Source: Flavobacteriaceae bacterium PS02337 (GTDB lineage: Bacteria; Bacteroidota; Bacteroidia; Flavobacteriales; Flavobacteriaceae). From it: a stretch of DNA of 64,000 nucleotides. Position numbers and translations under genes: made by a program. The notes beneath the pieces were generated by a model, which ran no database searches, was not told the origin of the DNA, and worked only from the letters and a program-made list of their open reading frames with translations. The stretch covers positions 220,616 through 284,615 of the forward strand of contig JASCOE010000007.1 of the NCBI GenBank assembly GCA_029959285.1, given 5' to 3'. Numbering within the stretch: the first letter of the stretch is position 1; each line of letters starts with the position of its first letter. Shown here in pieces: positions 1 through 64,000 of this stretch.

Positions 1-314
1 TCCTTTTCCTTTTTATGGGCTATGGATTGTTGCAATTCCAATAAAGAGGTTTGCAGTTCATTGAACTTATTGTTATTGATTGCGGGTGATAACTCTTTTT
101 GCAGTACAATGCTTTTTTCGGCAAATTCGGTCATTTCGGCGAATTCAAATTCATTGACCACTTTACCAGCCTCCACAGCTGCCGGATAATCTTTTGATAT
201 GTAATCTAATAAGGTTACTAAAGTGCGTAAGTCTTTATCTCTTTCGGCGGTCTGCGAAAATGCCTGGGATGTCCCAAGAAAGAAGAAAAGAAAATAAATA
301 TAAATTTTGTTCAT
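1..314 (-). CDS. FTR1-family iron permease, N-terminal part (runs off window)
   Basis: Reading leftward from an ATG at 312-314 gives an open frame of about 104 codons that leaves the window. It begins with a signal peptide (charged start, an aromatic/Leu core, then a cut near SQAFSQ). The region after it, with the motif LLDYISKDYPAAV and an FAEM segment, resembles the extracytoplasmic helical domain that precedes the membrane permease in Bacteroidota FTR1-type iron transporters. Only that domain is present, so the transport motifs (REXXE) cannot be checked. It would act at the inner membrane in iron uptake. The assignment rests on this one domain. Confidence 0.55.
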   Translation of the reverse strand, partial: MNKIYIYFLFFFLGTSQAFSQTAERDKDLRTLVTLLDYISKDYPAAVEAGKVVNEFEFAEMTEFAEKSIVLQKELSPAINNNKFNELQTSLLELQQSIAHKKEK

Positions 315-378
315 TCAAATTTTAGATAGTGACATATATAGTCAATTAATAGCTTTTCGTGTATTATAGAACGTATTT

Positions 379-828
379 TTAAAAATCCAGTTCAGCAGTT
401 ATAAATTCTTTCACACCATCTGCCCCTGTTAGCTCCAGCCAGGCTTCGCTTTTATCTCCGCTTACAGACATTGCAAATGTGAAAAAGTCACAGCAGTTTC
501 TTTCTGTTTTGATAAACTCTGTCAGTTCATCCAATACCTTATCATCTCCCGAAAATTTATAAGCAAAACCATTTTTAAGTTCCTTTTTTTCAATTACCTG
601 ACCCTTTAAGCTTGCAATAGCGGTTTCTTTTCTTCTTTGCAGCTCAGGACTCGTCAGTTTGCAGGACATCTGTTCTGACTTATTTTTGGCATTGCAGTCG
701 TTGCTGCACACCGTTTTCTCCGCTTGTTTCATAGTAGTTTTTTTTAAGTGATTCTGTGCATAACCACATGTTGCCAGCAATGAAAACACCAAGGTTATTG
801 CTGCCGTTTTATATGTTTTGTTCAACAT
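379..828 (-). CDS. Exported cysteine-rich protein of unknown function
   Basis: The 149-residue product starts with a clear signal peptide (hydrophobic core at about residues 8-22, probable cleavage after GYAQ). The mature part carries a CSNDC motif, a further Cys in MSCKLTS, and a C-terminal ERNCCDFF motif followed by a WLELTGADGVKEFI segment. From memory, short proteins with this SCxLT...ECCxFF pattern often sit beside metal-resistance or metal-transport genes, which fits the FTR1-like neighbour. The cysteines suggest periplasmic metal binding, but that is inference. No enzymatic motif was seen. Confidence 0.6.
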   Translation of the reverse strand: MLNKTYKTAAITLVFSLLATCGYAQNHLKKTTMKQAEKTVCSNDCNAKNKSEQMSCKLTSPELQRRKETAIASLKGQVIEKKELKNGFAYKFSGDDKVLDELTEFIKTERNCCDFFTFAMSVSGDKSEAWLELTGADGVKEFITAELDF

Positions 829-1090
829 TTTCTATTATTTTTTAAAGATTTGCATACGCAAATATAAACCGTGGAGTATAGTCAACGGTCAAGAAAAAAG
901 TGATAAAAATTTACATAAATTTAAAAGGTGTCACTATTTATCATGTAATACCTAAAGGATAATACGCAAGATTTATGCAGTTTGGGTACTTATTCGTAAA
1001 TTCTTCCGTCATTAAATGCTCGCCAAATTGACGAGCAGCCGCAAAAAAAGAATTATAAGGATATAAAGATTAAGATGCCAACTGTTAAAT

Positions 1091-1127
1091 AAAAAAAGGC
1101 TCACCAAATCCGGTAAGCCGTTTTTTT
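1091..1127 (-). terminator. Rho-independent terminator after traQ
   Basis: Stem arms GGCTCACC (1098-1105) and GGTAAGCC (1112-1119) are flanked by A and T runs on both sides, so it can stop transcription in either direction. It lies about 20 bases past the traQ stop and ends the minus-strand transfer operon. The rest of 829-1145 shows no gene. Confidence 0.8.
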
Positions 1128-1145
1128 ATAAACTAAAATGCCGCT

Positions 1146-1595
1146 TTAATCACTACTATTAAACTGAAAGCTCAGTTGCTTTTCGTTACCAAAGCTGTCC
1201 GAAATCCAGACTTCAAAGGATTGTGATACAGCAGATGTTGATGTGTAATACAACCTGAATTGTTCCGTTGCTAACGGGTATAAATCGTTTGGCTGATAAG
1301 GCGGTTCATCATGATACTGTAAGGTTCCCGTTCCGTCAAACTGGAAATAACGGAGATAGTATTGTGTGTTGCTGTAATTTCCGGTACGTTGTATCGAGAT
1401 ACGAATTTCTACCGTCTGCCCATTAGATACATCTTTAGGTACAGGCATCACATTGACCTCAAAAGGAAAATCGTTCTGTATTTCGAGTTCATCATCTTTA
1501 CTGCAAGACACCAACGTAACCGAAACTGTAAGGATTGCCAAAAGAACATATATTGGCAATAGTACCATTCTGAATTTATTAAATATTGCTATCAT
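1146..1595 (-). CDS. traQ: TraQ, DUF3872 conjugal transfer lipoprotein
   Basis: 149 residues. A long N-terminal hydrophobic segment ends in a lipobox-like LVSCSKDD, so the mature protein should be lipid-anchored and face the periplasm. The rest is beta-rich with many Tyr and Phe residues (for example YNSNTQYYL-like and FRLYYTS stretches), matching the DUF3872 family called TraQ in Bacteroides conjugative transposons. It is the last gene of the mating-pore operon, 11 bases after traO and just before a terminator. Its exact role in the pore is not established. Confidence 0.85.
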   Translation of the reverse strand: MIAIFNKFRMVLLPIYVLLAILTVSVTLVSCSKDDELEIQNDFPFEVNVMPVPKDVSNGQTVEIRISIQRTGNYSNTQYYLRYFQFDGTGTLQYHDEPPYQPNDLYPLATEQFRLYYTSTSAVSQSFEVWISDSFGNEKQLSFQFNSSD

Positions 1596-1606
1596 TGTTC
1601 TACGTT

Positions 1607-2167
1607 TTAAAAGTTAAACCTTAAACCCACACCTGCTGACGGGCGGAATTGTTCCAGATCCGTACCCCACAAAACTTTTGTACGTCCTTGCAGAACTAAT
1701 ACAAATCGGTCTGAGAGATAGGTTTCAAAAGTGAGACGACCACCAGCTCCGTAGATGAAGTTGTCTTCATTCAAAATCTTTGCTCCGTCATACAACATCA
1801 CTTCGCCACGGTTAATGGTTTCGTACCCGACCACACCTGTTAAGCCTAAGTTCAGCGTGATGTTTTTTCTACTATCGCCTAAAAGGAAGAAACTATAGCC
1901 TCCTTCGGCAGTGTAGGTTTCCTGCGGAATGCGGATAGTTTTATAATCGTGGTATTGGTGCGTATATTCCAACGCCCAAAGCTGGTAGTTCCCATTCTTA
2001 CCATTTATGGTCATACCGATATTGATGTAATAATCATTTCCGATTTTATCATCGGACAATACACCAACATTTACTTCCAATCTTTTTTGTTTAGGTATCA
2101 TTCGCTGAGCCTGACTGGTTGTGATACTCAAGATTATGAGCATCACGGTATAGATATACTTTTTCAT
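1607..2167 (-). CDS. traO: TraO, conjugal transfer outer-membrane-like protein
   Basis: 186 residues with a signal peptide (cleavage near SQAQ). The mature part has alternating hydrophobic/polar strands rich in Gly and Tyr and ends in GVGLRFNF, a terminal-aromatic beta-barrel signature. This is the TraO family of Bacteroidota conjugative elements, thought to sit in the outer membrane next to TraN. It lies between traN (26-base gap) and traQ (11-base gap) in one transcript. Confidence 0.88.
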   Translation of the reverse strand: MKKYIYTVMLIILSITTSQAQRMIPKQKRLEVNVGVLSDDKIGNDYYINIGMTINGKNGNYQLWALEYTHQYHDYKTIRIPQETYTAEGGYSFFLLGDSRKNITLNLGLTGVVGYETINRGEVMLYDGAKILNEDNFIYGAGGRLTFETYLSDRFVLVLQGRTKVLWGTDLEQFRPSAGVGLRFNF

Positions 2168-2193
2168 TTTATTGCTATTGTTTTAAAGTGTTA

Positions 2194-3087
2194 TTAAAAT
2201 TTTAAGTGCATATCGTTAATCAAACGAGCTTTGATTAAATCCAAATTTTCCACCTGAAGCGTTTGATGCCTGCCTCCGTTTTTCTCGAAAATTTCAATCA
2301 GCAACACTTTGTCATCGCTAATTGTAAACTGATCTAACAGGAACACATTTTGCTCTGTCAATTTTCCACCAATCTCATCCAGTGGCTTGTAAGTACGAAG
2401 CGGTATCATTGGTCGTTCCTGCACTACGGTACGTTTGGCAACCTTTTTATCGACCACCTTGAAATTGATAAAATCAATCTGAAACGGTACATTGGTTTTG
2501 TTTCTCAATTCCGTGTGGAAATAATATTTACCGTTGTGGATGTAAATTCCTTTAAGGATAAACTGGATGCCAAAACTCTTTGCCCCGATATGCTTTACTA
2601 TGCGTTTGTCTTTCTTGTAAATGGTTTCCAACAGTAAGCCTGCCAATGAGGGCGAATTGTTGCCCAGTTCTTCAAAAAGCACATCGTTTCCGTTGGCTTT
2701 ATCAACTGCTTTTTGCATCGTCAAAAGGTCATAGCTCAACGCTTCGGGATAAGAACTGTAATACACATCAAAAGAGTAATAACGACCGTCATTGGTAATG
2801 ACGGAAAAATTTGTTTCAGCTTCAAAATCCCTAACTGATGCTTTCACACGCAATACGTTTTCCGCATCTTCCGCCTTTCCGGCAATCAGGTATTCACTTC
2901 CCAAATCCACATAACGTATAGCAGTCGGGAAAATCAAATGCGAAGTTTTATCGTAGGTTACTTCCATTTTGTAAGGAGCTATCTTTCCTAAAGCGAGCGG
3001 AGTTCTTACACTATCCTGTGCATAAGATTGTACGGCAAAGCCGAGTATCAGGGCAATAGCCCAAAAAGTTTTTAAATGATTTTTCAT
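2194..3087 (-). CDS. traN: TraN, DUF4138 conjugal transfer protein
   Basis: 297 residues with a signal peptide (AVQSYAQ cleavage). The body matches the DUF4138 TraN family, recognisable from the HLIFPTAIRYVDLGS segment near the mature N-terminus and an ELRNKTNVPFQIDFI segment in the middle. The fold resembles VirB9-type periplasmic components of type IV secretion that bridge to the outer membrane. It follows traM after a 24-base gap. Full length for the family. Confidence 0.9.
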   Translation of the reverse strand: MKNHLKTFWAIALILGFAVQSYAQDSVRTPLALGKIAPYKMEVTYDKTSHLIFPTAIRYVDLGSEYLIAGKAEDAENVLRVKASVRDFEAETNFSVITNDGRYYSFDVYYSSYPEALSYDLLTMQKAVDKANGNDVLFEELGNNSPSLAGLLLETIYKKDKRIVKHIGAKSFGIQFILKGIYIHNGKYYFHTELRNKTNVPFQIDFINFKVVDKKVAKRTVVQERPMIPLRTYKPLDEIGGKLTEQNVFLLDQFTISDDKVLLIEIFEKNGGRHQTLQVENLDLIKARLINDMHLKF

Positions 3088-3111
3088 TTTTCTATTTATT
3101 TGAGTTTAACA

Positions 3112-4455
3112 TTATTTTTTGGATACAAGGAATACCTGATGTCCGGCTTTCAGCGTAACTTTTGGTGTTCTTACTTTTTTGGCGAAATAGCCCGAAATAC
3201 CCTGAACCACCCCACGGCTTAAATCAGCCGCTACCTGTTGTCCGGCATTCTGCGTAAGCATTACGCTGGTTCCACCTGTTTGGCTCATATTACCCGCCAT
3301 TTCGGTAAGAGCATTCATTTCGGGTGAATACGGAACGTACAAACCTTGCTGTCCGTCCAGATCATAAATGGTTATATCCACCGGAATGATATTGCCCTCC
3401 AATTCTATGGAAGTAATTTTTAGCTGTAAACGTCCGCCCTGAAATTTGCCGTTGGCAGTTACAATGGTTCCTTTGGGAATAGTTCGTTGAGGCGTTTGGG
3501 CTGTTTCCAGCAATCGCAGTCTTACACCCGTTTCACCAACAACGGTTTGTGTTTCGTGTACGCTGGCTTTGATACTGTTTTTAGGTTGTACCACCTGCTC
3601 TGTAGAACCTGCGGTATAAAACCCACGGTTTTTAGTTTGGCTCCAATCAGCTAAAAACTCTGCATCCGAAGGTTCACGGTACAACGCCGAAACAGTATTT
3701 TTCCTTGCTGGTGTGAATGCGACAAAATGCTCTTTTTGATTTACAGCAGAAGCATTGGTAACTGTATTGTTATTACCAGAAGGTGCAGCTTCTCCTGTAT
3801 TTGTAGTGCCTTGTGGTAAATACTTAGCTGCCATCTGATAAGATTTCTCCATCAATGCCAATTGGTCATCCACCGTTGTAGCCCGAGGTACATCTTTTTC
3901 CGCCAATTGCTCTTTGAGTTCATCCAATTGCCTGCGGAGTTCCATTGTTTCCGAATTATTATCCTGATAGAATGAACCTAATGTACTTTGTGCATTACGG
4001 TAACTGTTCAATGCCGAATTGCCGGATCTTCCCGAATTTCGTCCCGGGCTATAATCATAACCGTCCTCTTCTTCGGGAATTTCTTCTTCCGTATTTAGTG
4101 AGCTGTCTGTATTCCAGTAATCTGAAAGCGTTGTCAGGGCATTTCGCTTTTCACGATCTTTTTGCTCCAACATTTCCAGCTCATACGCCTTTTGCTTATC
4201 CGATTGCATCCCTGCCTCGGTAGCCTGTGGAACAGCATCGTTCAACCCAATATTTTCCATCTCATTTTTATCTTCCGATGGCTTAAATATGAGGTACATA
4301 CATCCCACGAAGACGATGCCCATCAAACCGAATATGAGTGGCTTTTTAAGCTTTTCGGTTTTTGTCTGTGTACTGTCTTGCAGCACATCAGCCGTTTCTT
4401 TCGGATTACCTTCCGTTACCCGAACAACTGTCTTTTTATTCTCATTTTCTTTCAT
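3112..4455 (-). CDS. traM: TraM, VirB10-like conjugative transposon protein
   Basis: 447 residues. There is a short cytoplasmic N-terminus, one membrane helix at about residues 38-60 (PLIFGLMGIVFVGCMYLIF), an acidic low-complexity linker with a coiled coil near residues 170-195, and a C-terminal domain from about residue 270 with VRLRLLETAQ and GTIVTANGKFQ. This is the layout of VirB10/TrbI-like energy-coupling scaffolds. The start overlaps the end of traL by 14 bases, suggesting coupled translation. Confidence 0.92.
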   Translation of the reverse strand: MKENENKKTVVRVTEGNPKETADVLQDSTQTKTEKLKKPLIFGLMGIVFVGCMYLIFKPSEDKNEMENIGLNDAVPQATEAGMQSDKQKAYELEMLEQKDREKRNALTTLSDYWNTDSSLNTEEEIPEEEDGYDYSPGRNSGRSGNSALNSYRNAQSTLGSFYQDNNSETMELRRQLDELKEQLAEKDVPRATTVDDQLALMEKSYQMAAKYLPQGTTNTGEAAPSGNNNTVTNASAVNQKEHFVAFTPARKNTVSALYREPSDAEFLADWSQTKNRGFYTAGSTEQVVQPKNSIKASVHETQTVVGETGVRLRLLETAQTPQRTIPKGTIVTANGKFQGGRLQLKITSIELEGNIIPVDITIYDLDGQQGLYVPYSPEMNALTEMAGNMSQTGGTSVMLTQNAGQQVAADLSRGVVQGISGYFAKKVRTPKVTLKAGHQVFLVSKK

Positions 4456-4729
4456 AAATCTTATTTTTTAAAATGGTTGATATACTGTCCTGCAAGCTTG
4501 CAGGACTTTCCCTTTTTTTGAGGATAGGGTTTTCGATATGCTCAATTCTCATATCGTTTTCAGACTTTCCCGTATCGTACCATACTTTGGCAATGACCCC
4601 TGCGGTAAGCAGCAAATAACCCAGAAAAAAGTAAAGGGTATATTGGTGTTGTTTGCGTACAGGTAGTTCCCGCCAGCGATCGTCCAATTGGTCAAAGTAC
4701 CTGTCCATATTTACTCGTAATTTTTTCAT
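4442..4729 (-). CDS. traL: TraL, DUF3989 small membrane protein
   Basis: 95 residues. A basic N-terminus with the motif LDDRWRELPVRKQ precedes a single transmembrane helix (about residues 28-48), then a short polar tail. This matches the DUF3989/TraL family found between traK and traM. The 3' end overlaps the traM start, so the two are probably made together. Confidence 0.88.
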   Translation of the reverse strand: MKKLRVNMDRYFDQLDDRWRELPVRKQHQYTLYFFLGYLLLTAGVIAKVWYDTGKSENDMRIEHIENPILKKRESPASLQDSISTILKNKIYERK

Positions 4730-4746
4730 ACCTTAATGATTATCGA

Positions 4747-5181
4747 TTATCGCATCCTGAACCGTCTGTTTGGGTTAGATAACTGTTCTTTGGGCTTTTC
4801 GGACACTTGTGCTATGGCTTCTTTTCTTGTCGGAACCGAATTTGTAGATAGATCTGTCAATTTCGATTGCTTCAATATTTGCCCGTACTGATCTATTCTT
4901 TCAATGTTCATTTTCTGAACATCGAATAGACCGTTTTCATATTTTACCCACATATTGCATTCAACCTTTGGCTTATCATCGCCATTCCATTCCAGATAGG
5001 TTTTCAGCATCATAATGTTAGGCAACATCGGTTTGTCAGTTCCGTTATTACAAGCCTCTAAAAATCTGCTAATGCTATCTTTGAGCTTGTCGGCATAAGC
5101 CGCCTCCGTCTGGAAATAACCATTATATCCTTTATCTGTAAGAGTTTTTGCGAATGTGTCTAAATCAAGTAACTGTTTCAT
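4747..5181 (-). CDS. Transfer-operon protein of unknown function between traK and traL
   Basis: 144 residues with no signal peptide or membrane segment. The first 110 residues look like a compact mixed alpha/beta domain (LDLDTFAKTLTDKGYNGY, then WVKYENGLFDVQKM). The C-terminal 35 residues are polar and basic, ending RRFRMR. I do not recognise the family. It sits in the tight mating-pore run, 11 bases after traK and 17 before traL, so it is surely co-transcribed and may be a cytoplasmic accessory factor. Confidence 0.7.
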   Translation of the reverse strand: MKQLLDLDTFAKTLTDKGYNGYFQTEAAYADKLKDSISRFLEACNNGTDKPMLPNIMMLKTYLEWNGDDKPKVECNMWVKYENGLFDVQKMNIERIDQYGQILKQSKLTDLSTNSVPTRKEAIAQVSEKPKEQLSNPNRRFRMR

Positions 5182-5192
5182 AACTTTTTCTT

Positions 5193-5816
5193 TTAGCGTT
5201 CAATCACTTCGATGTCCCTGTTTTCAGTTACAGCAAATTTTTCAATATTAAACCCTTGCGGATTGTTATCTGAACGGACAGAATTCACCAGATAACAAGA
5301 AGTAATAAGGTTACGTCGGGTTACGTTGCTTGAACGGATAATGAACTGTTTGGCATAGGTTCGTACTGCATAAGGATAGGTATCGAAATTGCAGACCACA
5401 CTGTCCACTTCGATACGTTGCTGTACATTTCCCGAAATGATACGGTTGTAATAGCCCTTTTCCGAAAGGTCTTTGTAATAGTCAAAAGCACTTTTATCGG
5501 CAAGGTTAAACGCCCGTTTCATATTACTTTCGATGGCATTCTTATCGGGAGCCAGTGTGAAAAACAGTTCATGAAAGCGACGAACGTGTTCCCTTGCTTC
5601 TACAGGGCGGTTGATACTGGCATCCTGTGAAAGAGCTAACATTAATGATTTTCCATTGTCCAGCACATAAACTTTCTGGCGTTGTTCTTCTGCAAAACGG
5701 TAGGACTGCCATACGGCATATCCTACCACACTAATGCAGAGAACGGCAAACACAATGGCGTAAAGCCTAATCTGTCTGAAGCTGTTTTCAATATTTCTTA
5801 GTGTTTTAAATTCCAT
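5193..5816 (-). CDS. traK: TraK, VirB8-like conjugative transposon protein
   Basis: 207 residues. It starts with the family signature MEFKTLRNIENSFRQIR, has one N-terminal transmembrane helix at about residues 18-36, and then a periplasmic domain with the YKDLSEKGYYNRII segment. This is the TraK family, the VirB8-like assembly factor of the inner-membrane complex. The gap to traJ is 26 bases. Confidence 0.92.
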   Translation of the reverse strand: MEFKTLRNIENSFRQIRLYAIVFAVLCISVVGYAVWQSYRFAEEQRQKVYVLDNGKSLMLALSQDASINRPVEAREHVRRFHELFFTLAPDKNAIESNMKRAFNLADKSAFDYYKDLSEKGYYNRIISGNVQQRIEVDSVVCNFDTYPYAVRTYAKQFIIRSSNVTRRNLITSCYLVNSVRSDNNPQGFNIEKFAVTENRDIEVIER

Positions 5817-5842
5817 TTTTTTTAATGATTAATTATTTTACA

Positions 5843-6835
5843 TTATTTCATTAGCTGACCACCAATATTTCCTGCTGCTGAACCAGCACCGGCACTTGCT
5901 ACATTTCCAGCTTTCATTGCGGTCTGATTTACATTACGGGTGAAGTTTCCTGCACCTCCTGCCTGGATAATCCAGCCTGTTACCGTCGGTATTGTAAAAT
6001 ATCCGATAATGCCAATGATCATAAATATGATGTACACCGTATTACTCGTATCAGGTATGTAGGTCGGATCTGCAAGCATTTCAATATCACGTTCCAATAT
6101 GAGTGATTGTATCCTTGCCAGCATCGAGCTGAACAAATCAGAAACAGGTAGCCAGAGATAGACACTGACGTACCTCGTGAGCCATTGGGTGAGCGTAGAT
6201 TGAAATCCATCCCACACAGAAATGGCAAAGGCTATCGGTCCGAGTATGGAGAGGACTATCAGGAAAAACGTTCGTATAGTATCTATGACAAGTGCTGCTG
6301 CCTGAAACAGTATTTCCAATAAATTACGGAACCAGTCCTTTATTACTTTTTCCAACTGATAAGCGGTTCTGTCCATATTCATACCTGCCATTGTTCCAAT
6401 ATCGGAGGGCGACCATCCCAGTTCTTCCAGCTTTTTATCAAACTCTTCGTCTGATACCATATAGGCTGTTTCAGGATTTCTGACCATTGCTTCATACTCC
6501 AACTGGTCTTTTTGTTGCTGCAACAGGTTCAGGTCAAGTACCTGGTTTTCTAATATGGAATGTGTTCCTGTAACTACCGGGCTTAGTACCGCATTAATGG
6601 TTCCCAAAACAATGGTTGGGAAGAACATAATACACAGTCCCAAAGCAAATGGTCTTAATAGCGGAAACACATCAATAGGTTCGGCACGGCTTAAAGCCTG
6701 CCAAACCTTTAATGCCACATAGAATAATGCACCTAATCCTGCCAAACCTTTTGCCACCGCTGCCATATCGCCTGCAAGCGGCATCATATCATCGTAGAGC
6801 GACCGCAGAACTTCATGAAGATTATTCCATTCCAT
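5843..6835 (-). CDS. traJ: TraJ, polytopic inner-membrane transfer protein
   Basis: 330 residues with several hydrophobic helices (about residues 20-45, 65-90, 185-215 and 270-295) and a Gly/Ala-rich C-terminus. It resembles VirB6/TrbL-like channel proteins and is the standard TraJ of Bacteroidota conjugative transposons. The motif SVYLWLPVSDLFSSML in the third quarter is typical. It starts 2 bases after the traI stop, so translation is likely coupled. Confidence 0.92.
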   Translation of the reverse strand: MEWNNLHEVLRSLYDDMMPLAGDMAAVAKGLAGLGALFYVALKVWQALSRAEPIDVFPLLRPFALGLCIMFFPTIVLGTINAVLSPVVTGTHSILENQVLDLNLLQQQKDQLEYEAMVRNPETAYMVSDEEFDKKLEELGWSPSDIGTMAGMNMDRTAYQLEKVIKDWFRNLLEILFQAAALVIDTIRTFFLIVLSILGPIAFAISVWDGFQSTLTQWLTRYVSVYLWLPVSDLFSSMLARIQSLILERDIEMLADPTYIPDTSNTVYIIFMIIGIIGYFTIPTVTGWIIQAGGAGNFTRNVNQTAMKAGNVASAGAGSAAGNIGGQLMK

Positions 6836-6837
6836 TT

Positions 6838-7470
6838 TTACCAGTATTTTTGATTTGAAGTTCCGTAGAGATCCAATACTCTTTTGGCATCGTCTTTCTT
6901 TTTCGCTCTCAGGTAGCTTACAGAGATATTTTTATTGGTGTAATAGCGTACAAGGCTGTGGTATTCCTTTACTTCTTTATACACACGGTCGATGATGTCC
7001 ATACGTTCTTTGTCATTCAGCGAAAGGCTTGACGAGGTTACAATCTGTTTTAATTCCTTCAGTAGCTCAGTACTTTCGTTAAGGAGTGCCGAATAGCCGT
7101 TACCGATAGCAACTAATTCCTGTGGTGTGAAATTGGGATCGTTCATCATCTTGCCAAAATTTTGAACATACATTTCAGATACATCACCTACCAGCAAAAC
7201 AGTCTGCTGCACTTTGCGGGCATCTTTTACCAGATTGTTGATCGCTTTCAGCTTATCGTAGTATTCCTTGCCTTGCTTATAGACTTTTTCAACTTCTTTG
7301 AAATTCTTCACTACATTACTTACGGTAGATGAAGTCTGTACAATCTCATTGGCGGAGTTAAGAATTCCTGATGCCAGATTAGCCGGATCGGTTACTACCC
7401 ATTGGGCTTTAGCGGTGGGTGCTATGGCAAGCATTAGTGCCGTACACACCAGTAACATTATTTTTTTCAT
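6838..7470 (-). CDS. traI: TraI, DUF4141 conjugal transfer protein
   Basis: 210 residues with a signal peptide (core LLVCTALMLAIAP, cleavage after AKAQ). The mature protein is mostly helical with heptad-like segments (FKEVEKVYKQGKEYYDKL) and resembles VirB5-like exported components. This is the DUF4141 TraI family. It lies between the TraG ATPase gene (27-base gap) and traJ. Confidence 0.9.
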   Translation of the reverse strand: MKKIMLLVCTALMLAIAPTAKAQWVVTDPANLASGILNSANEIVQTSSTVSNVVKNFKEVEKVYKQGKEYYDKLKAINNLVKDARKVQQTVLLVGDVSEMYVQNFGKMMNDPNFTPQELVAIGNGYSALLNESTELLKELKQIVTSSSLSLNDKERMDIIDRVYKEVKEYHSLVRYYTNKNISVSYLRAKKKDDAKRVLDLYGTSNQKYW

Positions 7471-7497
7471 TGCTTCTAAATTTTAAATGATTAATAA

Positions 7498-10002
7498 TTA
7501 TTGATTTGATTGATCACGCCTTTGCATAGCGATATGCTTGATGGCGAGTTCGACGTTTCCGTCGAGTTCCGATGCGAACTGCATCACTTCCATTTTTTCG
7601 GTTTCTTCCGTGGTGTATGCGAGGTATTCCTCCAAACTAACTTCTGTGGCATAGACTGCCGAGTGTGTACCACCTAAGCCAATCCAGACTTCCTTGTAAA
7701 GCCGTGACGGATCGTTGTTCATATTGATGGAAAGTACCTGACCTTTCTCTTTGTCCGTCAATCCCAACATTGCCTGTATATCATCAAACTTGTTCATATA
7801 CTTGCGTTGGTCTAAAAGGATTTTACAGTCAGAATTATTGATGATACTTTCCTTGACAATAGGCGATTGAATGATGTCGTCCACTTCCTGTGTTACCACG
7901 ATGGCTTCCCCAAAAAACTTACGCACGGTTTTGAATAAATACTTGATATATTCCGCCATTCCTTCCTTCGCTATCGCTTTCCAGGCTTCTTCAATCAGTA
8001 TCAGCTTGCGGATACCTTTGAGCCTACGCATCTTGTTGATGAAGACCTCCATAATGATGATCGTGACTATGGGAAAAAGAATTTTATGGTCCTTAATAGC
8101 ATCGATTTCAAAAACAATAAAGCGTTTGGAAAGCAGGTCTAATTGCTTGTCGGAGTTTAGCAGGTAATCGTATTCACCACCTTTGTAATAAGGTTCGAGT
8201 ACATTCAGAAAATTGGCAATATCAAAGTCTTTCTCCCTTACCTGTTTTTCTTCGAGTACCTTGCGGTAATCGCCCTGTACGTATTCATAAAATCCGTTGA
8301 AGGATGGAAAAATCCCTTCGTTTTTAATGCGTTCAATGTAACCGGAAACGGCATTGGAAAGAGCCACTTCTTCCGAACGTGTTGGCGGTTCGTCATCACG
8401 TTTCCAAAGTGTCAATATCAAAGTCTTGATACTTTCACGCTTCTCAATATCGAATACGCCATCATCGGTATAGAATGGATTAAAGGCAATGGGATTATCT
8501 TCTGTGTACGTGAAATACACACCGTCTTCGCCTTTGGTCTTTCCTTTGATGAGTTCGCATAATCCCTGATAAGAGTTACCTGTATCTACGAGCAGTACGT
8601 GAGCACCTTGCTCGTAGTACTGCCTAACCATGTGGTTGGTAAAAAAAGATTTCCCGCTTCCTGACGGACCCAATATGAATTTGTTCCGATTTGTGATGAT
8701 ACCACGCTTCATCGGCAAATCCGAAATATCCAAATGGATAGGCTTTCCTGTCAATCTATCCGCCATCTTGATACCAAACGGCGAAGGCGAATTGTGGTAA
8801 TTCGTTTCTTCCGTAAAGAAACACAAGGCTGGTTCGATGAAGGTGTAAAAACTTTCTTCGCTTGGAAAATCGCCCGCATTGCCCGGCATTCCTGCCCAAT
8901 ACAAAGTGGCTACATCGGTCGTGTTGTGACGTGGTTTACATTCCATCAGTGCCAAGGCACTACCACAATCGTTCTTTAACTGTTTCAGTTCCGCTGGATC
9001 TTCTGACCAGGCTATGATGTTGAAGTGTGCCCGTATAGATGAAAGACCGAAACTGTGGGCTTCATTCAGATACCTTTCTATCCATTCTTTGTTAATCTGG
9101 TTGGCACGGCTGTAGCGAGCTAAAGAGTGCATATTCCTTGCAGACTTCTCAAACTTTTGCAGATTAGCTTCGCTGTTATCCAAAAACAGGTATTGATTGT
9201 AAATGTGATTACAACTCAATAACAATCCCACTGGTGCGGCAAACGACAAACGGCAATCACTACGGTCGGTAGATAATTTTTCAAAACGGGTATCCGCCGA
9301 TACTGTTCCGGGCAAATCATCCGTATCTGAAAGTGTATGCAGACTTAATCTTTTATTGCCGATACGTACTTCTTCTGAACCTAAACCAATGTCCTGCATC
9401 GGTGTCCCAGCTTCTCTTGATAGCGTTAGGTATTGTTCCAGCAAACCCTGCTTTTCGTCCGTACCAATGATTTCATCTTCGGTCAAACGTTGCAGTGTTA
9501 TGAAACCACTATCGTTTACGATACGTTCAAACTGTGCTACGGCTTCCATAAAGCGGTGTATGGCTTCTTTATCCCTTATTTCCTTCGGGATAAGCGTACC
9601 TTTACAAAGCGAACTGAAGTTGCTTTGCATACGCATTCTTTCCTTTGTTGTTTTGGTCAGAAACAGGTAGCAGTAGTGATTTAAGAACGGTCGCTCATTG
9701 AAATGGCGTTGGTAAGACTTTGCCAAAAAACTTTGGTTATCCGCCGCCAAATCGGGAGCATAGTTTTCCTTGATATACCAATCCTGTTTGTGGATGACCG
9801 TGAAGTCCGGCAGGGTTTTAATCGCCTTATGCCAGGCGGAATGAATGGCTTCATATTCCGCAGAAGCTACTGTGAACAGTTCTGGCAAGCGCACTTCAAA
9901 GCAAGCGGTAATATCTGCATCTTTGGAAAGAATACAGTTGTTTTCTACTGCCAATAGTGGAAACTTGCTTTCCAGTGTGGTGGTCTTTGCTACATTTCTC
10001 AT
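7498..10002 (-). CDS. traG: TraG, VirB4-type conjugation ATPase
   Basis: 834 residues, full length for the family. The Walker A motif GPSGSGKSFFTN lies near residues 441-452 and the Walker B motif LILIEEAWKAI near residues 662-672. A downstream VTQEVDD segment fits the sensor region. This cytoplasmic ATPase powers pilus assembly and substrate transfer through the pore. Its start overlaps the end of traF by 4 bases (ATGA type), so the two are coupled. The name follows CTnDOT usage, where TraG is the VirB4 homologue. Confidence 0.95.
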   Translation of the reverse strand: MRNVAKTTTLESKFPLLAVENNCILSKDADITACFEVRLPELFTVASAEYEAIHSAWHKAIKTLPDFTVIHKQDWYIKENYAPDLAADNQSFLAKSYQRHFNERPFLNHYCYLFLTKTTKERMRMQSNFSSLCKGTLIPKEIRDKEAIHRFMEAVAQFERIVNDSGFITLQRLTEDEIIGTDEKQGLLEQYLTLSREAGTPMQDIGLGSEEVRIGNKRLSLHTLSDTDDLPGTVSADTRFEKLSTDRSDCRLSFAAPVGLLLSCNHIYNQYLFLDNSEANLQKFEKSARNMHSLARYSRANQINKEWIERYLNEAHSFGLSSIRAHFNIIAWSEDPAELKQLKNDCGSALALMECKPRHNTTDVATLYWAGMPGNAGDFPSEESFYTFIEPALCFFTEETNYHNSPSPFGIKMADRLTGKPIHLDISDLPMKRGIITNRNKFILGPSGSGKSFFTNHMVRQYYEQGAHVLLVDTGNSYQGLCELIKGKTKGEDGVYFTYTEDNPIAFNPFYTDDGVFDIEKRESIKTLILTLWKRDDEPPTRSEEVALSNAVSGYIERIKNEGIFPSFNGFYEYVQGDYRKVLEEKQVREKDFDIANFLNVLEPYYKGGEYDYLLNSDKQLDLLSKRFIVFEIDAIKDHKILFPIVTIIIMEVFINKMRRLKGIRKLILIEEAWKAIAKEGMAEYIKYLFKTVRKFFGEAIVVTQEVDDIIQSPIVKESIINNSDCKILLDQRKYMNKFDDIQAMLGLTDKEKGQVLSINMNNDPSRLYKEVWIGLGGTHSAVYATEVSLEEYLAYTTEETEKMEVMQFASELDGNVELAIKHIAMQRRDQSNQ

Positions 10003-10328
10003 ACGGCTTTCTGTTTAGGAGTGAATTTTAAATAGCGATGTACCGGCTTTCGGCAGATGATGTAGCGGGGATGCCTTTTGTTGGCAGCGATTTTCATCAA
10101 ACCGTGCTCACCGTATTTGCCATTCAGTGAAAAGGTCTGCCATACAATGAGCGAAGCACCACCGACCCCGAGGAACAGGCAGACGTAAGAATTTACGCCG
10201 GCCATGTACAGTATCATCACGAGAATAAGCGTGCCGAGTAGCCCCCCTGCAAAAATGAACAGGTACTGTGCTTTCAGTCCTTTAAATTCCACCGTTCTTC
10301 CGATGCCTTTGTTGATATTGTAATTCAT
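9999..10328 (-). CDS. traF: TraF, DUF4133 membrane protein (VirB3-like)
   Basis: The preferred ATG is at 10326-10328, giving a 109-residue protein that begins MNYNINKGIGRTVEFKG, the normal family start. A longer frame upstream (to 10403) overlaps traE and is unlikely. Two membrane helices (about residues 22-45 and 48-68) are followed by a basic tail. This is the DUF4133/TraF family, positioned like VirB3 before the VirB4-type ATPase. Confidence 0.9.
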   Translation of the reverse strand: MNYNINKGIGRTVEFKGLKAQYLFIFAGGLLGTLILVMILYMAGVNSYVCLFLGVGGASLIVWQTFSLNGKYGEHGLMKIAANKRHPRYIICRKPVHRYLKFTPKQKAV

Positions 10329-10339
10329 AAGGCAAAGGA

Positions 10340-10645
10340 TTAAAGGAAGAATGAACGCAGGATGGTAGCTGCTACGATTAAGAAGATACATGCTCCGAAC
10401 CACGAAGCTGCCGTTTTACTCGTGTCGGGATCACCACTGCTGAATTTGTTATACACCTTAACTCCTCCGATGAGTCCTACGACGGCACCGATGGCGTAAA
10501 TAAGCTGGGTTGCGGGATCGAAATAGGAAGTTACCATTTGGGTAGCCTCGTTGATACCTGCCGAACCATTTCCCTGTGCGAATACGCCAATTGCTGACAG
10601 CATAGCCACGGCCGTCAGCAAAACTTTTTTTCTTTGTTTTTCCAT
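10340..10645 (-). CDS. traE: TraE, DUF4134 membrane protein (VirB2-like)
   Basis: 101 residues. It has a signal peptide (cleavage near GVFAQG), a conserved GINEATQMVTSYFDPA segment, and two membrane helices separated by a KVYNKFSSGDPDTSK loop. This matches DUF4134/TraE, the likely pilin-like subunit. It is the first gene of the mating-pore operon, downstream of the leader with tandem TGACAGCC boxes. Confidence 0.92.
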   Translation of the reverse strand: MEKQRKKVLLTAVAMLSAIGVFAQGNGSAGINEATQMVTSYFDPATQLIYAIGAVVGLIGGVKVYNKFSSGDPDTSKTAASWFGACIFLIVAATILRSFFL

Positions 10646-10655
10646 AATTAAAACA

Positions 10656-10770
10656 CATTAATTTGTTACAGTTTGCCCACACCTTGCGGGCTTTCGGAAC
10701 AAAGGTGTTTCGGAAATCAAAGCACTCTAACAAACTGGCTGTCAAAGGCATTATTTGGCTGTCATTGGCG
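10656..10770 (-). promoter_or_regulatory. Leader of the traE operon with tandem TGACAGCC boxes
   Basis: On the minus strand, TGACAGCC occurs at 10764-10757 and again at 10744-10737, exactly 20 bases apart. The second box overlaps a TTTG that could be a -33 element, with GTGCTTTG about 20 bases further on as a -7-like element. A near copy of the whole leader, through to the ATG-proximal GTGTTTTAAT, lies before the next cargo gene at 11690-11800. Confidence 0.6.
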
Positions 10771-10791
10771 TTACAGTGTGTGTTATGTAAT

Positions 10792-10822
10792 AAAAAAACG
10801 CCAAACTTTTACGGTTTGACGT
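10792..10822 (-). terminator. Terminator after the 10844-11680 gene
   Basis: Arms ACGCCAAAC and GGTTTGACGT close a short loop, with a run of seven A bases on the left that reads as T on the minus strand. It lies just past the stop of the 278-residue cargo gene and separates it from the traE leader. Confidence 0.7.
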
Positions 10823-10843
10823 TGTCATGTATCATTAATTAGT

Positions 10844-11680
10844 TTACATTTTTCTCCCTCTTTTTTTTAGAGTTTTGTCGGTTTCAGGAATTTGTTTTTT
10901 TGATTGTAAAGTGTCCGGCTTTAATCGTTTTATATTTTCCTTGATGGTTTCGTCTATTCCTGTCTTCTGCCAAGGGATTAACTTTGCCTCGAAATGCAGT
11001 TTCAAACCTATTTCCTTTAAGTTTTGGGTTTCATTAAATCCGTGGTATCTGTTCCAGCCAATGGGATCTAATATCTGTTGATGTGGAAATTGTACAGCTA
11101 TAAGATCTTTTGGATATTCCGTAATCTTATCATAATCCAGTTCCTGAAATTGATGTGTTTTTGGATTGTATGGAATTATATAACTGTGTTCTTCTTCATT
11201 GAAATAATGGTCGATATCAGAAAAACAAATACCCAGAGTGGTAAAATCATCTTTTGGCCTCAGCAGGTCTATCCGAGCATCGGCAAAAAAAGTATGTCCT
11301 GCAATATCTAACGTCGGAAGATTTCCCAGACGGATACGTTTATGCAATGCATCCTGATCAACCATTAAATCAAAATCATCCTTTCCGGAAACATCTGCAA
11401 CATTATATTTTAATGCCATGCCCTCCGGGTCAAGTTTGACCAGGTCAGGAATTTTTACCGTTATTTTTTCATTACTGGAGAACAAATGCGGAATATTTTT
11501 TTCACTCAAACCATATTGAAAAGTATAGCCGTCTCCAACATCCCGCATATCAAAGATTGAGATAGTATTTTTGGAGTTTAACTTTTCCCGGAGTTCTAAT
11601 TTGTTTACATCGATAAGAAACTCTGTTCCCTCAATGTTAATTGTTGGTAATTCTCTTTTGTAGTCAGGTTCTTTCATCAT
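10844..11680 (-). CDS. Conjugative-element cargo protein with internal duplication, unknown function
   Basis: 278 residues, apparently soluble. Two halves repeat the same layout. Residues about 12-115 open with LPTINIEGTEFLIDV and end with KLDPEGMALKYN. Residues about 118-225 open with LPTLDIAGHTFFADA and end with ILDPIGWNRYHG. A basic tail (KKRGRKM) follows. I recall similar proteins as unnamed cargo of Bacteroidota conjugative elements, but no function is known to me. It has its own leader, nearly identical to that of traE, and its own terminator, so it is a separate unit probably co-regulated with transfer. Confidence 0.7.
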   Translation of the reverse strand: MMKEPDYKRELPTINIEGTEFLIDVNKLELREKLNSKNTISIFDMRDVGDGYTFQYGLSEKNIPHLFSSNEKITVKIPDLVKLDPEGMALKYNVADVSGKDDFDLMVDQDALHKRIRLGNLPTLDIAGHTFFADARIDLLRPKDDFTTLGICFSDIDHYFNEEEHSYIIPYNPKTHQFQELDYDKITEYPKDLIAVQFPHQQILDPIGWNRYHGFNETQNLKEIGLKLHFEAKLIPWQKTGIDETIKENIKRLKPDTLQSKKQIPETDKTLKKRGRKM

Positions 11681-11689
11681 TAAAACACT

Positions 11690-11800
11690 TTAATTTGTTA
11701 TTGTACTCACTCTTTGTGGGCTTTGTCAACAAAGATGTTTCAGAAATTAAAGCACTCTAGTAAAGTGGCTGTCAAAGGAATTATTTGGCTGTTATTGGCT
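11690..11800 (-). promoter_or_regulatory. Second copy of the tandem-box leader
   Basis: Minus-strand TAACAGCC at 11794-11787 and TGACAGCC at 11774-11767 are again 20 bases apart. The boxes are followed by AGAGTGCTTTAATTTC and finally GTGTTTTAATGATG at the start codon. The match to the traE leader extends over roughly 110 bases with scattered differences, indicating duplication of a regulatory segment rather than a chance motif. Confidence 0.6.
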
Positions 11801-11821
11801 TTGCATGACTTTTGAAACATC

Positions 11822-11850
11822 AAAAAAGCCAAACTTTTTATGGTTTGGCG
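11822..11850 (-). terminator. Terminator after the DNA methylase gene
   Basis: Perfect 7-bp arms GCCAAAC and GTTTGGC surround a 8-base loop, with an A run on the left that reads as a T run on the minus strand. It lies 37 bases past the methylase stop and marks the end of the defence-like cluster. Confidence 0.75.
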
Positions 11851-11886
11851 TATAATTTTTAGTTGTACAAATAGGTGTTTTTAAAT

Positions 11887-13728
11887 TTACAATCGAATAT
11901 TATAATAATCTTCTAAGAACGCATCGATTATATCCTGATTAGATTCATTAATTAAAAAATCAATATCATTATTAGTAAATTCAGGAATACCAAAATTCTT
12001 GATATATGTACCATTCAATGAATAATAATCTGATGAATATGGTTTACTTGTTGTTTTTATATAGTACCAAAACAAACGGGATTCCAAAATCTTCTTTACC
12101 AATAACATTTCCTCTTCTGAATGACCGACAATTGCCTGTCCATTGTAGAACAGCAAATCATCATCGTTGCTGATTAAATAACTTGGAATTCTGTCTGAAA
12201 ATTTAGGAAAAAATAATTTATTAGCAACTTTTTCCAAAGACTGCGTTCTTCCGAAGGCAAACCATTTTTCATATTTTCCTTTCCCTTTATCTCTTTCGGA
12301 TAAAATGGCTCTTTTCCTTTGTAGATATTCAAATGCCATAGGAAATTGGTTACTCAAAAACTCTTCATCAAGGGCTTTTGGTTTTATGTCATCATTATAT
12401 GGAAACAAGACCTTTTCTCTCACTGCATCAAAATCAATATTTCTACTCAATTTATTTGAGTTCAAAATATCTTTGCAAATTCCTTTCTCTATTGGGTAAA
12501 GATTCCCATTTTGCAAGTAAAAAAAATCTTCATCTTCTGCTACTGGCTTAAAAATATAAATGTCATTTTTTAATGTAGCAATGCCATGTCGAGTTTTATA
12601 TCTTTCCCCAAAAGGTCTACCTATAGCTTCTAGCCTGGATATAATTTCATTGTTATTTAAATTCCAACCCTTTTTTGCATCAAGATTTTTGTAATTAATT
12701 CTACTATATTGATTTCTATTAGTTGGAAATTCTTTATCAGTAGATTTATAATATTCGATATAATTCTGTTCCACTTTTTCCAAGAAACAAATGCAGGTGT
12801 AAGTGCTTTTTGATTTAAAAATCTGAAGAGTTCCAAAGTCAACAATTCTTATTGTAGCTCTATTTTCTTCAAAATAACTCCTTAAAGCTCTTCCATTTAA
12901 ACTTTTGAAAAAAGTATTCATTGTAATATAACCTAGAATACCATTTTCTGCAAGATTTTCATACCCAATTTGAAAAAAAGGAATATACAAATCAGGATTA
13001 CCCGATGTACTAACTGACCAATTCTTAATATTTTCTTTGGCTTCTACTTCTAGATTCCTTGCAGAAACATATGGTGGATTTCCTACAATAATTTCAAAAC
13101 CTTGGAAATTATCATAGATATTATTCCAATTAAATATTAAAGCATCACCTGTGTGGATATTAAAATGAAATTCTTCTACATCTTCACCTTCTGACAGTGC
13201 CAATAAACTTAATAGTAGCTTACTTCTGTTAACAGAATATTCTTGAATATCTAATCCAAAAATTTGGTGTTGAAAAATATGTGAATAGCTGCTGCCCGTT
13301 CTTCTTTTTAATTCTTTTGCGGCAGTATATAAAAAGCCTGAACAACCACATGCAATATCAGCGATCTTACAATGGTCTATTCTATAATTTTCTTTTTGGA
13401 AAGCCTGAGCAACAATATATTCTCTAATTTCGGAAGGTGTATATATCGCACCATTAACAATTCTATCTGAGGGAGATATAACAAATTCAAAAAGTTCAAT
13501 CAGTTTTTCAATATTAAAGTTTTGAACGACGTTTTTTATAATGTCTATAAACTTTAATAAATTATCTCTTTTTTGTGATCTTCGCTTTGATATTGAATAT
13601 TCTTTGAGGAGTTTGTTATTAATAAGATTCAGATTATTAATTTCAATAAAAGCAGACACAATAAGTTTGTCCACTTCTTTTGGAAGTGGTGAATAAAACT
13701 TTAAATATTGATGTATTTCTCTATTCAA
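11887..13728 (-). CDS. N6-adenine DNA methylase with TaqI-like specificity region
   Basis: 613 residues. The AdoMet-binding motif DIACGCSGFLY is at residues 124-134 and the catalytic NPPY is at 217-220. A VNGAIYTPSEIREYIV segment before motif I is typical of Eco57I/TaqI-type enzymes. The C-terminal 250 residues look like a target-recognition domain (GRPFGERYKTRHGIATLKN, then a SYLISNDDDLLFYNGQAI region). No nuclease motif precedes the methylase domain, so cutting would need a partner. Upstream on the same strand, beyond an IS4 element, is an HNH nuclease gene. Without the IS the two would be only about 40 bases apart, so they probably formed one operon. Confidence 0.88.
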   Translation of the reverse strand: MNREIHQYLKFYSPLPKEVDKLIVSAFIEINNLNLINNKLLKEYSISKRRSQKRDNLLKFIDIIKNVVQNFNIEKLIELFEFVISPSDRIVNGAIYTPSEIREYIVAQAFQKENYRIDHCKIADIACGCSGFLYTAAKELKRRTGSSYSHIFQHQIFGLDIQEYSVNRSKLLLSLLALSEGEDVEEFHFNIHTGDALIFNWNNIYDNFQGFEIIVGNPPYVSARNLEVEAKENIKNWSVSTSGNPDLYIPFFQIGYENLAENGILGYITMNTFFKSLNGRALRSYFEENRATIRIVDFGTLQIFKSKSTYTCICFLEKVEQNYIEYYKSTDKEFPTNRNQYSRINYKNLDAKKGWNLNNNEIISRLEAIGRPFGERYKTRHGIATLKNDIYIFKPVAEDEDFFYLQNGNLYPIEKGICKDILNSNKLSRNIDFDAVREKVLFPYNDDIKPKALDEEFLSNQFPMAFEYLQRKRAILSERDKGKGKYEKWFAFGRTQSLEKVANKLFFPKFSDRIPSYLISNDDDLLFYNGQAIVGHSEEEMLLVKKILESRLFWYYIKTTSKPYSSDYYSLNGTYIKNFGIPEFTNNDIDFLINESNQDIIDAFLEDYYNIRL

Positions 13729-13764
13729 TTACTGTTCTGTTTTTAGATATTTTAAATCACTTGC

Positions 13765-15099
13765 GTCCTAAACGTTTAAAAAGTGGCGGTGTTTGGATAT
13801 AGCAAAGTTGCTATATTTAAATTGCAAAATTATAACACACCGCCATGATAAATTTAAATGTTTTTAGTCAGATTTTATCTCTTATCGACCGCGAATTATT
13901 CAAAGATTTGGTTTCAAAGCACAAAAGTGACAAACATCAGAAAGGGATCAACAGCTGGACGCATCTAGTCAGTATGCTTTTCTGTCATTTTTCCTCGGCA
14001 GATTCGGTTCGTGATATTAGTAACGGTCTACGCAGTACCACTGGTAATCTGAACCACTTAGGTGTAGTAAGAGCTCCAAGTAAGTCTAATATATCCTATA
14101 TCAACACACACCGTACCCATGAACTTTTCAAAGATCTTTACTATTCTGTTTTGGATAGGCTTTGGCAAAAGGACACCCATTTTCGCAAAGATCTTGGTCA
14201 GCTAAAGCGTAAAGTATATCTGATGGATGCAAGCATCATCCCCTTATGTCTATCTGTATTTGACTGGGCAAAGTTTCGTAGCACCAAAGGTGCCGTAAAG
14301 CTGCACACTGTCTTGGATTATGATGGCTGCCTACCTGTTTTTATGCAGATTACCGATGGAAAAGTACATGAGAGCCAGCGAGCCGGTAGTTACAGTTTTT
14401 CCAAGGGAAGCGTGGTGGTAGTGGACCGTGGCTACGTGGATTACAGCTGGCTTGGGGATTTGGACAGCAGGGGGTGTTACTTCGTTACCAGGAGTAAAGT
14501 TAATATGAAGTACAAGGTTATCAAGTCCTATCAGAGTGAAGCACTCATGGAAAAGGGGATCCTTAAGGATGAGCTCATTGAGCTATCCGGTGCTGCCTGC
14601 AATAAATACAACGGCAAGCCGCTACGCCTAGTCCACTTTTGGGACAGCACCACTGGCAATGAGTACCACTTTTTGACCAATAATACGAAGTGGAAGGCTT
14701 CTTTGGTGGCAAACATCTATAAACAACGCTGGCATATCGAAGTCTTCTTCAAGCATCTAAAGCAGCGCTTAAAAGTATCGACATTCATAGGGACTTCTGA
14801 AAATGCAGTGATGATCCAGATCTGGACTTCACTCATTGGCATATTACTGTTAAAATACTTACAAAAAAAGGCCAAATATGACTGGAACCTGTCCAATCTG
14901 GTCGCATTCATCAGAATGAATATCTTCGTGAAAATAAACATCTGGCAATGGATAGATGATCCCTTTCTCAGGCCGCCTATAAAAGGAAAAAAGGGACAGC
15001 TAAAGATCTTCGCAGATTGAAAAATAGGGGTCAATATCGAAATGATGAAAAAAGCTATGCTTGTACCACAGAAATCCAATCCTAAAATTTATTTAGGAC
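13765..15099 (+). mobile_element. IS4-family insertion sequence
   Basis: A transposase gene is flanked by inverted GTCCTAAA (13765-13772) and TTTAGGAC (15092-15099). Weaker inverted similarity continues outward for about 18 more bases on each side (ATATTT, AAATCA, TG blocks), so the true ends may be nearer 13747 and 15117. No target duplication is evident. It sits between the HNH and methylase genes and reads opposite to them. The HNH stop codon lies inside the right terminal repeat. Confidence 0.75.
13845..15020 (+). CDS. IS4-family transposase (DUF4372 N-terminus)
   Basis: 391 residues. The N-terminal DUF4372-like domain (SQILSLIDRELFKDLVSK) is followed by a DDE nuclease: Asp in YLMDASIIPL, Asp in VVVDRGYVDY, and Glu in the YKQRWHIEVFFKHLKQRLK signature near residue 300. 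All three catalytic residues are present and the frame is intact, so the element could still move. Confidence 0.92.
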   Translation: MINLNVFSQILSLIDRELFKDLVSKHKSDKHQKGINSWTHLVSMLFCHFSSADSVRDISNGLRSTTGNLNHLGVVRAPSKSNISYINTHRTHELFKDLYYSVLDRLWQKDTHFRKDLGQLKRKVYLMDASIIPLCLSVFDWAKFRSTKGAVKLHTVLDYDGCLPVFMQITDGKVHESQRAGSYSFSKGSVVVVDRGYVDYSWLGDLDSRGCYFVTRSKVNMKYKVIKSYQSEALMEKGILKDELIELSGAACNKYNGKPLRLVHFWDSTTGNEYHFLTNNTKWKASLVANIYKQRWHIEVFFKHLKQRLKVSTFIGTSENAVMIQIWTSLIGILLLKYLQKKAKYDWNLSNLVAFIRMNIFVKINIWQWIDDPFLRPPIKGKKGQLKIFAD

Positions 15100-15653
15100 A
15101 CATATGATTTTAAATATGTAATAAACTCTTCCGATAAATCACTGTTCAAAATTTTTAAATCATTTTTAATTTTTTCATTTTTAGGATCATTAATTTGATC
15201 TCTAAGTTTAAGCATCTTTTCATACATTTCATCCAACTTCCATATTAAACTATACCTTCTCAAACCAAGTTGCAGTTTATTGAACATATAATTTGCTTCT
15301 TTTGATCCTGCCTTTGGAACTATTGAACCATCACTATCTCTCTCAAAATGATCATTAAAATCAACATCACAAGGGTCTATGTAATCCCCCTCATCATTAG
15401 ATTTTAAAATATTAACATAAGAACAACAATAAACTAAATTAGAATATTCTGTTTCAAGATTTGGATTTTTAGAAAATGGCTTAAAGTGATCTATATGAAA
15501 AGTATTTTTTCCGCCAAACCAAAAATCGGGACAATCTGTGTATCCACATCTGCAATTAAAATCTTTAGCTAAGTAAACCTTATAGCTTCTATAATTTTTA
15601 TATGCTTTTGTGAATGTCCTTGCGGGGATTTGGTATCTGAAATTACTTGCCAT
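15093..15653 (-). CDS. HNH endonuclease of the ATPase/receiver/HNH cluster
   Basis: 186 residues. A CRCGYTDC zinc-knuckle-like segment at about residues 35-42, FHIDHFKPFS near 52-61 and NLVYCCSYVN near 71-80 give the HNH arrangement (His in HIDH, Asn in NLVYCC, with Cys pairs that may hold structural zinc). The rest is helical. Its start overlaps the receiver gene by 11 bases, so translation is probably coupled. The last two codons and the stop fall in the IS4 terminal repeat, so the original C-terminus may have been slightly longer. It would be the DNA-cutting effector of the cluster (inference). Confidence 0.82.
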   Translation of the reverse strand: MASNFRYQIPARTFTKAYKNYRSYKVYLAKDFNCRCGYTDCPDFWFGGKNTFHIDHFKPFSKNPNLETEYSNLVYCCSYVNILKSNDEGDYIDPCDVDFNDHFERDSDGSIVPKAGSKEANYMFNKLQLGLRRYSLIWKLDEMYEKMLKLRDQINDPKNEKIKNDLKILNSDLSEEFITYLKSYVS

Positions 15654-16314
15654 CGTTATCTAATTTTTTAAGTAATTCATCTACCTTGTTCAATATATTG
15701 TCAAGACGTTGTGTATTTGAAAACGTCTTAAATTCAGTTGGAACAGAATGACTCGCATCAATAGATTTTTCTAGAAAATCATCTAATTCAATAATGCGAT
15801 TTTCAATCTTATAATCAGCCTTACCACTCTTTCTAACCTCTAATAATTCTTGCAATTCCTTTTGAGCTTCGGTAATTCTGGATTGATAATGCTCTATTTG
15901 TTTTATTAATCTATCAGTAAATTTCACTTTAGCTTTTGTATCCTCGATTTCAGTAGTCATTAAACTTTTGGTGTAAACCAAATTAACATCCTCACTATCA
16001 CTGACAGCATCTTGATCTTTAGCCGTTAAAACAAAACAAGGAAACTTGTGTCTAATTGCCAGAAATTCTTCTACTAATTCAACACCATTATAGGGAACAT
16101 TATATCCCAATGCTCCAATGTTCTCATTTAGTAAAAAATCACTGACTATCACATCTGGATTAGCTTTTAGTATTTTTTCAATCATTTCTTCCATATCTCC
16201 CAATGGAAGTTGTGGAACCACCTCAAAAATATTATTGGTGTTTGTATCATCAATATAATTTTGGAAGTTTTCTATTTGTTCTTGATCCTCATCAATATAA
16301 AGCAACTTGTACAT
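15643..16314 (-). CDS. CheY-like receiver protein with C-terminal coiled coil
   Basis: 223 residues. The first about 120 residues form a receiver domain: acidic pair in YIDEDQ, phospho-acceptor Asp in DVIVSDFLLNE near residue 57, Thr in CFVLTAKD, and a Lys in LVYTKS. There is an insertion around NENIGALGYNVPYNG. From about residue 125 the protein is a long heptad-rich helix (IEHYQSRITEAQKELQELLE), with no DNA-binding domain. It sits 8 bases after the ATPase/kinase gene and overlaps the HNH gene, so it is a natural phospho-relay link between them (inference). Confidence 0.85.
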   Translation of the reverse strand: MYKLLYIDEDQEQIENFQNYIDDTNTNNIFEVVPQLPLGDMEEMIEKILKANPDVIVSDFLLNENIGALGYNVPYNGVELVEEFLAIRHKFPCFVLTAKDQDAVSDSEDVNLVYTKSLMTTEIEDTKAKVKFTDRLIKQIEHYQSRITEAQKELQELLEVRKSGKADYKIENRIIELDDFLEKSIDASHSVPTEFKTFSNTQRLDNILNKVDELLKKLDNDGK

Positions 16315-16322
16315 AACTTTAT

Positions 16323-18302
16323 TTATTTTTTGTATTTAACAGGAAATGTAATCCTAAGTCCAAATCCAACTTCAGGATATAATAACTGTACCTTTCCATC
16401 ATTTTCATTTACTATTGATTTTATTAACCACATACCCAATCCTGTTCCTTCTTCTTCACCTGTATATTGATTCCTTCTCGTAGTAAACAATGGTTCAAAA
16501 ATCTTTTCAGGTTCAGTAATGTCCTTTGAAAGTCCTGGTCCATTATCGTGATAATCTATAATTATCCCTTTGTTGTTTTGTGTGATTTTAAGATTAATTT
16601 GTCTTGGTCTATTAACTTTTGAGATTATAAATGCATCAATAGTATTAACTAGTAAATTGTTAAAAATACTATCCAAATCAATTTCAAATATCCTCATATG
16701 GACATCTTCAACCTCTGATAAGTCATAGTTAATTCCTTTTTCATTTAATACAGTAAGCCAATCATTTTTATAATTTGTAAAATATGACTTAAATGATAAT
16801 TGTCTTCTAGTTCTTTTGTCTTTTCGAGTTGCTCCAAGAGAAAAATTTAGCCAATTTTGTATTTTGACATCCTGAACTTTTATGCGTTCAATAAGTTTAA
16901 ATGGATTTTTCCTGTCTTCTATTTGATCATATTCATTTTCTTGGATTTTTGAAATTAAAAGGTTTTTTAAGCGATCAGTTCTAACAGCTAACATATCATT
17001 TAGCTTACTTAAATCGTGACTAAATGAAGCTAAAACGATACCGCTACTAGCCAATGCCCTTAACATTTTCTGTTCTTCCTTTAACTTTTCTATTTCTTCT
17101 TCTTTTCGATCTAATTCTCCTGCAAGAATTTCTTTTTCTTTCTCGGCTTCGGACTCTTTTGAGTTTTCGTTATCATCTTTAACCGCATTAGGGTTATTTG
17201 CTGAAGCTTCTTTCTTAGCTCTACTTTTTGCTAATATTTCATTTTTGAGTTTCTCTGCCTTTTCTCTATCTCTTTCTGGACCATACTTGATGTCATCATA
17301 GTCAGCCATTTCTCGGGCAATGTATGATCTGTCTTTTTCAAATTCTGCAATTATTTGAGTAATAAGTAGAACAAATATTCTAAATGTCTTATTTTCCTGT
17401 AAACCTTCACGACTTGACTTATCTTCGAAATCTACATTTGTTAATCTTGAAATATTAACCGCACCTGCGACATTATCAGGCTCTACTTTGTACCCACCTT
17501 CCTTTTTAGCAACACTAGCAGGACTTTGAGCTTTTCTGCTACCTAATCCTAACCAATCAAATGCTACATTATTAACCTCCCCATAAGGTCTTACCCTAAA
17601 ATTATCTCTTACCAGTTTAATCCCGCCAAATTTATTCAACCAATCTCTTCTATCATTAGACATAAAACTTTTATTAAAGAATTTTTTTGTGTCTAATGAA
17701 TTTGACTGTCTTTTTAGAAAATAAAAGGAGAAGCTAAAAATCCCAATATTTTTGAAAGTATTATCCTCATCAATATCTTTGAAACCTTTTAATAGTTCAG
17801 AAAAAGTACTGGTCTTTTCCCAATATCCCTTAACAAAATCATTTTTCTTGTAATTATCTTTTTGCATCCCTTCTCTTTCAAAGAAATCACTAGGTATAAG
17901 CTCAATATCATACTCATTTCTATATATTTTTATTGTAACATTTTGATCATCATCAGCAGTAGCAACTAATTTGTAATCAAAATCATCACAAACAGATCCT
18001 AATACTTCTCCATACTTATTAGTAAATAGCGAACTGAATAGAAAAATTTCGAATCCACCTGCTTCCTTCGGTGGTACTAAAACTTCTAAATCATTGAAAA
18101 CTTGCTCAACAAAAAAATCTTCCCACTCATCCCTTAAATCAGTTATTTTTAAAATAGTACCAAATTTAAAATCCTTCTCAGATTCTATTTTTGTTAAATC
18201 TATCTGTGGTAATCTATTTAAAAGCTCATCTTTAATGGATTTAGAAGTTAACCCTGTTAATTTTGCTCCTACTTTCTCCGCTGATAAAAATCCTAAAAGG
18301 TA
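16323..18302 (-). pseudogene. C-terminal part of a double-ATPase sensor protein, cut off by an insertion
   Basis: The open frame runs from 18302 down to 16323 (659 codons). An ATG at 17867 gives 514 residues, but the frame continues upstream without a stop through YLLGFLSAEKVGAKLTG and breaks only at a TGA at 18303-18305. It carries a segment typical of HSP90/MORC-like ATPases (FRVRPYGE, then DFEDKSSREGLQENKTF), a coiled coil, an H-box-like SFSHDLSKL, and a histidine-kinase ATPase domain with N box NNLLVNTIDAF, DNGPGL, FEPLFTT and EGTGLGMWLIKSIV. Its missing front half lies at 24292-25065. The intact protein would be about 920 residues with two Bergerat-fold ATPase domains. Confidence 0.85.
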
Positions 18303-18304
18303 TC

Positions 18305-18340
18305 AAAACCCCCGAAATCCTATGATTTTCGGGGGTTTTT
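18305..18340. terminator. Strong bidirectional hairpin at the left element edge
   Basis: Arms CCCCCGAAA (18309-18317) and TTTCGGGGG (18327-18335) are flanked by AAAA and TTTTT. It lies within 10 bases of the break in the ATPase frame and would stop transcription across the junction in both directions. Confidence 0.8.
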
Positions 18341-18395
18341 GCTTTTGCTGACATACCAAATTATTCATAAAATCTTATCGCTAAAGGGACTAAAT

Positions 18396-18431
18396 CGAGA
18401 CCCTAGAAAAAATCAGAAATCTAGGGTCTCG
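18396..18431. repeat. Perfect 12-bp inverted repeat before the integrase
   Basis: CGAGACCCTAGA at 18396-18407 pairs exactly with TCTAGGGTCTCG at 18420-18431. Outside the arms, ACTAAAT on the left and GCTAAAT on the right form a near direct repeat. There is no T run, so it is not a typical terminator. A position 130 bases upstream of a tyrosine integrase and 90 bases from the element edge suggests a recombinase arm or core site. The remainder of 18341-18558 holds no gene. Confidence 0.5.
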
Positions 18432-18558
18432 CTAAATCTCTTTAACCCTTGTAAACATTGAGGTTAACGATGTGAAAAAGTAGCTCGTTCACTTATTAAA
18501 CATCTTGTTTGGCTTGGGAATGGATTTTAATTTGAAGAATAATTAACCAGTCAGTAAA

Positions 18559-19803
18559 ATGAAAGCGAAAGTAAACCTGCATATCTATGCAAAATCCACC
18601 AAGGCGAATGCCAAAGGGCAATTTCCAATTTATGTTCGTCTAACCGTAGATGGAAACAGAACCGAATTCAGCACTAAAAAATTTATTGAACCTTCCCGAT
18701 GGTCGTCAGAAGCATCTAAGGTTAAAGGTACAACTGAAGAAGCCCGTTCAATAAATAGTTACCTTGATGTAATAAAATCTAAAGTATTGGATATACAAAT
18801 GGAGCTAATTCATAAAAATCAAAATCTAAGTATTGAGAATTTTAAAGAATTGCTTTTCGGCTCTGATGAAAAACAGCGAATGCTTGTACCCATCTTTCAA
18901 GATCACAATAACAAGATAAAGGAATTGGTCGGAAAAGAATATGCTCCCGGAACATTAGAACGTTACGCAACTTCTTTAAAGCATACTATAGAGTTTTTAG
19001 AGTGGAAATACAATGTAACTGATATTGAGATTTCCAAAATAAACCACGCATTCATTACTGACTATGAATTTTATTTGAGAAGCGTTAGAAACTGTTCAAA
19101 TAATACGGCAGTAAAGTATATTAAGAATTTTAGTAAGATTATCAAGATTTGTCTTGCTAATGATTGGTTGGAGAAAAACCCATTTGCAAATTATAAAGCA
19201 AAAGTGAAAGAAGTTGAACGTGTCTATTTAACCGAAGAAGAAATTCAAGAAATAATAAAAAAGGATTTAAAAAACGACAGGCTTTCACTTGTTCGGGATA
19301 TTTTCCTTTTTAGCTGTTTTACAGGCTTGGCTTACATAGATGTGAAGAACTTGACCAAATCCCACATAAGTATTGGGATTGATGGGGAAAAATGGATTTT
19401 TACACATCGTCAGAAAACCGAGAGTGCTTCAAAAATTCCAATTTTGCCAGTTACTCAAATGGTAATTGACAAATATGAAAATCATCCGCAATGTGTTGGG
19501 GAAGATAAATTGCTCCCTATCCTATCCAATCAAAAAATGAATGCCTACCTAAAAGAAATTGCAGGAGTTTGTGAGATAGAAAAAGAATTGACCTTTCACA
19601 TTGCCCGACACACTTTCGCCACGACTGTAACGCTAACTAATGGAGTTCCGATAGAAAGCGTGAGTAAAATGTTAGGTCATAAAAATCTAAGAACTACTCA
19701 ACATTATGCAAAGGTTTTGGATAGAAAAGTGAGTGAGGATATGGAAGTTCTCAAAGAGAAATTTAAAATAAGTCCAAATTATATTGAAGCAGTTAATAGA
19801 TAA
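18559..19803 (+). CDS. Tyrosine recombinase, Bacteroidota conjugative-transposon type
   Basis: 414 residues with three parts: an arm-binding domain (about 1-90), a SAM-like core-binding domain (about 100-210) and a catalytic domain. Visible catalytic motifs are HIARHTFAT (His and Arg), MLGHKNLRTTQHYAKV (His and nucleophile Tyr near residue 391) and an internal Lys in HRQKTES. The position usually holding the first Arg reads CFTGLAYIDVKNL, so that Arg is missing, as is known for the IntDOT family. It probably moved the element that splits the ATPase gene. Confidence 0.92.
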   Translation: MKAKVNLHIYAKSTKANAKGQFPIYVRLTVDGNRTEFSTKKFIEPSRWSSEASKVKGTTEEARSINSYLDVIKSKVLDIQMELIHKNQNLSIENFKELLFGSDEKQRMLVPIFQDHNNKIKELVGKEYAPGTLERYATSLKHTIEFLEWKYNVTDIEISKINHAFITDYEFYLRSVRNCSNNTAVKYIKNFSKIIKICLANDWLEKNPFANYKAKVKEVERVYLTEEEIQEIIKKDLKNDRLSLVRDIFLFSCFTGLAYIDVKNLTKSHISIGIDGEKWIFTHRQKTESASKIPILPVTQMVIDKYENHPQCVGEDKLLPILSNQKMNAYLKEIAGVCEIEKELTFHIARHTFATTVTLTNGVPIESVSKMLGHKNLRTTQHYAKVLDRKVSEDMEVLKEKFKISPNYIEAVNR

Positions 19804-19961
19804 TTAAATATCTTTTAAAATGACCGTTGAATTAGATTGTCTTTGAATTTTTAAGATAAATCGCCTATATCCACAATTTCATATCCCTGCTGAAGTCAAG
19901 TCTTAAAGTCGTATTTTGATGTATGTTTTCATTTGCAGGGTGTTGTTCTAGAATTAAGCGG

Positions 19962-20975
19962 TTATTGTCGTTTAATCGCTTTTTTGCTCCCTAAAGTACG
20001 GAGGTATTCTAAAATCAAATGCACGCCCTCATCATGCGACATAGAAGTTCCTATCTTTGGCATGTGAAGTTCGCCTTTCGCTGTTATTCTCATTGCTATT
20101 TTGCCTTGCTTTTGCCATATCCCCGTATTATTAAATGGTGTTTCAGCCCTCAAATCCATTTGAGCCATATAGGCAATTCCCTGTGGGTTATGGCAGTGTG
20201 CGCAGTTAATATTAAGATAAGCCCTTGCCTTTGCTTCAATTGTTGCAGATGGATCATTATAATCCGTCATAGACAATAGTTTTTCGTTAGGTAAAATCTG
20301 GAGTTTGTTATGTTGCTTTAAATATTCTAATTGGTTTACCAGTTCATGATTTCGATTTATATCCATATTCATATTTTTGATTTTTAGTCCAATGGGTAAG
20401 AGCTCATTATCCTGGCGATGACATACAATACAATCAGTTCTAGAGGGAATTACGTAGTTTGTTGCGCGTTTTTTACCATTTTTGTCGATAAACGTGATAG
20501 GTGTAGTTTTGCCGTTCTGTGATAAATATGCTTCATTTTGCAATTCGTTCCATATATAAACAGCGGCATTCCATTTAGCTTTATATTTTATTAATACACG
20601 TGTTTCCAGCACAGATTTGATAATCTTATTGTTCTTTAGGCGACTGCCATAATAAAATGTTTTAGCAATAATGGTTCCGTCCGGAAATTGTGGCAGTCCG
20701 TTTGTCTTGGCTATCATTTTTTGTCCGTGAGGTAAAATAACGATTCTCTTTTTTTCAGCATAATCCGTAAATAATGTGGATGCTATTTCTACTGTAATTG
20801 CTTCAGTATTGGGTTTCAAATTTAACATTGGACCCTCAAAAAAATGATATTCAGATAGCTTTTCCTTAAAAATGATATTATATTCAATTACCGAATTTGT
20901 CCGTCGGTTATTGAGCATTATTATCAAAAATGGAACTAATAGCATTATAAATACAACGATATAAGATTTTTTCAT
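19962..20975 (-). CDS. Exported c-type cytochrome-like protein (HNE_0200-like family)
   Basis: 337 residues with an N-terminal membrane anchor (VVFIMLLVPFLIIML). Two CxxCH haem-attachment motifs are present: CIVCH near residue 182 and CAHCH near residue 266, the second in the NINCAHCHNPQG context I associate with the conserved family TIGR03806. It is probably periplasmic. The gene opens leftward near the end of the integrase cargo. No electron-transfer partner other than the nearby DUF420 protein is visible. Confidence 0.7.
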   Translation of the reverse strand: MKKSYIVVFIMLLVPFLIIMLNNRRTNSVIEYNIIFKEKLSEYHFFEGPMLNLKPNTEAITVEIASTLFTDYAEKKRIVILPHGQKMIAKTNGLPQFPDGTIIAKTFYYGSRLKNNKIIKSVLETRVLIKYKAKWNAAVYIWNELQNEAYLSQNGKTTPITFIDKNGKKRATNYVIPSRTDCIVCHRQDNELLPIGLKIKNMNMDINRNHELVNQLEYLKQHNKLQILPNEKLLSMTDYNDPSATIEAKARAYLNINCAHCHNPQGIAYMAQMDLRAETPFNNTGIWQKQGKIAMRITAKGELHMPKIGTSMSHDEGVHLILEYLRTLGSKKAIKRQ

Positions 20976-21091
20976 ACTTGTGAAAATATTAGAATAATTT
21001 AATGATACTTGAAAGCCAAAGTTTCACAAAAAGGTATCGGTAATATCCCGTCATTTGTGCGAAACGCTTCGCCATGAAATAATCTCGTTAG

Positions 21092-21349
21092 GATGAAGAA
21101 AAAGTATGCTGGAATTTCAATATCATAGCTTTTCGTTCCGATAGAAAAATAACCTTCCCCTTAATCGATGAACAAGATTTTATAAAAGTCTCTCGTGTTG
21201 GGTTACATATAACTATCGCAGACTATTTCGTCACTATCTGCCACAAAAATGAAATAATCTCTGTTAACTGGAATATTGGATGGAAAGTCTTAAAGTTGTT
21301 GAATATCTGCCAATTGCTTTATATTATCTTAAAACAATGCTTCGGATAA
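21092..21349 (+). pseudogene. Possible decayed coding fragment
   Basis: In the 394-base gap 20976-21369 one frame is open for about 85 codons without an ATG, ending in TAA at 21347-21349. It reads plausibly as protein in the middle (ITFPLIDEQDFIKVSRVG, then VTICHKNEIISVNWN). I do not recognise it. It may be the end of a lost gene; chance is also possible in AT-rich DNA. Confidence 0.25.
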
Positions 21350-21369
21350 TTTGCTGCATTTTAATAGTT

Positions 21370-21909
21370 TTACTTATAGTAAGGTGAAATTAATAAATAT
21401 ACAATCACGCCAGTTAAGCTAACATAAAGCCAAATTGGCATTGACCAGCGGGTAATTTTTCTATGAAGTGCAACTTCCATATTTAAACCTCTGCCTATAG
21501 ATATAAGTGCCAGAGGAACCACTATTATGGCAAGTATGACATGTGTAATTAATATTACGTAGTATGCATATTTTACAAAACCCACACCTCCAAATTTTGT
21601 TGATGGCGTAGTAAAATGATACAATAAGTATGATAACAAAAAGACTGATGTAGACAAAAATGCGGCAAAGATAAAATTACGATGCCTTATGATTTTCTTT
21701 TGCTTGATAGCATAGAGTGCAAGTAAAAGAAATAAAAAGGTTGCCCCATTCATTATAGCATTCAATAGTGGCAAAAATGAGAAGTCATATTCTTGAAGAC
21801 TCTCTCTTTTGGGAAGAAAAAAGGATAATGTAATAAGCCCATTGATTCCCAAACCCAAAGCCCAAACCCATGGTTTGTAATTCCTGATAATTATTCTGTT
21901 GTATTCCAA
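21370..21909 (-). CDS. DUF420 membrane protein
   Basis: 179 residues with five predicted membrane helices. The NAIMNGATFLFLLLALY segment, the RHRNFIFAA loop and a conserved His in YLLYHFTTPSTKFGG match DUF420, a family linked to haem-copper oxidase biogenesis. It follows the next membrane gene by 43 bases on the same strand, so they form a pair controlled from the TetR divergent region. Confidence 0.8.
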   Translation of the reverse strand: MEYNRIIIRNYKPWVWALGLGINGLITLSFFLPKRESLQEYDFSFLPLLNAIMNGATFLFLLLALYAIKQKKIIRHRNFIFAAFLSTSVFLLSYLLYHFTTPSTKFGGVGFVKYAYYVILITHVILAIIVVPLALISIGRGLNMEVALHRKITRWSMPIWLYVSLTGVIVYLLISPYYK

Positions 21910-21952
21910 AATGAAGTTTTAAAAGTTATTAATTGTTTTTCTGTTAATTGAA

Positions 21953-22417
21953 TTAAAAAGGTCTAAAATTTGGTCTGCTCGCCAATGGAGAGAATGACCA
22001 AGGGATTGATGTTAGTATGATTATAAGCCCAACTGTAAACCATAGAGCCTCAGTCTTAAATTTTTCGACATCCATTTCCTTTCGTTTTGCCTTAGCAGAA
22101 CCAATAGAGATAACAATGATTGCTATAAACATCATAAAACTGTGTTCCATCCCAAAAAAGCGGATTTCCCTTTGATGAACAGCCTCGTTATAATTATGAA
22201 TGAAAAAGTTAGTGATTGGACTTATAAAATAAAGCCATAAACCTAAAATAAGTTGTATATGAGATATTGTTGCTGTCCAATGCCGTAACAAATTATCAAA
22301 TTTTGAAAAGTCACGTTTGAGAAACCAACCCCGATAAGCACAAAAAATTGACAGGAGCAGGCTTATAAGCACAAACCATCTATTTAGAGAATGTAATGCT
22401 AAAACGGTTGAATACAT
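21953..22417 (-). CDS. Four-helix membrane protein, cytochrome-b-like in annotation habit
   Basis: I choose the ATG at 22415-22417 (MYSTVLALHSLNRW, 154 residues). The longer frame to 22522 would add a polar stretch that runs across a TetR-type operator. Four hydrophobic helices with conserved-looking His residues (LALHSLNRW, LLRHWTATISHIQ, GMEHSFMM) suggest a haem or redox membrane protein. I recall similar flavobacterial proteins labelled cytochrome B without experimental support. It shares a transcript with the DUF420 gene. Confidence 0.65.
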   Translation of the reverse strand: MYSTVLALHSLNRWFVLISLLLSIFCAYRGWFLKRDFSKFDNLLRHWTATISHIQLILGLWLYFISPITNFFIHNYNEAVHQREIRFFGMEHSFMMFIAIIVISIGSAKAKRKEMDVEKFKTEALWFTVGLIIILTSIPWSFSPLASRPNFRPF

Positions 22418-22456
22418 AATAAACTGTAATTTGTGTGACAAAAATACATAAAAAAC

Positions 22457-22470
22457 ATACCAATCGGTAT
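22457..22470. promoter_or_regulatory. Palindromic operator in the TetR divergent region
   Basis: ATACCAATCGGTAT is a near-perfect palindrome (ATACC/GGTAT). It lies between the membrane pair and the divergent TetR gene, where such a regulator would control both. Confidence 0.5.
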
Positions 22471-22602
22471 CTTTACAATAATTTTCTAAAAACTCAATTA
22501 ATAAGCTTAACATTACCCACAACCATAGAATTTTTATAACCTACATAGAGCTTGTATGAGCGGGTTCAATTTTGTTCCTTTGCAAACTAAATATTGATCT
22601 AA

Positions 22603-23193
22603 ATGAAAAAAGCAGCGGCTACACGCTTAACTATTCTACAAAAAGCATTTGATTTAATTTATGCTAGAGGATATCAAACTACAAGTATCGATGATATCAT
22701 AGCCACAACACAAGTAACAAAAGGAGCATTTTATTACCATTTTAAAAATAAAGATGAAATGGGAATTGCCATAATTAACGAAATCGTAAAACCGATACTT
22801 ACGAATAGCTTAATCATACCTCTGCAAAATGAAAAAGATCCATTAAATGGTATTTATGCTTTAATAAATAATCTTTTATTAGATAATGATTTGCTAAAGG
22901 TAGAATATGGATGTCCTATTTCAAATTTTACACAAGAAATGAGTCCTTGGAATTCAGAGTTCAATAATGTATTAAGTAAATTGTCACAGGAATGGATAGA
23001 AAAAATGACCGCAACTATTGAAAATGGGAAAAACGAAGGATACATACGCAAAGAAGTAAATGCAAAACAAGTAACAATATTTATTATTTCCGGCTATTGG
23101 GGAGTTAGGAATTTCGGTAAAATAGAAAATAGTAATAGAGTATATTTTCACTATTTAAGGGAACTCAAACACTATCTTGAATCATTGAAATAA
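22603..23193 (+). CDS. TetR-family transcriptional regulator
   Basis: 196 residues. The N-terminal helix-turn-helix is typical (ILQKAFDLIYARGYQTTSI, then VTKGAFYYHFKNKDEM). The C-terminal ligand domain resembles TetR_C members with a GCPISNFTQEMS segment. It stands between the divergent membrane genes and the carbonic-anhydrase-like gene; palindromes on both sides are probable binding sites. Confidence 0.92.
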   Translation: MKKAAATRLTILQKAFDLIYARGYQTTSIDDIIATTQVTKGAFYYHFKNKDEMGIAIINEIVKPILTNSLIIPLQNEKDPLNGIYALINNLLLDNDLLKVEYGCPISNFTQEMSPWNSEFNNVLSKLSQEWIEKMTATIENGKNEGYIRKEVNAKQVTIFIISGYWGVRNFGKIENSNRVYFHYLRELKHYLESLK

Positions 23194-23206
23194 TTTTTTT
23201 ATTCAA

Positions 23207-23241
23207 AAACATACAATTTAGTATGTTTTTAAGTAACTTTG
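23207..23241 (+). promoter_or_regulatory. Operator and -7 element before the carbonic-anhydrase-like gene
   Basis: AAACATAC (23207-23214) and GTATGTTT (23221-23228) form a perfect inverted repeat, immediately followed by TAACTTTG (23234-23241), an exact Bacteroidota -7 element 25 bases before the start codon. An operator overlapping the promoter core fits repression by the adjacent TetR protein. Confidence 0.6.
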
Positions 23242-23266
23242 TCAATTAATTTTAAAAAATTTAAAA

Positions 23267-23845
23267 ATGACAAAATTTAGCGAATTCGAATTCAGAAATA
23301 TTCCTGGATTTGACCAAAACAATTTTCAAGGATTAGACCAAGCAATTCCAATGAAAACAATTGTTATCTATTGTTTCGATCCCCGAGCTTCGGAAATTCC
23401 GATGGCTGTAGCCAACTATTTAGGCGATGAAGTTTACCCCGGAGAAAATATTGTTGATGAAAACGGTGTTCGAATGGGTCACACCCGAACACTATTTACT
23501 ATGTCAAATGGAGGCGGTCGTGCACTTCAGTCGCTTCAAACAATAGCAACAATGGATTATCTATTCAATTATAAGAATATTGTTATAGTACATCATTCAT
23601 TTTGTGGTATGACTTCTTATACTCCTGAATTACTTATTGAAAAATTTCACGATCGTCATCATGTTGATATTTCAGGCATGTGGTCTCATGAAGATATGGC
23701 AATAGTTGATTACGAAAAGACCATTAAACATGATGTCGAACTACTTCGCAACAGTCCTATCGTACCAAAACATCTTAATCTCTATGGGTTTTTCTACGAA
23801 ATAAATTCAGGTCAATTGACTGAAGTCGTTCGTGATATTGCTTAA
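23267..23845 (+). CDS. Beta-carbonic-anhydrase-like protein
   Basis: 192 residues. The motif YCFDPRA (Cys-x-Asp-x-Arg) near residue 35 and HHSFCGM (His-x2-Cys) near residue 105 reproduce the zinc ligands and catalytic dyad of beta-carbonic anhydrases. The rest is divergent, so the substrate is uncertain. It is a single gene with its own promoter and terminator. Confidence 0.7.
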   Translation: MTKFSEFEFRNIPGFDQNNFQGLDQAIPMKTIVIYCFDPRASEIPMAVANYLGDEVYPGENIVDENGVRMGHTRTLFTMSNGGGRALQSLQTIATMDYLFNYKNIVIVHHSFCGMTSYTPELLIEKFHDRHHVDISGMWSHEDMAIVDYEKTIKHDVELLRNSPIVPKHLNLYGFFYEINSGQLTEVVRDIA

Positions 23846-23868
23846 GAGGAAAACGTATAATATTTTTA

Positions 23869-23901
23869 TGGAGCGATCTTGGAAATATTGGTCGCTCCAT
23901 T
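23869..23901 (+). terminator. Terminator after the carbonic-anhydrase-like gene
   Basis: Arms ATGGAGCGA and TCGCTCCAT enclose a 14-base loop and are followed by TTTG. It ends the single-gene transcript 24 bases past the stop. Confidence 0.7.
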
Positions 23902-23961
23902 TGTATTAATTATGGATTTGTCTCAATCACCATTTTGAACAATCCAAAAAATAATTCAAAT

Positions 23962-24372
23962 ATGATTTTAGATATAAAAGTGCCTGATAGCAGTATTGCG
24001 CTTCAGGCTGAGGAGTTTGCCCGCTCTGTATCCGATGATATGTTATTTAATCATGTCATGAGATGTTATTATTTTGGGGAACTACTTGCAAAGCAAGCGA
24101 ACATAAAGGTTGATAGAGAATTGATGTTTGTATCATCAGTTCTACATGATCTTGGTTTTACTGAAGCTGGGAAAGGAACAAATCGTTTTGAAATAGAGGG
24201 TGCTAATGCAGCCCGAAAATTTCTTTTGGAACGAGGTGTAGAAGAAAATCGGACATGGAAAGTATGGCATAATATTGCACTTCATGTGGGAGACCTCTTT
24301 ATCTATAGTTTTAAAATCACCTTCGAAGTCCTCCCAATTAACTACCCAATTGTATCCTGTGAAATTTGTTAA
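23962..24372 (+). pseudogene. HD-domain phosphohydrolase, truncated at the element edge
   Basis: The preferred start is the ATG at 23962 (MILDIKVPDSS); an upstream TTG at 23935 is possible. HD-domain signatures are present: His in FNHVMRCYYFGELL and the HD pair in SSVLHDLGFT. The family-like sequence ends near WHNIALH (about 24283). Beyond that the frame reads the reverse of the ATPase gene and is meaningless to its stop at 24372. The gene has therefore lost its 3' part at the insertion junction. Confidence 0.7.
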
Positions 24373-25065
24373 TTTACCCTCTATATCTGTGTCAGGTTTG
24401 TGAATTTCAGGATCAGGATTGAAAATTGTGGTCATTTCACATTTACTCCCTAATTTATCTAATGCAAACCTACCGATGCCTTTAGCTCCTGATTTTACTC
24501 TTCCTTGTCTAGTGAAAATGTTATTTGCTTTATTATCAGTACCTATAGTCATCCAGTGATCCCTAATAATATTCTGAGTCATACCTTCTCCAAAATCAAT
24601 AACATAGAGAGCTGCAAATTTTGATATCAGATTTTTAAATAGCTGTATTTTTTTTTCTTCAATTTCAATTTTTAAAGAATTTTGATCTTCATCACTTTCA
24701 CACTTTGTCGAAAGAGTTTCTTTTGATATACCCAGTTCTATAAGACCTGTAAAATTAGTTATATCAATTTCTTGGTTTAGAGTATAGTAACCTTCATCGC
24801 TATTAAAAATATAAATTGCTTCAAGAATTTCTTTAGAGACACCAAAGTTCATTAATCCCTGAAAGTGTTCTTCCTCTATTTCATTCAAAAAGGTAGAATA
24901 CTTGTTATCAAAATAGACAATACAAACTTTACTATCTGCATCATAACTATTTTTGACAAGTTCAATAATCGCTCCTTTTGAACTCGCAACATTTTCACGT
25001 CCAATTAGCCTTGCAGTTCTAGCTGAAACTTTAAATGGAATTATATCAGTATTGTTGTCTTCCAT
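24292..25065 (-). pseudogene. N-terminal part of the double-ATPase sensor protein
   Basis: The ATG at 25063-25065 (MEDNNTD) is preferred over a TTG at 25071. The roughly 258 residues hold a complete GHKL/HSP90-type ATP-binding core: IIELVKNSYDAD (N box), VIDFGEGMT (G1) and GAKGIGRFALDKLGS (G2 lid), as in MORC and other HSP90-like proteins. Native sequence ends at GDFKTIDKE. The following residues come from the inserted element. Joined to 18302-16323, it restores one protein of about 920 residues. The start lies 2 bases after the XRE gene stop. Confidence 0.82.
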
Positions 25066-25067
25066 TC

Positions 25068-25268
25068 TCAATCATTAAAAAGGTTAGTAAGCTTAACATC
25101 TAACAATTCAGCAACTTTTACAAAGGTTTTAATAGGAGGTTGGACCTCATTTGTACACCATCTTGATATAGTGGCTTCATTTTTACCTAACTGTTCAGCT
25201 AGCCACTTGCTACTCATATTCTTCTCTGCCAATACTACCTTAAGTCTATTAATTGCCTTTTTACTCAT
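25068..25268 (-). CDS. XRE-family helix-turn-helix regulator
   Basis: 66 residues forming a single HTH_3 domain: KWLAEQLGKNEATISRWCTN is the recognition region. Small Xre/Cro-like proteins of this kind commonly control restriction-modification and defence operons (the controller or C-protein role). It is the first gene of the minus-strand cluster and its stop lies 2 bases before the ATPase start, so it is probably autoregulatory for the whole operon. Confidence 0.88.
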   Translation of the reverse strand: MSKKAINRLKVVLAEKNMSSKWLAEQLGKNEATISRWCTNEVQPPIKTFVKVAELLDVKLTNLFND

Positions 25269-25360
25269 AAAAATTGCATATGGTGTAAAGATATTGATTT
25301 TTTTAATTACAATTGAAAAGGTTCAAAATATGTTTTTATATCACAAAAAAGGAGCTTGCT

Positions 25361-25996
25361 TCACACAAACTCCCCAATATCAAAATCATTCAAATCACTT
25401 TTCCGCAAAGTGGAAGAGCTGGTTTCCGTTTCAGATGAAAGAGTACTGTCCAAAAGCTCGGCAATTCTTCGGGAAGCACCCTCCATTGAACTTTCCAACA
25501 AGCTGAATAATTCGGTTCCCTGTAATCTTTGAACTATGTCTACCGCTGTTTCCTTTTGGGCTGGTTCCAAATTCTCTTTTTGCAGCAACACCCCCACGGA
25601 GCTTAGTTCTTCAAAGGTAACCCCTTGGGCATAACCGTTATCACTGCTGGATATTCCGTACCTATTCCATTCTTCTTCCTCTTCCTCCAAATCAGGCATA
25701 TTACTGAAAACATCGTCCAGCTCTTCCTGCGGAATTTGAATATTGACTTCTTCGTTCTCGTCGTATTCAATGTCTAAATTATCAGGATTTATCTCAGCGT
25801 CCTGTATTTGGCTTTCATTGGCGGTGTTTGACTGCGAAAGGCTTTTTACAGGCTTTGGTTTACCCATGATTTCGGGCAAATCGGGTGCAGAAGAGACTTT
25901 ATCTTCTTTTTTATAGCTAATCTTATTAATGACGACTTTCTCACTCACTAAAAGAATGATGACTATAAAGAGGCATATAACTATTACAATTTCCAT
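25361..25996 (-). CDS. traD: TraD, conjugal transfer protein
   Basis: 211 residues. It has an N-terminal membrane helix (IVICLFIVIILLV), a long acidic, low-complexity middle (EELDDVFSNMPDLEEEEEE), and a C-terminal helical domain. The layout and position next to the DUF3408 and ParA-like genes match TraD of CTnDOT-like elements. Function is not known. Confidence 0.8.
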   Translation of the reverse strand: MEIVIVICLFIVIILLVSEKVVINKISYKKEDKVSSAPDLPEIMGKPKPVKSLSQSNTANESQIQDAEINPDNLDIEYDENEEVNIQIPQEELDDVFSNMPDLEEEEEEWNRYGISSSDNGYAQGVTFEELSSVGVLLQKENLEPAQKETAVDIVQRLQGTELFSLLESSMEGASRRIAELLDSTLSSETETSSSTLRKSDLNDFDIGEFV

Positions 25997-26007
25997 AATT
26001 ATTATGA

Positions 26008-26445
26008 TTAAATGGGTTTATATTTATCGTTATAGCTTTTGGTAATCTGCTCAGCAAATTCCTGAAAATGGTAATCCAGCAGATTGTCTAGATAGGCGTA
26101 GATACTGATTTTGTCTTCACCGATTACTTGTATAATACGTGTCAGCTTTTCGTGAAACTCCGGTCGGATATAAACCGTTTTTCCGTCACGGGCATTCGTT
26201 TCCGACTTTTTGAAAAATGTGTATTCATAATCAGTTTCATTAGTCCGTTTAGTTTTGCTCTTCTCCCTAACTACAGGCTTCTCCTTTGTCGGTTCTTCAA
26301 TTTTATCCTCTTCTTTTTCGACTGCTTTGGCAGGCGGTTCGGGCGGAAGCTTCAGGCCCTCTTTTTTTACGCCATCAACCATTAGGTTCATCATCAATTC
26401 CTCATCGATGTCGGGTGTCGCTTTTCTTTTATTATCTTTTTCCAT
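26008..26445 (-). CDS. traC: TraC, DUF3408 protein
   Basis: 145 residues. A charged disordered N-terminal half is followed by a C-terminal ribbon-helix-helix-like domain (KTVYIRPEFHEKLTRIIQ, then ISIYAYLDNLLDYHF), which is the DUF3408 signature. It may bind DNA and act with the adjacent ParA-like ATPase. The gap to traA is 3 bases. Confidence 0.82.
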   Translation of the reverse strand: MEKDNKRKATPDIDEELMMNLMVDGVKKEGLKLPPEPPAKAVEKEEDKIEEPTKEKPVVREKSKTKRTNETDYEYTFFKKSETNARDGKTVYIRPEFHEKLTRIIQVIGEDKISIYAYLDNLLDYHFQEFAEQITKSYNDKYKPI

Positions 26446-26448
26446 AGG

Positions 26449-27216
26449 TTATAATTTGATGATTTTTAAAAATTCGTTGATGAACAGATCCAGCTGGCTG
26501 GCTTTCATCAGGCGTTCGTCAGGAGGCATTAAAGTCGAGCGAAAAATAGTTTTACTGTTCACTTCACTTTCTTTACGAAAACGGGTGCTGTTCTTAATCC
26601 GGCTCCGCATCAGGCTCAATCCTAATTCGTCGATAAGGTTGTTATATACATTGTATAAAGGCGTGCTTTCCCTGCCATCCACCTGATTCCAGAACAGGTT
26701 AATGCTTTCTATGGAAGTTTCTCCTTGTTTCATAATTATATTCTGCAATAGCTGTGAGAAAACAAGTGTACTTTCCATGACCACACGGTCAGCCGTAATG
26801 GGTGTAAAAATGTGGTGCATTCCTGCCAGTGCTTTTAGTATGCCGGGTGTGTTTACGGTACCGGGCAGATCGAAGAATATTACATCCACCGGAACGGAAG
26901 AATCATTTATAAATTCACGAGCTGCATCCAGGACACTATCTGCCTTGTGCTGCATAATGGAATAGGCTTTCTTGTTGATAGTAGTAAATTGTTTGTAAGC
27001 CAGCTTTTTCAAAGCCTCATTATCCATTACCATTTTCAGATCACGGTCTTTCATTTTCATCAGGCTGTGCTGTGGAAAGTCCGCATCGAATACAGCTACA
27101 TTATATCCCAAACGATAATGCATCGTACTGGCAACAAGCGTTGTGAAAGTGCTTTTGCCTACACCGCCTTTTTGGGAAGAAAAGGCGACAAATACTGTTT
27201 TGTGTTTTGCGTTCAT
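26449..27216 (-). CDS. traA: TraA, ParA-family ATPase
   Basis: 255 residues. The deviant Walker A motif FSSQKGGVGKSTFTT is at about residues 13-26, and DVIFFDLPGT is the Walker B region. This is the ParA/MinD family, called TraA in Bacteroidota conjugative transposons. It may help partition or position the excised circle. It is divergent from the mob genes across a repeat-rich control region. Confidence 0.9.
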   Translation of the reverse strand: MNAKHKTVFVAFSSQKGGVGKSTFTTLVASTMHYRLGYNVAVFDADFPQHSLMKMKDRDLKMVMDNEALKKLAYKQFTTINKKAYSIMQHKADSVLDAAREFINDSSVPVDVIFFDLPGTVNTPGILKALAGMHHIFTPITADRVVMESTLVFSQLLQNIIMKQGETSIESINLFWNQVDGRESTPLYNVYNNLIDELGLSLMRSRIKNSTRFRKESEVNSKTIFRSTLMPPDERLMKASQLDLFINEFLKIIKL

Positions 27217-27239
27217 ATTTTAACTGTTTTTAATTACTT

Positions 27240-27590
27240 ATATACTCATCTACTTATTTCTATGCATCTAAAGGTAGCTACCTGTGTATTCTTGTACCTG
27301 TGTATGTTTATCTGCAATTAGCTAAGCAGGTACTTGATTACCTCTGTACCAAACTGTTTATGTATCTGAACACTCATCTATATAGCTATTTAGATAAGTA
27401 GGTTCTCACAGGTTCACCTACTGACATATCTACTTGCCTTTGTCAATAGCTCACTACATAATCAGGTATCTGAATAGGTACTTTTTTTCATCTATACACC
27501 GGTACTTTTCTGCATAGCAGATTACGTACTTATGTTGTTACCTGCATAGCTAACTATGTCGTTATGCCTGTTTGTAGGTACAAAGAAAAG
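27240..27590. repeat. Iteron-like tract of degenerate AGGTA/TACCT repeats
   Basis: About 350 bases between traA and mobA hold at least ten AGGT or ACCT cores on both strands, many as GGTAC or TACCTG. One is a 12-bp palindrome AGGTAGCTACCT, and TACCTGTGTA occurs twice within 25 bases. No open frame here resembles a protein. Its place beside a ParA-like gene suggests a partition (parS-like) or replication/transfer control site. Confidence 0.55.
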
Positions 27591-27627
27591 CTAGTATTTA
27601 TCTGCCTTTCTCAATGTGGCACTGTTT

Positions 27628-27655
27628 GGCTTTCAAAGGCAGTGTTTGTCCAAAT
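27628..27655 (-). promoter_or_regulatory. Weak match to the tandem-box leader
   Basis: GGCTTTCAAAGGCAGTGTTT on the plus strand resembles the box region of the traE leader in the same orientation. The second box is degraded, so this may be a diverged copy belonging to the traA transcript. Confidence 0.3.
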
Positions 27656-27779
27656 ACGTTATAGCAATACTCTGTTAAATAGGCTTTTACTTTGTAAAAT
27701 GAATTTTACTAACAGATTTATGCGAGCATCTTTTGACAAATTGGAAGAAATCGGGAACGGCATCAAGCCGTTTTTCCCC

Positions 27780-27890
27780 GCTACTTTTAATCCGTCCCGC
27801 AGGGCGGATTATTGTGTTCAACAGAACACGGCAAGTTGTGTTCTCAGCATCTCAAAAGTATTTTCCGATGCAGAACAACTTGCCCTGCCG
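27780..27890. other. Probable origin of transfer (oriT)
   Basis: Upstream of mobA lie nested inverted repeats: GGCAAGTTGTGTTCT (27830-27844) against AGAACAACTTGCC (27872-27884), GTGTTC/GAACAC just before, and TCCGTCCC/GGGCGGA further left. Relaxase nick regions in mobilizable Bacteroidota elements commonly have such hairpins directly 5' of mobA. The exact nick site cannot be read from sequence alone. Confidence 0.5.
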
Positions 27891-27948
27891 GGGGCTGAAA
27901 AACACTCTCCGAAGTCGAGGTTTTGTATAGATTAAAAATGGATTAATT

Positions 27949-28383
27949 ATGAACGAAAACAACAGAAGACAAGTGAAGAAGACCATAGGTCGTCCACTTA
28001 AAACAGATCCGGCAATATTCCGGTATTCCCTTTCCTTAAACGAGGAAGAAAACGCCCGTTTCCTAGCCCTTTTTGACAAATCAGATATGCAGGTTAAGGC
28101 ACATTTTATCAAGTCCTGCCTCTTTGATAAGACGGTAAAAACTATTCAGATTGACAAAGGAACGGTTGATTTTTATATGCGGCTGACATCGTTTCACACC
28201 CAGTTCCGAAATGTAGGGGTTAATTATAACCAGATTGTAAAGCTATTGTACAAGAACTTTTCGGAGAAAAAGGCATCTGCCTACCTCTTTAAACTGGAAA
28301 AACAGACGACTGAAATGGCGATGTTATGCCGACAGATCATTGAACTGATTGATGAATTTGAAGTGAAAAACCTGAAAAAATAG
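27949..28383 (+). CDS. mobA: MobA, relaxosome accessory protein
   Basis: 144 residues. The N-terminal part (GRPLKTDPAIFRYSLSLNEE) looks like a ribbon-helix-helix DNA-binding region, and the FRNVGVNYNQIVKLLYKNF segment is typical of MobA/MobC-type nick accessory proteins of Bacteroidota elements. It is placed right after the putative oriT and 8 bases before the relaxase gene. Confidence 0.88.
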   Translation: MNENNRRQVKKTIGRPLKTDPAIFRYSLSLNEEENARFLALFDKSDMQVKAHFIKSCLFDKTVKTIQIDKGTVDFYMRLTSFHTQFRNVGVNYNQIVKLLYKNFSEKKASAYLFKLEKQTTEMAMLCRQIIELIDEFEVKNLKK

Positions 28384-28391
28384 AGGTAATA

Positions 28392-29678
28392 ATGATAGCA
28401 AAGATTGGAAGAAGTGCAAATTTATACGGTGCATTGGCATACAATAATCTTAAAGTTGAGCATGAAAACGGACAGATTTTGCTTGCCAATAAGATCATTG
28501 AAACCGCAAACGGGCAATATTCCGTTGCACAATTGGCCCAATCTTTTGCTACTTACCTCATTGCTAACCGCCAGACAGAAAAGCATACTATACACATTTC
28601 CTTAAATCCTGACCCGAAAGATACAGTCAGTGATGATAAATTTCGGCAAATAGCAGAACAATACATGAGGGAAATGGGTTATGGTGAACAGCCTTTTGTC
28701 GTATTCAAGCATACGGATATTGACCGTACACATATTCATATCGTATCGGTCTGTGTGGATGAAGAAGGTAAAAAGATTTCGGACAAATTCGAAAAAATGC
28801 GGTCAATGAAGCTGTGTCGTGAACTTGAAAAGCAACACGGATTGATACCCGCAACGGAGAAAGAGCGTAATCAGAATGATAAGATTTTTCGTCCGGTAGA
28901 TTATAAAGCAGGCGACGTAAAAAGCCAGATCGCTTCAGTAGTACGACACTTACCTAACTACTATAAATTTCAAACTTTGGGAGAGTACAACGCTTTGCTT
29001 TCACTATTTAATATCACTACGGAAAAAATAGAAGGGGAATTAAGGGGAAAACCTCAACAGGGCTTGTTATACATTCCCTTGAATGAAAAAGGCGACCGAG
29101 CCGGACATCCGTTTAAGGCTTCGTTATTTGGTAAAGATGCAGGACTTCCTGCGTTAGAATTGCATTTTGCGAAATGCAAAACAGATTTGAAAGACCATCC
29201 AACCCAAAAGACTTTACAATCTGCCGTTACTATTGCCCTGCAATCCACAAGAGATGAGTTGGGTTTTAAAAGACAATTAGGGGAACAGGGTATTAATGTA
29301 GTGGTTCGTAGAAATGATGCAGGTCGTATTTATGGAATGACCTTTATTGACCATAATTCCAAAACGGTTTGGAATGGCTCACGTCTAAGTAAAGAACTTT
29401 CTGCTAACACATTTAATGATTACTGGAACAATAACATCAAACCGGAGATAAAAAGTGCTGAAGAGTTTCAGTCGAATGTTTCTCTATCAAAAAATGAGGT
29501 TCTCTCAAATGAAGAACCTCATCATTTATTTGATTTTATGAATACAATCAAACACGAAGACGGTTTGATTGAGAGCTTAGGAGGATTATTTATTCCGGAA
29601 ACACAAGGAGAAGATTACGAAGAGCAGGATTTTGCCAATAAGATGAAGAAGAAAAAGAAACGGAAAAGAAATCAATAA
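28392..29678 (+). CDS. mobB: MobB relaxase (MOBP-type)
   Basis: 428 residues. The start MIAKIGRSANLYGALAYN contains the candidate catalytic Tyr. The three-His metal motif appears as FKHTDIDRTHIHIV at about residues 108-121. A lysine-rich C-terminus (KMKKKKKRKRNQ) may bind DNA. It nicks oriT and stays linked to the transferred strand. Intact and full length. Confidence 0.93.
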   Translation: MIAKIGRSANLYGALAYNNLKVEHENGQILLANKIIETANGQYSVAQLAQSFATYLIANRQTEKHTIHISLNPDPKDTVSDDKFRQIAEQYMREMGYGEQPFVVFKHTDIDRTHIHIVSVCVDEEGKKISDKFEKMRSMKLCRELEKQHGLIPATEKERNQNDKIFRPVDYKAGDVKSQIASVVRHLPNYYKFQTLGEYNALLSLFNITTEKIEGELRGKPQQGLLYIPLNEKGDRAGHPFKASLFGKDAGLPALELHFAKCKTDLKDHPTQKTLQSAVTIALQSTRDELGFKRQLGEQGINVVVRRNDAGRIYGMTFIDHNSKTVWNGSRLSKELSANTFNDYWNNNIKPEIKSAEEFQSNVSLSKNEVLSNEEPHHLFDFMNTIKHEDGLIESLGGLFIPETQGEDYEEQDFANKMKKKKKRKRNQ

Positions 29679-29689
29679 TGTCAAGATAG

Positions 29690-30703
29690 TTAAAACTCTT
29701 CTTCTGTCATCATGTTATTTATCATTGCTCCAGCAATGTTCCCAGATGCTACAGCATTAGCTACCGAACGCATGGGGCTTGCATTATCACCACAGGCAAA
29801 AATATTTTCTACGGTTGTTTTCTGAAACATATCCACTTGAAGCAATCCTTGTTCTGTTAATTCGCAACCCAATGCCTCAGGTATTTTACAATGTTGCTCA
29901 AATGCTGGTCGTGAATAGATTGCTGTAATATCAAAGGTTGAATGATCTTTAAAAACAATTTGTTGCAACTTTCCATTTTGATGTTTCAGCAAAGAAATCT
30001 CTTTTTCTATTACTGCTATATTTCGTTGTTTGAACTTGGCTGATTGTTCTCCGGTAAAATCAGCTTTTCCATTTGTGAAAATAGTGAGATCCTTTGTAAG
30101 ATTATGCACCAATTGTGCATAATGATAAGCAAAATTTCCATTAGCTAAAATACCCGTCTTTTCATTTTTCACCTCATACCCGTGGCAATAAGGGCAATGA
30201 ATTACTGAAATCCCCCAACAAGCTGCAAAGCCGTTAATTTCAGGCTTCAAATCTTTAACTCCTGTTGCGAAAACAATTTTCTTTGTTAGGAACTCTTCAG
30301 CTTTTTGAGTAGTTATTATAAACCCGTTCGTCGTTTTTTTAGCATTAACCGCAATATCATTATGGAATTTTACGGTTTCATATTTTAACACCTGTTTTTT
30401 CGCCTTTTCTGCAATTTCAAATGGCTTTTCTCCGTCTTGTGTAATGAAATTTTGTGAATGGGGTGTTTGCCGATTGCAAGGCAAGCCGCTATCAATGATC
30501 AAAACATTTCTTAGGGAACGTCCTAATGCCATTGCAGCAGAAAGCCCTGCATAGCTTCCGCCTATGATGATTACGTCAAAGTTTTTTATATCTGTCATAC
30601 GATTAAATTTTGTAAATGCGATTAAGGGAAACGGCAAAGCTAATGCGGTCAACGCAAGCCCGCCTTGTTTAATGATTTTTCTACGTGTTATTTTATTACT
30701 CAT
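29690..30703 (-). CDS. Thioredoxin-reductase-like FAD/NAD(P) oxidoreductase
   Basis: 337 residues. An N-terminal TAT-like signal ([10 protein letters not shown] then a hydrophobic stretch) is followed by an FAD-binding [18 protein letters not shown] at about residue 44, a redox motif HCPYCHGYE near 168, and a C-terminal [10 protein letters not shown]. Thioredoxin reductases normally lack an export signal, so this may act outside the cytoplasm. Another start at about residue 36 (MTDIKNF) would give a cytoplasmic form of normal family length. The start overlaps the CobW gene by 4 bases, the last of the zinc-cassette operon. Confidence 0.82.
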
Positions 30704-31908
30704 ATATCTTTTGGAAAAGGGTCTTCAAACAGGATTTTTTTATCAAACATATACTGCTCACTATCCTGTAGCAGACATTTCTCTAAATCATCAATCATCT
30801 TTTCCTTATCAATATCCTGTCCGATGAAAACAAGCTCATTCATGCGGTCGCCCCATTGTTTACTCCAGCGATCTTCTATCACATCCTGATTATGGACAAA
30901 GGAAGAATATCTCATTCTTTCGTTGAAAGGCATGCTGCACCACCAAGCACCGGCTCTTTCCAACCTGGAAGAACCGCCAGCCTGTGAGAAATTAATCGCA
31001 TCATTAGGTCTTGAAGCCAACCAAAACAGGCCTTTTGCCCGAATAATCCCAATTGGATAATCTGTATTCAGATATTTCCAGAAACGATGTGGATGAAAAG
31101 GTTTATGATTGCGAAATACAAATGAACCAATACCGTATTCTTCCGTTTCGGGGGTATGCGTTTCAGCTTGTAGTTCTTTCTGCCAACCTGCTGAGTTTTC
31201 CGCCTCTTCAAAATCGAAAAGTTTAGTATTTAAAATCTCCTTTGGCGAAACCTTCCCAAATTCAGAAGTAAGAATTTTTGCTTCCGGATTCAGCTTGTGA
31301 ATAGCAGCTTTTAGAAGTCCTACTGTATCTGTGTCTACTAAATCTGTTTTATTGAGTATGATAACATTTGCAAATTCGATCTGATCGGTCAGCAGATTTA
31401 CAATTGTACGGTAATCCCCCTCCATATCCGTTAGTTCACGATCTTGTAATAACTCGTTAGTTCCAAAATCTTTAAAGAAATTAAAACAATCTACCACGGT
31501 TACCATAGTATCAATATAGCTGAAACGGGAAAGATCTATGCCGTTTTCTTCGTCGACAAAAGAAAATGTTTGAGCTACGGGAACAGGTTCGCTGATACCG
31601 GTACTCTCAATCAGCAGATAATCAAAACGTCCTTCTTTTGCCAGCTTTTCTACTTCAACCATTAAGTCTTCCCGAAGTGTGCAACAGATACAACCATTAC
31701 TCATTTCCACTAATTTCTCTTCAGTTCTGGAAAGTGTATTCTCATTTTCCACTAAGCGGGCATCTACGTTAACCTCGCTCATATCGTTAACAATTACTGC
31801 TACCTTCAGTCCGTCTTTATTGTGCAAAACGTGATTGAGAAGCGTTGTTTTTCCTGCTCCCAAAAAACCACTTAAAACGGTAACGGGTAGCTTATTTTCT
31901 AAGACCAT
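30700..31908 (-). CDS. CobW/COG0523 GTP-binding metallochaperone
   Basis: I take the ATG at 31906-31908 (402 residues, [14 protein letters not shown]); a longer frame overlaps folE. GTPase Walker A is [17 protein letters not shown], the metal-binding [11 protein letters not shown] motif is at about residues 74-84, and a C-terminal CobW_C domain follows. Members such as ZigA and YjiA-like proteins deliver zinc under limitation. Together with folE and the Zur-type regulator this supports a zinc-starvation role. Confidence 0.9.
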
Positions 31909-31955
31909 ATTAATTAAATCTATTATTTTATTCGATGTTGCTCTAAACGCGGAGA

Positions 31956-32627
31956 TTAATCTATCTCTGCTTTCAGGCATTTAAAGAATTCTTCTCTTGT
32001 TTCTGCGTTATTAAATTCGCCCCCATATTCCATAGTGGTCGTAAAGCTAGATTTGTCTTTTATCCCTCTGGATGAAACACATAAGTGTTTTGCGGAAATC
32101 ATTACTATTACACTTTCCGTATCCAGAGCTTGTTGTAAATCTTTCATTATCTGTAGGCAAAGTCTTTCCTGAACTTGCGGTCTATGGGCATAATAGTTAA
32201 CCAACCTGTTGATTTTTGATAAACCAACCACCCTGTCTGAAGGGATGTAAGCTACATGAGCATAACCGGTAATTGGTAGAAAATGATGTTCACAGGCAGA
32301 GTCTATCAAAATATTTTGTTCTACCAACATTTTTGCATAACCATATTTATTCTCAAATGTGGACAGTTTAGGTTTGTTCTTCGGGTTCAATCCGTAGAAA
32401 AGCTCTTTTACGTACATTTTTGCTACCCGGTATGGGGTTCCCGATAAACTGTCATCAGTTAAATCCAGTCCCATTTCTTCCATAATTTTATGGAAAAGAG
32501 CTTGAATGTTTTCAATCTTTTCTTCATCGGATTTGTCGAAAGCATCTTTTCGTAAAGGCGTTTCTACGCTCGCTGAGAAATGGCTGTCGCCTACAATCTC
32601 TATTTGTTCTTTAATGTCGTTTTGCAT
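31956..32627 (-). CDS. folE: GTP cyclohydrolase I
   Basis: 223 residues with the FolE zinc site (Cys and His in [10 protein letters not shown], and Cys in [12 protein letters not shown]) and a [20 protein letters not shown] catalytic stretch. It makes dihydroneopterin triphosphate for folate or pterins. Having a zinc-dependent FolE in a Zur-type cassette is notable; such cassettes elsewhere often carry FolE homologues that the CobW protein may serve. It follows merC-like gene by 11 bases. Confidence 0.93.
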
Positions 32628-32638
32628 ATTCTATCGTA

Positions 32639-33034
32639 TTAGGATGCACAGCATTTATCTTTGGCACATTTGCAGTACCTGCGGTTATAAAAATGGAGTC
32701 CTACAATAGCCGATGCAGGAAAGTAGATAAACATTTCAGGTAATAGTCCGGTTTCAAACGTTTCATTCAGTATAGTAAATAGTAATACCGCCCAACTAGA
32801 CCACAATGCAATTTGCATCCATTTTTTATTGGTGTTTTTTGAGGCATAGTAAATGGCCGCAAAGGATATGACAATAAATAAATAGTCAACAAGCTGCCAC
32901 CATACAGGCGTACTGGAACAACAGGTATCAGTACACGCTCTTGCTATAAATAAAAACGGTGTAGCTACACAATGCACCAGACATAGACTTCCGGAAATAA
33001 TGCCGAATGTATCAGCGTTAATTTTTAATATCAT
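32639..33034 (-). CDS. MerC-domain membrane protein
   Basis: 131 residues with four membrane helices. The first helix pair holds GSLCLVHCVATPFL, the Cys-x2-His-Cys metal motif of MerC, and the C-terminus is Cys-rich (RYCKCAKDKCCAS). MerC proteins move mercury or other soft metals across the inner membrane. In this operon a zinc role is more likely (inference). Start overlaps the 63-residue gene by 4 bases. Confidence 0.85.
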   Translation of the reverse strand: MILKINADTFGIISGSLCLVHCVATPFLFIARACTDTCCSSTPVWWQLVDYLFIVISFAAIYYASKNTNKKWMQIALWSSWAVLLFTILNETFETGLLPEMFIYFPASAIVGLHFYNRRYCKCAKDKCCAS

Positions 33035-33222
33035 ACCTTCTTAAACCAATAAATAATATTCTCTAAATGTGTTTTGCCATAAAGTTTGACAAACCTTACT
33101 GTTTCCTTATCTGTTGGATTTTCGTAAACTGCCAAACGCTTTTTTGCGAAATCTTTGGTAAGGTTGATTTCACAATCGTTTATAATGCAGTTTTTCCATT
33201 CTTCAAATGTTTGTGGGATCAT
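33031..33222 (-). CDS. Small protein of unknown function in the zinc cassette
   Basis: 63 residues, soluble, with NDCEINLTKDFAKKRLAVYE and a C-terminal YGKTHLENIIYWFKKV helix. I recall similar short proteins beside CobW or metal genes in flavobacteria but no name. It overlaps both neighbours through ATGA-type junctions, so it is translated as part of the operon. Confidence 0.65.
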   Translation of the reverse strand: MIPQTFEEWKNCIINDCEINLTKDFAKKRLAVYENPTDKETVRFVKLYGKTHLENIIYWFKKV

Positions 33223-33374
33223 TTTATTTTTTCAAGATTAATTAATGTAGTTTGCTTTCCAGCTCCGTTAGGCACCAACTGACCATATATTTGGCCTTCA
33301 GCTACGGAAAGAGTAAGACCATTTATATCTTGCTTTCCCTTGAGTGACTTGCTTGTGTTTTCGATTGCTATCAT
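33219..33374 (-). pseudogene. Remnant of an ABC transporter ATPase
   Basis: A 51-codon frame from the ATG at 33372-33374 reads like the first 50 residues of an ABC ATPase, with a damaged Walker A region (VPNGAGKQTTLINL in place of GPNGAGKTTT). It ends abruptly at a TGA overlapping the next start (ATGA). It is too short to work as a transporter ATPase. Either it is a decayed gene or a leader peptide kept for translation coupling. Confidence 0.7.
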
Positions 33375-33416
33375 CGCTTAAAAATTTTTTATATTTGGTA
33401 GTTTAAATCAGAATTC

Positions 33417-33474
33417 GTTATTGCAACATTGTTACAAAAATAAGGATTATATTTGTTATTGCAACATTGTTGCA
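33417..33474. promoter_or_regulatory. Two copies of a Fur/Zur-type operator
   Basis: GTTATTGCAACATTGTTACA (33417-33436) and GTTATTGCAACATTGTTGCA (33455-33474) differ at one base. Each holds the palindrome TGCAACATTGTTGCA or a one-base variant. TATATTTG (33448-33455) is a -7-like element abutting the second copy. They lie between the divergent zinc cassette and the Fur-family gene, so binding would control both and the regulator itself. Confidence 0.75.
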
Positions 33475-33491
33475 TTTTATTTTATGATAGG

Positions 33492-33875
33492 ATGAAACAG
33501 ACTAGAAATACAACAGCAAAAACAGAGATACTAAAACTGATTAGTCAATCAACAGTAGCATTATCTCATTCAGAAATACAAAATAACTTAGATGGCCTGT
33601 GTGATCGGGTTACAATTTATCGGGTGTTAGATAGATTAGTAGAAGAAGACTTGGTACACAAGGTTGTGAATATTGATGGCGGAGTTAAATATGCAAGCTG
33701 CAATCATAAAGAAGCAGTTCATCACAGCCACAATCATATTCATTTTAGCTGTGAGGAATGCCATACTGTTACCTGTTTGGAAGATGTAAAACCATCTTTT
33801 GAATTACCTAAAAGATATCAAGTCAAGGAAGTAAATTTTACGGTGTCCGGAATTTGCCCAGAGTGTTCTTCCTGA
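33492..33875 (+). CDS. Fur-family regulator, Zur-like
   Basis: The ATG at 33492 gives 127 residues starting MKQTRNTTAK; the longer upstream frame crosses the operator and is not used. An N-terminal winged helix (DGLCDRVTIYRVLDRLVEE) precedes a metal-sensing half with HHSHNHIHFSCEECHTVTC and a terminal CPEC. Two CxxC pairs form the structural zinc site and the His-rich stretch the sensing site. Its divergent targets point to zinc rather than iron. Confidence 0.9.
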   Translation: MKQTRNTTAKTEILKLISQSTVALSHSEIQNNLDGLCDRVTIYRVLDRLVEEDLVHKVVNIDGGVKYASCNHKEAVHHSHNHIHFSCEECHTVTCLEDVKPSFELPKRYQVKEVNFTVSGICPECSS

Positions 33876-33920
33876 TATAATTTTATATCTTTTTGAAATA
33901 ATAATTAAAAACTAAATAGC

Positions 33921-34466
33921 ATGGACTGGAACGACCCTAACGAAACGGAAGAAGAATACAGAATTCGAAAAGATGGAGAATCACTGGCTGCCACGGGTGT
34001 AATGTCTATGCTTGTGGGCTTTCTCACTTTCTTTTTAAAGATTGCAGCCGTATTTGGCATATTTATTTATGCCGGCTATTTATTAGCTCAAAAGATATTA
34101 TCAGAAGATACAGGTCAACTGAATACTTGGATTCTGTCTTTTTTGTTTGCTTATTTTTTATTTTGTATTGTCTATTTTCTCAAAGGTATCATTATCGGAT
34201 TGCGAGCGGAGGATAATAAGCTATGGATTTTACCTTGGATTATCTGCATATTACTGTGCTGTGCTTTTCCTGCATTTATTATTAAATCCATAGTTGCGGG
34301 TATGTTTCCAATCACAAAACGTCAGGATATCTTGTGTATTATAGTTAGTTGGAGTGCATTTCTTTTTTCTTCATTTTATATTTATAGTATTTACCAATTT
34401 AAAACGCCTTCCGCTCCCAAAATTTTACGTTGGAGTTATGCTTTGGGACTGAAAGTTTCCCGATAA
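33921..34466 (+). CDS. Membrane protein of unknown function
   Basis: 181 residues. A polar N-terminus (MDWNDPNETEEEYRIRKDG) is followed by four or five membrane helices (about residues 30-58, 72-95, 104-128 and 138-160). No motif is recognised. It follows the Fur-family gene by 45 bases on the same strand and may be co-transcribed. Confidence 0.6.
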   Translation: MDWNDPNETEEEYRIRKDGESLAATGVMSMLVGFLTFFLKIAAVFGIFIYAGYLLAQKILSEDTGQLNTWILSFLFAYFLFCIVYFLKGIIIGLRAEDNKLWILPWIICILLCCAFPAFIIKSIVAGMFPITKRQDILCIIVSWSAFLFSSFYIYSIYQFKTPSAPKILRWSYALGLKVSR

Positions 34467-34537
34467 AATCAGAAATACACTCTATTTTAATTTCTCCTAA
34501 TTAATTCTCCGATATTAAAATATGTGCAAAGACGAAT

Positions 34538-35026
34538 TTATAGTATTGGTACGGCGGTAGAATTTTTTACTTCATCCAAAACAAATGAACTTTGTATTTT
34601 ACCTACATTTTTAATCTTTGCAAGTTTATGAGAGGCAAAATTATTATAAGCTTCAAGATCTTTCACCATTACCTTTAGTATAAAATCAAAGACACCACCA
34701 GTTAAATAGCATTCTACAATTTCTTCTATTTTGCGAATTTCCTGCTTAAATACTGAGATATGTTCAGCGTTTTGAATATTAAGTGATACAGCACAGAATA
34801 CCACCAAAGACACGTCCATTTTTTTGTTATCCAGCAAAGCCACATACTTTTTTACATACCCTTCTGATTCAAATTGTTTAATACGATTGTAAATCGGTGT
34901 CTTCGATAAATTGAGCTCATCTGCAAGTTTTTTGATATTCGGATTTGCATCATTTTGAAGTTCCGACAAGATTCTTTTGTCTACATCAGTAAGTTTATTC
35001 AGAGGATTTTTTCCTGTATTTTGCAT
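34538..35026 (-). CDS. Lrp/AsnC-family regulator
   Basis: 162 residues. The HTH region is ILSELQNDANPNIKKLADEL with the recognition helix LSKTPIYNRIKQFESEGYV, followed by an RAM ligand-binding domain (VVFCAVSLNI, then ECYLTGGVFDFILKV). It is divergent from the DUF2000/thioesterase pair, the most likely target. Confidence 0.92.
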   Translation of the reverse strand: MQNTGKNPLNKLTDVDKRILSELQNDANPNIKKLADELNLSKTPIYNRIKQFESEGYVKKYVALLDNKKMDVSLVVFCAVSLNIQNAEHISVFKQEIRKIEEIVECYLTGGVFDFILKVMVKDLEAYNNFASHKLAKIKNVGKIQSSFVLDEVKNSTAVPIL

Positions 35027-35186
35027 GATATACGTCTTTATTAAAAATTATTCCTATAAATGTAAGAATATTTAAAACTGTTTACCTATTTATTGTTTGA
35101 AAATAATAATAATTACTCATTTTTATAAATTTGCAAGGAAATAATTGCTTGTGTTTATACAAAATAATCGAAGAAAATAGAATACT

Positions 35187-35603
35187 ATGGAAAAATGCGT
35201 ATTAATAATAGATGAACAGTTGTCTGTGGGTGAAATTGCTAATGTATCAGCAGTATTGTCTGTATCAGTCGGTTCAAAGATTAAAGGTTTAGTAGGTGTT
35301 GATATTCAAGATAAGAATGGTTTTTTGCATCAAGGACTTACTCAACTACCCATACCGGTACTTGGAACTAGTAATAATCGAATTACAGAGATTATAGACA
35401 CAATAAAAACAGATCCCCTAGCAGGGATTTTAGTTTTTGATTTTAATAATTATTCAAAACAAGCCAGAACATACGACGAATACATTTCGTTGATAGAATC
35501 CGCATCTGATGAAGATATTAAGTATTTAGGTATTGCACTTTATGGCACTAAAAAACAAATTAATAGACTTACCAGCGGTTTGAAATTGATAAATAAATTG
35601 TGA
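35187..35603 (+). CDS. DUF2000 family protein
   Basis: 138 residues. The KCVLIIDEQLSVGEIANVSA start, a PIPVLGTS loop and a C-terminal LGIALYGTKKQINRLTSGL match DUF2000, which has a peptidyl-tRNA hydrolase II-like fold. Biological role is unknown. It is often next to an Lrp-type regulator, as here. A TAAATTTG at 35126-35133 could be the -7 element. Confidence 0.82.
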   Translation: MEKCVLIIDEQLSVGEIANVSAVLSVSVGSKIKGLVGVDIQDKNGFLHQGLTQLPIPVLGTSNNRITEIIDTIKTDPLAGILVFDFNNYSKQARTYDEYISLIESASDEDIKYLGIALYGTKKQINRLTSGLKLINKL

Positions 35604-35622
35604 TTTTAAAAAGTATTAAATA

Positions 35623-36027
35623 ATGTCAAGTATAGAAACAAAGCAATCTCTCGAAAAGAAAATAGCAGAATGCGGTTTTTGGAACCATCTGGGGATTAAG
35701 CTAATAAAAATTGAAGAGGGATATGTTGAAGCTTCACTTGAATTAAAAGAAGAATATACTCAACATCATGGAGTTGCACATGGAGGTCTACTGACCACTT
35801 TAGCAGATTCTGTTGCCGGCTATGCAGGTGTATCAGTCACAGATTCAGAAAAGAATGTCTTGACAGTCGAACTTAAAATGTCTTTTCTAAGAACTGCGAG
35901 AGGGAAAATATTATATGGAAAAGGACGGGTAATTAAATCTGGCAAATTATTACATTTTTGTGAGGCTGAAGTTTTTTGTGAAAGAGAACTTGTAGCAAAA
36001 GCTTCGGCAACTTTAGCAATTTTGTAA
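35623..36027 (+). CDS. PaaI-type hotdog thioesterase
   Basis: 134 residues with the signature HHGVAHGGLLTTLADSVAGY (substrate loop and catalytic Asp) and a following strand VLTVELKMSFLR. It should hydrolyse an acyl-CoA; the substrate is not readable. It lies 19 bases after the DUF2000 gene, one operon. Confidence 0.88.
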   Translation: MSSIETKQSLEKKIAECGFWNHLGIKLIKIEEGYVEASLELKEEYTQHHGVAHGGLLTTLADSVAGYAGVSVTDSEKNVLTVELKMSFLRTARGKILYGKGRVIKSGKLLHFCEAEVFCERELVAKASATLAIL

Positions 36028-36070
36028 TTCATGAAAATCAGCTTTTATAATAACTCCATTATTTCCGTTA

Positions 36071-36110
36071 ACGCCAAACACTGCCTCCTACGGCCATTGA
36101 CAGCCACTTT
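36071..36110 (+). promoter_or_regulatory. Tandem-box leader before mobC
   Basis: ACACTGCC (36078-36085) and TGACAGCC (36098-36105) are 20 bases apart, in the orientation of mobC, with an AACGCCAA prefix as in the traE leader. This is the third copy of the arrangement at a transfer transcript, weaker in the first box. The start codon is 62 bases downstream. Confidence 0.55.
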
Positions 36111-36166
36111 TCTATAGCCACTCTTCAAAGCTCTTAAATTCACGCCCGAACATAAATTTTTATAAA

Positions 36167-38167
36167 ATGCAGGGAGAAGACGATTTAAGAGGTTTAGCCA
36201 AGATTATGGCTTTTATGCGTGCGGTAAGTATTTTAATTGTACTGGTGCACCTCTATTGGTATTGTTACGGTTTCTTTTTAGAACGTGGATGGACACTGGA
36301 AATCATTAATAAGATATTAGGCAATTTCGACAGAACAGCAGGACTGTTTTCGCACACACTTTACACCAAAGTTTTTGCAATAGTACTGCTTGCTTTAAGC
36401 TGCTTGGGAACCAAAGGCGTAAAGAATGAAAAGATAACCTGGTCTAAAATATATGTGGCTTTAGGAGTTGGTTTTTTACTATTTTTTCTGAATACACCAC
36501 TATTAAAACTTTCGCCAATTGTTGGCACATTCTTTTACATTCTTACACTTGGTCTGGGCTACATTGCTTTGCTGATGGCAGGTGTCTGGATGCATCGTTT
36601 ACTGAACAACAACCTGATGGATGACGTTTTCAATAACGAAAACGAAAGCTTTCAGCAGGAAACCAAGCTGATGGAAAACGAGTATTCCGTCAACCTGCCC
36701 ACCAAATTTTACTACAAAGGCAAATGGAACAACGGTTGGATAAACATTGTAAATCCTTTCAGGGCATCAATCGTGTTGGGTACTCCTGGTTCCGGTAAAT
36801 CTTATGCCATTGTGAACAACTACATCAAGCAGCAGATAGAAAAAGGCTTTAGTATGTACATCTACGATTTCAAGTTTGACGACCTTTCGACTATCGCCTA
36901 CAATCATTTACTGAAGCACAGGGATAAGTACAAAGTTCAGCCGAAATTTTACGTGATAAATTTCGACGACCCACGTAAGAGCCACCGTTGCAACCCACTC
37001 AATCCCGATTTTATGACGGACATATCAGATGCTTACGAAGCGGCATATACCATAATGCTGAACCTCAACAGGTCGTGGATACAGAAGCAAGGCGATTTCT
37101 TTGTGGAAAGCCCAATTATCCTTTTGGCTGCTATTATTTGGTATCTGAAAATTTACGAGGATGGAAAGTATTGCACGTTCCCACACGCTATCGAATTGCT
37201 GAATAAAAAGTATTCGGACGTATTTACGATTTTAACCTCATACCCCGATTTGGAAAATTATTTATCGCCCTTTATGGATGCGTGGCAGGGCGGCGCACAA
37301 GACCAGTTACAAGGTCAGATAGCATCGGCAAAAATTCCATTGTCAAGAATGATTAGCCCGCAGCTTTACTGGGTTATGACAGGCGATGATTTTACGCTTG
37401 ACATCAACAACCCGAAAGAGCCGAAAATTTTGTGTGTGGGTAATAATCCCGACCGTCAAAATATTTATTCCGCAGCTTTGGGTTTGTACAATTCGAGGAT
37501 TGTAAAACTGATTAATAAAAAGGGACAGTTAAAGAGTTCCGTTATCATAGATGAGTTGCCCACGATTTATTTCAGGGGACTGGATAACCTTATCGCAACG
37601 GCGAGAAGTAATAAAGTAGCGGTATGTTTGGGCTTTCAGGACTTTTCGCAATTAACAAGGGATTACGGCGACAAAGAGAGTAAGGTAATACAGAACACCG
37701 TCGGCAATATATTCAGTGGTCAGGTGGTTGGAGAAACAGCAAAGAGCCTATCAGAACGCTTTGGTAAAGTGTTGCAGAAACGCCAAAGTATGACCATTAA
37801 CCGCAACGATAAATCTACCTCTATCTCCACACAGTTAGACAGCCTTATTCCGGCTTCTAAAATTTCAACGCTTACACAGGGTATGTTTGTCGGTTCTGTA
37901 TCGGATAACTTTGATGAACGTATCGAGCAAAAGATATTTCACGCCGAAATTGTAGTGGACAATGAAAAGGTAGCCGCCGAAACAAAAGCCTATCAAAAGA
38001 TACCGCAAATCTTATCTTTTGTAAATGAGCAGGGCGAGGACAAAATGAAGCAGGAAATTGAAAGCAATTACAAACAGATAAAATCAGACATCCTGAATAT
38101 TGTTGTAAGTGAAATGGAGCGTATCAAGAATGACCCCGATTTACAGCATTTAGTGCAGCAGGGATAA
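36167..38167 (+). CDS. mobC: MobC, type IV coupling protein (VirD4-like)
   Basis: 666 residues. Four N-terminal membrane helices (about residues 18-140) precede a cytoplasmic ATPase with Walker A GTPGSGKSYAIVN near residue 204 and Walker B VIIDELPTIYF near 460. It delivers the relaxase-DNA complex to the mating pore. MobC is the CTnDOT name; many annotations call it TraG/TraD-family. Full length. Confidence 0.93.
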   Translation: MQGEDDLRGLAKIMAFMRAVSILIVLVHLYWYCYGFFLERGWTLEIINKILGNFDRTAGLFSHTLYTKVFAIVLLALSCLGTKGVKNEKITWSKIYVALGVGFLLFFLNTPLLKLSPIVGTFFYILTLGLGYIALLMAGVWMHRLLNNNLMDDVFNNENESFQQETKLMENEYSVNLPTKFYYKGKWNNGWINIVNPFRASIVLGTPGSGKSYAIVNNYIKQQIEKGFSMYIYDFKFDDLSTIAYNHLLKHRDKYKVQPKFYVINFDDPRKSHRCNPLNPDFMTDISDAYEAAYTIMLNLNRSWIQKQGDFFVESPIILLAAIIWYLKIYEDGKYCTFPHAIELLNKKYSDVFTILTSYPDLENYLSPFMDAWQGGAQDQLQGQIASAKIPLSRMISPQLYWVMTGDDFTLDINNPKEPKILCVGNNPDRQNIYSAALGLYNSRIVKLINKKGQLKSSVIIDELPTIYFRGLDNLIATARSNKVAVCLGFQDFSQLTRDYGDKESKVIQNTVGNIFSGQVVGETAKSLSERFGKVLQKRQSMTINRNDKSTSISTQLDSLIPASKISTLTQGMFVGSVSDNFDERIEQKIFHAEIVVDNEKVAAETKAYQKIPQILSFVNEQGEDKMKQEIESNYKQIKSDILNIVVSEMERIKNDPDLQHLVQQG

Positions 38168-38353
38168 TTGGAAATGCTAAAAACAGCTTTAAACTCAATC
38201 TTCAATTTAGTCCTATGCCAATATATTTAGTATTTTTGTATAGAGAAAGGAATTGTAAAAAACACCATTAGAGTAGAAGGTTAATAATTTGTTCTACGCC
38301 GGGCAGATTCATCTCTCCAAAAATTCTACAAAATTGAACATCTAAATTGCGGC

Positions 38354-39028
38354 ATGAACATATTAATCATAGAAGACGAAAAAGAGCTATCCCAAAATAT
38401 AGCGACCTATCTTAAAAGCGAAAATTATGTCTGTGAGATTGCCTCGAATTATCATGAAGCAATCTCCAAAATAGACATTTATGATTATGACTGCATTCTC
38501 CTTGATTTGATGTTGCCTGACGGTGATGGTCTGAAACTATTGGAGATATTACGAAAAGAAAATAAACAGGCAGGGGTTATCATTATTTCTGCAAAGGATT
38601 CTATTGATGATAAGATAACAGGTTTAAAACTTGGAGCCGATGATTACTTGCCGAAGCCTTTCCATTTATCCGAATTGGGGGCAAGAGTATATTCAATCAT
38701 AAGAAGAAAACATTTCGGAAGTTCAAATAGTGTCGATATAAATGAACTGCATATAGATTTGCTTGCAAAAACTGCCAGCGTACATAATCAACCCATACTA
38801 TTGACCAAAAAGGAATTTGACCTTTTACTTTTTCTGGTTGGTAATAAAAACAGGGTCATATCCAAAGCTGCTTTGGCAGAGCATCTTTCCGGCGATATGG
38901 CTGATATGATGGACAATTATGATTTTGTCTATTCGCACATAAAAAATTTAAAAAAGAAACTTGCTGAAGCTGGCTGCGATGATTACATAAAAACCAGCTA
39001 TGGTATGGGATATAAATGGGAAGCATGA
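38354..39028 (+). CDS. rprY: OmpR-family response regulator, RprY-like
   Basis: 224 residues. The receiver has the acidic pair in IIEDEKEL, phospho-acceptor Asp in CILLDLMLPDGDG near residue 52, and Lys in YLPKPFHLSEL. A winged-helix DNA-binding domain follows (LLTKKEFDLLLFL, then IKTSYGMGYKWEA). Its stop overlaps the kinase start (ATGA). RprXY homologues are common next to Bacteroidota mobile elements. Confidence 0.9.
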   Translation: MNILIIEDEKELSQNIATYLKSENYVCEIASNYHEAISKIDIYDYDCILLDLMLPDGDGLKLLEILRKENKQAGVIIISAKDSIDDKITGLKLGADDYLPKPFHLSELGARVYSIIRRKHFGSSNSVDINELHIDLLAKTASVHNQPILLTKKEFDLLLFLVGNKNRVISKAALAEHLSGDMADMMDNYDFVYSHIKNLKKKLAEAGCDDYIKTSYGMGYKWEA

Positions 39029-40293
39029 ACCGATTATTAAACAAAACACTATTATACTATTCTTTCTTTGCAACCATTATCCTGTTGTTGAGCGCACCGT
39101 TTATATACTGGACAATGGAAAGCCTGTATAAAGATGATGTGGACGAGGCTATTTTGCTGCGCAGGGATGAATTTGAAATAAACAATCGGAAAACGCTCCA
39201 TATTAGTGATATTCCGGTATGGAATAAGTTCAACCGTGATATCCGCATTTTACCCGATACCGTAATTCAAAGCCCTAAAGACAGTATTATCCAACAGATA
39301 TTTTATGATGAATTAGTTCCCGAATGGGAGCCTTATCGTGTCTTATATAAAGACGTTTCCATTGAAGGGAAACCGTTTGTTTTAATGATACGGTTAAATC
39401 TTGTTGAATCGGAAGATTTGATAAGAACGATTGTAAGGATATATCTCGGAATCCTTTTTGCCTTGCTTTTGGTTATCTTTTTCATTACGTTATTTGTTTC
39501 TAACAGGCTTTGGAAGCCCTTTTATGCGACCCTACGCCAAATTGAGCAGTTCAATATAGAGTTAAATAAGCTACCCCAATTTCCTGATACAAAAATCAAG
39601 GAATTTAATCAACTTAATAACAGGCTTACAACGCTGATACAGCAAAGTGTTCAATCTTATATCACTCAAAAAAAATTTACACAAAATGCCTCCCATGAAC
39701 TGCAAACGCCTTTAGCCGTATTGCAATCTAAACTTGATTTATTGCTTCAGGACAATTCATTGCAAAAAGGACAGTTACAAATCTTGCATTCGTTGTACGA
39801 ATCAGTTTCCCGGCTTACACGGATTAATAAAAATCTTTTGCTGCTGGCAAAAATTGAGAACAACCAATTTGCGGAGTTTTCTTCGTTTACGGTTAACGAT
39901 ATTGTGAGTGAAGTAATTCCCTATTTTACCGAGCAGGCAGATAGCAAAAAGCTAACAATAGAAACAACGTTTAAAAATATAATCAGCCTGAAAGCAAATA
40001 AAATATTAACGGAGCTATTAATCAATAATCTTTTCCTGAACGCTATCCGGCATAATATAGAAAAAGGAAAAATTACCCTCACATTGGACACAGGTCGTTT
40101 TATTATTGCTAACACCGGAATAGACCAGGCTTTGGATGCTGAAACGATATTTGAACGTTTCAAAAAAAATTCAACAGATACCCGCAGTAGCGGACTTGGA
40201 CTGTCCATTGTAAAAGAAATATGCGACCTTAATAACTGGACTATCAGTTATACTTTTAAGGATTCTACCCATATTTTCACTGTCCGTTTTTAA
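39025..40293 (+). CDS. rprX: Sensor histidine kinase, RprX-like
   Basis: 422 residues from the ATG at 39025. Two membrane helices (about 9-30 and 142-165) flank a periplasmic sensor. The H-box is QNASHELQTPLAVLQ near residue 225, N box LLINNLFLNAIRHN, and the catalytic lid SSGLGLSIVKEI. It phosphorylates the adjacent regulator. The signal sensed is unknown. Confidence 0.92.
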   Translation: MNRLLNKTLLYYSFFATIILLLSAPFIYWTMESLYKDDVDEAILLRRDEFEINNRKTLHISDIPVWNKFNRDIRILPDTVIQSPKDSIIQQIFYDELVPEWEPYRVLYKDVSIEGKPFVLMIRLNLVESEDLIRTIVRIYLGILFALLLVIFFITLFVSNRLWKPFYATLRQIEQFNIELNKLPQFPDTKIKEFNQLNNRLTTLIQQSVQSYITQKKFTQNASHELQTPLAVLQSKLDLLLQDNSLQKGQLQILHSLYESVSRLTRINKNLLLLAKIENNQFAEFSSFTVNDIVSEVIPYFTEQADSKKLTIETTFKNIISLKANKILTELLINNLFLNAIRHNIEKGKITLTLDTGRFIIANTGIDQALDAETIFERFKKNSTDTRSSGLGLSIVKEICDLNNWTISYTFKDSTHIFTVRF

Positions 40294-40363
40294 ATCCAGA
40301 AATTCTACAAAATGTGTAGGATAATTTTGTACTAAAAGTTTTACCACTAAAACAATATTAGAA

Positions 40364-40840
40364 ATGAGAACTTTTAATACACCCAAAATCCTTTATATAG
40401 CATTATTGTCAATCGGCATGTCTTCGGCATGTAAAAATCATAAGTCAGGCAAAGAGGATAATAAACCCAAAAACGATGTTTTAACCATACAGGGGCATTC
40501 ACTTTCACTCCAATCAACAATCAAACTGAATACCGTTAAGGGAGGGTTTGACCTGATGGCGTTGGATAATAAGGGACAGAGGTTATTTTTGTCAGCCCAA
40601 GACAATCATTCAGTTGAAATATTGGATATAAAGAATAATAAGCCGATAAGAAGCCTACCCGGTTTTGATGAACCAAAATGGATTGTTTATCGCCCCGAAT
40701 CAAACAGGTTATATGTCGCAACAGGCAACGATGGGAAAGTTACAGTGTTGGATGCCACAACATACAGTACAGTTAAACCTAGAATCAGCGATAGACTAGT
40801 TAACGAAAGTGAATTATACAAAACAGCTCTCAATTTATGA
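40364..40840 (+). pseudogene. YncE-like beta-propeller lipoprotein, truncated
   Basis: A lipobox (MSSACKNH) heads a protein whose repeats (QRLFLSAQDNHSVEILDI, then NRLYVATGNDGKVTVLDA) are the blades of a YncE/YVTN propeller. The normal length is over 300 residues. Here the native sequence stops near TYSTVKP (about 40782), after which the frame reads unrelated DNA to a stop at 40840. Some mobile event has removed the rest. Confidence 0.75.
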
Positions 40841-41119
40841 AGGGCTAAGTATAAAATAGCCCCGTGGACTGTTTTAAAACGAAGAGCCAGCAATAGCAAG
40901 GCATGTAGTATGGTTTTAGAATAAATGAAAGAAGTATAAAGTAGAATTGCTTTGTAGTATTGGGCGAATGCTGATTCTGGGTTTAAAAGATTATTATTCT
41001 TACGAAGCGATAAGTGAAGTGAGTTACCACAATTACCTCTCTCCAAATACAACTAAAAAAAAGACCTATTACCACTAAAAAAGTGCTAACAGGTCTATCC
41101 CTAATTTTATTACTCTATT
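40783..41119. other. Junction segment without a recognisable gene
   Basis: This stretch follows the broken YncE gene and precedes a small gene with different style. It contains a short inverted pair near 40838-40860 (GAAGGGCTA and TAGCCCC) but no plausible protein; a minus-strand frame (40687-41052) is low-complexity Leu/Ala/Tyr and overlaps the YncE coding region. It looks like the end of an unidentified mobile element. Confidence 0.4.
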
Positions 41120-41341
41120 CTACAGATTATCTAACAAATCCTCCACTAAAGTATATCCTTCTATATACAAGTTTCTCTCCTCTTTATCAACAGCGATTAC
41201 TTGCATTCGTATATTCTTTCCTTGGCGGATAAGAGCATCCACTTTCTTGGTTAGCAAATGGTCTTCCTCTATAGATAACCCTTTAAACAACTGCATAGTC
41301 TTGCTATCCTCGTCTATTAATAACTCATTATACTTTATCAT
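41120..41341 (-). CDS. Small protein of unknown function next to the porin
   Basis: 73 residues, soluble and charged (MIKYNELLIDEDSKTMQLF, later NIRMQVIAVDKEERNLYIEG). No family recognised. It is 2 bases after the porin stop on the same strand, so it was probably its operon partner. Confidence 0.5.
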   Translation of the reverse strand: MIKYNELLIDEDSKTMQLFKGLSIEEDHLLTKKVDALIRQGKNIRMQVIAVDKEERNLYIEGYTLVEDLLDNL

Positions 41342-41343
41342 AC

Positions 41344-42446
41344 TTATAATTTAAATAGTGGTACCATCCATCTTACTCCAAGTGCTATCTGATGTTCATT
41401 CCTATCTGATTTTGCTACAGTGTAATTCTTATAGTCATAGTTCAGATAATTATACGCTGCGAACAAGCGTAGATTCTTAAAAGCTGCCTCGTTAAATGGA
41501 TTGTATTCCACCGCAGTAGAAATTCCCTTTAAACCATAAGATACCGCATTATCAAGGTCATTTCTATAGTTATACATCACTTTTACATAAGGAGTTATCT
41601 TATTAAACTTATACTTAATAGAAGCAGTAGTCACATTATCCTTGACATAAGCCACTCCTTTAGTTACGGTATTCAAATCTGTAAACGCTGCATCAGCTAC
41701 ATTTCTAAAACCATACATCCAATCAAACTCAGCCATAAAGTTATTAATTGTCAACCTATTTCCTATCGTTATCCAACTATAATATTTCTTCGCATCATGT
41801 TGGAACAAGGCATATCCATATCTCGTTTTCAAATGTTTCTTAAACAACTCCCTTCCCATAAGAACAAGCCTCCATAAGCCTTATTCTTATACGCTTCAGC
41901 ACTAAACTGCTCCCCTTGAGAGACCATTTGCAATTTAAATGATTGTCCTTTTACTTTATAGGCAACACTAGCTCCAGGGCTGAATAATTCTATAGAACTA
42001 ATAATGTTGGTGAACATATATAGATCAGCACCGTTATAAGACAACTCCGTAGAACCCCAAGCTGTAAACTGTTTTCCCATTCCCACAGTCCAGTGCTCAT
42101 CGATATTATACTCTAAGAAAGCAAACTCTAAGGCATTAGAGGCTGTTGACTCATTTAACCGATAACGCAATGAGTACGTCAACTTATTATTGTAATTTCC
42201 TTTTAAGTAAACCCTTGATTGTACTAGTCTAAACTTGCTATCACTTGTACCTGCACCACTTGTCTTCGTCAAATTCTCGTACTTGGTATCAAGGAATACC
42301 TCTACATTATTTATTTTTTCTTGTGGAGTTACTGTCGGCGTAGGCACCAATACTCCTAATAAGGTAGTTTCTTCTTTTTTATCATCTTGTGCCATTGTAT
42401 TTAGAGTTCCTAAAACAAGGGCACATAACACATACTTAATCTTCAT
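41344..42446 (-). pseudogene. Outer-membrane porin with a frameshift
   Basis: The start MKIKYVLCALVLG (ATG at 42444-42446) gives a signal peptide ending NTMAQ, then beta-barrel strands (FLEYNIDEHWTVGMGKQFT). The first frame ends soon after GGLFLWEG. The continuation is in another frame as ELFKKHLKTRYGYALFQ, through a barrel end WMVPLFKL. One base appears missing in a G run near 41850-41856. The joined protein would be about 366 residues. It is either a real pseudogene or a sequencing error. Confidence 0.75.
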
Positions 42447-42573
42447 AGCTTGGTAGGTTTTAAAAATTAAATATAGCATTTTTTAAAACATAATCTGTAA
42501 ATCGTCAGCAAAAAGTGGACAGTTAATATACTTAAATTAAGATAGTGTTTCTAAAAAAAATGTAATTTTAATT

Positions 42574-42927
42574 ATGGGAACACCAAAGAAAAAATCCGCA
42601 GAATCTTTTGTAAAAGACATTCGCAACAATACGCGTCGAATCTTCACTGCCGAACAAAAGATTTTAATCGTTATGGAAGCACTACGAGCAGAAATATCTA
42701 TTGCTGAACTATGTAGAAAGTACAGTATTAATCAATCTCAATTTTACAAATGGAATAAGGAGTTTCTTGAGGCAGGTAAAAAGCGATTATCTGGTGATGT
42801 AACTCGTGAAGCTACTAGTAATGAAGTATCAGAATTAAAGAAGGAAAATGCTCGATTAAAAGAGATAGTTGCTGATTTAGTTTTACGCTACGATATTGTA
42901 AAAAAAAGTTTAGATATGTTAGATTAA
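42574..42927 (+). CDS. IS3-family OrfA (helix-turn-helix)
   Basis: 117 residues. The HTH_8/IS3 domain (ISIAELCRKYSINQSQFYKW) is followed by a leucine-zipper-like coiled coil (EVSELKKENARLKEIV). A run of seven A then G at 42901-42908 is a candidate slippery site for -1 frameshifting into OrfB. Confidence 0.88.
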   Translation: MGTPKKKSAESFVKDIRNNTRRIFTAEQKILIVMEALRAEISIAELCRKYSINQSQFYKWNKEFLEAGKKRLSGDVTREATSNEVSELKKENARLKEIVADLVLRYDIVKKSLDMLD

Positions 42928-42947
42928 CTCAGCAGTTTAAACGATAT

Positions 42948-43931
42948 ATGAGATTAACTGCTAGTGAAAAACACGAGATAATTCGGCAGGTAACGCGAAG
43001 TGAACTCGGTGTAAAACGTACCTTGAAAGAATACGGAATTGCTCGCAGTACTTTTTATAAATGGTACCAAAGTTATCTTGAAAATGGATTTGATGGTTTA
43101 AAGCCAAAGCAACGATTAACAAATCGTCAATGGAATAGTATTCCCGGTACGCAAAAAGATCTTGTTGTTGAATTAGCTTTAGAATATCCTGAGTTATCAT
43201 CTAGAGAATTGGCTTTTAAAATTACTGATGAACAAGGTATTTATTTATCTGAATCCAGCGTATATCGCATCTTAAAGCAACGCGGATTAATTGCAGCCCC
43301 AAATCATATTTTGATAGCTGCTTCCAATGAATTTAAAGATAAAACACAATTTGTTCATCAAATGTGGCAGACCGATTTTACTTATTTCAAAATTATTGGA
43401 TGGGGTTGGTATTATTTAAGCACCGTTTTAGATGATTACAGCAGGTATATCATTCATTGGGAGTTATGTAGTTCAATGAAGGCTGAAGATGTAAAAAGAA
43501 CCGTGAATACAGCTATTAAGAAGGCTCGGTTAAAAACAAAACAAAAGCCAAAGTTATTATCTGATAATGGGCCTTGTTATGTTTCGAACGAATTAAAAAC
43601 GTATTTAAAAGATCACGTAAAAATGAAGCAAGTTCACGGAAAACCAATGCATCCGCAAACACAAGGTAAAATTGAACGCTATCACAGAACAATGAAAAAC
43701 GTGGTTAAACTAAATCATTTTTATCATCCAGAAGAATTAATTCAGTCTTTAAACGAATTTGTAGAAAATTACAATAACAACAGATATCACGAGTCTATAA
43801 ATAACTTGACACCTGCAGATGTATATTTTGGTAGATCGGATAAAATACTAGAGCAAAGAGCTATTATTAAACAAAAAACAATTGCCAAAAGAAGGCAATT
43901 ATATAATCAAGAAAAAATCATAAATTTATAG
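42948..43931 (+). CDS. IS3-family OrfB transposase (integrase core)
   Basis: 327 residues. The DDE core shows Asp in MWQTDFTYFK, Asp in KLLSDNGPCYVS and Glu in TQGKIERYHRTMKN. It is in the -1 frame relative to OrfA, and that frame is open back to the A-run at 42901, so an OrfAB fusion is likely the active transposase. All catalytic residues are intact. Confidence 0.92.
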   Translation: MRLTASEKHEIIRQVTRSELGVKRTLKEYGIARSTFYKWYQSYLENGFDGLKPKQRLTNRQWNSIPGTQKDLVVELALEYPELSSRELAFKITDEQGIYLSESSVYRILKQRGLIAAPNHILIAASNEFKDKTQFVHQMWQTDFTYFKIIGWGWYYLSTVLDDYSRYIIHWELCSSMKAEDVKRTVNTAIKKARLKTKQKPKLLSDNGPCYVSNELKTYLKDHVKMKQVHGKPMHPQTQGKIERYHRTMKNVVKLNHFYHPEELIQSLNEFVENYNNNRYHESINNLTPADVYFGRSDKILEQRAIIKQKTIAKRRQLYNQEKIINL

Positions 43932-43975
43932 AATAAACACTATCTTAATTTTTACAAGAAAGTGTCCAAATTAGT

Positions 43976-45061
43976 TTGAAGACGTACAGTTTTCTTTTAA
44001 TAGATGAAAACGGAAAAGAAACAGGATTATTTACTGGCGATACCTTATTTATTGGTGATGTGGGTCGTCCGGATTTGGCACAGAAAGTAATTGCCGACTT
44101 AACTCAAGAGAAATTAGCCGCTCATTTGTACGATTCACTGCACAACAAAATTATTCCGTTGGCTGACGACATAATAGTATATCCCGCACACGGAGCCGGT
44201 TCGGCTTGTGGTAAAAACATGAGTAAAGAAACTACCGATACCTTGGGTAACCAAAAGAAAACCAACTATGCCCTACAGCCGATGACAAAAGAAAAATTCA
44301 TTGATGAAGTATTGGATGGATTGATGCCGCCTCCGGGATATTTTCCTGAAAATGTTTTGTTGAACATCAAAGGGTATGAAAGCATTGATGAGGTGTTGCA
44401 CAAGGGAACACAAGCTCTAAATCCAGAAGCATTTGAAGTGGCTGCTAATGAAACCGATGCTTTGTTACTGGATACCCGTGATGCACAAACATTTGCCAAA
44501 GGATTTATTCCGAATTCCATTAACATTGGTATCGATGGAAATTTTGCTCCCTGGGTTGGAACACTTATTCCAGATATTAAGCAAACCATTTTATTGATTG
44601 CAGACGAAGGTCGTGAAGAAGAAATCGTTACCCGTTTGGCTCGTGTGGGTTATGACAATACTATAGGCTATTTAAAAGGCGGATTTGACGCTTGGAAAAA
44701 TGCGGGAAAAGAAACCGATACCATCGAATCAATTTCGGTAGATGAATTAGCAAAACGAATGGAAGAAAATCCAAACCTGAACATTTTAGATGTACGTAAA
44801 AAGAGTGAGCATTTTTCAGAACACATGATCGACTCAGAAAACATAGCTTTAGACTATATCAACGAACACATTGCCGAAGTAAGCAAAGACAAAACTTACT
44901 ATGTGCATTGCGCCGGTGGTTATCGTTCTATGATATTCAATTCGATATTAAGAGCAAGAGGCTATGACAATTTGATTGATGTTCAAGGTGGTTTTACGGC
45001 GATCAAAGAATCTGGAAAATTCAAAGTAAGCGATTACGTTTGCCCAACCACAATGCTTTAA
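43976..45061 (+). pseudogene. Metallo-beta-lactamase/rhodanese protein missing its N-terminus
   Basis: The frame begins just after the IS3 end with SFLLIDENGKETGLFTGDTL, which in relatives follows the PGHT metal motif. The HxHxDH motif and the first about 120 residues are gone, so the metal site is incomplete. Remaining parts are GDVGRPDLAQ, YPAHGAGSACGK, and two rhodanese-like domains (the second with active-site Cys in YVHCAGGYRS). A TTG at 43976 might start translation, but lactamase activity is not expected. Confidence 0.8.
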
Positions 45062-45088
45062 TTAATAACATTTAAAAATTTAAAAAAT

Positions 45089-46471
45089 ATGTTTTTTCAA
45101 CACGTATACGACAAAAGTCTTGCACAGGCGAGCTACTTTATCGGCTGTCAGGCAAAAGGTGAAGCCATTGTTATTGATGCTCAACGTGATATAGATGTAT
45201 ATCTGGAAATTGCGAAGCAAAACAATATGAAAATTACCCATATTACGGAAACGCATATCCATGCCGATTTTCTCTGCGGTTCACGCGAATTAGCAGCAGC
45301 GACCGGAGCACAAATGTATCTTTCAGACGAAGGTGGGTCAGATTGGGAATACCAGTTTCCGCATCATGCCAAGCTGAAACACGGTGACAAAATCAGTGTA
45401 GGAAACTTGACATTAGAAGTATTGCACACACCGGGTCACACACCGGAAAGCATCAGCTTTCTGTTGACAGACCATCCGGCTACAGATAAACCGGTAATGG
45501 TATTCACGGGAGATTTTGTTTTTGTTGGTGATATAGGCCGCCCTGATTTATTGGAAAAAGCGGCAGGTTTGGTTGGCACACAAGAAAAAGGAGCCAAACA
45601 GATGTATGAATCTATACAACGGTTTGCTGAATTGCCGGAATACGTGCAGGTATGGCCGGCACATGGAGCAGGTTCGGCTTGTGGTAAGGCTTTGGGAGCA
45701 GTACCAAGCTCTACTGTCGGCTATGAAAAAATCCGCAACTGGGCATTTCAATACGAAGATGATGAAGCGGGCTTTGTGAAATATCTTTTGGAAGGACAAC
45801 CAGAACCACCGAAATATTTTGCGATGATGAAACACTTGAACAAAGTGAATCGTCCTTTATTGGTGGAGGTCCCGAAACATCCGAAATTATCGAAAGAACA
45901 ATTTTTAACAGCCTACAACAACGGATTGAAAGTTATCGATGCTCGCAATAAAGTAGATTTTGCGAAAGGATTTATTCCGGAAAGTATCAATATCCAAGGT
46001 AATAATTCTTTCTCTACATGGGCGGGCTGGTTACTGAATTATCAGGAACAATTCGTTTTGGTTGCCGATGATAATCAAATCGAAGATTTGACCAGAAAAC
46101 TGATGCGAATAGGCTTGGATAACATCTACGGATACATTACCAACGTAGAAGACTTAGGATTGGAATTGGAAACTGAAGCCATCATAGATGTAGAAGAATT
46201 CAAATCGTATATCGGAAATCCAAATGCACAAATCGTAGATGTAAGAGGATTGACAGAATATGAGACCTACCATGTAAAGGGTGCAGACCATGTTTTTGTG
46301 GGAACATTACTGGACAATCTGGACAAGTTCAACAAAGAAAAACAAATCATTATCCATTGCCAAAGTGGAGATAGAGCAACAATTGCACAATCATTGTTGG
46401 CTAAAAACGGTTTCAAAAATGTGAAGAACTATAGTGCCGGAATGAAAGAATGGATAGCATTGAACAGTTAA
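45089..46471 (+). CDS. Metallo-beta-lactamase/rhodanese fusion (persulfide dioxygenase-like)
   Basis: 460 residues, intact. The hydrolase domain has ETHIHADFLCG, HTPGHTPES, FTGDFVFVGDIGRPD and WPAHGAGSACG, as in ETHE1/Blh persulfide dioxygenases. Two rhodanese domains follow, the last with Cys in IIHCQSGDRATI. It likely oxidises glutathione- or bacillithiol-type persulfides. A paralogue of the broken gene just upstream, and first of a run of sulfur genes on one strand. Confidence 0.9.
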   Translation: MFFQHVYDKSLAQASYFIGCQAKGEAIVIDAQRDIDVYLEIAKQNNMKITHITETHIHADFLCGSRELAAATGAQMYLSDEGGSDWEYQFPHHAKLKHGDKISVGNLTLEVLHTPGHTPESISFLLTDHPATDKPVMVFTGDFVFVGDIGRPDLLEKAAGLVGTQEKGAKQMYESIQRFAELPEYVQVWPAHGAGSACGKALGAVPSSTVGYEKIRNWAFQYEDDEAGFVKYLLEGQPEPPKYFAMMKHLNKVNRPLLVEVPKHPKLSKEQFLTAYNNGLKVIDARNKVDFAKGFIPESINIQGNNSFSTWAGWLLNYQEQFVLVADDNQIEDLTRKLMRIGLDNIYGYITNVEDLGLELETEAIIDVEEFKSYIGNPNAQIVDVRGLTEYETYHVKGADHVFVGTLLDNLDKFNKEKQIIIHCQSGDRATIAQSLLAKNGFKNVKNYSAGMKEWIALNS

Positions 46472-46501
46472 AAGTTATCAACTCATAAAAAATTAAATAA
46501 A

Positions 46502-47149
46502 ATGGAACAAGTAATCAATACAATGCCAAGAATTGGCGATATGGCACCCGATTTTGAAGCGGTGACTACTACAGGAGCAATCAAATTTTCAGAATATAAT
46601 AAAGGAAGCTGGGTTATCTTATTCTCACACCCTGCGGATTTCACACCAGTTTGTACAACAGAAATGACAGGATTTGCTAACGAGAGCGATTTCTTTGAAA
46701 AACACAATACCAAACTAATGGGCTTGAGCATCGACAGTATTCACAGTCATATTGCCTGGGTAAATGCGGTTGATGAAAAAACAGGTGTATTGTTCAACTT
46801 CCCGATTATTGCAGATTTGGATATGAAAGTAGCCAAATTGTACGGAATGTTGCAACCAGGAGAAAGCGAAACTGCGGCTGTCCGTGCCGTATTCATCATG
46901 GATCCGGCAGGAAAAATCCGTTTGATTATGTATTACCCTTTAAACGTAGGGCGTAATATGGACGAGATCAAACGATCATTGTTAGCACTTCAGACATCTG
47001 ATGAATACAAAGTTGCTATGCCTTTGAACTGGCAGCCTGGCGATAAAGTGATTGTAGGAGCACCAAAAACATTGGAAGGATTGAAAGAGCGTAAAGCCGA
47101 TACGACTTTAGAACAGGTGGATTGGTACCTTGCTAAAAAATCAATTTAA
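46502..47149 (+). CDS. Peroxiredoxin (Prx6-like)
   Basis: 215 residues. The peroxidatic Cys lies in HPADFTPVCTTEM near residue 48, and a C-terminal domain ends DWYLAKKSI, giving the length typical of 1-Cys Prx6 enzymes. It reduces peroxides in the cytoplasm. 30 bases after the persulfide dioxygenase-like gene. Confidence 0.92.
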   Translation: MEQVINTMPRIGDMAPDFEAVTTTGAIKFSEYNKGSWVILFSHPADFTPVCTTEMTGFANESDFFEKHNTKLMGLSIDSIHSHIAWVNAVDEKTGVLFNFPIIADLDMKVAKLYGMLQPGESETAAVRAVFIMDPAGKIRLIMYYPLNVGRNMDEIKRSLLALQTSDEYKVAMPLNWQPGDKVIVGAPKTLEGLKERKADTTLEQVDWYLAKKSI

Positions 47150-47220
47150 TCATTAAGAATAAGGAGATTGGCTTTACGCAAATTTAGGGTCAGTCTTCTT
47201 ATCATAAATATTTACATCAT

Positions 47221-47535
47221 ATGTTAGAGTTATTAGACAAACTTTCGAAAGATAAGTTTTTAGATAAAGATTTTCTTTTTTTGGTTGATGTACGCACTCC
47301 TGAAGAATTTAATTCGGGAAGTGTTGACGGTGCCATAAACATACCATTAAGTGTATTGGAACAGGAGCTTTCACAATTTAAAAACAAAGAAAACATTATC
47401 GTTTTCTGCCGAAGCGGAGCAAGAAGCGGAAATGCACAAATAATCCTTCAGCAACACGGATTTGAAAATGTAGTGAACGGTGGTCCGTGGCAAAATGTAC
47501 AGCAAGCCTTGGATGAAATATTACAGAAAAAGTAA
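47221..47535 (+). CDS. Single-domain rhodanese
   Basis: 104 residues, one rhodanese domain with the active loop VFCRSGARSG and a conserved LVDVRTPEEFNSGSV. No signal peptide, so cytoplasmic. It would transfer sulfane sulfur. Closely similar to the membrane-anchored next gene, suggesting local duplication. Confidence 0.9.
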   Translation: MLELLDKLSKDKFLDKDFLFLVDVRTPEEFNSGSVDGAINIPLSVLEQELSQFKNKENIIVFCRSGARSGNAQIILQQHGFENVVNGGPWQNVQQALDEILQKK

Positions 47536-47578
47536 ATGACACATCACTTTTTCACTCAACGGTATAAATCAAAAAAAG

Positions 47579-47950
47579 ATGCAAAAACAAAGTTTCAAAT
47601 TCATTCTCATTATTATAATCGGAGTAGTTATGTTAGGAATTTTTAAAAATCTTTTCGGTCAGAAAGACAATACACAGCTAAAAGAAGTTATCAAAGAAGG
47701 TGCTTTCCTGGTTGATGTTCGCACGCCTTCTGAATTTGCATCCGGAAGCGTAAAAGAAGCAGTAAACATTCCATTGGATAAAGTTTCGGGGCAATTATCT
47801 AAATTCAAGGGTAAAAAACACATCGTTGTATTTTGCAGAAGTGGCAACCGTAGCGGACAGGCAAAGAGTATTTTAGAAAAAAACGGTTTTAATAACGTTG
47901 TCAATGGCGGAACTTGGAACAATGTACAGAAAGTAATTACAGAGAATTAA
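47579..47950 (+). CDS. Membrane-anchored rhodanese
   Basis: 123 residues. An N-terminal membrane helix (FILIIIIGVVMLGIF) anchors a rhodanese domain with VFCRSGNRSG, probably on the periplasmic side. It shares VDVRTPxEFxSGSV and the VVNGGTWNNVQ ending with its neighbour. Confidence 0.88.
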   Translation: MQKQSFKFILIIIIGVVMLGIFKNLFGQKDNTQLKEVIKEGAFLVDVRTPSEFASGSVKEAVNIPLDKVSGQLSKFKGKKHIVVFCRSGNRSGQAKSILEKNGFNNVVNGGTWNNVQKVITEN

Positions 47951-47960
47951 GAACAGACAA

Positions 47961-48203
47961 ATGAAAAACTATTTAAGCAACTGGAATTTTATGCGGATTA
48001 TCCGTCTGGTTCTGGGAATTGTGATCATCGTTCAAGGCATTCAGGCACAGCAATGGATGCTTGTTGTCTTAGGTGGATTATTTACACTAATGCCGCTGTT
48101 TAATATTGGTTGTTGTAGTACGACCGGCTGTGATACCACTTATAGAGCAAGGAAAACTATCGAAAAAGAAGATATTACCTATGAAGAAGTAAAATCGAAA
48201 TAG
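47961..48203 (+). CDS. DUF2892 small membrane protein
   Basis: 80 residues. The MKNYLSNWNFMRIIRL start and two membrane helices match DUF2892 (the YgaP-type membrane module). A GCCSTTGC cysteine cluster follows. A second copy is at 53209. In both copies a DUF6132 gene overlaps the end. Confidence 0.85.
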   Translation: MKNYLSNWNFMRIIRLVLGIVIIVQGIQAQQWMLVVLGGLFTLMPLFNIGCCSTTGCDTTYRARKTIEKEDITYEEVKSK

Positions 48204-48430
48204 TGAGGAATACATTTACAAGAAAAAAACTGTTGATTTTAATTGATATACCATTGGGTGCCATAGCTGGATTTCTGTATTGGAAGTTCATTGGCTGTAA
48301 TACAGCTACCTGTGCCATCACATCAAGCTCTATTAACAGTGCTTTATATGAGACGGTTATTGGTGGCTTGGCATTTTCAATGTTCAAAAAAGATAAAAAA
48401 GAAAAGAATGAAATTTCAGGAAATTATTAA
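48203..48430 (+). CDS. DUF6132 small membrane protein
   Basis: 75 residues with a GTG start that overlaps the previous stop. The motif [15 protein letters not shown], two helices and a basic end match DUF6132. Two cysteines in the helix-flanking loop may be redox-active. It overlaps the thioredoxin start by 23 bases. Confidence 0.8.
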
Positions 48431-48701
48431 ACAAGACAAACCCGTGTTGGTCGATTTTTTTGCTACATGGTGCGGACCTTGCAAAATGCAGGCTCCCATA
48501 TTGGAAGAACTAAAACAACGTATTGGTGATACAGCTACTATTATTAAAATAGATGTAGATCAAAACCAACAGATTGCTGCACAATATCAAATACGTAGTG
48601 TTCCGACATTGGCTATCTTTAAAAATGGAGAAGTCAAATGGAGGCAGTCAGGAGTTTTTCCTGCGAGCGAATTGGAAAGATTAATAAAAGAAAATCTATA
48701 A
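48408..48701 (+). CDS. Thioredoxin
   Basis: 97 residues starting [13 protein letters not shown]; longer upstream frames run through DUF6132 in another frame and are ignored. Active site [12 protein letters not shown], cis-Pro in VRSVPTL-like SVPTLAIF. It is coupled to the DUF6132 gene. A close paralogue is at 51486 and a decayed one at 53628/54303. Confidence 0.93.
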
Positions 48702-48706
48702 AAAAA

Positions 48707-48740
48707 AGAAGCCGCCTCAGTTGTGAAACGGCTTCTTTAT
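48707..48740. terminator. Terminator between converging thioredoxin and NTF2-like genes
   Basis: AGAAGCCG (48707-48714) and CGGCTTCT (48729-48736) form an 8-bp stem with A runs on the left and TTAT on the right. It can serve both converging transcripts. Confidence 0.75.
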
Positions 48741-48773
48741 CTGTCTGTTATTTACATCTTTTAAGGGTCGAGG

Positions 48774-49163
48774 TTATTTCCCCCAAAAAACATTTTCCGC
48801 TTCCTGGTCTTCTGAGAACAACCATACTTCGGTAATTTTTTCGTTTTCTACCTTGAACAGGTCAATGCCCGCCATATCCATTTTACGGTCTTCAATCGTA
48901 CCGCTGAAACGCAACGGCATGGCAACAAGATCACCGTTTACCATCAGGTCTCCGTTGGGAGCCAGTGCAAAGGTTCCTTTTGAGGTTTCCATCATACCGC
49001 CGATCATCTTACCGATTTCGTCAGCCCCCTATTTTACGCCCGAAAACTGGTTGCTTCCCGGTTGGTGCCATTTTACATCTTCACTGAAAAACGAAAATGC
49101 GGCAGGTACATCCCCTTTTCCCAAGGCTTGTGCATAAGCCAGAACAATTTCTTTTGCTGTCAT
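48774..49163 (-). pseudogene. NTF2-like protein with an in-frame TAG stop
   Basis: From MTAKEIVLAYAQ (ATG at 49161-49163) the SnoaL/NTF2-like sequence runs to GVK, meets a TAG at 49029-49031, and continues in the same frame as GADEIGKMIGGMMETS to a normal end at 48774. Without the stop it would be a 129-residue protein of ordinary family length. Either a nonsense mutation or a base error; both halves otherwise look well preserved. Confidence 0.75.
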
Positions 49164-49209
49164 CTTTTTTCTATTTTTAAATTTATAAATATGATTGATT
49201 CTTTTCTGT

Positions 49210-49587
49210 TTAGAACATGCCATTATTGTTTGCCGGCTGCTCGGGCATCGGCATCATCGCGTCCCAGTGTTCTGCCAGCTTGCCGTTACTGATACGGTAT
49301 ATATCGATGAACCTCCATTCTTTTCCTGCCATTTCATACTTTGAATGTAGGACTACGGTGTCATTCTCTACCATAACATGCTTAAAATCGATTTTTTGTT
49401 TTGGAATTCCCTGAGAAATCAGCATTTCGACAAGTTTTTTCACCCCTTCTCGTCCATCTGCAATGGTAGGGTTATGCTGTAAAAAATCGTCCGCCATATA
49501 TTCATCAACCCCTGTAATATCAAGGTCACCGAAAATTCGTTGGTAGGCTCTTGTGGCTATATTTTTAAGTTCTTCATGATTCGACAT
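49210..49587 (-). CDS. NTF2-like/SnoaL family protein
   Basis: 125 residues. The family pattern is clear: YMADDFLQHNPTIADGREGV, then FKHVMVENDTVVLHSKY, and DIYRISNGKLAEHWD. Such small alpha+beta barrels bind or isomerise small molecules; the ligand is unknown. It is divergent from the HxlR regulator and 46 bases before the broken paralogue, one operon. Confidence 0.87.
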   Translation of the reverse strand: MSNHEELKNIATRAYQRIFGDLDITGVDEYMADDFLQHNPTIADGREGVKKLVEMLISQGIPKQKIDFKHVMVENDTVVLHSKYEMAGKEWRFIDIYRISNGKLAEHWDAMMPMPEQPANNNGMF

Positions 49588-49634
49588 AATACGCTCTTTT
49601 TTAATTGTTTATTGTGTAAAATTAAAACATTGCT

Positions 49635-49672
49635 TACTTTTGTACAAGTACAAACCAATTGGTATTGTACTT
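49635..49672. promoter_or_regulatory. Promoter and operator between NTF2-like and HxlR genes
   Basis: AAGTACAA (49646-49653) and TTGTACTT (49665-49672) form a perfect inverted repeat around ACCAATTGGTA, itself palindromic. TACTTTTG at 49635-49642 may be a -7 element. A site like this between divergent genes is where an HxlR-type regulator normally binds. Confidence 0.65.
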
Positions 49673-49701
49673 ACTTTTAGGTTAGAATTATTGATAATCA
49701 G

Positions 49702-50049
49702 ATGGAAAAAAGTCAAAAAAATATTGGGCAGTCCGACGAGAACTGCCCTGTGCGTAAATCATTGAAACTATTGGGAGGCAAATGGACACTGCTTATCCTG
49801 TTCCAGATCAATGAAAGGGTACTTCGGTACGGTGAACTCAAACGCTGCATCCCGGGTATCAGTGAAAAGATGCTCATTCAGGAACTGAACTTTCTGGTAG
49901 AGCATAAACTGGTGTCCAAAAAATCCTATCCCGAAATCCCTCCGAAGGTAGAATACCGATTGACAACATTGGGTCTCAATACTTTACCGATCGTTGACAG
50001 GCTGGCTGCGTTCGGACTGGAGAACCTGAACGAACAACCAAACCTGTAA
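49702..50049 (+). CDS. HxlR-family regulator
   Basis: 115 residues. CPVRKSLKLLGGKWTLLIL with the conserved Cys and Trp, followed by YGELKRCIPGISEKML (recognition helix) and the wing YRLTTLG, define the HxlR winged helix. The N-terminal Cys (NCPV) could sense electrophiles or oxidants, fitting the surrounding thiol genes. Confidence 0.93.
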   Translation: MEKSQKNIGQSDENCPVRKSLKLLGGKWTLLILFQINERVLRYGELKRCIPGISEKMLIQELNFLVEHKLVSKKSYPEIPPKVEYRLTTLGLNTLPIVDRLAAFGLENLNEQPNL

Positions 50050-50056
50050 ATTTTAT

Positions 50057-50905
50057 ATGGAACTTTTAAGATCATTTGGAAACAGGAAAATAGGTTACGT
50101 TCCGTTCGGGACGACCAATGGAGCCGACCGGCTGCCGTTTCCCTGCCACAAGCCGGCGGACTGTTATGTTGTACTTTTTGCCCGTAACGGCAGTACGGTC
50201 ATTTCTGACTTTGTGGAATATAAAGCCGACCGCGATACACTGTTCTTCTTCAATATCGGGCAGCAGTTTCAGATAGGCAATGAAAGCAACGGGGAACTTG
50301 TGTATTTCAATCCCGAATTTTACTGCATCGCCTTTCACGACAAAGAGTTGACCTGTGATGGCGTACTGTTCAACAATGTTTTTGAAACACCGTTTATCGT
50401 ACTCACAGAGAGCGAGCATGTTTCATTCAGTCGACTTATGGGTGAGATAAGGCAGGAACTGGACAGGGAAGATTACTGGACGGAGGAAATGGCAAGGACA
50501 AAACTGAAGGAGCTCATTATCACGGCAAGCAGGTCATGGCTTGAAAGGACACCGGACCAAAAAGGAATGGCAACGACAGAAGACGAGCTCAGCCGTAGAT
50601 TCAGCCATTTGGTAGAATCACATTATCAGAACATGCACAGCGTTGCGGAATATGCCGGGCTGCTCCATATCAGCCCAAAGACCCTGAACAGGAAAATTGT
50701 ACGTGAAAAAGGAATATCGCCCAACACCATCATCAAGAACAGGATCATCCTGCAGGCAAAACGGTTGCTGGTCAATACCGACCTTTCGGTGAAGGAAATA
50801 TCGGGACAGCTCGGATATGACGACCAATCCTACTTTGCCCGTTTTTTCAAGGTACAGACGGGAAAATCACCTATTGAATTCAGAAAAGAGGCGACAAAAG
50901 ATTAA
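50057..50905 (+). CDS. AraC-family regulator
   Basis: 282 residues. An N-terminal cupin-like sensing domain (about 1-150) is followed by two C-terminal HTH units (SVAEYAGLLHISPKTLNRK, then VKEISGQLGYDDQSYFARF with the FKVQTGKSP ending). It starts 7 bases after the HxlR stop, so the two regulators are made together. Confidence 0.92.
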   Translation: MELLRSFGNRKIGYVPFGTTNGADRLPFPCHKPADCYVVLFARNGSTVISDFVEYKADRDTLFFFNIGQQFQIGNESNGELVYFNPEFYCIAFHDKELTCDGVLFNNVFETPFIVLTESEHVSFSRLMGEIRQELDREDYWTEEMARTKLKELIITASRSWLERTPDQKGMATTEDELSRRFSHLVESHYQNMHSVAEYAGLLHISPKTLNRKIVREKGISPNTIIKNRIILQAKRLLVNTDLSVKEISGQLGYDDQSYFARFFKVQTGKSPIEFRKEATKD

Positions 50906-50944
50906 GCCGGGGAAAAATGTCCTATACATTGTACCTTATATCCA

Positions 50945-50975
50945 TTGTCTGGGCTTTCGGCCTTCGGTAACTTTG
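50945..50975 (+). promoter_or_regulatory. Promoter of the OsmC gene
   Basis: TTG at 50945-50947, a 20-base spacer, then TAACTTTG at 50968-50975 match the Bacteroidota -33/-7 consensus. The osmC start is 30 bases downstream. Confidence 0.6.
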
Positions 50976-51004
50976 TACTATAATAATTTATAAGAAATAA
51001 GTTT

Positions 51005-51415
51005 ATGGAAACAAATGTTAAAGCCGTTTGGCAGGGAAGTTTTAAAAAAGGAAACGGACAGTTAAATATTGAAAATTCGGGAATAGATAAGGTCGCTTTC
51101 AAATCTGTCTTTGCAAAAAGTGATGGTAACTTCACCAATCCCGAAGAATTGTTGGCATCTGCACATGCAACCTGTTATACTATGGCATTGAGTTATATCC
51201 TCTCTGAAAACGGATTTACGGCAGACGATCTTGAAACCCAGGTTTCGCTTGTGATAGACAACAATGTTATCACAAACTCCAACCTAGAGCTGAAAGCTAA
51301 AATCACAGGTATTGATGAGGATAGCTTTCAGAAGTTTGCAGACAAAGCAAAAGAGATGTGTGTGGTAGGAAACGCATTAAAAGTACAGATCAGCTTAGAG
51401 GCTTCATTGATCTGA
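51005..51415 (+). CDS. OsmC-family peroxiredoxin
   Basis: 136 residues. The N-terminal KAVWQGSFKKGNGQL, a conserved SAHATCYTMALSY holding the first Cys, and MCVVGNALKV holding the second Cys match OsmC/Ohr thiol peroxidases. It reduces organic hydroperoxides. A terminator follows immediately. Confidence 0.92.
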   Translation: METNVKAVWQGSFKKGNGQLNIENSGIDKVAFKSVFAKSDGNFTNPEELLASAHATCYTMALSYILSENGFTADDLETQVSLVIDNNVITNSNLELKAKITGIDEDSFQKFADKAKEMCVVGNALKVQISLEASLI

Positions 51416-51426
51416 TAACGGAGAAA

Positions 51427-51457
51427 GCCGCTCTAAGAAAGCGGCACTCTTTTTTAA
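51427..51457 (+). terminator. Terminator after osmC
   Basis: GCCGCT (51427-51432) and AGCGGC (51440-51445) enclose a 7-base loop and are followed by a run of T bases. Confidence 0.8.
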
Positions 51458-51485
51458 AGAATAATAAACTAAAAATATTCAGTAT

Positions 51486-51779
51486 ATGACTTTTCAGGAA
51501 ATAATTGATCAGGATAAACCCGTATTGGTAGATTTTTTTGCAACCTGGTGCGGTCCCTGCAAAATGCAGAGCCCTATCATTGACGAGGTAAAGCAGCATG
51601 TCGGTGAGAGTGCTACCGTTATCAAAATCGATATCGATCAGAACCAGCAGCTTGCGTCACAGCTTCAGGTCCGCAGTGTACCTACCTTAATGATTTTTAA
51701 GAAGGGCGAATTGAAGTGGAGACAATCTGGCGTTTTTCCCGCATCGGAATTGGTGTCACTGGTAAATAAAGAATTGTAA
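51486..51779 (+). CDS. Thioredoxin (second copy)
   Basis: 97 residues, very similar in sequence and length to the one at 48408 (same [12 protein letters not shown] and [11 protein letters not shown] blocks). Intact. It stands alone here, without the DUF2892/DUF6132 genes directly upstream. Confidence 0.93.
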   Translation: MTFQEIIDQDKPVLVDFFATWCGPCKMQSPIIDEVKQHVGESATVIKIDIDQNQQLASQLQVRSVPTLMIFKKGELKWRQSGVFPASELVSLVNKEL

Positions 51780-51840
51780 TTTAATTAACGAGATCCAAAG
51801 GTTTGATTGTCCAAAGGTCTCAACTAAAGAATAATCTGAA

Positions 51841-52548
51841 ATGAAAATAGAAATCTGGAGCGATGTTATCTGTCCGTTCTGTTACATCGGAAAACGGAAT
51901 TTTGAAAAAGCCCTCGAAGAGTTTGCAGATAAAGATCATGTAGAAGTAGTCTGGAAGAGTTTCCAGTTAGACCCATCCTTGCCCGAAACAGCATCTGAAA
52001 GCTATGAGGAATACCTGACAAAGCGAAAAGGTATGCCTTCTGAACAGGTCAAGGGAATGCTCACCAACGTAACGGAAATGGCTAAACAGGCCGGTCTGGA
52101 ATATCATCTGGATAGATCCGTTATCGTCAATTCGCAAAAAGCCCATCTTCTGCTACAATTTGCAAAGTCCAAAGGGCTGGGTAACGAAGCCGAGGAACGT
52201 CTGTTCCGTGGCTTTTTTACAGAGGGTGCAGACATAGCGGATTTAGACACCTTGGTTCGTCTTGGCAAAGAAATCGGATTGGACGAAAACGAAACAAAAC
52301 TCATATTTGACGACGAAAAATATAGATATGAGATGACGCAGGATATTCAGGAAGCGCAGAGTTTAGGTGTCAGCGGAGTACCTTTCTTCGTATTTGACAG
52401 GAAATACGCTGTTTCGGGGGCACAGCCATCAGAAGCATTTGCGGATACCCTGTCGAAATCCTATGCGGAATGGAGAAAGTCCAATCCCGAAATAAAATTG
52501 GAAGTTACACAGGGCAGCAGCTGTACAATCGACGGGAAGTGTGAATAA
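51841..52548 (+). CDS. DsbA-family oxidoreductase, FrnE-like
   Basis: 235 residues. The start IEIWSDVICPFCYIGKRNFE has the CPFC redox motif; a helical insertion and a GVSGVPFFVFDRKYAVSGA cis-Pro loop follow. It lacks a signal peptide, so it acts in the cytoplasm like FrnE. A C-terminal SSCTIDGKC tail adds a second Cys pair. Confidence 0.93.
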   Translation: MKIEIWSDVICPFCYIGKRNFEKALEEFADKDHVEVVWKSFQLDPSLPETASESYEEYLTKRKGMPSEQVKGMLTNVTEMAKQAGLEYHLDRSVIVNSQKAHLLLQFAKSKGLGNEAEERLFRGFFTEGADIADLDTLVRLGKEIGLDENETKLIFDDEKYRYEMTQDIQEAQSLGVSGVPFFVFDRKYAVSGAQPSEAFADTLSKSYAEWRKSNPEIKLEVTQGSSCTIDGKCE

Positions 52549-52604
52549 GTGTATTTCAACGACCCGGCGTTAATACAAAATGGCTCTTCCTAAAAAAATA
52601 AAAT

Positions 52605-53171
52605 ATGTGGGATATGTACCGAATGTTCGTAATACCCGAAGGTAAGTGGGGCGAAAAAGGGGCTGCAACGATGGTCGGCTCTGGAGATGCTATGGCCCGT
52701 CAGGCTGTGGAGCTCTTGGAGCTAGGGCAGAATGACCGCGTTCTTGAAATTGGGTTTGGTCCGGGAATAGGCCTGGAAACTCTGGCAAAAAAAGTAACGC
52801 ATGGATCAGTTGTCGGTATCGACCCTTCGGAACTCATGCACCGCCTTGCCGGTGAGCGTAATGAAATAAGTATAGAAACGGGTCTGGTAAAGCTCTTAAA
52901 AGGGACGGTTGATCATCTGCCCTTTGAGGACAGTTATTTCAACGGTGCCCTCGCAATGGACAACATGCATTTTTGGAATGACCCTCTCAAAGCACTAAAA
53001 GATCTGCACAGGGTACTTATGCCGGGTGCAAAGCTGGTGTCTTCCTTCACACCTTTTTCCGGAGGAAGCAGGCGTGGCTGGAAAGAACTGTTTACAGCAG
53101 CAGGATTTACGGACTTTGCTATATTTGAAAATGAGTCAGGCATCCGTTTAGTAGGCACAGCAGCCAAATAA
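52605..53171 (+). CDS. Class I SAM-dependent methyltransferase
   Basis: 188 residues. Motif I is DRVLEIGFGPGIGLETLA, the acidic loop is GSVVGIDPSELM, and MDNMHFWNDPLKALKDLHRVL is the post-catalytic helix of Methyltransf_11-type enzymes. Substrate unknown. It is in the same direction as the thiol-redox genes. Confidence 0.88.
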   Translation: MWDMYRMFVIPEGKWGEKGAATMVGSGDAMARQAVELLELGQNDRVLEIGFGPGIGLETLAKKVTHGSVVGIDPSELMHRLAGERNEISIETGLVKLLKGTVDHLPFEDSYFNGALAMDNMHFWNDPLKALKDLHRVLMPGAKLVSSFTPFSGGSRRGWKELFTAAGFTDFAIFENESGIRLVGTAAK

Positions 53172-53208
53172 GATCAAAGCCTTCAAAAATTAATCAAACT
53201 GTAGAATA

Positions 53209-53442
53209 ATGAAAAACTATTTAAGAAATTGGAATTTTATGCGGGTATTTAGGCTGGCATTAGGTGTTATTGTCATGGTACAGGGTATTATGGCAAATGA
53301 ATGGCTGATGGCAGGACTGGGCGCTCTGTTTGCCCTGATGCCCCTGATGAACGTAGGATGCTGCGGAGTAAACGGATGCAATACGCCCATTGCGAAAAGT
53401 GGAACAAAATCAGAAGAAATAACGTATGAAGAAGTTCGCTAA
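53209..53442 (+). CDS. DUF2892 small membrane protein (second copy)
   Basis: 77 residues, same start (MKNYLRNWNFMRVFRL) and Cys cluster (GCCGVNGC) as the copy at 47961. It overlaps the following DUF6132 gene by 17 bases. Confidence 0.85.
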   Translation: MKNYLRNWNFMRVFRLALGVIVMVQGIMANEWLMAGLGALFALMPLMNVGCCGVNGCNTPIAKSGTKSEEITYEEVR

Positions 53443-53653
53443 AAAACATCTGCTCACCATGGCAGGTGTATTTATCGGGGCCATTGCCGGTTATTTATAT
53501 TGGAAATTCATCGGGTGTACTTCCGGTACTTGTGCCATTACATCCAACCCACTAAACAGTACTATATATGGTGCGGTTATGGGGGGACTTTTATTTTCAA
53601 TATTTAAAAAAGATAAAAAACAATTTGATATTTCAGGGAATAACAAACAGTGA
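53426..53653 (+). CDS. DUF6132 small membrane protein (second copy)
   Basis: 75 residues with YWKFIGCTSGTCAIT as in the first copy. Its last codons overlap the decayed thioredoxin start, copying the gene order of 47961-48701. Confidence 0.8.
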   Translation: MKKFAKKHLLTMAGVFIGAIAGYLYWKFIGCTSGTCAITSNPLNSTIYGAVMGGLLFSIFKKDKKQFDISGNNKQ

Positions 53654-53705
53654 CAAACCTGTACCTATACTGTTAAATTTCTCTGCGGTACAGTTGTATT
53701 CCTAA
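53628..53705 (+). pseudogene. Decayed thioredoxin, N-terminal remnant
   Basis: In the frame overlapping the end of DUF6132, codons read IFQGITNSDKPVPILLNFSA, clearly derived from the thioredoxin start [17 protein letters not shown]. It loses the ATG and the WCGPC motif and ends at TAA at 53703-53705. The other end of a thioredoxin is at 54303. Confidence 0.65.
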
Positions 53706-53808
53706 AAAAATTAAGTAATGCATAGGTAATTATGCCAGCTTCATTAAGATGTAAATAGATAAAAATTTACAAAAAGCAGCCCCAATAAAATTCTTAAATT
53801 ATATACGT

Positions 53809-54195
53809 ATGAGCTTTTTTAAACGACTCTTTGGCAGTGATGAACCATCGAACAGAAAAGATTTTGATTGGGTTCCCTTAAACGATCTGCAACAACTACA
53901 AGAAATCATTACGGATTCTTATCAAAAGACAATAATAATTTTTAAACATAGTACCCGTTGCAGTATCAGCCGTTTTGTGTTAAATTCCTTTGAAAACGAA
54001 TTTGATTATCCGAAAGAAAAAATAGAAGCATATTATCTGGATCTGATTCATTTCAGAGAGATTTCCAATGAAATAGCCAGAAGATTTAACGTTCAACATC
54101 AATCTCCCCAAATCATGGTCATCAAAAACGGGAAAGTGGTTTTTTCAACTTCCCACGAGAATATCGATGCCGGTTCTCTAGTTAGATTTCTTTAA
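53809..54195 (+). CDS. ytxJ: YtxJ-like bacillithiol-system protein
   Basis: 128 residues. The IIIFKHSTRCSISRFVLN motif has the single active Cys of YtxJ monothiol proteins, and QSPQIMVIKNGKVV is the cis-Pro region. YtxJ is linked to bacillithiol redox control, so this supports a bacillithiol-using organism. It lies between two remnants of a lost thioredoxin. Confidence 0.85.
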   Translation: MSFFKRLFGSDEPSNRKDFDWVPLNDLQQLQEIITDSYQKTIIIFKHSTRCSISRFVLNSFENEFDYPKEKIEAYYLDLIHFREISNEIARRFNVQHQSPQIMVIKNGKVVFSTSHENIDAGSLVRFL

Positions 54196-54302
54196 TCGGC
54201 ATTTCAACAAACGCTTTTCGCTAATCAGCTGTTATATTGTCTTTTGTACGAACTAAAAACAACACACTTTTCATGTATTACAGTTTGATACCCTAGAAAA
54301 CA

Positions 54303-54356
54303 GGTGTGTCTCCGGTAAATGAATTGAGAAGATTGATAAAGGAAAATATAAACTAA
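54303..54356 (+). pseudogene. Decayed thioredoxin, C-terminal remnant
   Basis: Codons read GVSPVNELRRLIKENIN then TAA, matching [16 protein letters not shown] at the end of the thioredoxin at 48408. Nothing upstream in this frame extends the match far. A hairpin (AAATGCGG and CCGCATTT, 54355-54381) follows. The rest of 54196-54415 shows no gene. Confidence 0.6.
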
Positions 54357-54415
54357 ATGCGGAACTATTACCCGCATTTAATGTTATACATACCCACTGC
54401 CTGAAGAGTAAAAAA

Positions 54416-54958
54416 TTATTTGATAAATGTCTCCAGTACCTCTTTAAATAGGTCTGTACCTGCTTTTTCCAGCCATTCGAATACCAGCATATCCCTTGTT
54501 ATGACCACAGCACCGTTCTGCTGCATCCGTTCCAGTCCACGCGTTCTGTCATTTTCAGTTCTGGAACCAACACCCATATCTACAATAAATACTTCATAAC
54601 CCGCATCCAGCAGATCCAATACGGTCTGCAGAACGCAGATATGCGTTTCCGTACCGACAACGATTACCTGCTTACGCTCTTCGGCGAAATGTTTTGTCAA
54701 GTTACCTTCCCGGACGGCCGAAAAATAGGTCTTGGAAACAATATCCTTTTCACTGACCTTCGATCGTAAAATTTCGGGTGTTGCCCCAATTTTTTCAGGG
54801 AAGTGTTCTGTGAGTAAAACCGGAATACCTATTTTTTTAGCAAGGTCAACTGACCAGATTGCGGTTTCCAGCACTTCTTTCCCGTTGATGATCTTTGGAA
54901 ACAGCCGTTCCTGAATATCGATAACAAGTAATGTTGAATTTTCCTTTATGATTTTCAT
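54416..54958 (-). CDS. Isochorismatase-like cysteine hydrolase
   Basis: 180 residues. Asp in LVIDIQERLF, Lys in DIVSKTYFSA and Cys in TETHICVLQTVLDLL form the catalytic triad of the family. The substrate is unknown. It is 65 bases after the LLM flavoprotein gene on the same strand, so probably in its operon. Confidence 0.88.
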   Translation of the reverse strand: MKIIKENSTLLVIDIQERLFPKIINGKEVLETAIWSVDLAKKIGIPVLLTEHFPEKIGATPEILRSKVSEKDIVSKTYFSAVREGNLTKHFAEERKQVIVVGTETHICVLQTVLDLLDAGYEVFIVDMGVGSRTENDRTRGLERMQQNGAVVITRDMLVFEWLEKAGTDLFKEVLETFIK

Positions 54959-55023
54959 ATTTAAAGAATTAGGGTTAAAGATACTATAACTATGTAAACT
55001 TAATAACGGAACCTTTAGGCGGC

Positions 55024-56106
55024 CTACAGCTCCGGCATCTGATAGGCATCGGCAATCAATTTTGCTGAATGTACCATTTTCTCGGGCGAATGTCCGAGGT
55101 TTACCAGCATCAGCTCATCGGCACCCGATACCTGTTGCCCCCTGTTCAACCCGTCAGCAACCATCTGTCCTGTGCCATAGATCATTTTAGACCGCCAGCT
55201 TTCCATCAGGTACCTGTCCTGTTGCGTATATGGAAATGAGGCCAGTTCTGAAGGAGAAGGCATTACGTAAGATTGTCCTTTCATCATCCGCATCATGCTG
55301 TGTGCATAACTTTCGGTTTCCAACAAGGCTTCTTCTTGGGTGTCGGCAGCAAATACGGCAAAGCAAGCTAAAGTGTGTGGCTTATCAAGGATTTCCGATG
55401 GTTGGAAATTATCCCTATAGACCGCAAATGCCCCTTCCAGATTTTCGGGAGAAAGCTGTGCGGCAAAAGCAAAGGGCAGTCCAAGTTTCCCGGCTATTTT
55501 TGCAGAATGGCCAGAAGATCCCAACAGCCATACAGCAGGCCTTTCCATGGAACGTTCAATACCGTTCTGGGCATCCTGTCCGGGTCCGGGCACCGCCCAG
55601 ACCTTATTCTTATATGGGTGTCCTTCAGGGAAATCGTTATCGAGAAAATGGAACAGCTCTTCAAGCTGCTGCATGTAGTTCTCCGCTCCGGGGCTTCCCA
55701 TACCATGGATAGCCGTTGCAGTAAAACCATCCGTTCCGGGTGCACGGCCTATACCAAGGTCGATCCGTCCGGGAGCCATTGCCTCCAACATACCAAACTG
55801 TTCTGCAATTACCAGGGGCGGAAAGTTTGGGAGCATCATACCCCCGGCTCCCAAACGGAGGTGCTTTGTCTCGCCGACCAGACGGGCGAGCATAACTGCC
55901 GGTGATGAGGTAGAAACGGCAGGCATCGAGTGATGTTCCGCAACCCAGTAACGGGCAAATCCCCTGCGGTCGGCAAGTTTTGCCATTTCGATACTTTTTT
56001 CAATTCCCTCTATCGCGGAAAACCCTTTTCCGGTCGTTGCCCAATCCAGTATGGATAGCGGAACGGGGGCATTTCCCTGTTTTTTTATTGTACTGATATT
56101 GTTCAT
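55024..56106 (-). CDS. LLM-class flavin-dependent oxidoreductase
   Basis: 360 residues of the luciferase-like TIM barrel: PLSILDWATTGKGFSA start, VAEHHSMPAVSTSSPAV, RIDLGIGRAPGTDGFTA and WLLGSSGHSA near the middle. It uses reduced flavin and oxygen. From memory, class M sirtuin operons in some microbes include an LLM flavoprotein, so its shared operator with the sirtuin operon here is meaningful. Confidence 0.92.
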   Translation of the reverse strand: MNNISTIKKQGNAPVPLSILDWATTGKGFSAIEGIEKSIEMAKLADRRGFARYWVAEHHSMPAVSTSSPAVMLARLVGETKHLRLGAGGMMLPNFPPLVIAEQFGMLEAMAPGRIDLGIGRAPGTDGFTATAIHGMGSPGAENYMQQLEELFHFLDNDFPEGHPYKNKVWAVPGPGQDAQNGIERSMERPAVWLLGSSGHSAKIAGKLGLPFAFAAQLSPENLEGAFAVYRDNFQPSEILDKPHTLACFAVFAADTQEEALLETESYAHSMMRMMKGQSYVMPSPSELASFPYTQQDRYLMESWRSKMIYGTGQMVADGLNRGQQVSGADELMLVNLGHSPEKMVHSAKLIADAYQMPEL

Positions 56107-56184
56107 CTCTATACGCCTTTTTTATTGTCTTTAATCATTGTTTATTCCGGTTACTCACCGGTGTATCTTTGTAAAATAATAATA

Positions 56185-56251
56185 CAAAGGTAGAAAGCAT
56201 ATCCTGTTCAGTGGATACCAAAGAAGGTTCTAATACTACCATTTTGATAAA
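56185..56251 (-). promoter_or_regulatory. AraC-type box and promoter of the LLM gene
   Basis: The box TTTATCAAAATGGTAGT, 11 bases, CTTTGGTATCC lies on the minus strand at 56251-56213. Exactly 20 bases further comes TACCTTTG (56192-56185), a -7 element. Two more copies with the same spacing precede the sirtuin operon and the hydrolase at 59854. On the plus strand TATCTTTG (56164-56171) may serve the AraC gene. Confidence 0.8.
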
Positions 56252-56328
56252 TATATCCCCTATAAATACCTTTATTTATTTCCTGTTTTTGTAAATTGCA
56301 GTTCATTTTTATAATTCGGAAAAAGACT

Positions 56329-57219
56329 ATGGAAACTTTAAAATTTCATAAAACGGATTGCGGGGTCGACTTCCTTCTGAACGTTATCCATCTGGAAAGT
56401 GCAAACGGAACATACCTTAAAAACGTGCCTTTCAATACCGATTTTTTCGAGATTGTATTCTTTAAAAAAGCACATGGCCGCCTTATACTGAACCATCAAC
56501 AGATCGAGCTTACGGATAACAGCCTTATTTTTATTTCTCCGCATCAGAAGCGTCAATGGCATTTTGAGGAAGAAAAGGAACAGCTCTTTACGATACTTCT
56601 TTTTCAGGAAGATTTTCTCAATGAATTTTTCTCCGATAAACTTTTTGCCTACAGGCTGTTATATTTCTACCAGCTTCATTATCCATTGAAAATGGCGGTG
56701 GATACCGAGCTTATCCAGGGCTACTGTAACCTCCTGACGGAAATAAAGTCGGAACTGGTACATACCAAGCCGGACAGCATACACATCGTACGTTCGCTGC
56801 TCTATTATATCCTTCAGAAACTCAACAGGGAGTATGCAACAAGGAACCATCTGGATTTGGAAAGGGACAACAGCAACCACTATGCTTTTCAGTTCAAGCA
56901 CCTGATCGAAATACACATCAAAAAAAAGCAGCGTGTTGAGGACTATGCGGAAATGCTCGGCATCAGCAGGGTTTCCCTCAATACAGCTGTCAAAGAACAG
57001 TTTAATGTGACTGCTACGCATCTGCTCAAACAACGGCTGCTGCTGGAGATCAAGAACTATCTCATCCATTCAAAGCTCACCGTCAGTGAGATTGCCTATG
57101 AACTAAGCTTTTCAGAACCTAATCACCTGATGCGTTTTTTCAAAACACAGACAGGTATGACCACGGGTGAGTTTCTCCATGACAACCAGTCCGGAAGTAC
57201 TTTGCACGCGCTGGTGTAA
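56329..57219 (+). CDS. AraC-family regulator of the sirtuin/LLM regulon
   Basis: The ATG at 56329 (METLKFHKTDCG) gives 296 residues; an earlier ATG is less likely. An N-terminal cupin-like domain (NSLIFISPHQKRQWHF) precedes two HTH units (VEDYAEMLGISRVSLNTAV, then VSEIAYELSFSEPNHLMRF, ending KTQTGMTTGEF). It is divergent from the LLM gene and next to the sirtuin operon, making it the likely activator at the three 39-bp boxes. Confidence 0.9.
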   Translation: METLKFHKTDCGVDFLLNVIHLESANGTYLKNVPFNTDFFEIVFFKKAHGRLILNHQQIELTDNSLIFISPHQKRQWHFEEEKEQLFTILLFQEDFLNEFFSDKLFAYRLLYFYQLHYPLKMAVDTELIQGYCNLLTEIKSELVHTKPDSIHIVRSLLYYILQKLNREYATRNHLDLERDNSNHYAFQFKHLIEIHIKKKQRVEDYAEMLGISRVSLNTAVKEQFNVTATHLLKQRLLLEIKNYLIHSKLTVSEIAYELSFSEPNHLMRFFKTQTGMTTGEFLHDNQSGSTLHALV

Positions 57220-57255
57220 GTCCTGGAAGCCACTTCCTGACCAGTATCATTAATT

Positions 57256-57322
57256 TTTATCAAAATGGTAGTTATGTCATCGGTTTTGGTAGCCTTTCCA
57301 TAATCTTCTGAAACTAATTTTG
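57256..57322 (+). promoter_or_regulatory. AraC-type box and promoter of the sirtuin operon
   Basis: TTTATCAAAATGGTAGT (57256-57272), 11 bases, TTTTGGTAGCC (57284-57294), then exactly 20 bases to TAATTTTG (57315-57322). Activation from a site just upstream of the -33 region is typical of AraC proteins. Confidence 0.8.
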
Positions 57323-57348
57323 TAACCGTTTTTAATTATCAGAATCTT

Positions 57349-58251
57349 ATGGTTACAGAGGAACAGATAGATTTCCTTAATAAAAAAATTAAGGATGCCG
57401 ATGCGATTGTTGTCGGCGGAGCTTCGGGAATGTCCGCGGCTTCAGGTTTCAAGTTCTATTATCAATGTGATGATGTATTTCGCATGATTGCGGGTTCACT
57501 GGAGGAAAAATATGGTTTTCACAATTTCTTTGACGGACTGTACGACCGTCAGCATACTTTGGGAGAACATTGGGCAATGCTCATCAGGGTATCCAAATAT
57601 ATTTTTGACTGTGAAACAGGCGAAACCTACAGGGAACTGGCCGAGCTGCTCGATGGCAGGAACTATTATATAGCCACGACCAATCAAGATGCACAGTTTT
57701 TTCGCGTATTCGATGAAGACAGGATTACCCGCATACAGGGCGACTGGCGTTATTGGCAGTGCAAAAGAAAGTGCCACGACGAAATCTACTATAACAAAGA
57801 GCAGGTTTATGAGCTGCATGAAAAAATAGAAAATGATGCCCTTCCCGATGACCTGATTCCACGCTGTCCCAAATGCGGCAGGGAAATGGATCCCTGGATA
57901 CGTTCGCGTACTTTTCTGCAAGGCAGTTATTATCAAAAGGAAATGGATCGTTATCATGATTTTCTACGCACATTTTCCAGACGCAATACCCTCTTTCTGG
58001 AACTTGGAGTGGGCATGATGACCCCGATGTTCATCAAGGAACCCTTTATGAACATGGTCTACCAGTGGCCGCGGTCATTTTATGCGACGCTGAATCCGCA
58101 GCATGCCATTGTGCCGAAGGAAATAGCTGATAAGAGCATTGCCATCAGTGACGATATTGCCATTACTTTGAAACAGTTATTGGGCAGATCCACTGAAGGA
58201 ATGATAAAGCATGCCCCTAATGAAGTATTTACACCATCAAGAATTTACTAA
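57349..58251 (+). CDS. Sir2-family protein, class M sirtuin-like (first of a pair)
   Basis: 300 residues. The NAD loop is VVGGASGMSAASGF, the TTNQDAQFF motif and RIQGDWRYWQC lie in the middle, and a zinc ribbon is formed by WQCKRKC and CPKCG. This differs from classical sirtuins (usually TQNID and HG) and resembles the ADP-ribosylating class M (SirTM) enzymes, which use Asn and Gln at these positions (from memory). Its stop overlaps the start of the second sirtuin by 1 base (TAATG). Confidence 0.82.
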   Translation: MVTEEQIDFLNKKIKDADAIVVGGASGMSAASGFKFYYQCDDVFRMIAGSLEEKYGFHNFFDGLYDRQHTLGEHWAMLIRVSKYIFDCETGETYRELAELLDGRNYYIATTNQDAQFFRVFDEDRITRIQGDWRYWQCKRKCHDEIYYNKEQVYELHEKIENDALPDDLIPRCPKCGREMDPWIRSRTFLQGSYYQKEMDRYHDFLRTFSRRNTLFLELGVGMMTPMFIKEPFMNMVYQWPRSFYATLNPQHAIVPKEIADKSIAISDDIAITLKQLLGRSTEGMIKHAPNEVFTPSRIY

Positions 58252-59135
58252 TGGAGAGCATAGAAAGAACTTACAGGGAGATATGCGAAGCAGATAAGGT
58301 GCTTATAGGGGCAAGCAACGGGCTCTCCATATCCGGCGGTATCCATATTTTTGCGGACAACGCAGATTTTAGGGAGCATTTTTCGTACTATCGCAATCGG
58401 CTTGGGATCCCCAACATTATAAACGGCTGCTTTTTTCCTTACCGTACAGCAGAAGAAAGATGGGGTTTTTACAGCAGTATGTACAATTATTTTACCGTGG
58501 TCAGACCAGTGAGTGAGGTTATGCAGAACCTGACATCCCTGATCCGAAAAAAGGATTATTTTGTTGTTACATCCAATATAGACGCCCATTTTATCCACGC
58601 AGGGTTTGACAGGGACAGACTCTTTGAAATTGAGGGCAACTGCTGCGACATGCAGTGCGGCAAAGGTTGCCATGAAACTGTTTATCCAGCTGAAGAACTG
58701 CTCATAAAGATGTTCGCACAGAAGGAAAATGGAAAGGTGCCAAAAGACCTTGTACCCAATTGTCCCCAATGCGGCGGACCGATGGTATTGCATATTGAGA
58801 CCGACCGGAATTTTGTAAAAGACCACAGATGGAACGACAGTGCATCAGCTTACAGGGATTTTTGTCAAGTTCCTTCGGACAAAAAAATTGTCCTGCTGGA
58901 ACTGGGTGTGGGGATGCGTAACAGGCTCATCAAACAGCCGTTCATGGACTTTACCTATAAACACCCGAATGCAACCTATGTAACGTTCAACAAGGGCGAT
59001 ATTTATATCCCAAGTGAGATCGCTGGACAGTCCGTTGCAATGGACGGGAATATTGCGAAATTTCTGAATGTCCTTGCAGGGAAGAATAATGACAGGAACA
59101 AAGAAGATGGGAATAACGCTAAAACAAATTCCTGA
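58251..59135 (+). CDS. Sir2-family protein, class M sirtuin-like (second of the pair)
   Basis: 294 residues. The matching features are LIGASNGLSISGGI, VVTSNIDAHFI and LFEIEGNCCDMQCGKGC with a later CPQCGG zinc pair. Where the first copy has Gln (IQGDW) this one has Glu (IEGNC), and the sequence is clearly diverged, so it may have another acceptor or be catalytically weak. It is fused in translation to the first copy and adjoins the HD gene. Confidence 0.8.
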   Translation: MESIERTYREICEADKVLIGASNGLSISGGIHIFADNADFREHFSYYRNRLGIPNIINGCFFPYRTAEERWGFYSSMYNYFTVVRPVSEVMQNLTSLIRKKDYFVVTSNIDAHFIHAGFDRDRLFEIEGNCCDMQCGKGCHETVYPAEELLIKMFAQKENGKVPKDLVPNCPQCGGPMVLHIETDRNFVKDHRWNDSASAYRDFCQVPSDKKIVLLELGVGMRNRLIKQPFMDFTYKHPNATYVTFNKGDIYIPSEIAGQSVAMDGNIAKFLNVLAGKNNDRNKEDGNNAKTNS

Positions 59136-59711
59136 ATGAACACATCGACAACTATTCTTGATCTGCCGGAAAATATTTCTATAGCGGATAAATACAGGTA
59201 CTGGTATGATTTTATGGAGAATGAAGTGAGCTTTAACCGTGAAGACAGCCCGCTCCATGCCAGACCGCACTGCCGCAGGGTTCTTTTCCTTGCACTGAAA
59301 CTGAGCGAAAAAATGGGATTAACGGAAAGAGAGAAAGATATACTGTGTCTCGCTGCCGTTTTTCACGATTCCAGACGGGAGGATGAAGGACTTGATAAGG
59401 GCCACGGGCTAAGGGCGGCCGAGTATTACGGGCATTATTGTACGGTCAACAATTTACCTTTTGTTCCGGAAGTACACCTCATCTGTGCCTACCATGACCA
59501 TGATGACAGTGAAGGTATTGCAGACATAACGCATTTAATAGAAAATGCCGAAGGGTGTATAAGGTTATACCGTGTTTTTAAAGATGCTGATGCACTGGAC
59601 CGTTTCCGGCTTGGCCCAAACGGACTTGACGTTCGGTTCTTACGTAACGCTCAAGCCCTGGAGCTGGTAGAAACGGCAAAGGAAATGCTGCCAAGATCAG
59701 AGTTCAGATAA
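59136..59711 (+). CDS. HD-domain phosphohydrolase
   Basis: 191 residues. Metal ligands are His in HARPHCRRVLFLA, HD in AAVFHDSRRED, His in HLICAYHDHDD and Asp in VFKDADALDR. The ATG directly follows the second sirtuin stop (0-base gap), so it belongs to the same operon. Possible substrates include nucleotides or ADP-ribose-derived phosphates; not determined. Confidence 0.88.
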   Translation: MNTSTTILDLPENISIADKYRYWYDFMENEVSFNREDSPLHARPHCRRVLFLALKLSEKMGLTEREKDILCLAAVFHDSRREDEGLDKGHGLRAAEYYGHYCTVNNLPFVPEVHLICAYHDHDDSEGIADITHLIENAEGCIRLYRVFKDADALDRFRLGPNGLDVRFLRNAQALELVETAKEMLPRSEFR

Positions 59712-59749
59712 CGGAAAAGTACGTGATCATCCCAATAATTCATTTAATA

Positions 59750-59816
59750 TTTATCAAAATGGTAGTTATTGGGCAAGTTTTGGTAGCCGGTTCGGTTATT
59801 TAATTGGCGAACTTTG
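59750..59816 (+). promoter_or_regulatory. AraC-type box and promoter of the cysteine hydrolase
   Basis: TTTATCAAAATGGTAGT (59750-59766), 11 bases, TTTTGGTAGCC (59778-59788), 20 bases, then GAACTTTG (59809-59816). Same geometry as the two other copies; the -7 element has G in place of the first T. Confidence 0.78.
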
Positions 59817-59853
59817 CATCATACGTTTAACAAGTTAAATAAATTGTAAAAAG

Positions 59854-60402
59854 ATGAGTAAAAAAGCATTACTGGTTATAGATATCCAGAACGACTATTT
59901 CAAAAACGGAGCATGGGAACTTGTAGGATCTGAGGAGGCAAGTCTTCAGGCCCGTAAAATGATCGATCATTTTAGAGCAAACGATCTTCCTATCGCACAT
60001 ATCCAGCATTTTGCAACAGACGGGAATATTCCATTTTTCCATCCTGGAACAGCAGGGGCAGATATTCACGAAAATGTAAGACCTGCCGAAGGAGAGAAAG
60101 TGGTAAAAAAATATTACCCAAACAGCTTCAGGGAAACCGATCTATTGGAATACCTGAAATCCAACGGCGTTACTGAAGTGGTCATAACAGGAATGATGTC
60201 GCATATGTGCGTTGATGCAACCACAAGAGCGGCAAAAGACCTTGGGTTTGAATGTACGGTTATCAGTGATGCCTGTGCTTCAAGAGATCAAGAGCTTCAG
60301 GGAAAAGTGGTTAAAGCAGAGGATGTACATACTGCGTTCATTGCAGCCTTGACATTCTTCTATGCAAATGTAACAACGGCAGATGAATACATCAATGCCT
60401 AA
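59854..60402 (+). CDS. Isochorismatase-like cysteine hydrolase
   Basis: 182 residues. Asp in LVIDIQNDYFKNG, Lys in KVVKKYYPNSF and Cys in GMMSHMCVDATTRAA form the triad. Relatives include nicotinamidases and YcaC-type enzymes; with sirtuins in the same regulon, hydrolysis of nicotinamide is an attractive but unproved idea. Single gene with box, promoter and terminator. Confidence 0.88.
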   Translation: MSKKALLVIDIQNDYFKNGAWELVGSEEASLQARKMIDHFRANDLPIAHIQHFATDGNIPFFHPGTAGADIHENVRPAEGEKVVKKYYPNSFRETDLLEYLKSNGVTEVVITGMMSHMCVDATTRAAKDLGFECTVISDACASRDQELQGKVVKAEDVHTAFIAALTFFYANVTTADEYINA

Positions 60403-60410
60403 AAATGTAT

Positions 60411-60441
60411 GTGGGAACAAATTAAAATTGTTCCCACTTTC
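60411..60441 (+). terminator. Terminator after the cysteine hydrolase
   Basis: Perfect 10-bp stem GTGGGAACAA (60411-60420) and TTGTTCCCAC (60428-60437) with a trailing TTT. Confidence 0.85.
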
Positions 60442-60562
60442 TATTTTGGAATAAAATTCAACTTCAATATAAGCAAGTTAATAGAAAATTTAATGTTAAA
60501 ATAGCGGAAATCAGACATTCATCCTTGCACCCTTGATCAAATAAAACTATTTTTGTAGATTG

Positions 60563-60979
60563 ATGAACAGGACTATACCAAATATTTCAATGAACTGTAA
60601 GCGATATTTTTTTGTAATCGCTGCAATCTTATTGGTATTACTTACATCTTGTCCTGTAAAGATTGCCATAAAAAATATGGCCGGCATTCCGGTTAAAACG
60701 GAACAGGCTCCAACAAAGGGAGGCACTAATTTTTCAGCAACTACTTTCGAAAAATGCTCCCCGACTGAAATTACCCATTCGCAGTCAAACCAAAACAATC
60801 TTAGTAGTCCCGATTTACTACCGGTAGCTATTTTTACTGCTGCTTTTCTTTTCCTTTTCGGTATTCGTTACATCACCAAAGGAAACAAGCATCCACTTTA
60901 CAGCAGTAGCGGTAAAATCCGCAATGCCATCCCTCTGTTTCTGGAATACAGGAAACTCATCATTCACTACTCCCATTAA
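60563..60979 (+). CDS. Small membrane/lipoprotein before the efflux operon, unknown
   Basis: 138 residues. A lipobox-like LLVLLTSCPVK follows a hydrophobic N-terminus, and a second helix is at about residues 87-105 (VAIFTAAFLFLFG). The middle is polar with a conserved-looking FEKCSPTE. No family recognised; similar small genes precede RND operons in this phylum. 112 bases before the TolC gene. Confidence 0.55.
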   Translation: MNRTIPNISMNCKRYFFVIAAILLVLLTSCPVKIAIKNMAGIPVKTEQAPTKGGTNFSATTFEKCSPTEITHSQSNQNNLSSPDLLPVAIFTAAFLFLFGIRYITKGNKHPLYSSSGKIRNAIPLFLEYRKLIIHYSH

Positions 60980-61091
60980 TCTCTTATCCATCTATCAACC
61001 CTACAGGTTTTTAGATTGATTTTCTATTGTTTCCATTTTAAAATAATCTTCGGTCGCCTTTTGTACGGCCTATCCAAAATTATATCGTAAT

Positions 61092-62477
61092 ATGATAAAA
61101 CATATTATGGCAACCACATTTTCGTGGCTTGCCATTGTTGCTGCGTTACCGTTGTACGCACAACAGCAACAAGAAAATACCTTAGGCAGTCTTTGGCCTA
61201 AAGTAGAAGAGAACTATCCCGGGGTTGGAGCAAAAATGTCGGCGATTGACGCGGCAAAATTTAATCAACGGGCAGTTAAGGGCAATACGCTGCCACAGGT
61301 AAAAGCACAGGCACAGAATACATATGGTACTTACCAGGGCAGTGCCGGAGCCTTCTTTCCGCAGGCCGGATTTTTCAATGTAAGCGGTTCGGCCGCACCA
61401 TTGGAAGGCAGTTCTACAGCAGCCAATACCTTTGGTTCTGCTATCGTGGAATGGGAAGTATTTTCCTTTGGAAAGCTCCGAAAACAGAACGAAGCGGCGG
61501 ATGCCCTATACAATAAATCGGTCATCGATAAAGATGCATATATACTTAATCTGAAAAAGACCCTATCCGAAAGGTACATCGTTCTTTTGTACAACGATGC
61601 CAAACTGCAATGGACACAGAAGAACGCCGAAAGATTGGACGATATCCGTAAAATCACAGCAGGATTATCCGCATCGGGTTTAAGACCTGCGGCAGACAGT
61701 CTGATCGCCTCTTCATCCTATGTGCAGGCAATGGGTGAACACGACAAATGGAACGGGTTTAAAAATGCCGCCTACATTAAACTATCGGAACTGTACGGCA
61801 ATGATACCGTCAATTATACGGCATCTACCTTCCGTTTTGGCAATCCCTCCGAAAATACGTTAAGTAAAATAACGTCCATCAATCCCTCACATCCTATTTT
61901 AGATGCTTTGGATAAGCAATCCGAGTATTACACATTGAGCGGGGAAGCACAGAAAAGGTCTTCTTTACCGTCGGTCAACCTTTTGGGCGGTTATGCCTAT
62001 CGGGGTACGGGCATCAGCCCAAACGGTATGGTATCGGGAACATGGAAAGACGGCTTTAACAATACCACCAACAACTTTCTGGCAGGCATAGGCATCACCT
62101 GGAACCTGACCAGCCTGCATACCAACCGTATGAAAGGCGAACAGCTTTTTAAAGAAGCGGAAAGTACCAAATTATTGCAGTCACAGTACCAGCAGGCGAT
62201 GCAGGCGGATTTATCCGCTTCGCAGGCAAAAATTGTTCAACAGTACGAGCAGCTCCGAAAAACGAAACTTGCTGTACAGCAGTCGCGTGATGCCTACAAT
62301 ATGTACCTGGCAAGGTACAAGAGCGGTCTGATCACGCTGAGCGAGCTCTTACAGATACGCCTTCTGCTCGAACAGGCAGAGAACGCCCATATCGAGGCCT
62401 CCCGTGATTATTGGGTATTGCTGGCTTACGAAGCTGAACTGACCGCCGATTTCGACTTTTTATTCAACAACCTTTAA
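61092..62477 (+). CDS. TolC-family outer-membrane efflux protein
   Basis: 461 residues with a signal peptide (LPLYAQQ), long coiled-coil helices (about 330-430: LFKEAESTKLLQSQYQQAM) and Gly/Ser-rich strands. The repeat pattern of two OEP domains is clear. It forms the outer-membrane channel for the downstream RND pump, 10 bases away. Confidence 0.9.
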   Translation: MIKHIMATTFSWLAIVAALPLYAQQQQENTLGSLWPKVEENYPGVGAKMSAIDAAKFNQRAVKGNTLPQVKAQAQNTYGTYQGSAGAFFPQAGFFNVSGSAAPLEGSSTAANTFGSAIVEWEVFSFGKLRKQNEAADALYNKSVIDKDAYILNLKKTLSERYIVLLYNDAKLQWTQKNAERLDDIRKITAGLSASGLRPAADSLIASSSYVQAMGEHDKWNGFKNAAYIKLSELYGNDTVNYTASTFRFGNPSENTLSKITSINPSHPILDALDKQSEYYTLSGEAQKRSSLPSVNLLGGYAYRGTGISPNGMVSGTWKDGFNNTTNNFLAGIGITWNLTSLHTNRMKGEQLFKEAESTKLLQSQYQQAMQADLSASQAKIVQQYEQLRKTKLAVQQSRDAYNMYLARYKSGLITLSELLQIRLLLEQAENAHIEASRDYWVLLAYEAELTADFDFLFNNL

Positions 62478-62487
62478 ATAATCGTAT

Positions 62488-63873
62488 ATGAACATGATAA
62501 GATTTGCGTTAAGGAAGCCCATTGCGATTATGGTTGTCGTACTGGCTATAGCTTTCTTTTCCTATAACAGCGTAAAAAAAATAAACGTAGATATTTTTCC
62601 CGAAGTTGAACTGCCTGCCATATACATATCGATGTCATACGGAGGACTCTCACCGGCGTATATGGACGGCTTTATGGCAAACGAATTCCAGAAAGTACTC
62701 CTATTTGTGAGCGGTGTAAAAAATATTGATTTCAAGAGCGTACAGGGTCTGACCCTCATGAAACTGACCTTTCATCCGGGAACGGATATGTCTCAAGCCG
62801 CCGGAGAAGTTGCCACCTTTACAAACAGGGCTATGGGATTTCTGCCACCGGGAGCTGTTCCGCCCATGGTCGTCAGGTTCGACGGCAGTTCGCTTCCGGT
62901 AGGTAACCTTGTTTTTGAAAGCGACCAGCGTTCCGTTAATGAAATACAGACATTGGCATCGACCAAGATCAGACCGATGTTCGTACAGATTCCGGGCATT
63001 ACTTCTCCTGCTCCGTTTGGCGGAAATGTCCGTTCTATTGTCATCAACATTGACCCCGAAGCGATGCAGGCGAACGGGTTAAGCCCTGAAGATATAACGG
63101 TTGCCATTACTAAAAACAGTCTTCCGTCACCTGCCGGAAATATCCGTATCGGAGAAGAAAACCTAATGGCTCCCATTAATTCCATCGCCAAAGGACCGGA
63201 CGAGTTATTGAAAACTCCTGTAAAAACAAGTGATAACCGCACCGTATATGTTGGCGATGTTGCCCGTGTGGAAGACGGTGCCGACCAGACCGTCGGTTAC
63301 GCCCTGATTAACGGCAAACGGTCGGTTTACCTGCCTATTATTAAAAAGGCGGATGCTTCCACACTGGATGCCGTGGAAAACCTGAAAAAGGCCATTCCTA
63401 TGCTGAAAGACCAATTGCCTGAAGATGTAAAGGTTAGCTATGAATTTGACCAGTCGAGTTATATCGAACGTTCCCTTTCCAATCTTATCCACGAGGGGAT
63501 TCTAGGAGCGGTTTTCACAGGATTGGTCATATTACTCTTCTTAGGTGATACTCGGGGAGCGATCATTGTTGTACTGACTATTCCGATTGCCATCCTTACG
63601 GCAGTTACGACTTTGCACCTTTTCGGACAGACCATCAATATTATGACATTGAGCGGTCTTGCCCTGTCCATCGGGATCCTCGTAGATGAGGCAACCGTTA
63701 CGATAGAGAACATACATCAGCATATGGAAATGGGCAAGCCCAAACAGCGGTCGATCGTAGATGCCCTGCTCGAAATCTCTATCCCCAAACTGCTGATATT
63801 GCTCTGTATTCTTGCGGTATTGACCCCTGCGTTTATTATGACGGGCATTCCAAAAGATATGTTCATGCCTTTG
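62488..63873 (+). pseudogene. RND efflux transporter, 3' end lost to an IS element
   Basis: The first about 460 residues are a normal RND pump: MNMIRFALRKPIAIMVVV start, porter domain segments, first helix set with the family motif GLALSIGILVDEATVTIEN, and GIPKDMFMPL. At 63874 the sequence switches to IS DNA and the frame runs to a chance stop at 63936. A full pump would be about 1000 residues, so it cannot function unless the rest is supplied elsewhere. Confidence 0.88.
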
Positions 63874-64000
63874 TGGACTTGCAACAAAAAGTCGGACAAT
63901 TTTTTTAAGACCTATGCTACACTTTTAATTTTATAAAATTCTAGTTCCATTTCTTTAGGTGTTTTATATCCCAAAGAAGAATGCAGACGTTTTCTATTAT
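63874..64000 (-). mobile_element. IS3-family element, one end (runs off window)
   Basis: The junction within the RND gene is at TGTGGACTTGCAACAAAAAG-like sequence starting about 63873, typical of an IS3-type end, followed by a transposase C-terminus on the minus strand. The rest lies outside the window. Confidence 0.8.
63912..64000 (-). CDS. IS3-family transposase OrfB, C-terminal end (partial)
   Basis: The last 28 codons read NRKRLHSSLGYKTPKEME and end YKIKSVA before TAG at 63912-63914. RLHSSLGYKTP is the hallmark of IS3-group OrfB C-termini. The beginning is beyond the window edge. It differs from the IS3 element at 42518, so it is a second type. Confidence 0.9.
   Translation of the reverse strand, partial: NRKRLHSSLGYKTPKEMELEFYKIKSVA

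Follow-up and report, generated by a model that had tools for sequence, protein, structure and literature searches.

A double-GHKL ATPase/histidine kinase, a receiver protein, a PtuB-like HNH nuclease and an N6-adenine DNA methylase are encoded together in a conserved operon, and the locus described here is a broken copy of this four-gene module, found on a mobile element in a bacterium resembling Flavobacterium. Judging from the sequences, we read it as a restriction-modification-like module in which cutting by the HNH protein would be gated by a kinase–receiver phosphorelay, an interpretation to which we assign a probability of roughly 0.55. The locus lies in a window of 64,000 nucleotides (the whole stretch of DNA analyzed) and comprises the following features.

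25068..25268, minus strand: XRE/Cro-type helix-turn-helix (HTH) regulator, 66 aa, accessory (HTH_26, E = 1.1e-9).
24297..25065, minus strand: 5′ part of the gene for the double-ATPase kinase, encoding the N-terminal GHKL ATPase domain (HATPase_c_3, E = 2.2e-11); aligns to uninterrupted relatives, limit from the copy L072.
18279..24296, plus strand: integrase element of about 6 kb that splits the ATPase gene, outside the system; tyrosine integrase at 18559–19803; absent from L072; 7-bp shared end.
16323..18278, minus strand: 3′ piece of the ATPase gene, encoding the middle domain, a phosphoacceptor-type His helix and the catalytic HATPase_c domain (E = 1.1e-12).
15643..16314, minus strand: receiver protein, 223 aa, with a REC domain followed by a probably helical tail (Response_reg, 2.7e-4, below the curated threshold).
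15093..15653, minus strand: PtuB-like HNH nuclease, 186 aa, its last codons being insertion sequence (IS) (HNH, 1.2e-3, under the cut-off; PADLOC PtuB, 9.5e-16).
13758..15106, plus strand: IS4-type insertion, outside the system; transposase at 13845–15020 (DDE_Tnp_1, 2.4e-25); absent from L072; 9-bp shared end.
11887..13728, minus strand: N6-adenine DNA methylase, 613 aa, with a TTG start that L072 shares (Eco57I, 3.3e-29).

The first-pass annotation had described five genes lying nearly end to end on the minus strand. Rechecking open reading frames (ORFs), strands and spacings placed all five where they had been reported and confirmed the 2-base and 8-base gaps as well as the overlap of 11 bases. 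The cluster had also been viewed as cargo between traE and traD, names that we presume to suit the flanking genes. The traE side stood, with a DUF4134 (traE-type) gene and TraG, whereas the traD-like ORF (25361–25996) had no Pfam match; DUF3408 and a ParA-type ATPase lie on the other flank of the cluster from DUF4134 and TraG. The traD–traE slot of conjugative elements holds the module in L053, L072 and L079.

L072 is a near-identical copy of the window operon that has neither insertion, and comparison with it set the limits of both. The ATPase gene is split, as first annotated, but the limits given then (25065–24292 and 18302–16323) shift: ATPase sequence stops at about 24297 and resumes at about 18278. 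The gap of about 40 bases proposed across the IS4 site does not exist, the IS sitting inside the last HNH codons and not between genes; in L072, the methylase ORF starts at the base immediately following the HNH stop codon. The window HNH protein keeps 182 of the 188 residues of its L072 counterpart, all 182 identical up to the IS, and the two methylases are identical throughout (613/613). Because its ATPase gene is split, the window copy probably no longer works as a gated nuclease; its methylase ORF is whole.

Relatives were found by ATPase sequence alone, with a query alignment of ATPases whose loci had previously been seen to contain the full set, and neighborhoods were counted in the best 80 of 461 confirmed ATPase relatives. 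The receiver gene directly follows the ATPase gene, within 120 nt, in 80/80 of these loci, those of L031, L037 and L065 being short or partial ORFs. An HNH gene comes after the receiver in all 77 loci where the contig continues (the contigs of L031, L036 and L065 stop before it), and a methylase adjoins the set in 77/77, at most 400 nt downstream of the HNH gene in 74 and upstream of the ATPase gene in three. The HNH gene of L057 is present as two short ORFs and the methylase gene of L063 as two ORFs; because of the former and the three short receivers, residue counts cover 77 receivers and 76 HNH proteins. Median junctions are 1, −4 and −4 nt, and receiver and HNH genes overlap in 57/77 loci, a figure that may be overstated since starts were set at the first possible codon. 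ORF lengths in the 80 loci gave no sign of a REC–HNH fusion, the arrangement that would have tied the two proteins together most strongly.

A search started from the HNH protein in 395 genomes of the class returned six strong matches (E < 1e-40), all with the full set. The next best match had an E value of 6e-15, and a receiver lay within about 1.5 kb in none of the other 24 loci examined. Counted from the ATPase and from the HNH, these neighborhoods set aside chance co-location. Homologs scattered among genomes, the outcome that the annotation had named as contrary to its proposal, were not what we saw; the four genes adjoin one another in the 80 best relatives and in every strong HNH-started match. 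The annotation had counted the XRE gene with the cluster. That gene is present in the window, but it was ruled out as a core part, a homolog lying upstream of the ATPase gene in only 20 of the 77 loci with upstream sequence (five more have another short HTH-like ORF by eye). Among more distant ATPase relatives, the next gene looked receiver-like in 52/52 by a post hoc motif test, the acidic-pair pattern having been written after viewing those same proteins. The Rhizobium plasmid copy L016 has a receiver and an HNH gene, but its ATPase ORF is broken and two methylase models found nothing there.

The module is found on other plasmids as well, with complete copies on those of Salipiger profundus (L014) and Deinococcus gobiensis (L249), and on viral contigs (18 of the 78 loci found by ATPase alignment search). 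Labels of the 80 best loci name nine phyla, to which a Deinococcus plasmid adds one more; by title, 40/80 records are metagenome-assembled genomes (MAGs), and six of the nine phyla (all but Bacteroidota, Pseudomonadota and Bacillota) are represented by MAG records only. Strong matches occurred in 5/395 genomes of the order, 6/395 of the class and 5/395 of the phylum, in overlapping samples that each include the window's own genome. The Klebsiella copy was not found in E. coli genomes by megablast. In viral contigs, single-sequence HNH patterns gave no match, whereas the ATPase alignment yielded the 78 loci.

Both ATPase domains are recognizable in the relatives scanned, with HATPase_c_3 matching the N-terminal end and HATPase_c the C-terminal end of 40/40 relatives and the N-terminal GHKL motifs invariant in the same 40. 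By analogy, this MORC/MutL-type N-terminal domain may act as a DNA sensor. The middle domain of the window protein carries an RDxFRVRPYGE motif. Residue 429 of P0002 is a phosphoacceptor-type histidine, aligned to that of HK853 by the family profile, whose HK853 match covers the dimerization and catalytic domains; this histidine and the N-box Asn and Gly residues are present in all of the best 80 of 461 relatives. PADLOC 2.0 gave no match to the window ATPase pieces.

In the receivers, D59 is conserved in 77/77, T97 in 75/77 and K116 in 76/77. The family profile matches the PhoP receiver in the PDB (5.6e-6), Response_reg was reached at E ≤ 0.01 by 27/67 members, and the window receiver, the one scanned with PADLOC 2.0, matched weakly (0.098). 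A search of phage records with the receiver gave no match. L007 and L012, candidate receiver relatives with a match at 8.5e-5, were rejected as lying, by eye, in a glycosyltransferase-like gene run. Receivers can work without kinases, according to the available part of PMC8195603. The kinase–receiver pair could instead be regulatory, a two-component system acting on the expression of a restriction-modification pair and not on nuclease activity, as put forward in general terms for HEF_HK relatives in the accessible portion of PMC8011034; the XRE gene upstream of some copies would suit such a role. We regard this as highly improbable, as no DNA-binding domain is among the 16 Pfam families matched by 67 receivers, and the receiver tail matches coiled or helical proteins alone, weakly.

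The HNH residues D55, H56, N72, N81 and K84 are invariant in 76/76 proteins. At least one PtuB model matches 59/59 members (PADLOC PDLC00337 in all 59) and the retron model HNH_I-A matches 53/59; a model labeled PtuA1 also matches 43/59, which looks like a labeling matter. The PtuB and retron matches would fit a Septu- or retron-like abortive nuclease, in which the kinase–receiver pair senses infection and frees a rather nonspecific HNH that destroys nucleic acid of cell and phage, the methylase protecting host DNA or tuning the trigger. Detocs, a two-component system that drives an ATP-degrading effector in the account available from PMC11249213, points the same way. Yet no PtuA model is among the PADLOC matches of the 40 ATPases, and the presence of an adjoining methylase in 77/77 loci suggests marking of self and nonself DNA. 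An abortive nuclease of this kind is, in our estimate, quite unlikely.

The Eco57I-type methylase of the window shares 18 to 21% identity with the methylases of the first relatives found and belongs to a different lineage; M_Eco57I_C was present in the two second-lineage methylases scanned. We rejected the idea that the window methylase is foreign to the module and was imported alongside the IS, since the same type sits after the HNH gene in 41/77 relatives and L072 carries it despite lacking the IS. A parsimony count on the ATPase tree, a quick tree with some long branches, gives nine or more switches of methylase type. L023 and L068 have methylases 94% alike and cores 33 to 52% alike.

These exchanges bear on a plain type II restriction-modification system, in which the HNH would be an endonuclease whose sequence specificity matches that of the methylase, and the ATPase and receiver would have only a helping role, such as MORC-like looping of DNA or tuning of the cutting. 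A separate HNH and an N6 methylase in one operon agree with such a system, as do the ties of paraMORCs to restriction operons and DNA looping reported in the part of PMC2292703 at hand. On the same side are PADLOC matches of the 40 ATPase relatives, exclusively weak and of REase_II and similar types (REase_II in up to 16/40), and a weak match (8.5e-6) of the window N-terminal piece to restriction enzymes of the BbrUII/HgiDII family. A matched nuclease should, however, coevolve with its methylase, yet methylases 89 to 94% alike adjoin HNHs only 52 to 55% alike, and cores about 60% alike adjoin methylases of different type. To judge by these comparisons, exchange argues against a tight match of HNH and methylase sites, whereas the 23 closest pairs (HNH at least 70% alike) do not: none differs in methylase type, methylase and HNH diverge together in these close relatives, and the argument from exchange is therefore weakened. 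Invariant active sites in kinase and receiver would be hard to explain for mere assistants, and we consider the type II interpretation unlikely.

We infer that the module is a defense system in which cutting is gated by a signal. Under phosphorelay gating, the reading we prefer, the methylase would mark host DNA at its sites. The N-terminal MORC/MutL-type GHKL domain of the ATPase would serve as a presumed DNA- or complex-sensing clamp; the C-terminal end of the protein holds a complete histidine-kinase module. Contact with unmarked or phage DNA, the putative signal, would shift the state of the clamp, and the kinase would phosphorylate its own histidine, from which the phosphate would pass to the receiver aspartate. 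The phosphorylated receiver, in which no DNA-binding output domain is seen and whose gene often overlaps that of the HNH, would then release or activate the nuclease, which would cut DNA and could thereby confer anti-phage activity.

More tentatively, and at somewhat less than even odds, the operon may be a branch within a large, as yet unnamed class of defense systems. A fixed MORC-kinase and receiver switch would be joined to an interchangeable methylase that sets self and specificity (two N6 lineages here, C5-type elsewhere) and to an equally interchangeable receiver-released effector (HNH, metallo-beta-lactamase-fold enzyme, Vsr nuclease or the C-terminal part of the receiver itself). The HNH would lack sequence specificity and the phosphorelay would time its cutting. 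In the usual description, restriction enzymes are constantly active and restrained by methylation alone. If the phosphorelay reading is true, His–Asp relay-gated restriction would join two normally separate signaling worlds, would account for the presence in restriction operons of MORC-type ATPases that end in a kinase, and would provide a testable case for foreign-DNA sensing by MORC-type clamps.

The nearest published relative is the HEF_HK (PF19191)/Response_reg_2 (PF19192) pair. In the accessible text of PMC8011034 (Bellieny-Rabelo 2021), kinase-like and receiver-like genes are linked to restriction-modification as a prediction; there too HATPase_c_3, a kinase core and HATPase_c share one protein, a receiver-like gene adjoins, a methylase is nearby, and HNH_2 and other HNH domains occur near the genes. 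The middle-domain motif RDxFRVxPYG is common to both. Unlike that pair, however, our families escape its models at E ≤ 0.01: PF19191 matches 0/40 ATPases and PF19192 0/67 receivers, whereas the positive control L163 matched at 7.1e-20 and 5.2e-32, respectively. Five loci of the published type have, by eye, a C5-type methylase, with ATPases of 958 to 986 aa and receivers of 542 to 598 aa, and have no match to the HNH family of the present module. Response_reg_2 had no match in the window's own genome, and HEF_HK had none in 100 genomes of the family, a search in which control genomes were silent too.

ParaMORCs (Iyer 2008, PMC2292703) likewise have an N-terminal GHKL domain and neighbor methylases as well as nucleases, HNH included, and the intact GHKL motifs and restriction-type neighborhood of our ATPases recall them. 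In contrast to paraMORCs as covered in the available text, where the word "receiver" does not occur, the present ATPase also contains an entire histidine kinase, and a receiver gene comes next. Septu PtuAB and retron I-A share the HNH family, but here the HNH is paired with a GHKL kinase that no PtuA model matches, and a methylase and a receiver are present. To our knowledge, Septu has no methylase, and Detocs has neither a methylase nor an HNH. Detocs resembles the module in that two-component proteins serve phage defense, but differs, in the portion of PMC11249213 available, in having three genes and a best-described effector that degrades ATP; DtcA, DtcB and DtcC were not among PADLOC matches of the window proteins or the 40 ATPases. 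Type II systems with an Eco57I-type N6 methylase share the methylase family and a linked, separate endonuclease gene, whereas here the cutting enzyme is apparently under kinase and receiver control. For DefensePredictor, the Fig. 6F legend in the accessible part of PMC13092281 (2026) lists HATPase (histidine kinase-like ATPase) and REC (receiver domain) among predicted, unvalidated systems.

No paper found names the four-gene set, which proves little given partial literature coverage. The annotation had called the cluster undescribed, and this holds for the gene set in the sources searched, with no or weak PADLOC 2.0 matches for the ATPases and the window receiver and silent HEF_HK and Response_reg_2 models. 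It does not extend to the idea, because a close cousin was predicted in PMC8011034, as far as its available text goes, and because of the PMC13092281 legend. With two-component phosphorelays the module shares the phosphoacceptor histidine, the N and G boxes and the receiver Asp, Thr and Lys.

According to the first-pass annotation, the window's minus strand carries five genes, interrupted by two insertions. Open reading frames are indeed present at 25268-11887, and their Pfam domains agree with the proposed identities. The PS02337 genome (5.7 Mb) contains a single match to this stretch.

Genes and insertions of the window copy
25268-25068, minus strand: XRE gene, an open reading frame
25065 to ~24297, minus strand: ATPase gene, first piece; HATPase_c_3 (Pfam)
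18279-24296: insertion 1, splitting the ATPase gene; carries a tyrosine integrase; ends share 7 bp
~18278 to 16323, minus strand: ATPase gene, second piece; HATPase_c (Pfam)
16314-15643, minus strand: receiver gene; Response_reg, weak (Pfam)
15653-15093, minus strand: HNH gene; HNH, weak (Pfam); PtuB-like (PADLOC)
13758-15106: insertion 2, within the final codons of HNH; carries a DDE transposase
13728-11887, minus strand: methylase gene; Eco57I N6 methylase, strong (Pfam); MTase_II (PADLOC)

PADLOC returned no match for the window's ATPase pieces. The XRE protein matches the PADLOC models PDC-M64C (3.4e-8) and RmrA (4.5e-6) through its HTH, probably reflecting a shared fold only.

Both insertions are confirmed by a near-identical locus from Flavobacteriaceae bacterium PS02338 (L072), which aligns to window positions 6980-33041 as three blocks (99.4, 99.97, and 100% identical) and lacks 18279-24296 and 13758-15106. 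Relative to L072, 182 residues of the HNH protein are unchanged at insertion 2, and the methylases are identical (613/613). The absence of both pieces from L072 indicates that the cluster arrived as one uninterrupted operon within a conjugative element and was struck twice later. The integrase element additionally carries a weak cytochrome-like ORF (19962-20975), an ORF at 22603-23193 that by eye looks TetR-like, and one of 192 aa with no Pfam match (23267-23845). A direct repeat of ~185 bases (79% identical) occurs at 10636-10822, just upstream of traE and running into its start, and at 11668-11851, just past the stop codon of the methylase gene; between the two copies lies an ORF of 278 aa that has no Pfam match.

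The cluster had also been described as cargo between traE and traD, a placement that recurs in other elements: the operon occupies the position between a traD-like gene and traE in L053, L072, L079, and the window (10340-25996). This shared location suggests that the gap is a cargo slot of this conjugative element family. Some tra match was present at 11 of the 80 loci holding the best 80 of 461 ATPase relatives.

The cluster is real and conserved. We asked whether its genes are scattered or neighbors elsewhere, and found them to be neighbors in both the best 80 of 461 ATPase relatives and all six strong HNH matches. When the receiver was searched for in 395 genomes of the order, the matches comprised the source genome, four additional true copies, and one false match; ATPase, receiver, HNH, and methylase are consecutive in all four copies. 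A search of species genomes (84,980) with an alignment of five uninterrupted ATPases yielded 461 relatives, and the 80 best were retained. Among these, the receiver directly follows the ATPase in 80/80 (three receiver ORFs are short: L031 and L065, at contig ends, and L037), and HNH follows the receiver in 77/77, the other three contigs ending first. In 74 of 77 loci, a methylase begins no more than 400 nt from the end of HNH; in the remaining three (L026, L041, and L084), it is located immediately upstream of the ATPase. Forty-one of the 74 downstream methylases are of the window's type and 33 of a second type; both scanned members of the latter carry an M_Eco57I_C domain. Median junctions are 1, -4, and -4 nt. 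When HNH was used as the query, matches at E≤1e-5 occurred in 54 of 395 class genomes. Strong matches (E<1e-40) occurred in six, all with the full gene set; the next best was 6e-15. At 24 other HNH loci examined (flanks of ~1.5 kb), no receiver was found nearby, and one (L147) had a weak ATPase match.

Across an alignment of the 80 ATPases, the histidine corresponding to window H429 is present in 80/80, as are the kinase N-box asparagine and several glycines of the ATP-binding motifs; the N-terminal GHKL motifs do not vary among the 40 sequences compared. The family profile matches solved histidine kinases across the dimerization and catalytic domains, placing the family histidine over the phosphoacceptor histidine of HK853. 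The receiver family profile matches the PhoP receiver (5.6e-6), with conserved Asp59 (77/77), Thr97 (75/77), Lys116 (76/77), and an acidic pair (Asp8, 74/77; Glu9, 73/77). HNH residues D55, H56, N72, N81, and K84 are conserved in 76/76. Such conservation is what would be expected from a working phosphorelay and nuclease, and the parts of the module look functional in uninterrupted relatives. There are also two HNH subtypes (window gene, 15093-15653), with a presumed zinc site that seems rebuilt in the window's subtype: among 76 proteins, in window numbering, position 39 is Cys in 41 and Thr in 33, position 80 is Cys in 41 and Val in 32, and position 41 is Cys in 32.

Methylase type switches at least nine times on the ATPase tree (81 rows; a quick tree with some long branches). 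Methylase types differ in 169 of 398 HNH pairs that are ≥50% identical and in 0 of 23 that are ≥70% identical. At loci L023 and L068, the methylases are 94% alike, versus 46% for the ATPases, 33% for the receivers, and 52% for the HNH proteins. From the type switches and this mismatch, we infer that methylases have been swapped between cores. Such exchange argues against an HNH whose target must coincide with that of the methylase and favors a core that would work with different methylases, although the closest pairs diverge together.

ATPase, receiver, and HNH genes occur together on plasmids of Salipiger (L014), Ensifer (L013), Deinococcus (L249), and Bacteroides finegoldii (L250), each with an adjoining methylase by model or annotation. 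The ATPase frame lies in three ORFs in a Klebsiella variicola plasmid copy (L015), which has an annotated N-6 methylase upstream that matches none of the methylase models used here, and in two ORFs in a Rhizobium phaseoli plasmid copy (L016), for which these models found no methylase. The broken frames suggest that kinase loss, with the other parts kept, may recur; sequencing error is an alternative explanation for both.

ATPase relatives also occur in 78 loci on viral contigs. Receiver and HNH are adjacent in 18, and all 18 ATPases score 1e-102 or better. The models used find a methylase in nine of these (downstream in six, upstream in three). Another eight have a 420-458-aa gene upstream that bears an N6-type NPP[FY] motif, and the L174 contig stops at HNH. 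Two loci fall outside both groups: the L187 contig stops at the ATPase, and L244 lacks an ATPase ORF. The other 58 lack an adjacent HNH of this family. Of these 58, 52 have a gene of ≥200 aa downstream, and all 52 such genes have a receiver-like acidic pair after an N-end hydrophobic stretch, a pattern set after a first look at the data and seen in 24 of 350 other ORFs. Pfam Response_reg weakly matches three of five such genes (L190, L203, and L241) and does not match those of L197 and L217. According to Pfam, the next gene encodes a metallo-beta-lactamase-fold protein in L190, and in L241 a Vsr nuclease. Immediately upstream of the ATPase, 18 of 58 genes carry an N6-type and seven a C5-type motif, both short and not specific. 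L189, L190, and L192 share an order of N6-motif gene, MORC-kinase (the ATPase), 227-228-aa receiver-like protein, and 333-340-aa protein, the last being the one with the Pfam metallo-beta-lactamase fold in L190. The kinase-receiver loci of L181, L186, L203, and L217 adjoin integrase-like and repressor-like ORFs, surroundings that by eye we take to resemble P2-type prophages. Among 25 weaker matches from a search of 395 phylum genomes (L102-L126; flanks of only ~1.5 kb), this HNH was not found.

The best reading of these sequences, to which we assign a probability somewhat above one-half (roughly 0.55), is that the module restricts foreign DNA under phosphorelay control; the kind of system to which it belongs is so far predicted only. 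No paper naming this four-gene operon was found in the literature searched. In the portions available of the relevant sources, paraMORCs are linked to restriction operons (PMC2292703), HATPase and REC are named among predicted domains with no detail (PMC13092281), and Detocs is described (PMC11249213). The closest comparison is with the HEF_HK (PF19191)/Response_reg_2 (PF19192) type, a two-component-like pair connected with restriction-modification in the available part of PMC8011034. These two models matched 0/40 ATPases and 0/67 receivers of the present family, and they do match L163, a locus of the published type. The five loci of that type (L163-L167) differ in combining a methylase that is C5-type by eye, an ATPase, and a larger receiver protein. 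The C-terminal parts of these receivers look alike and may hold that system's effector; the one that was scanned (L163) contains no named domain there.
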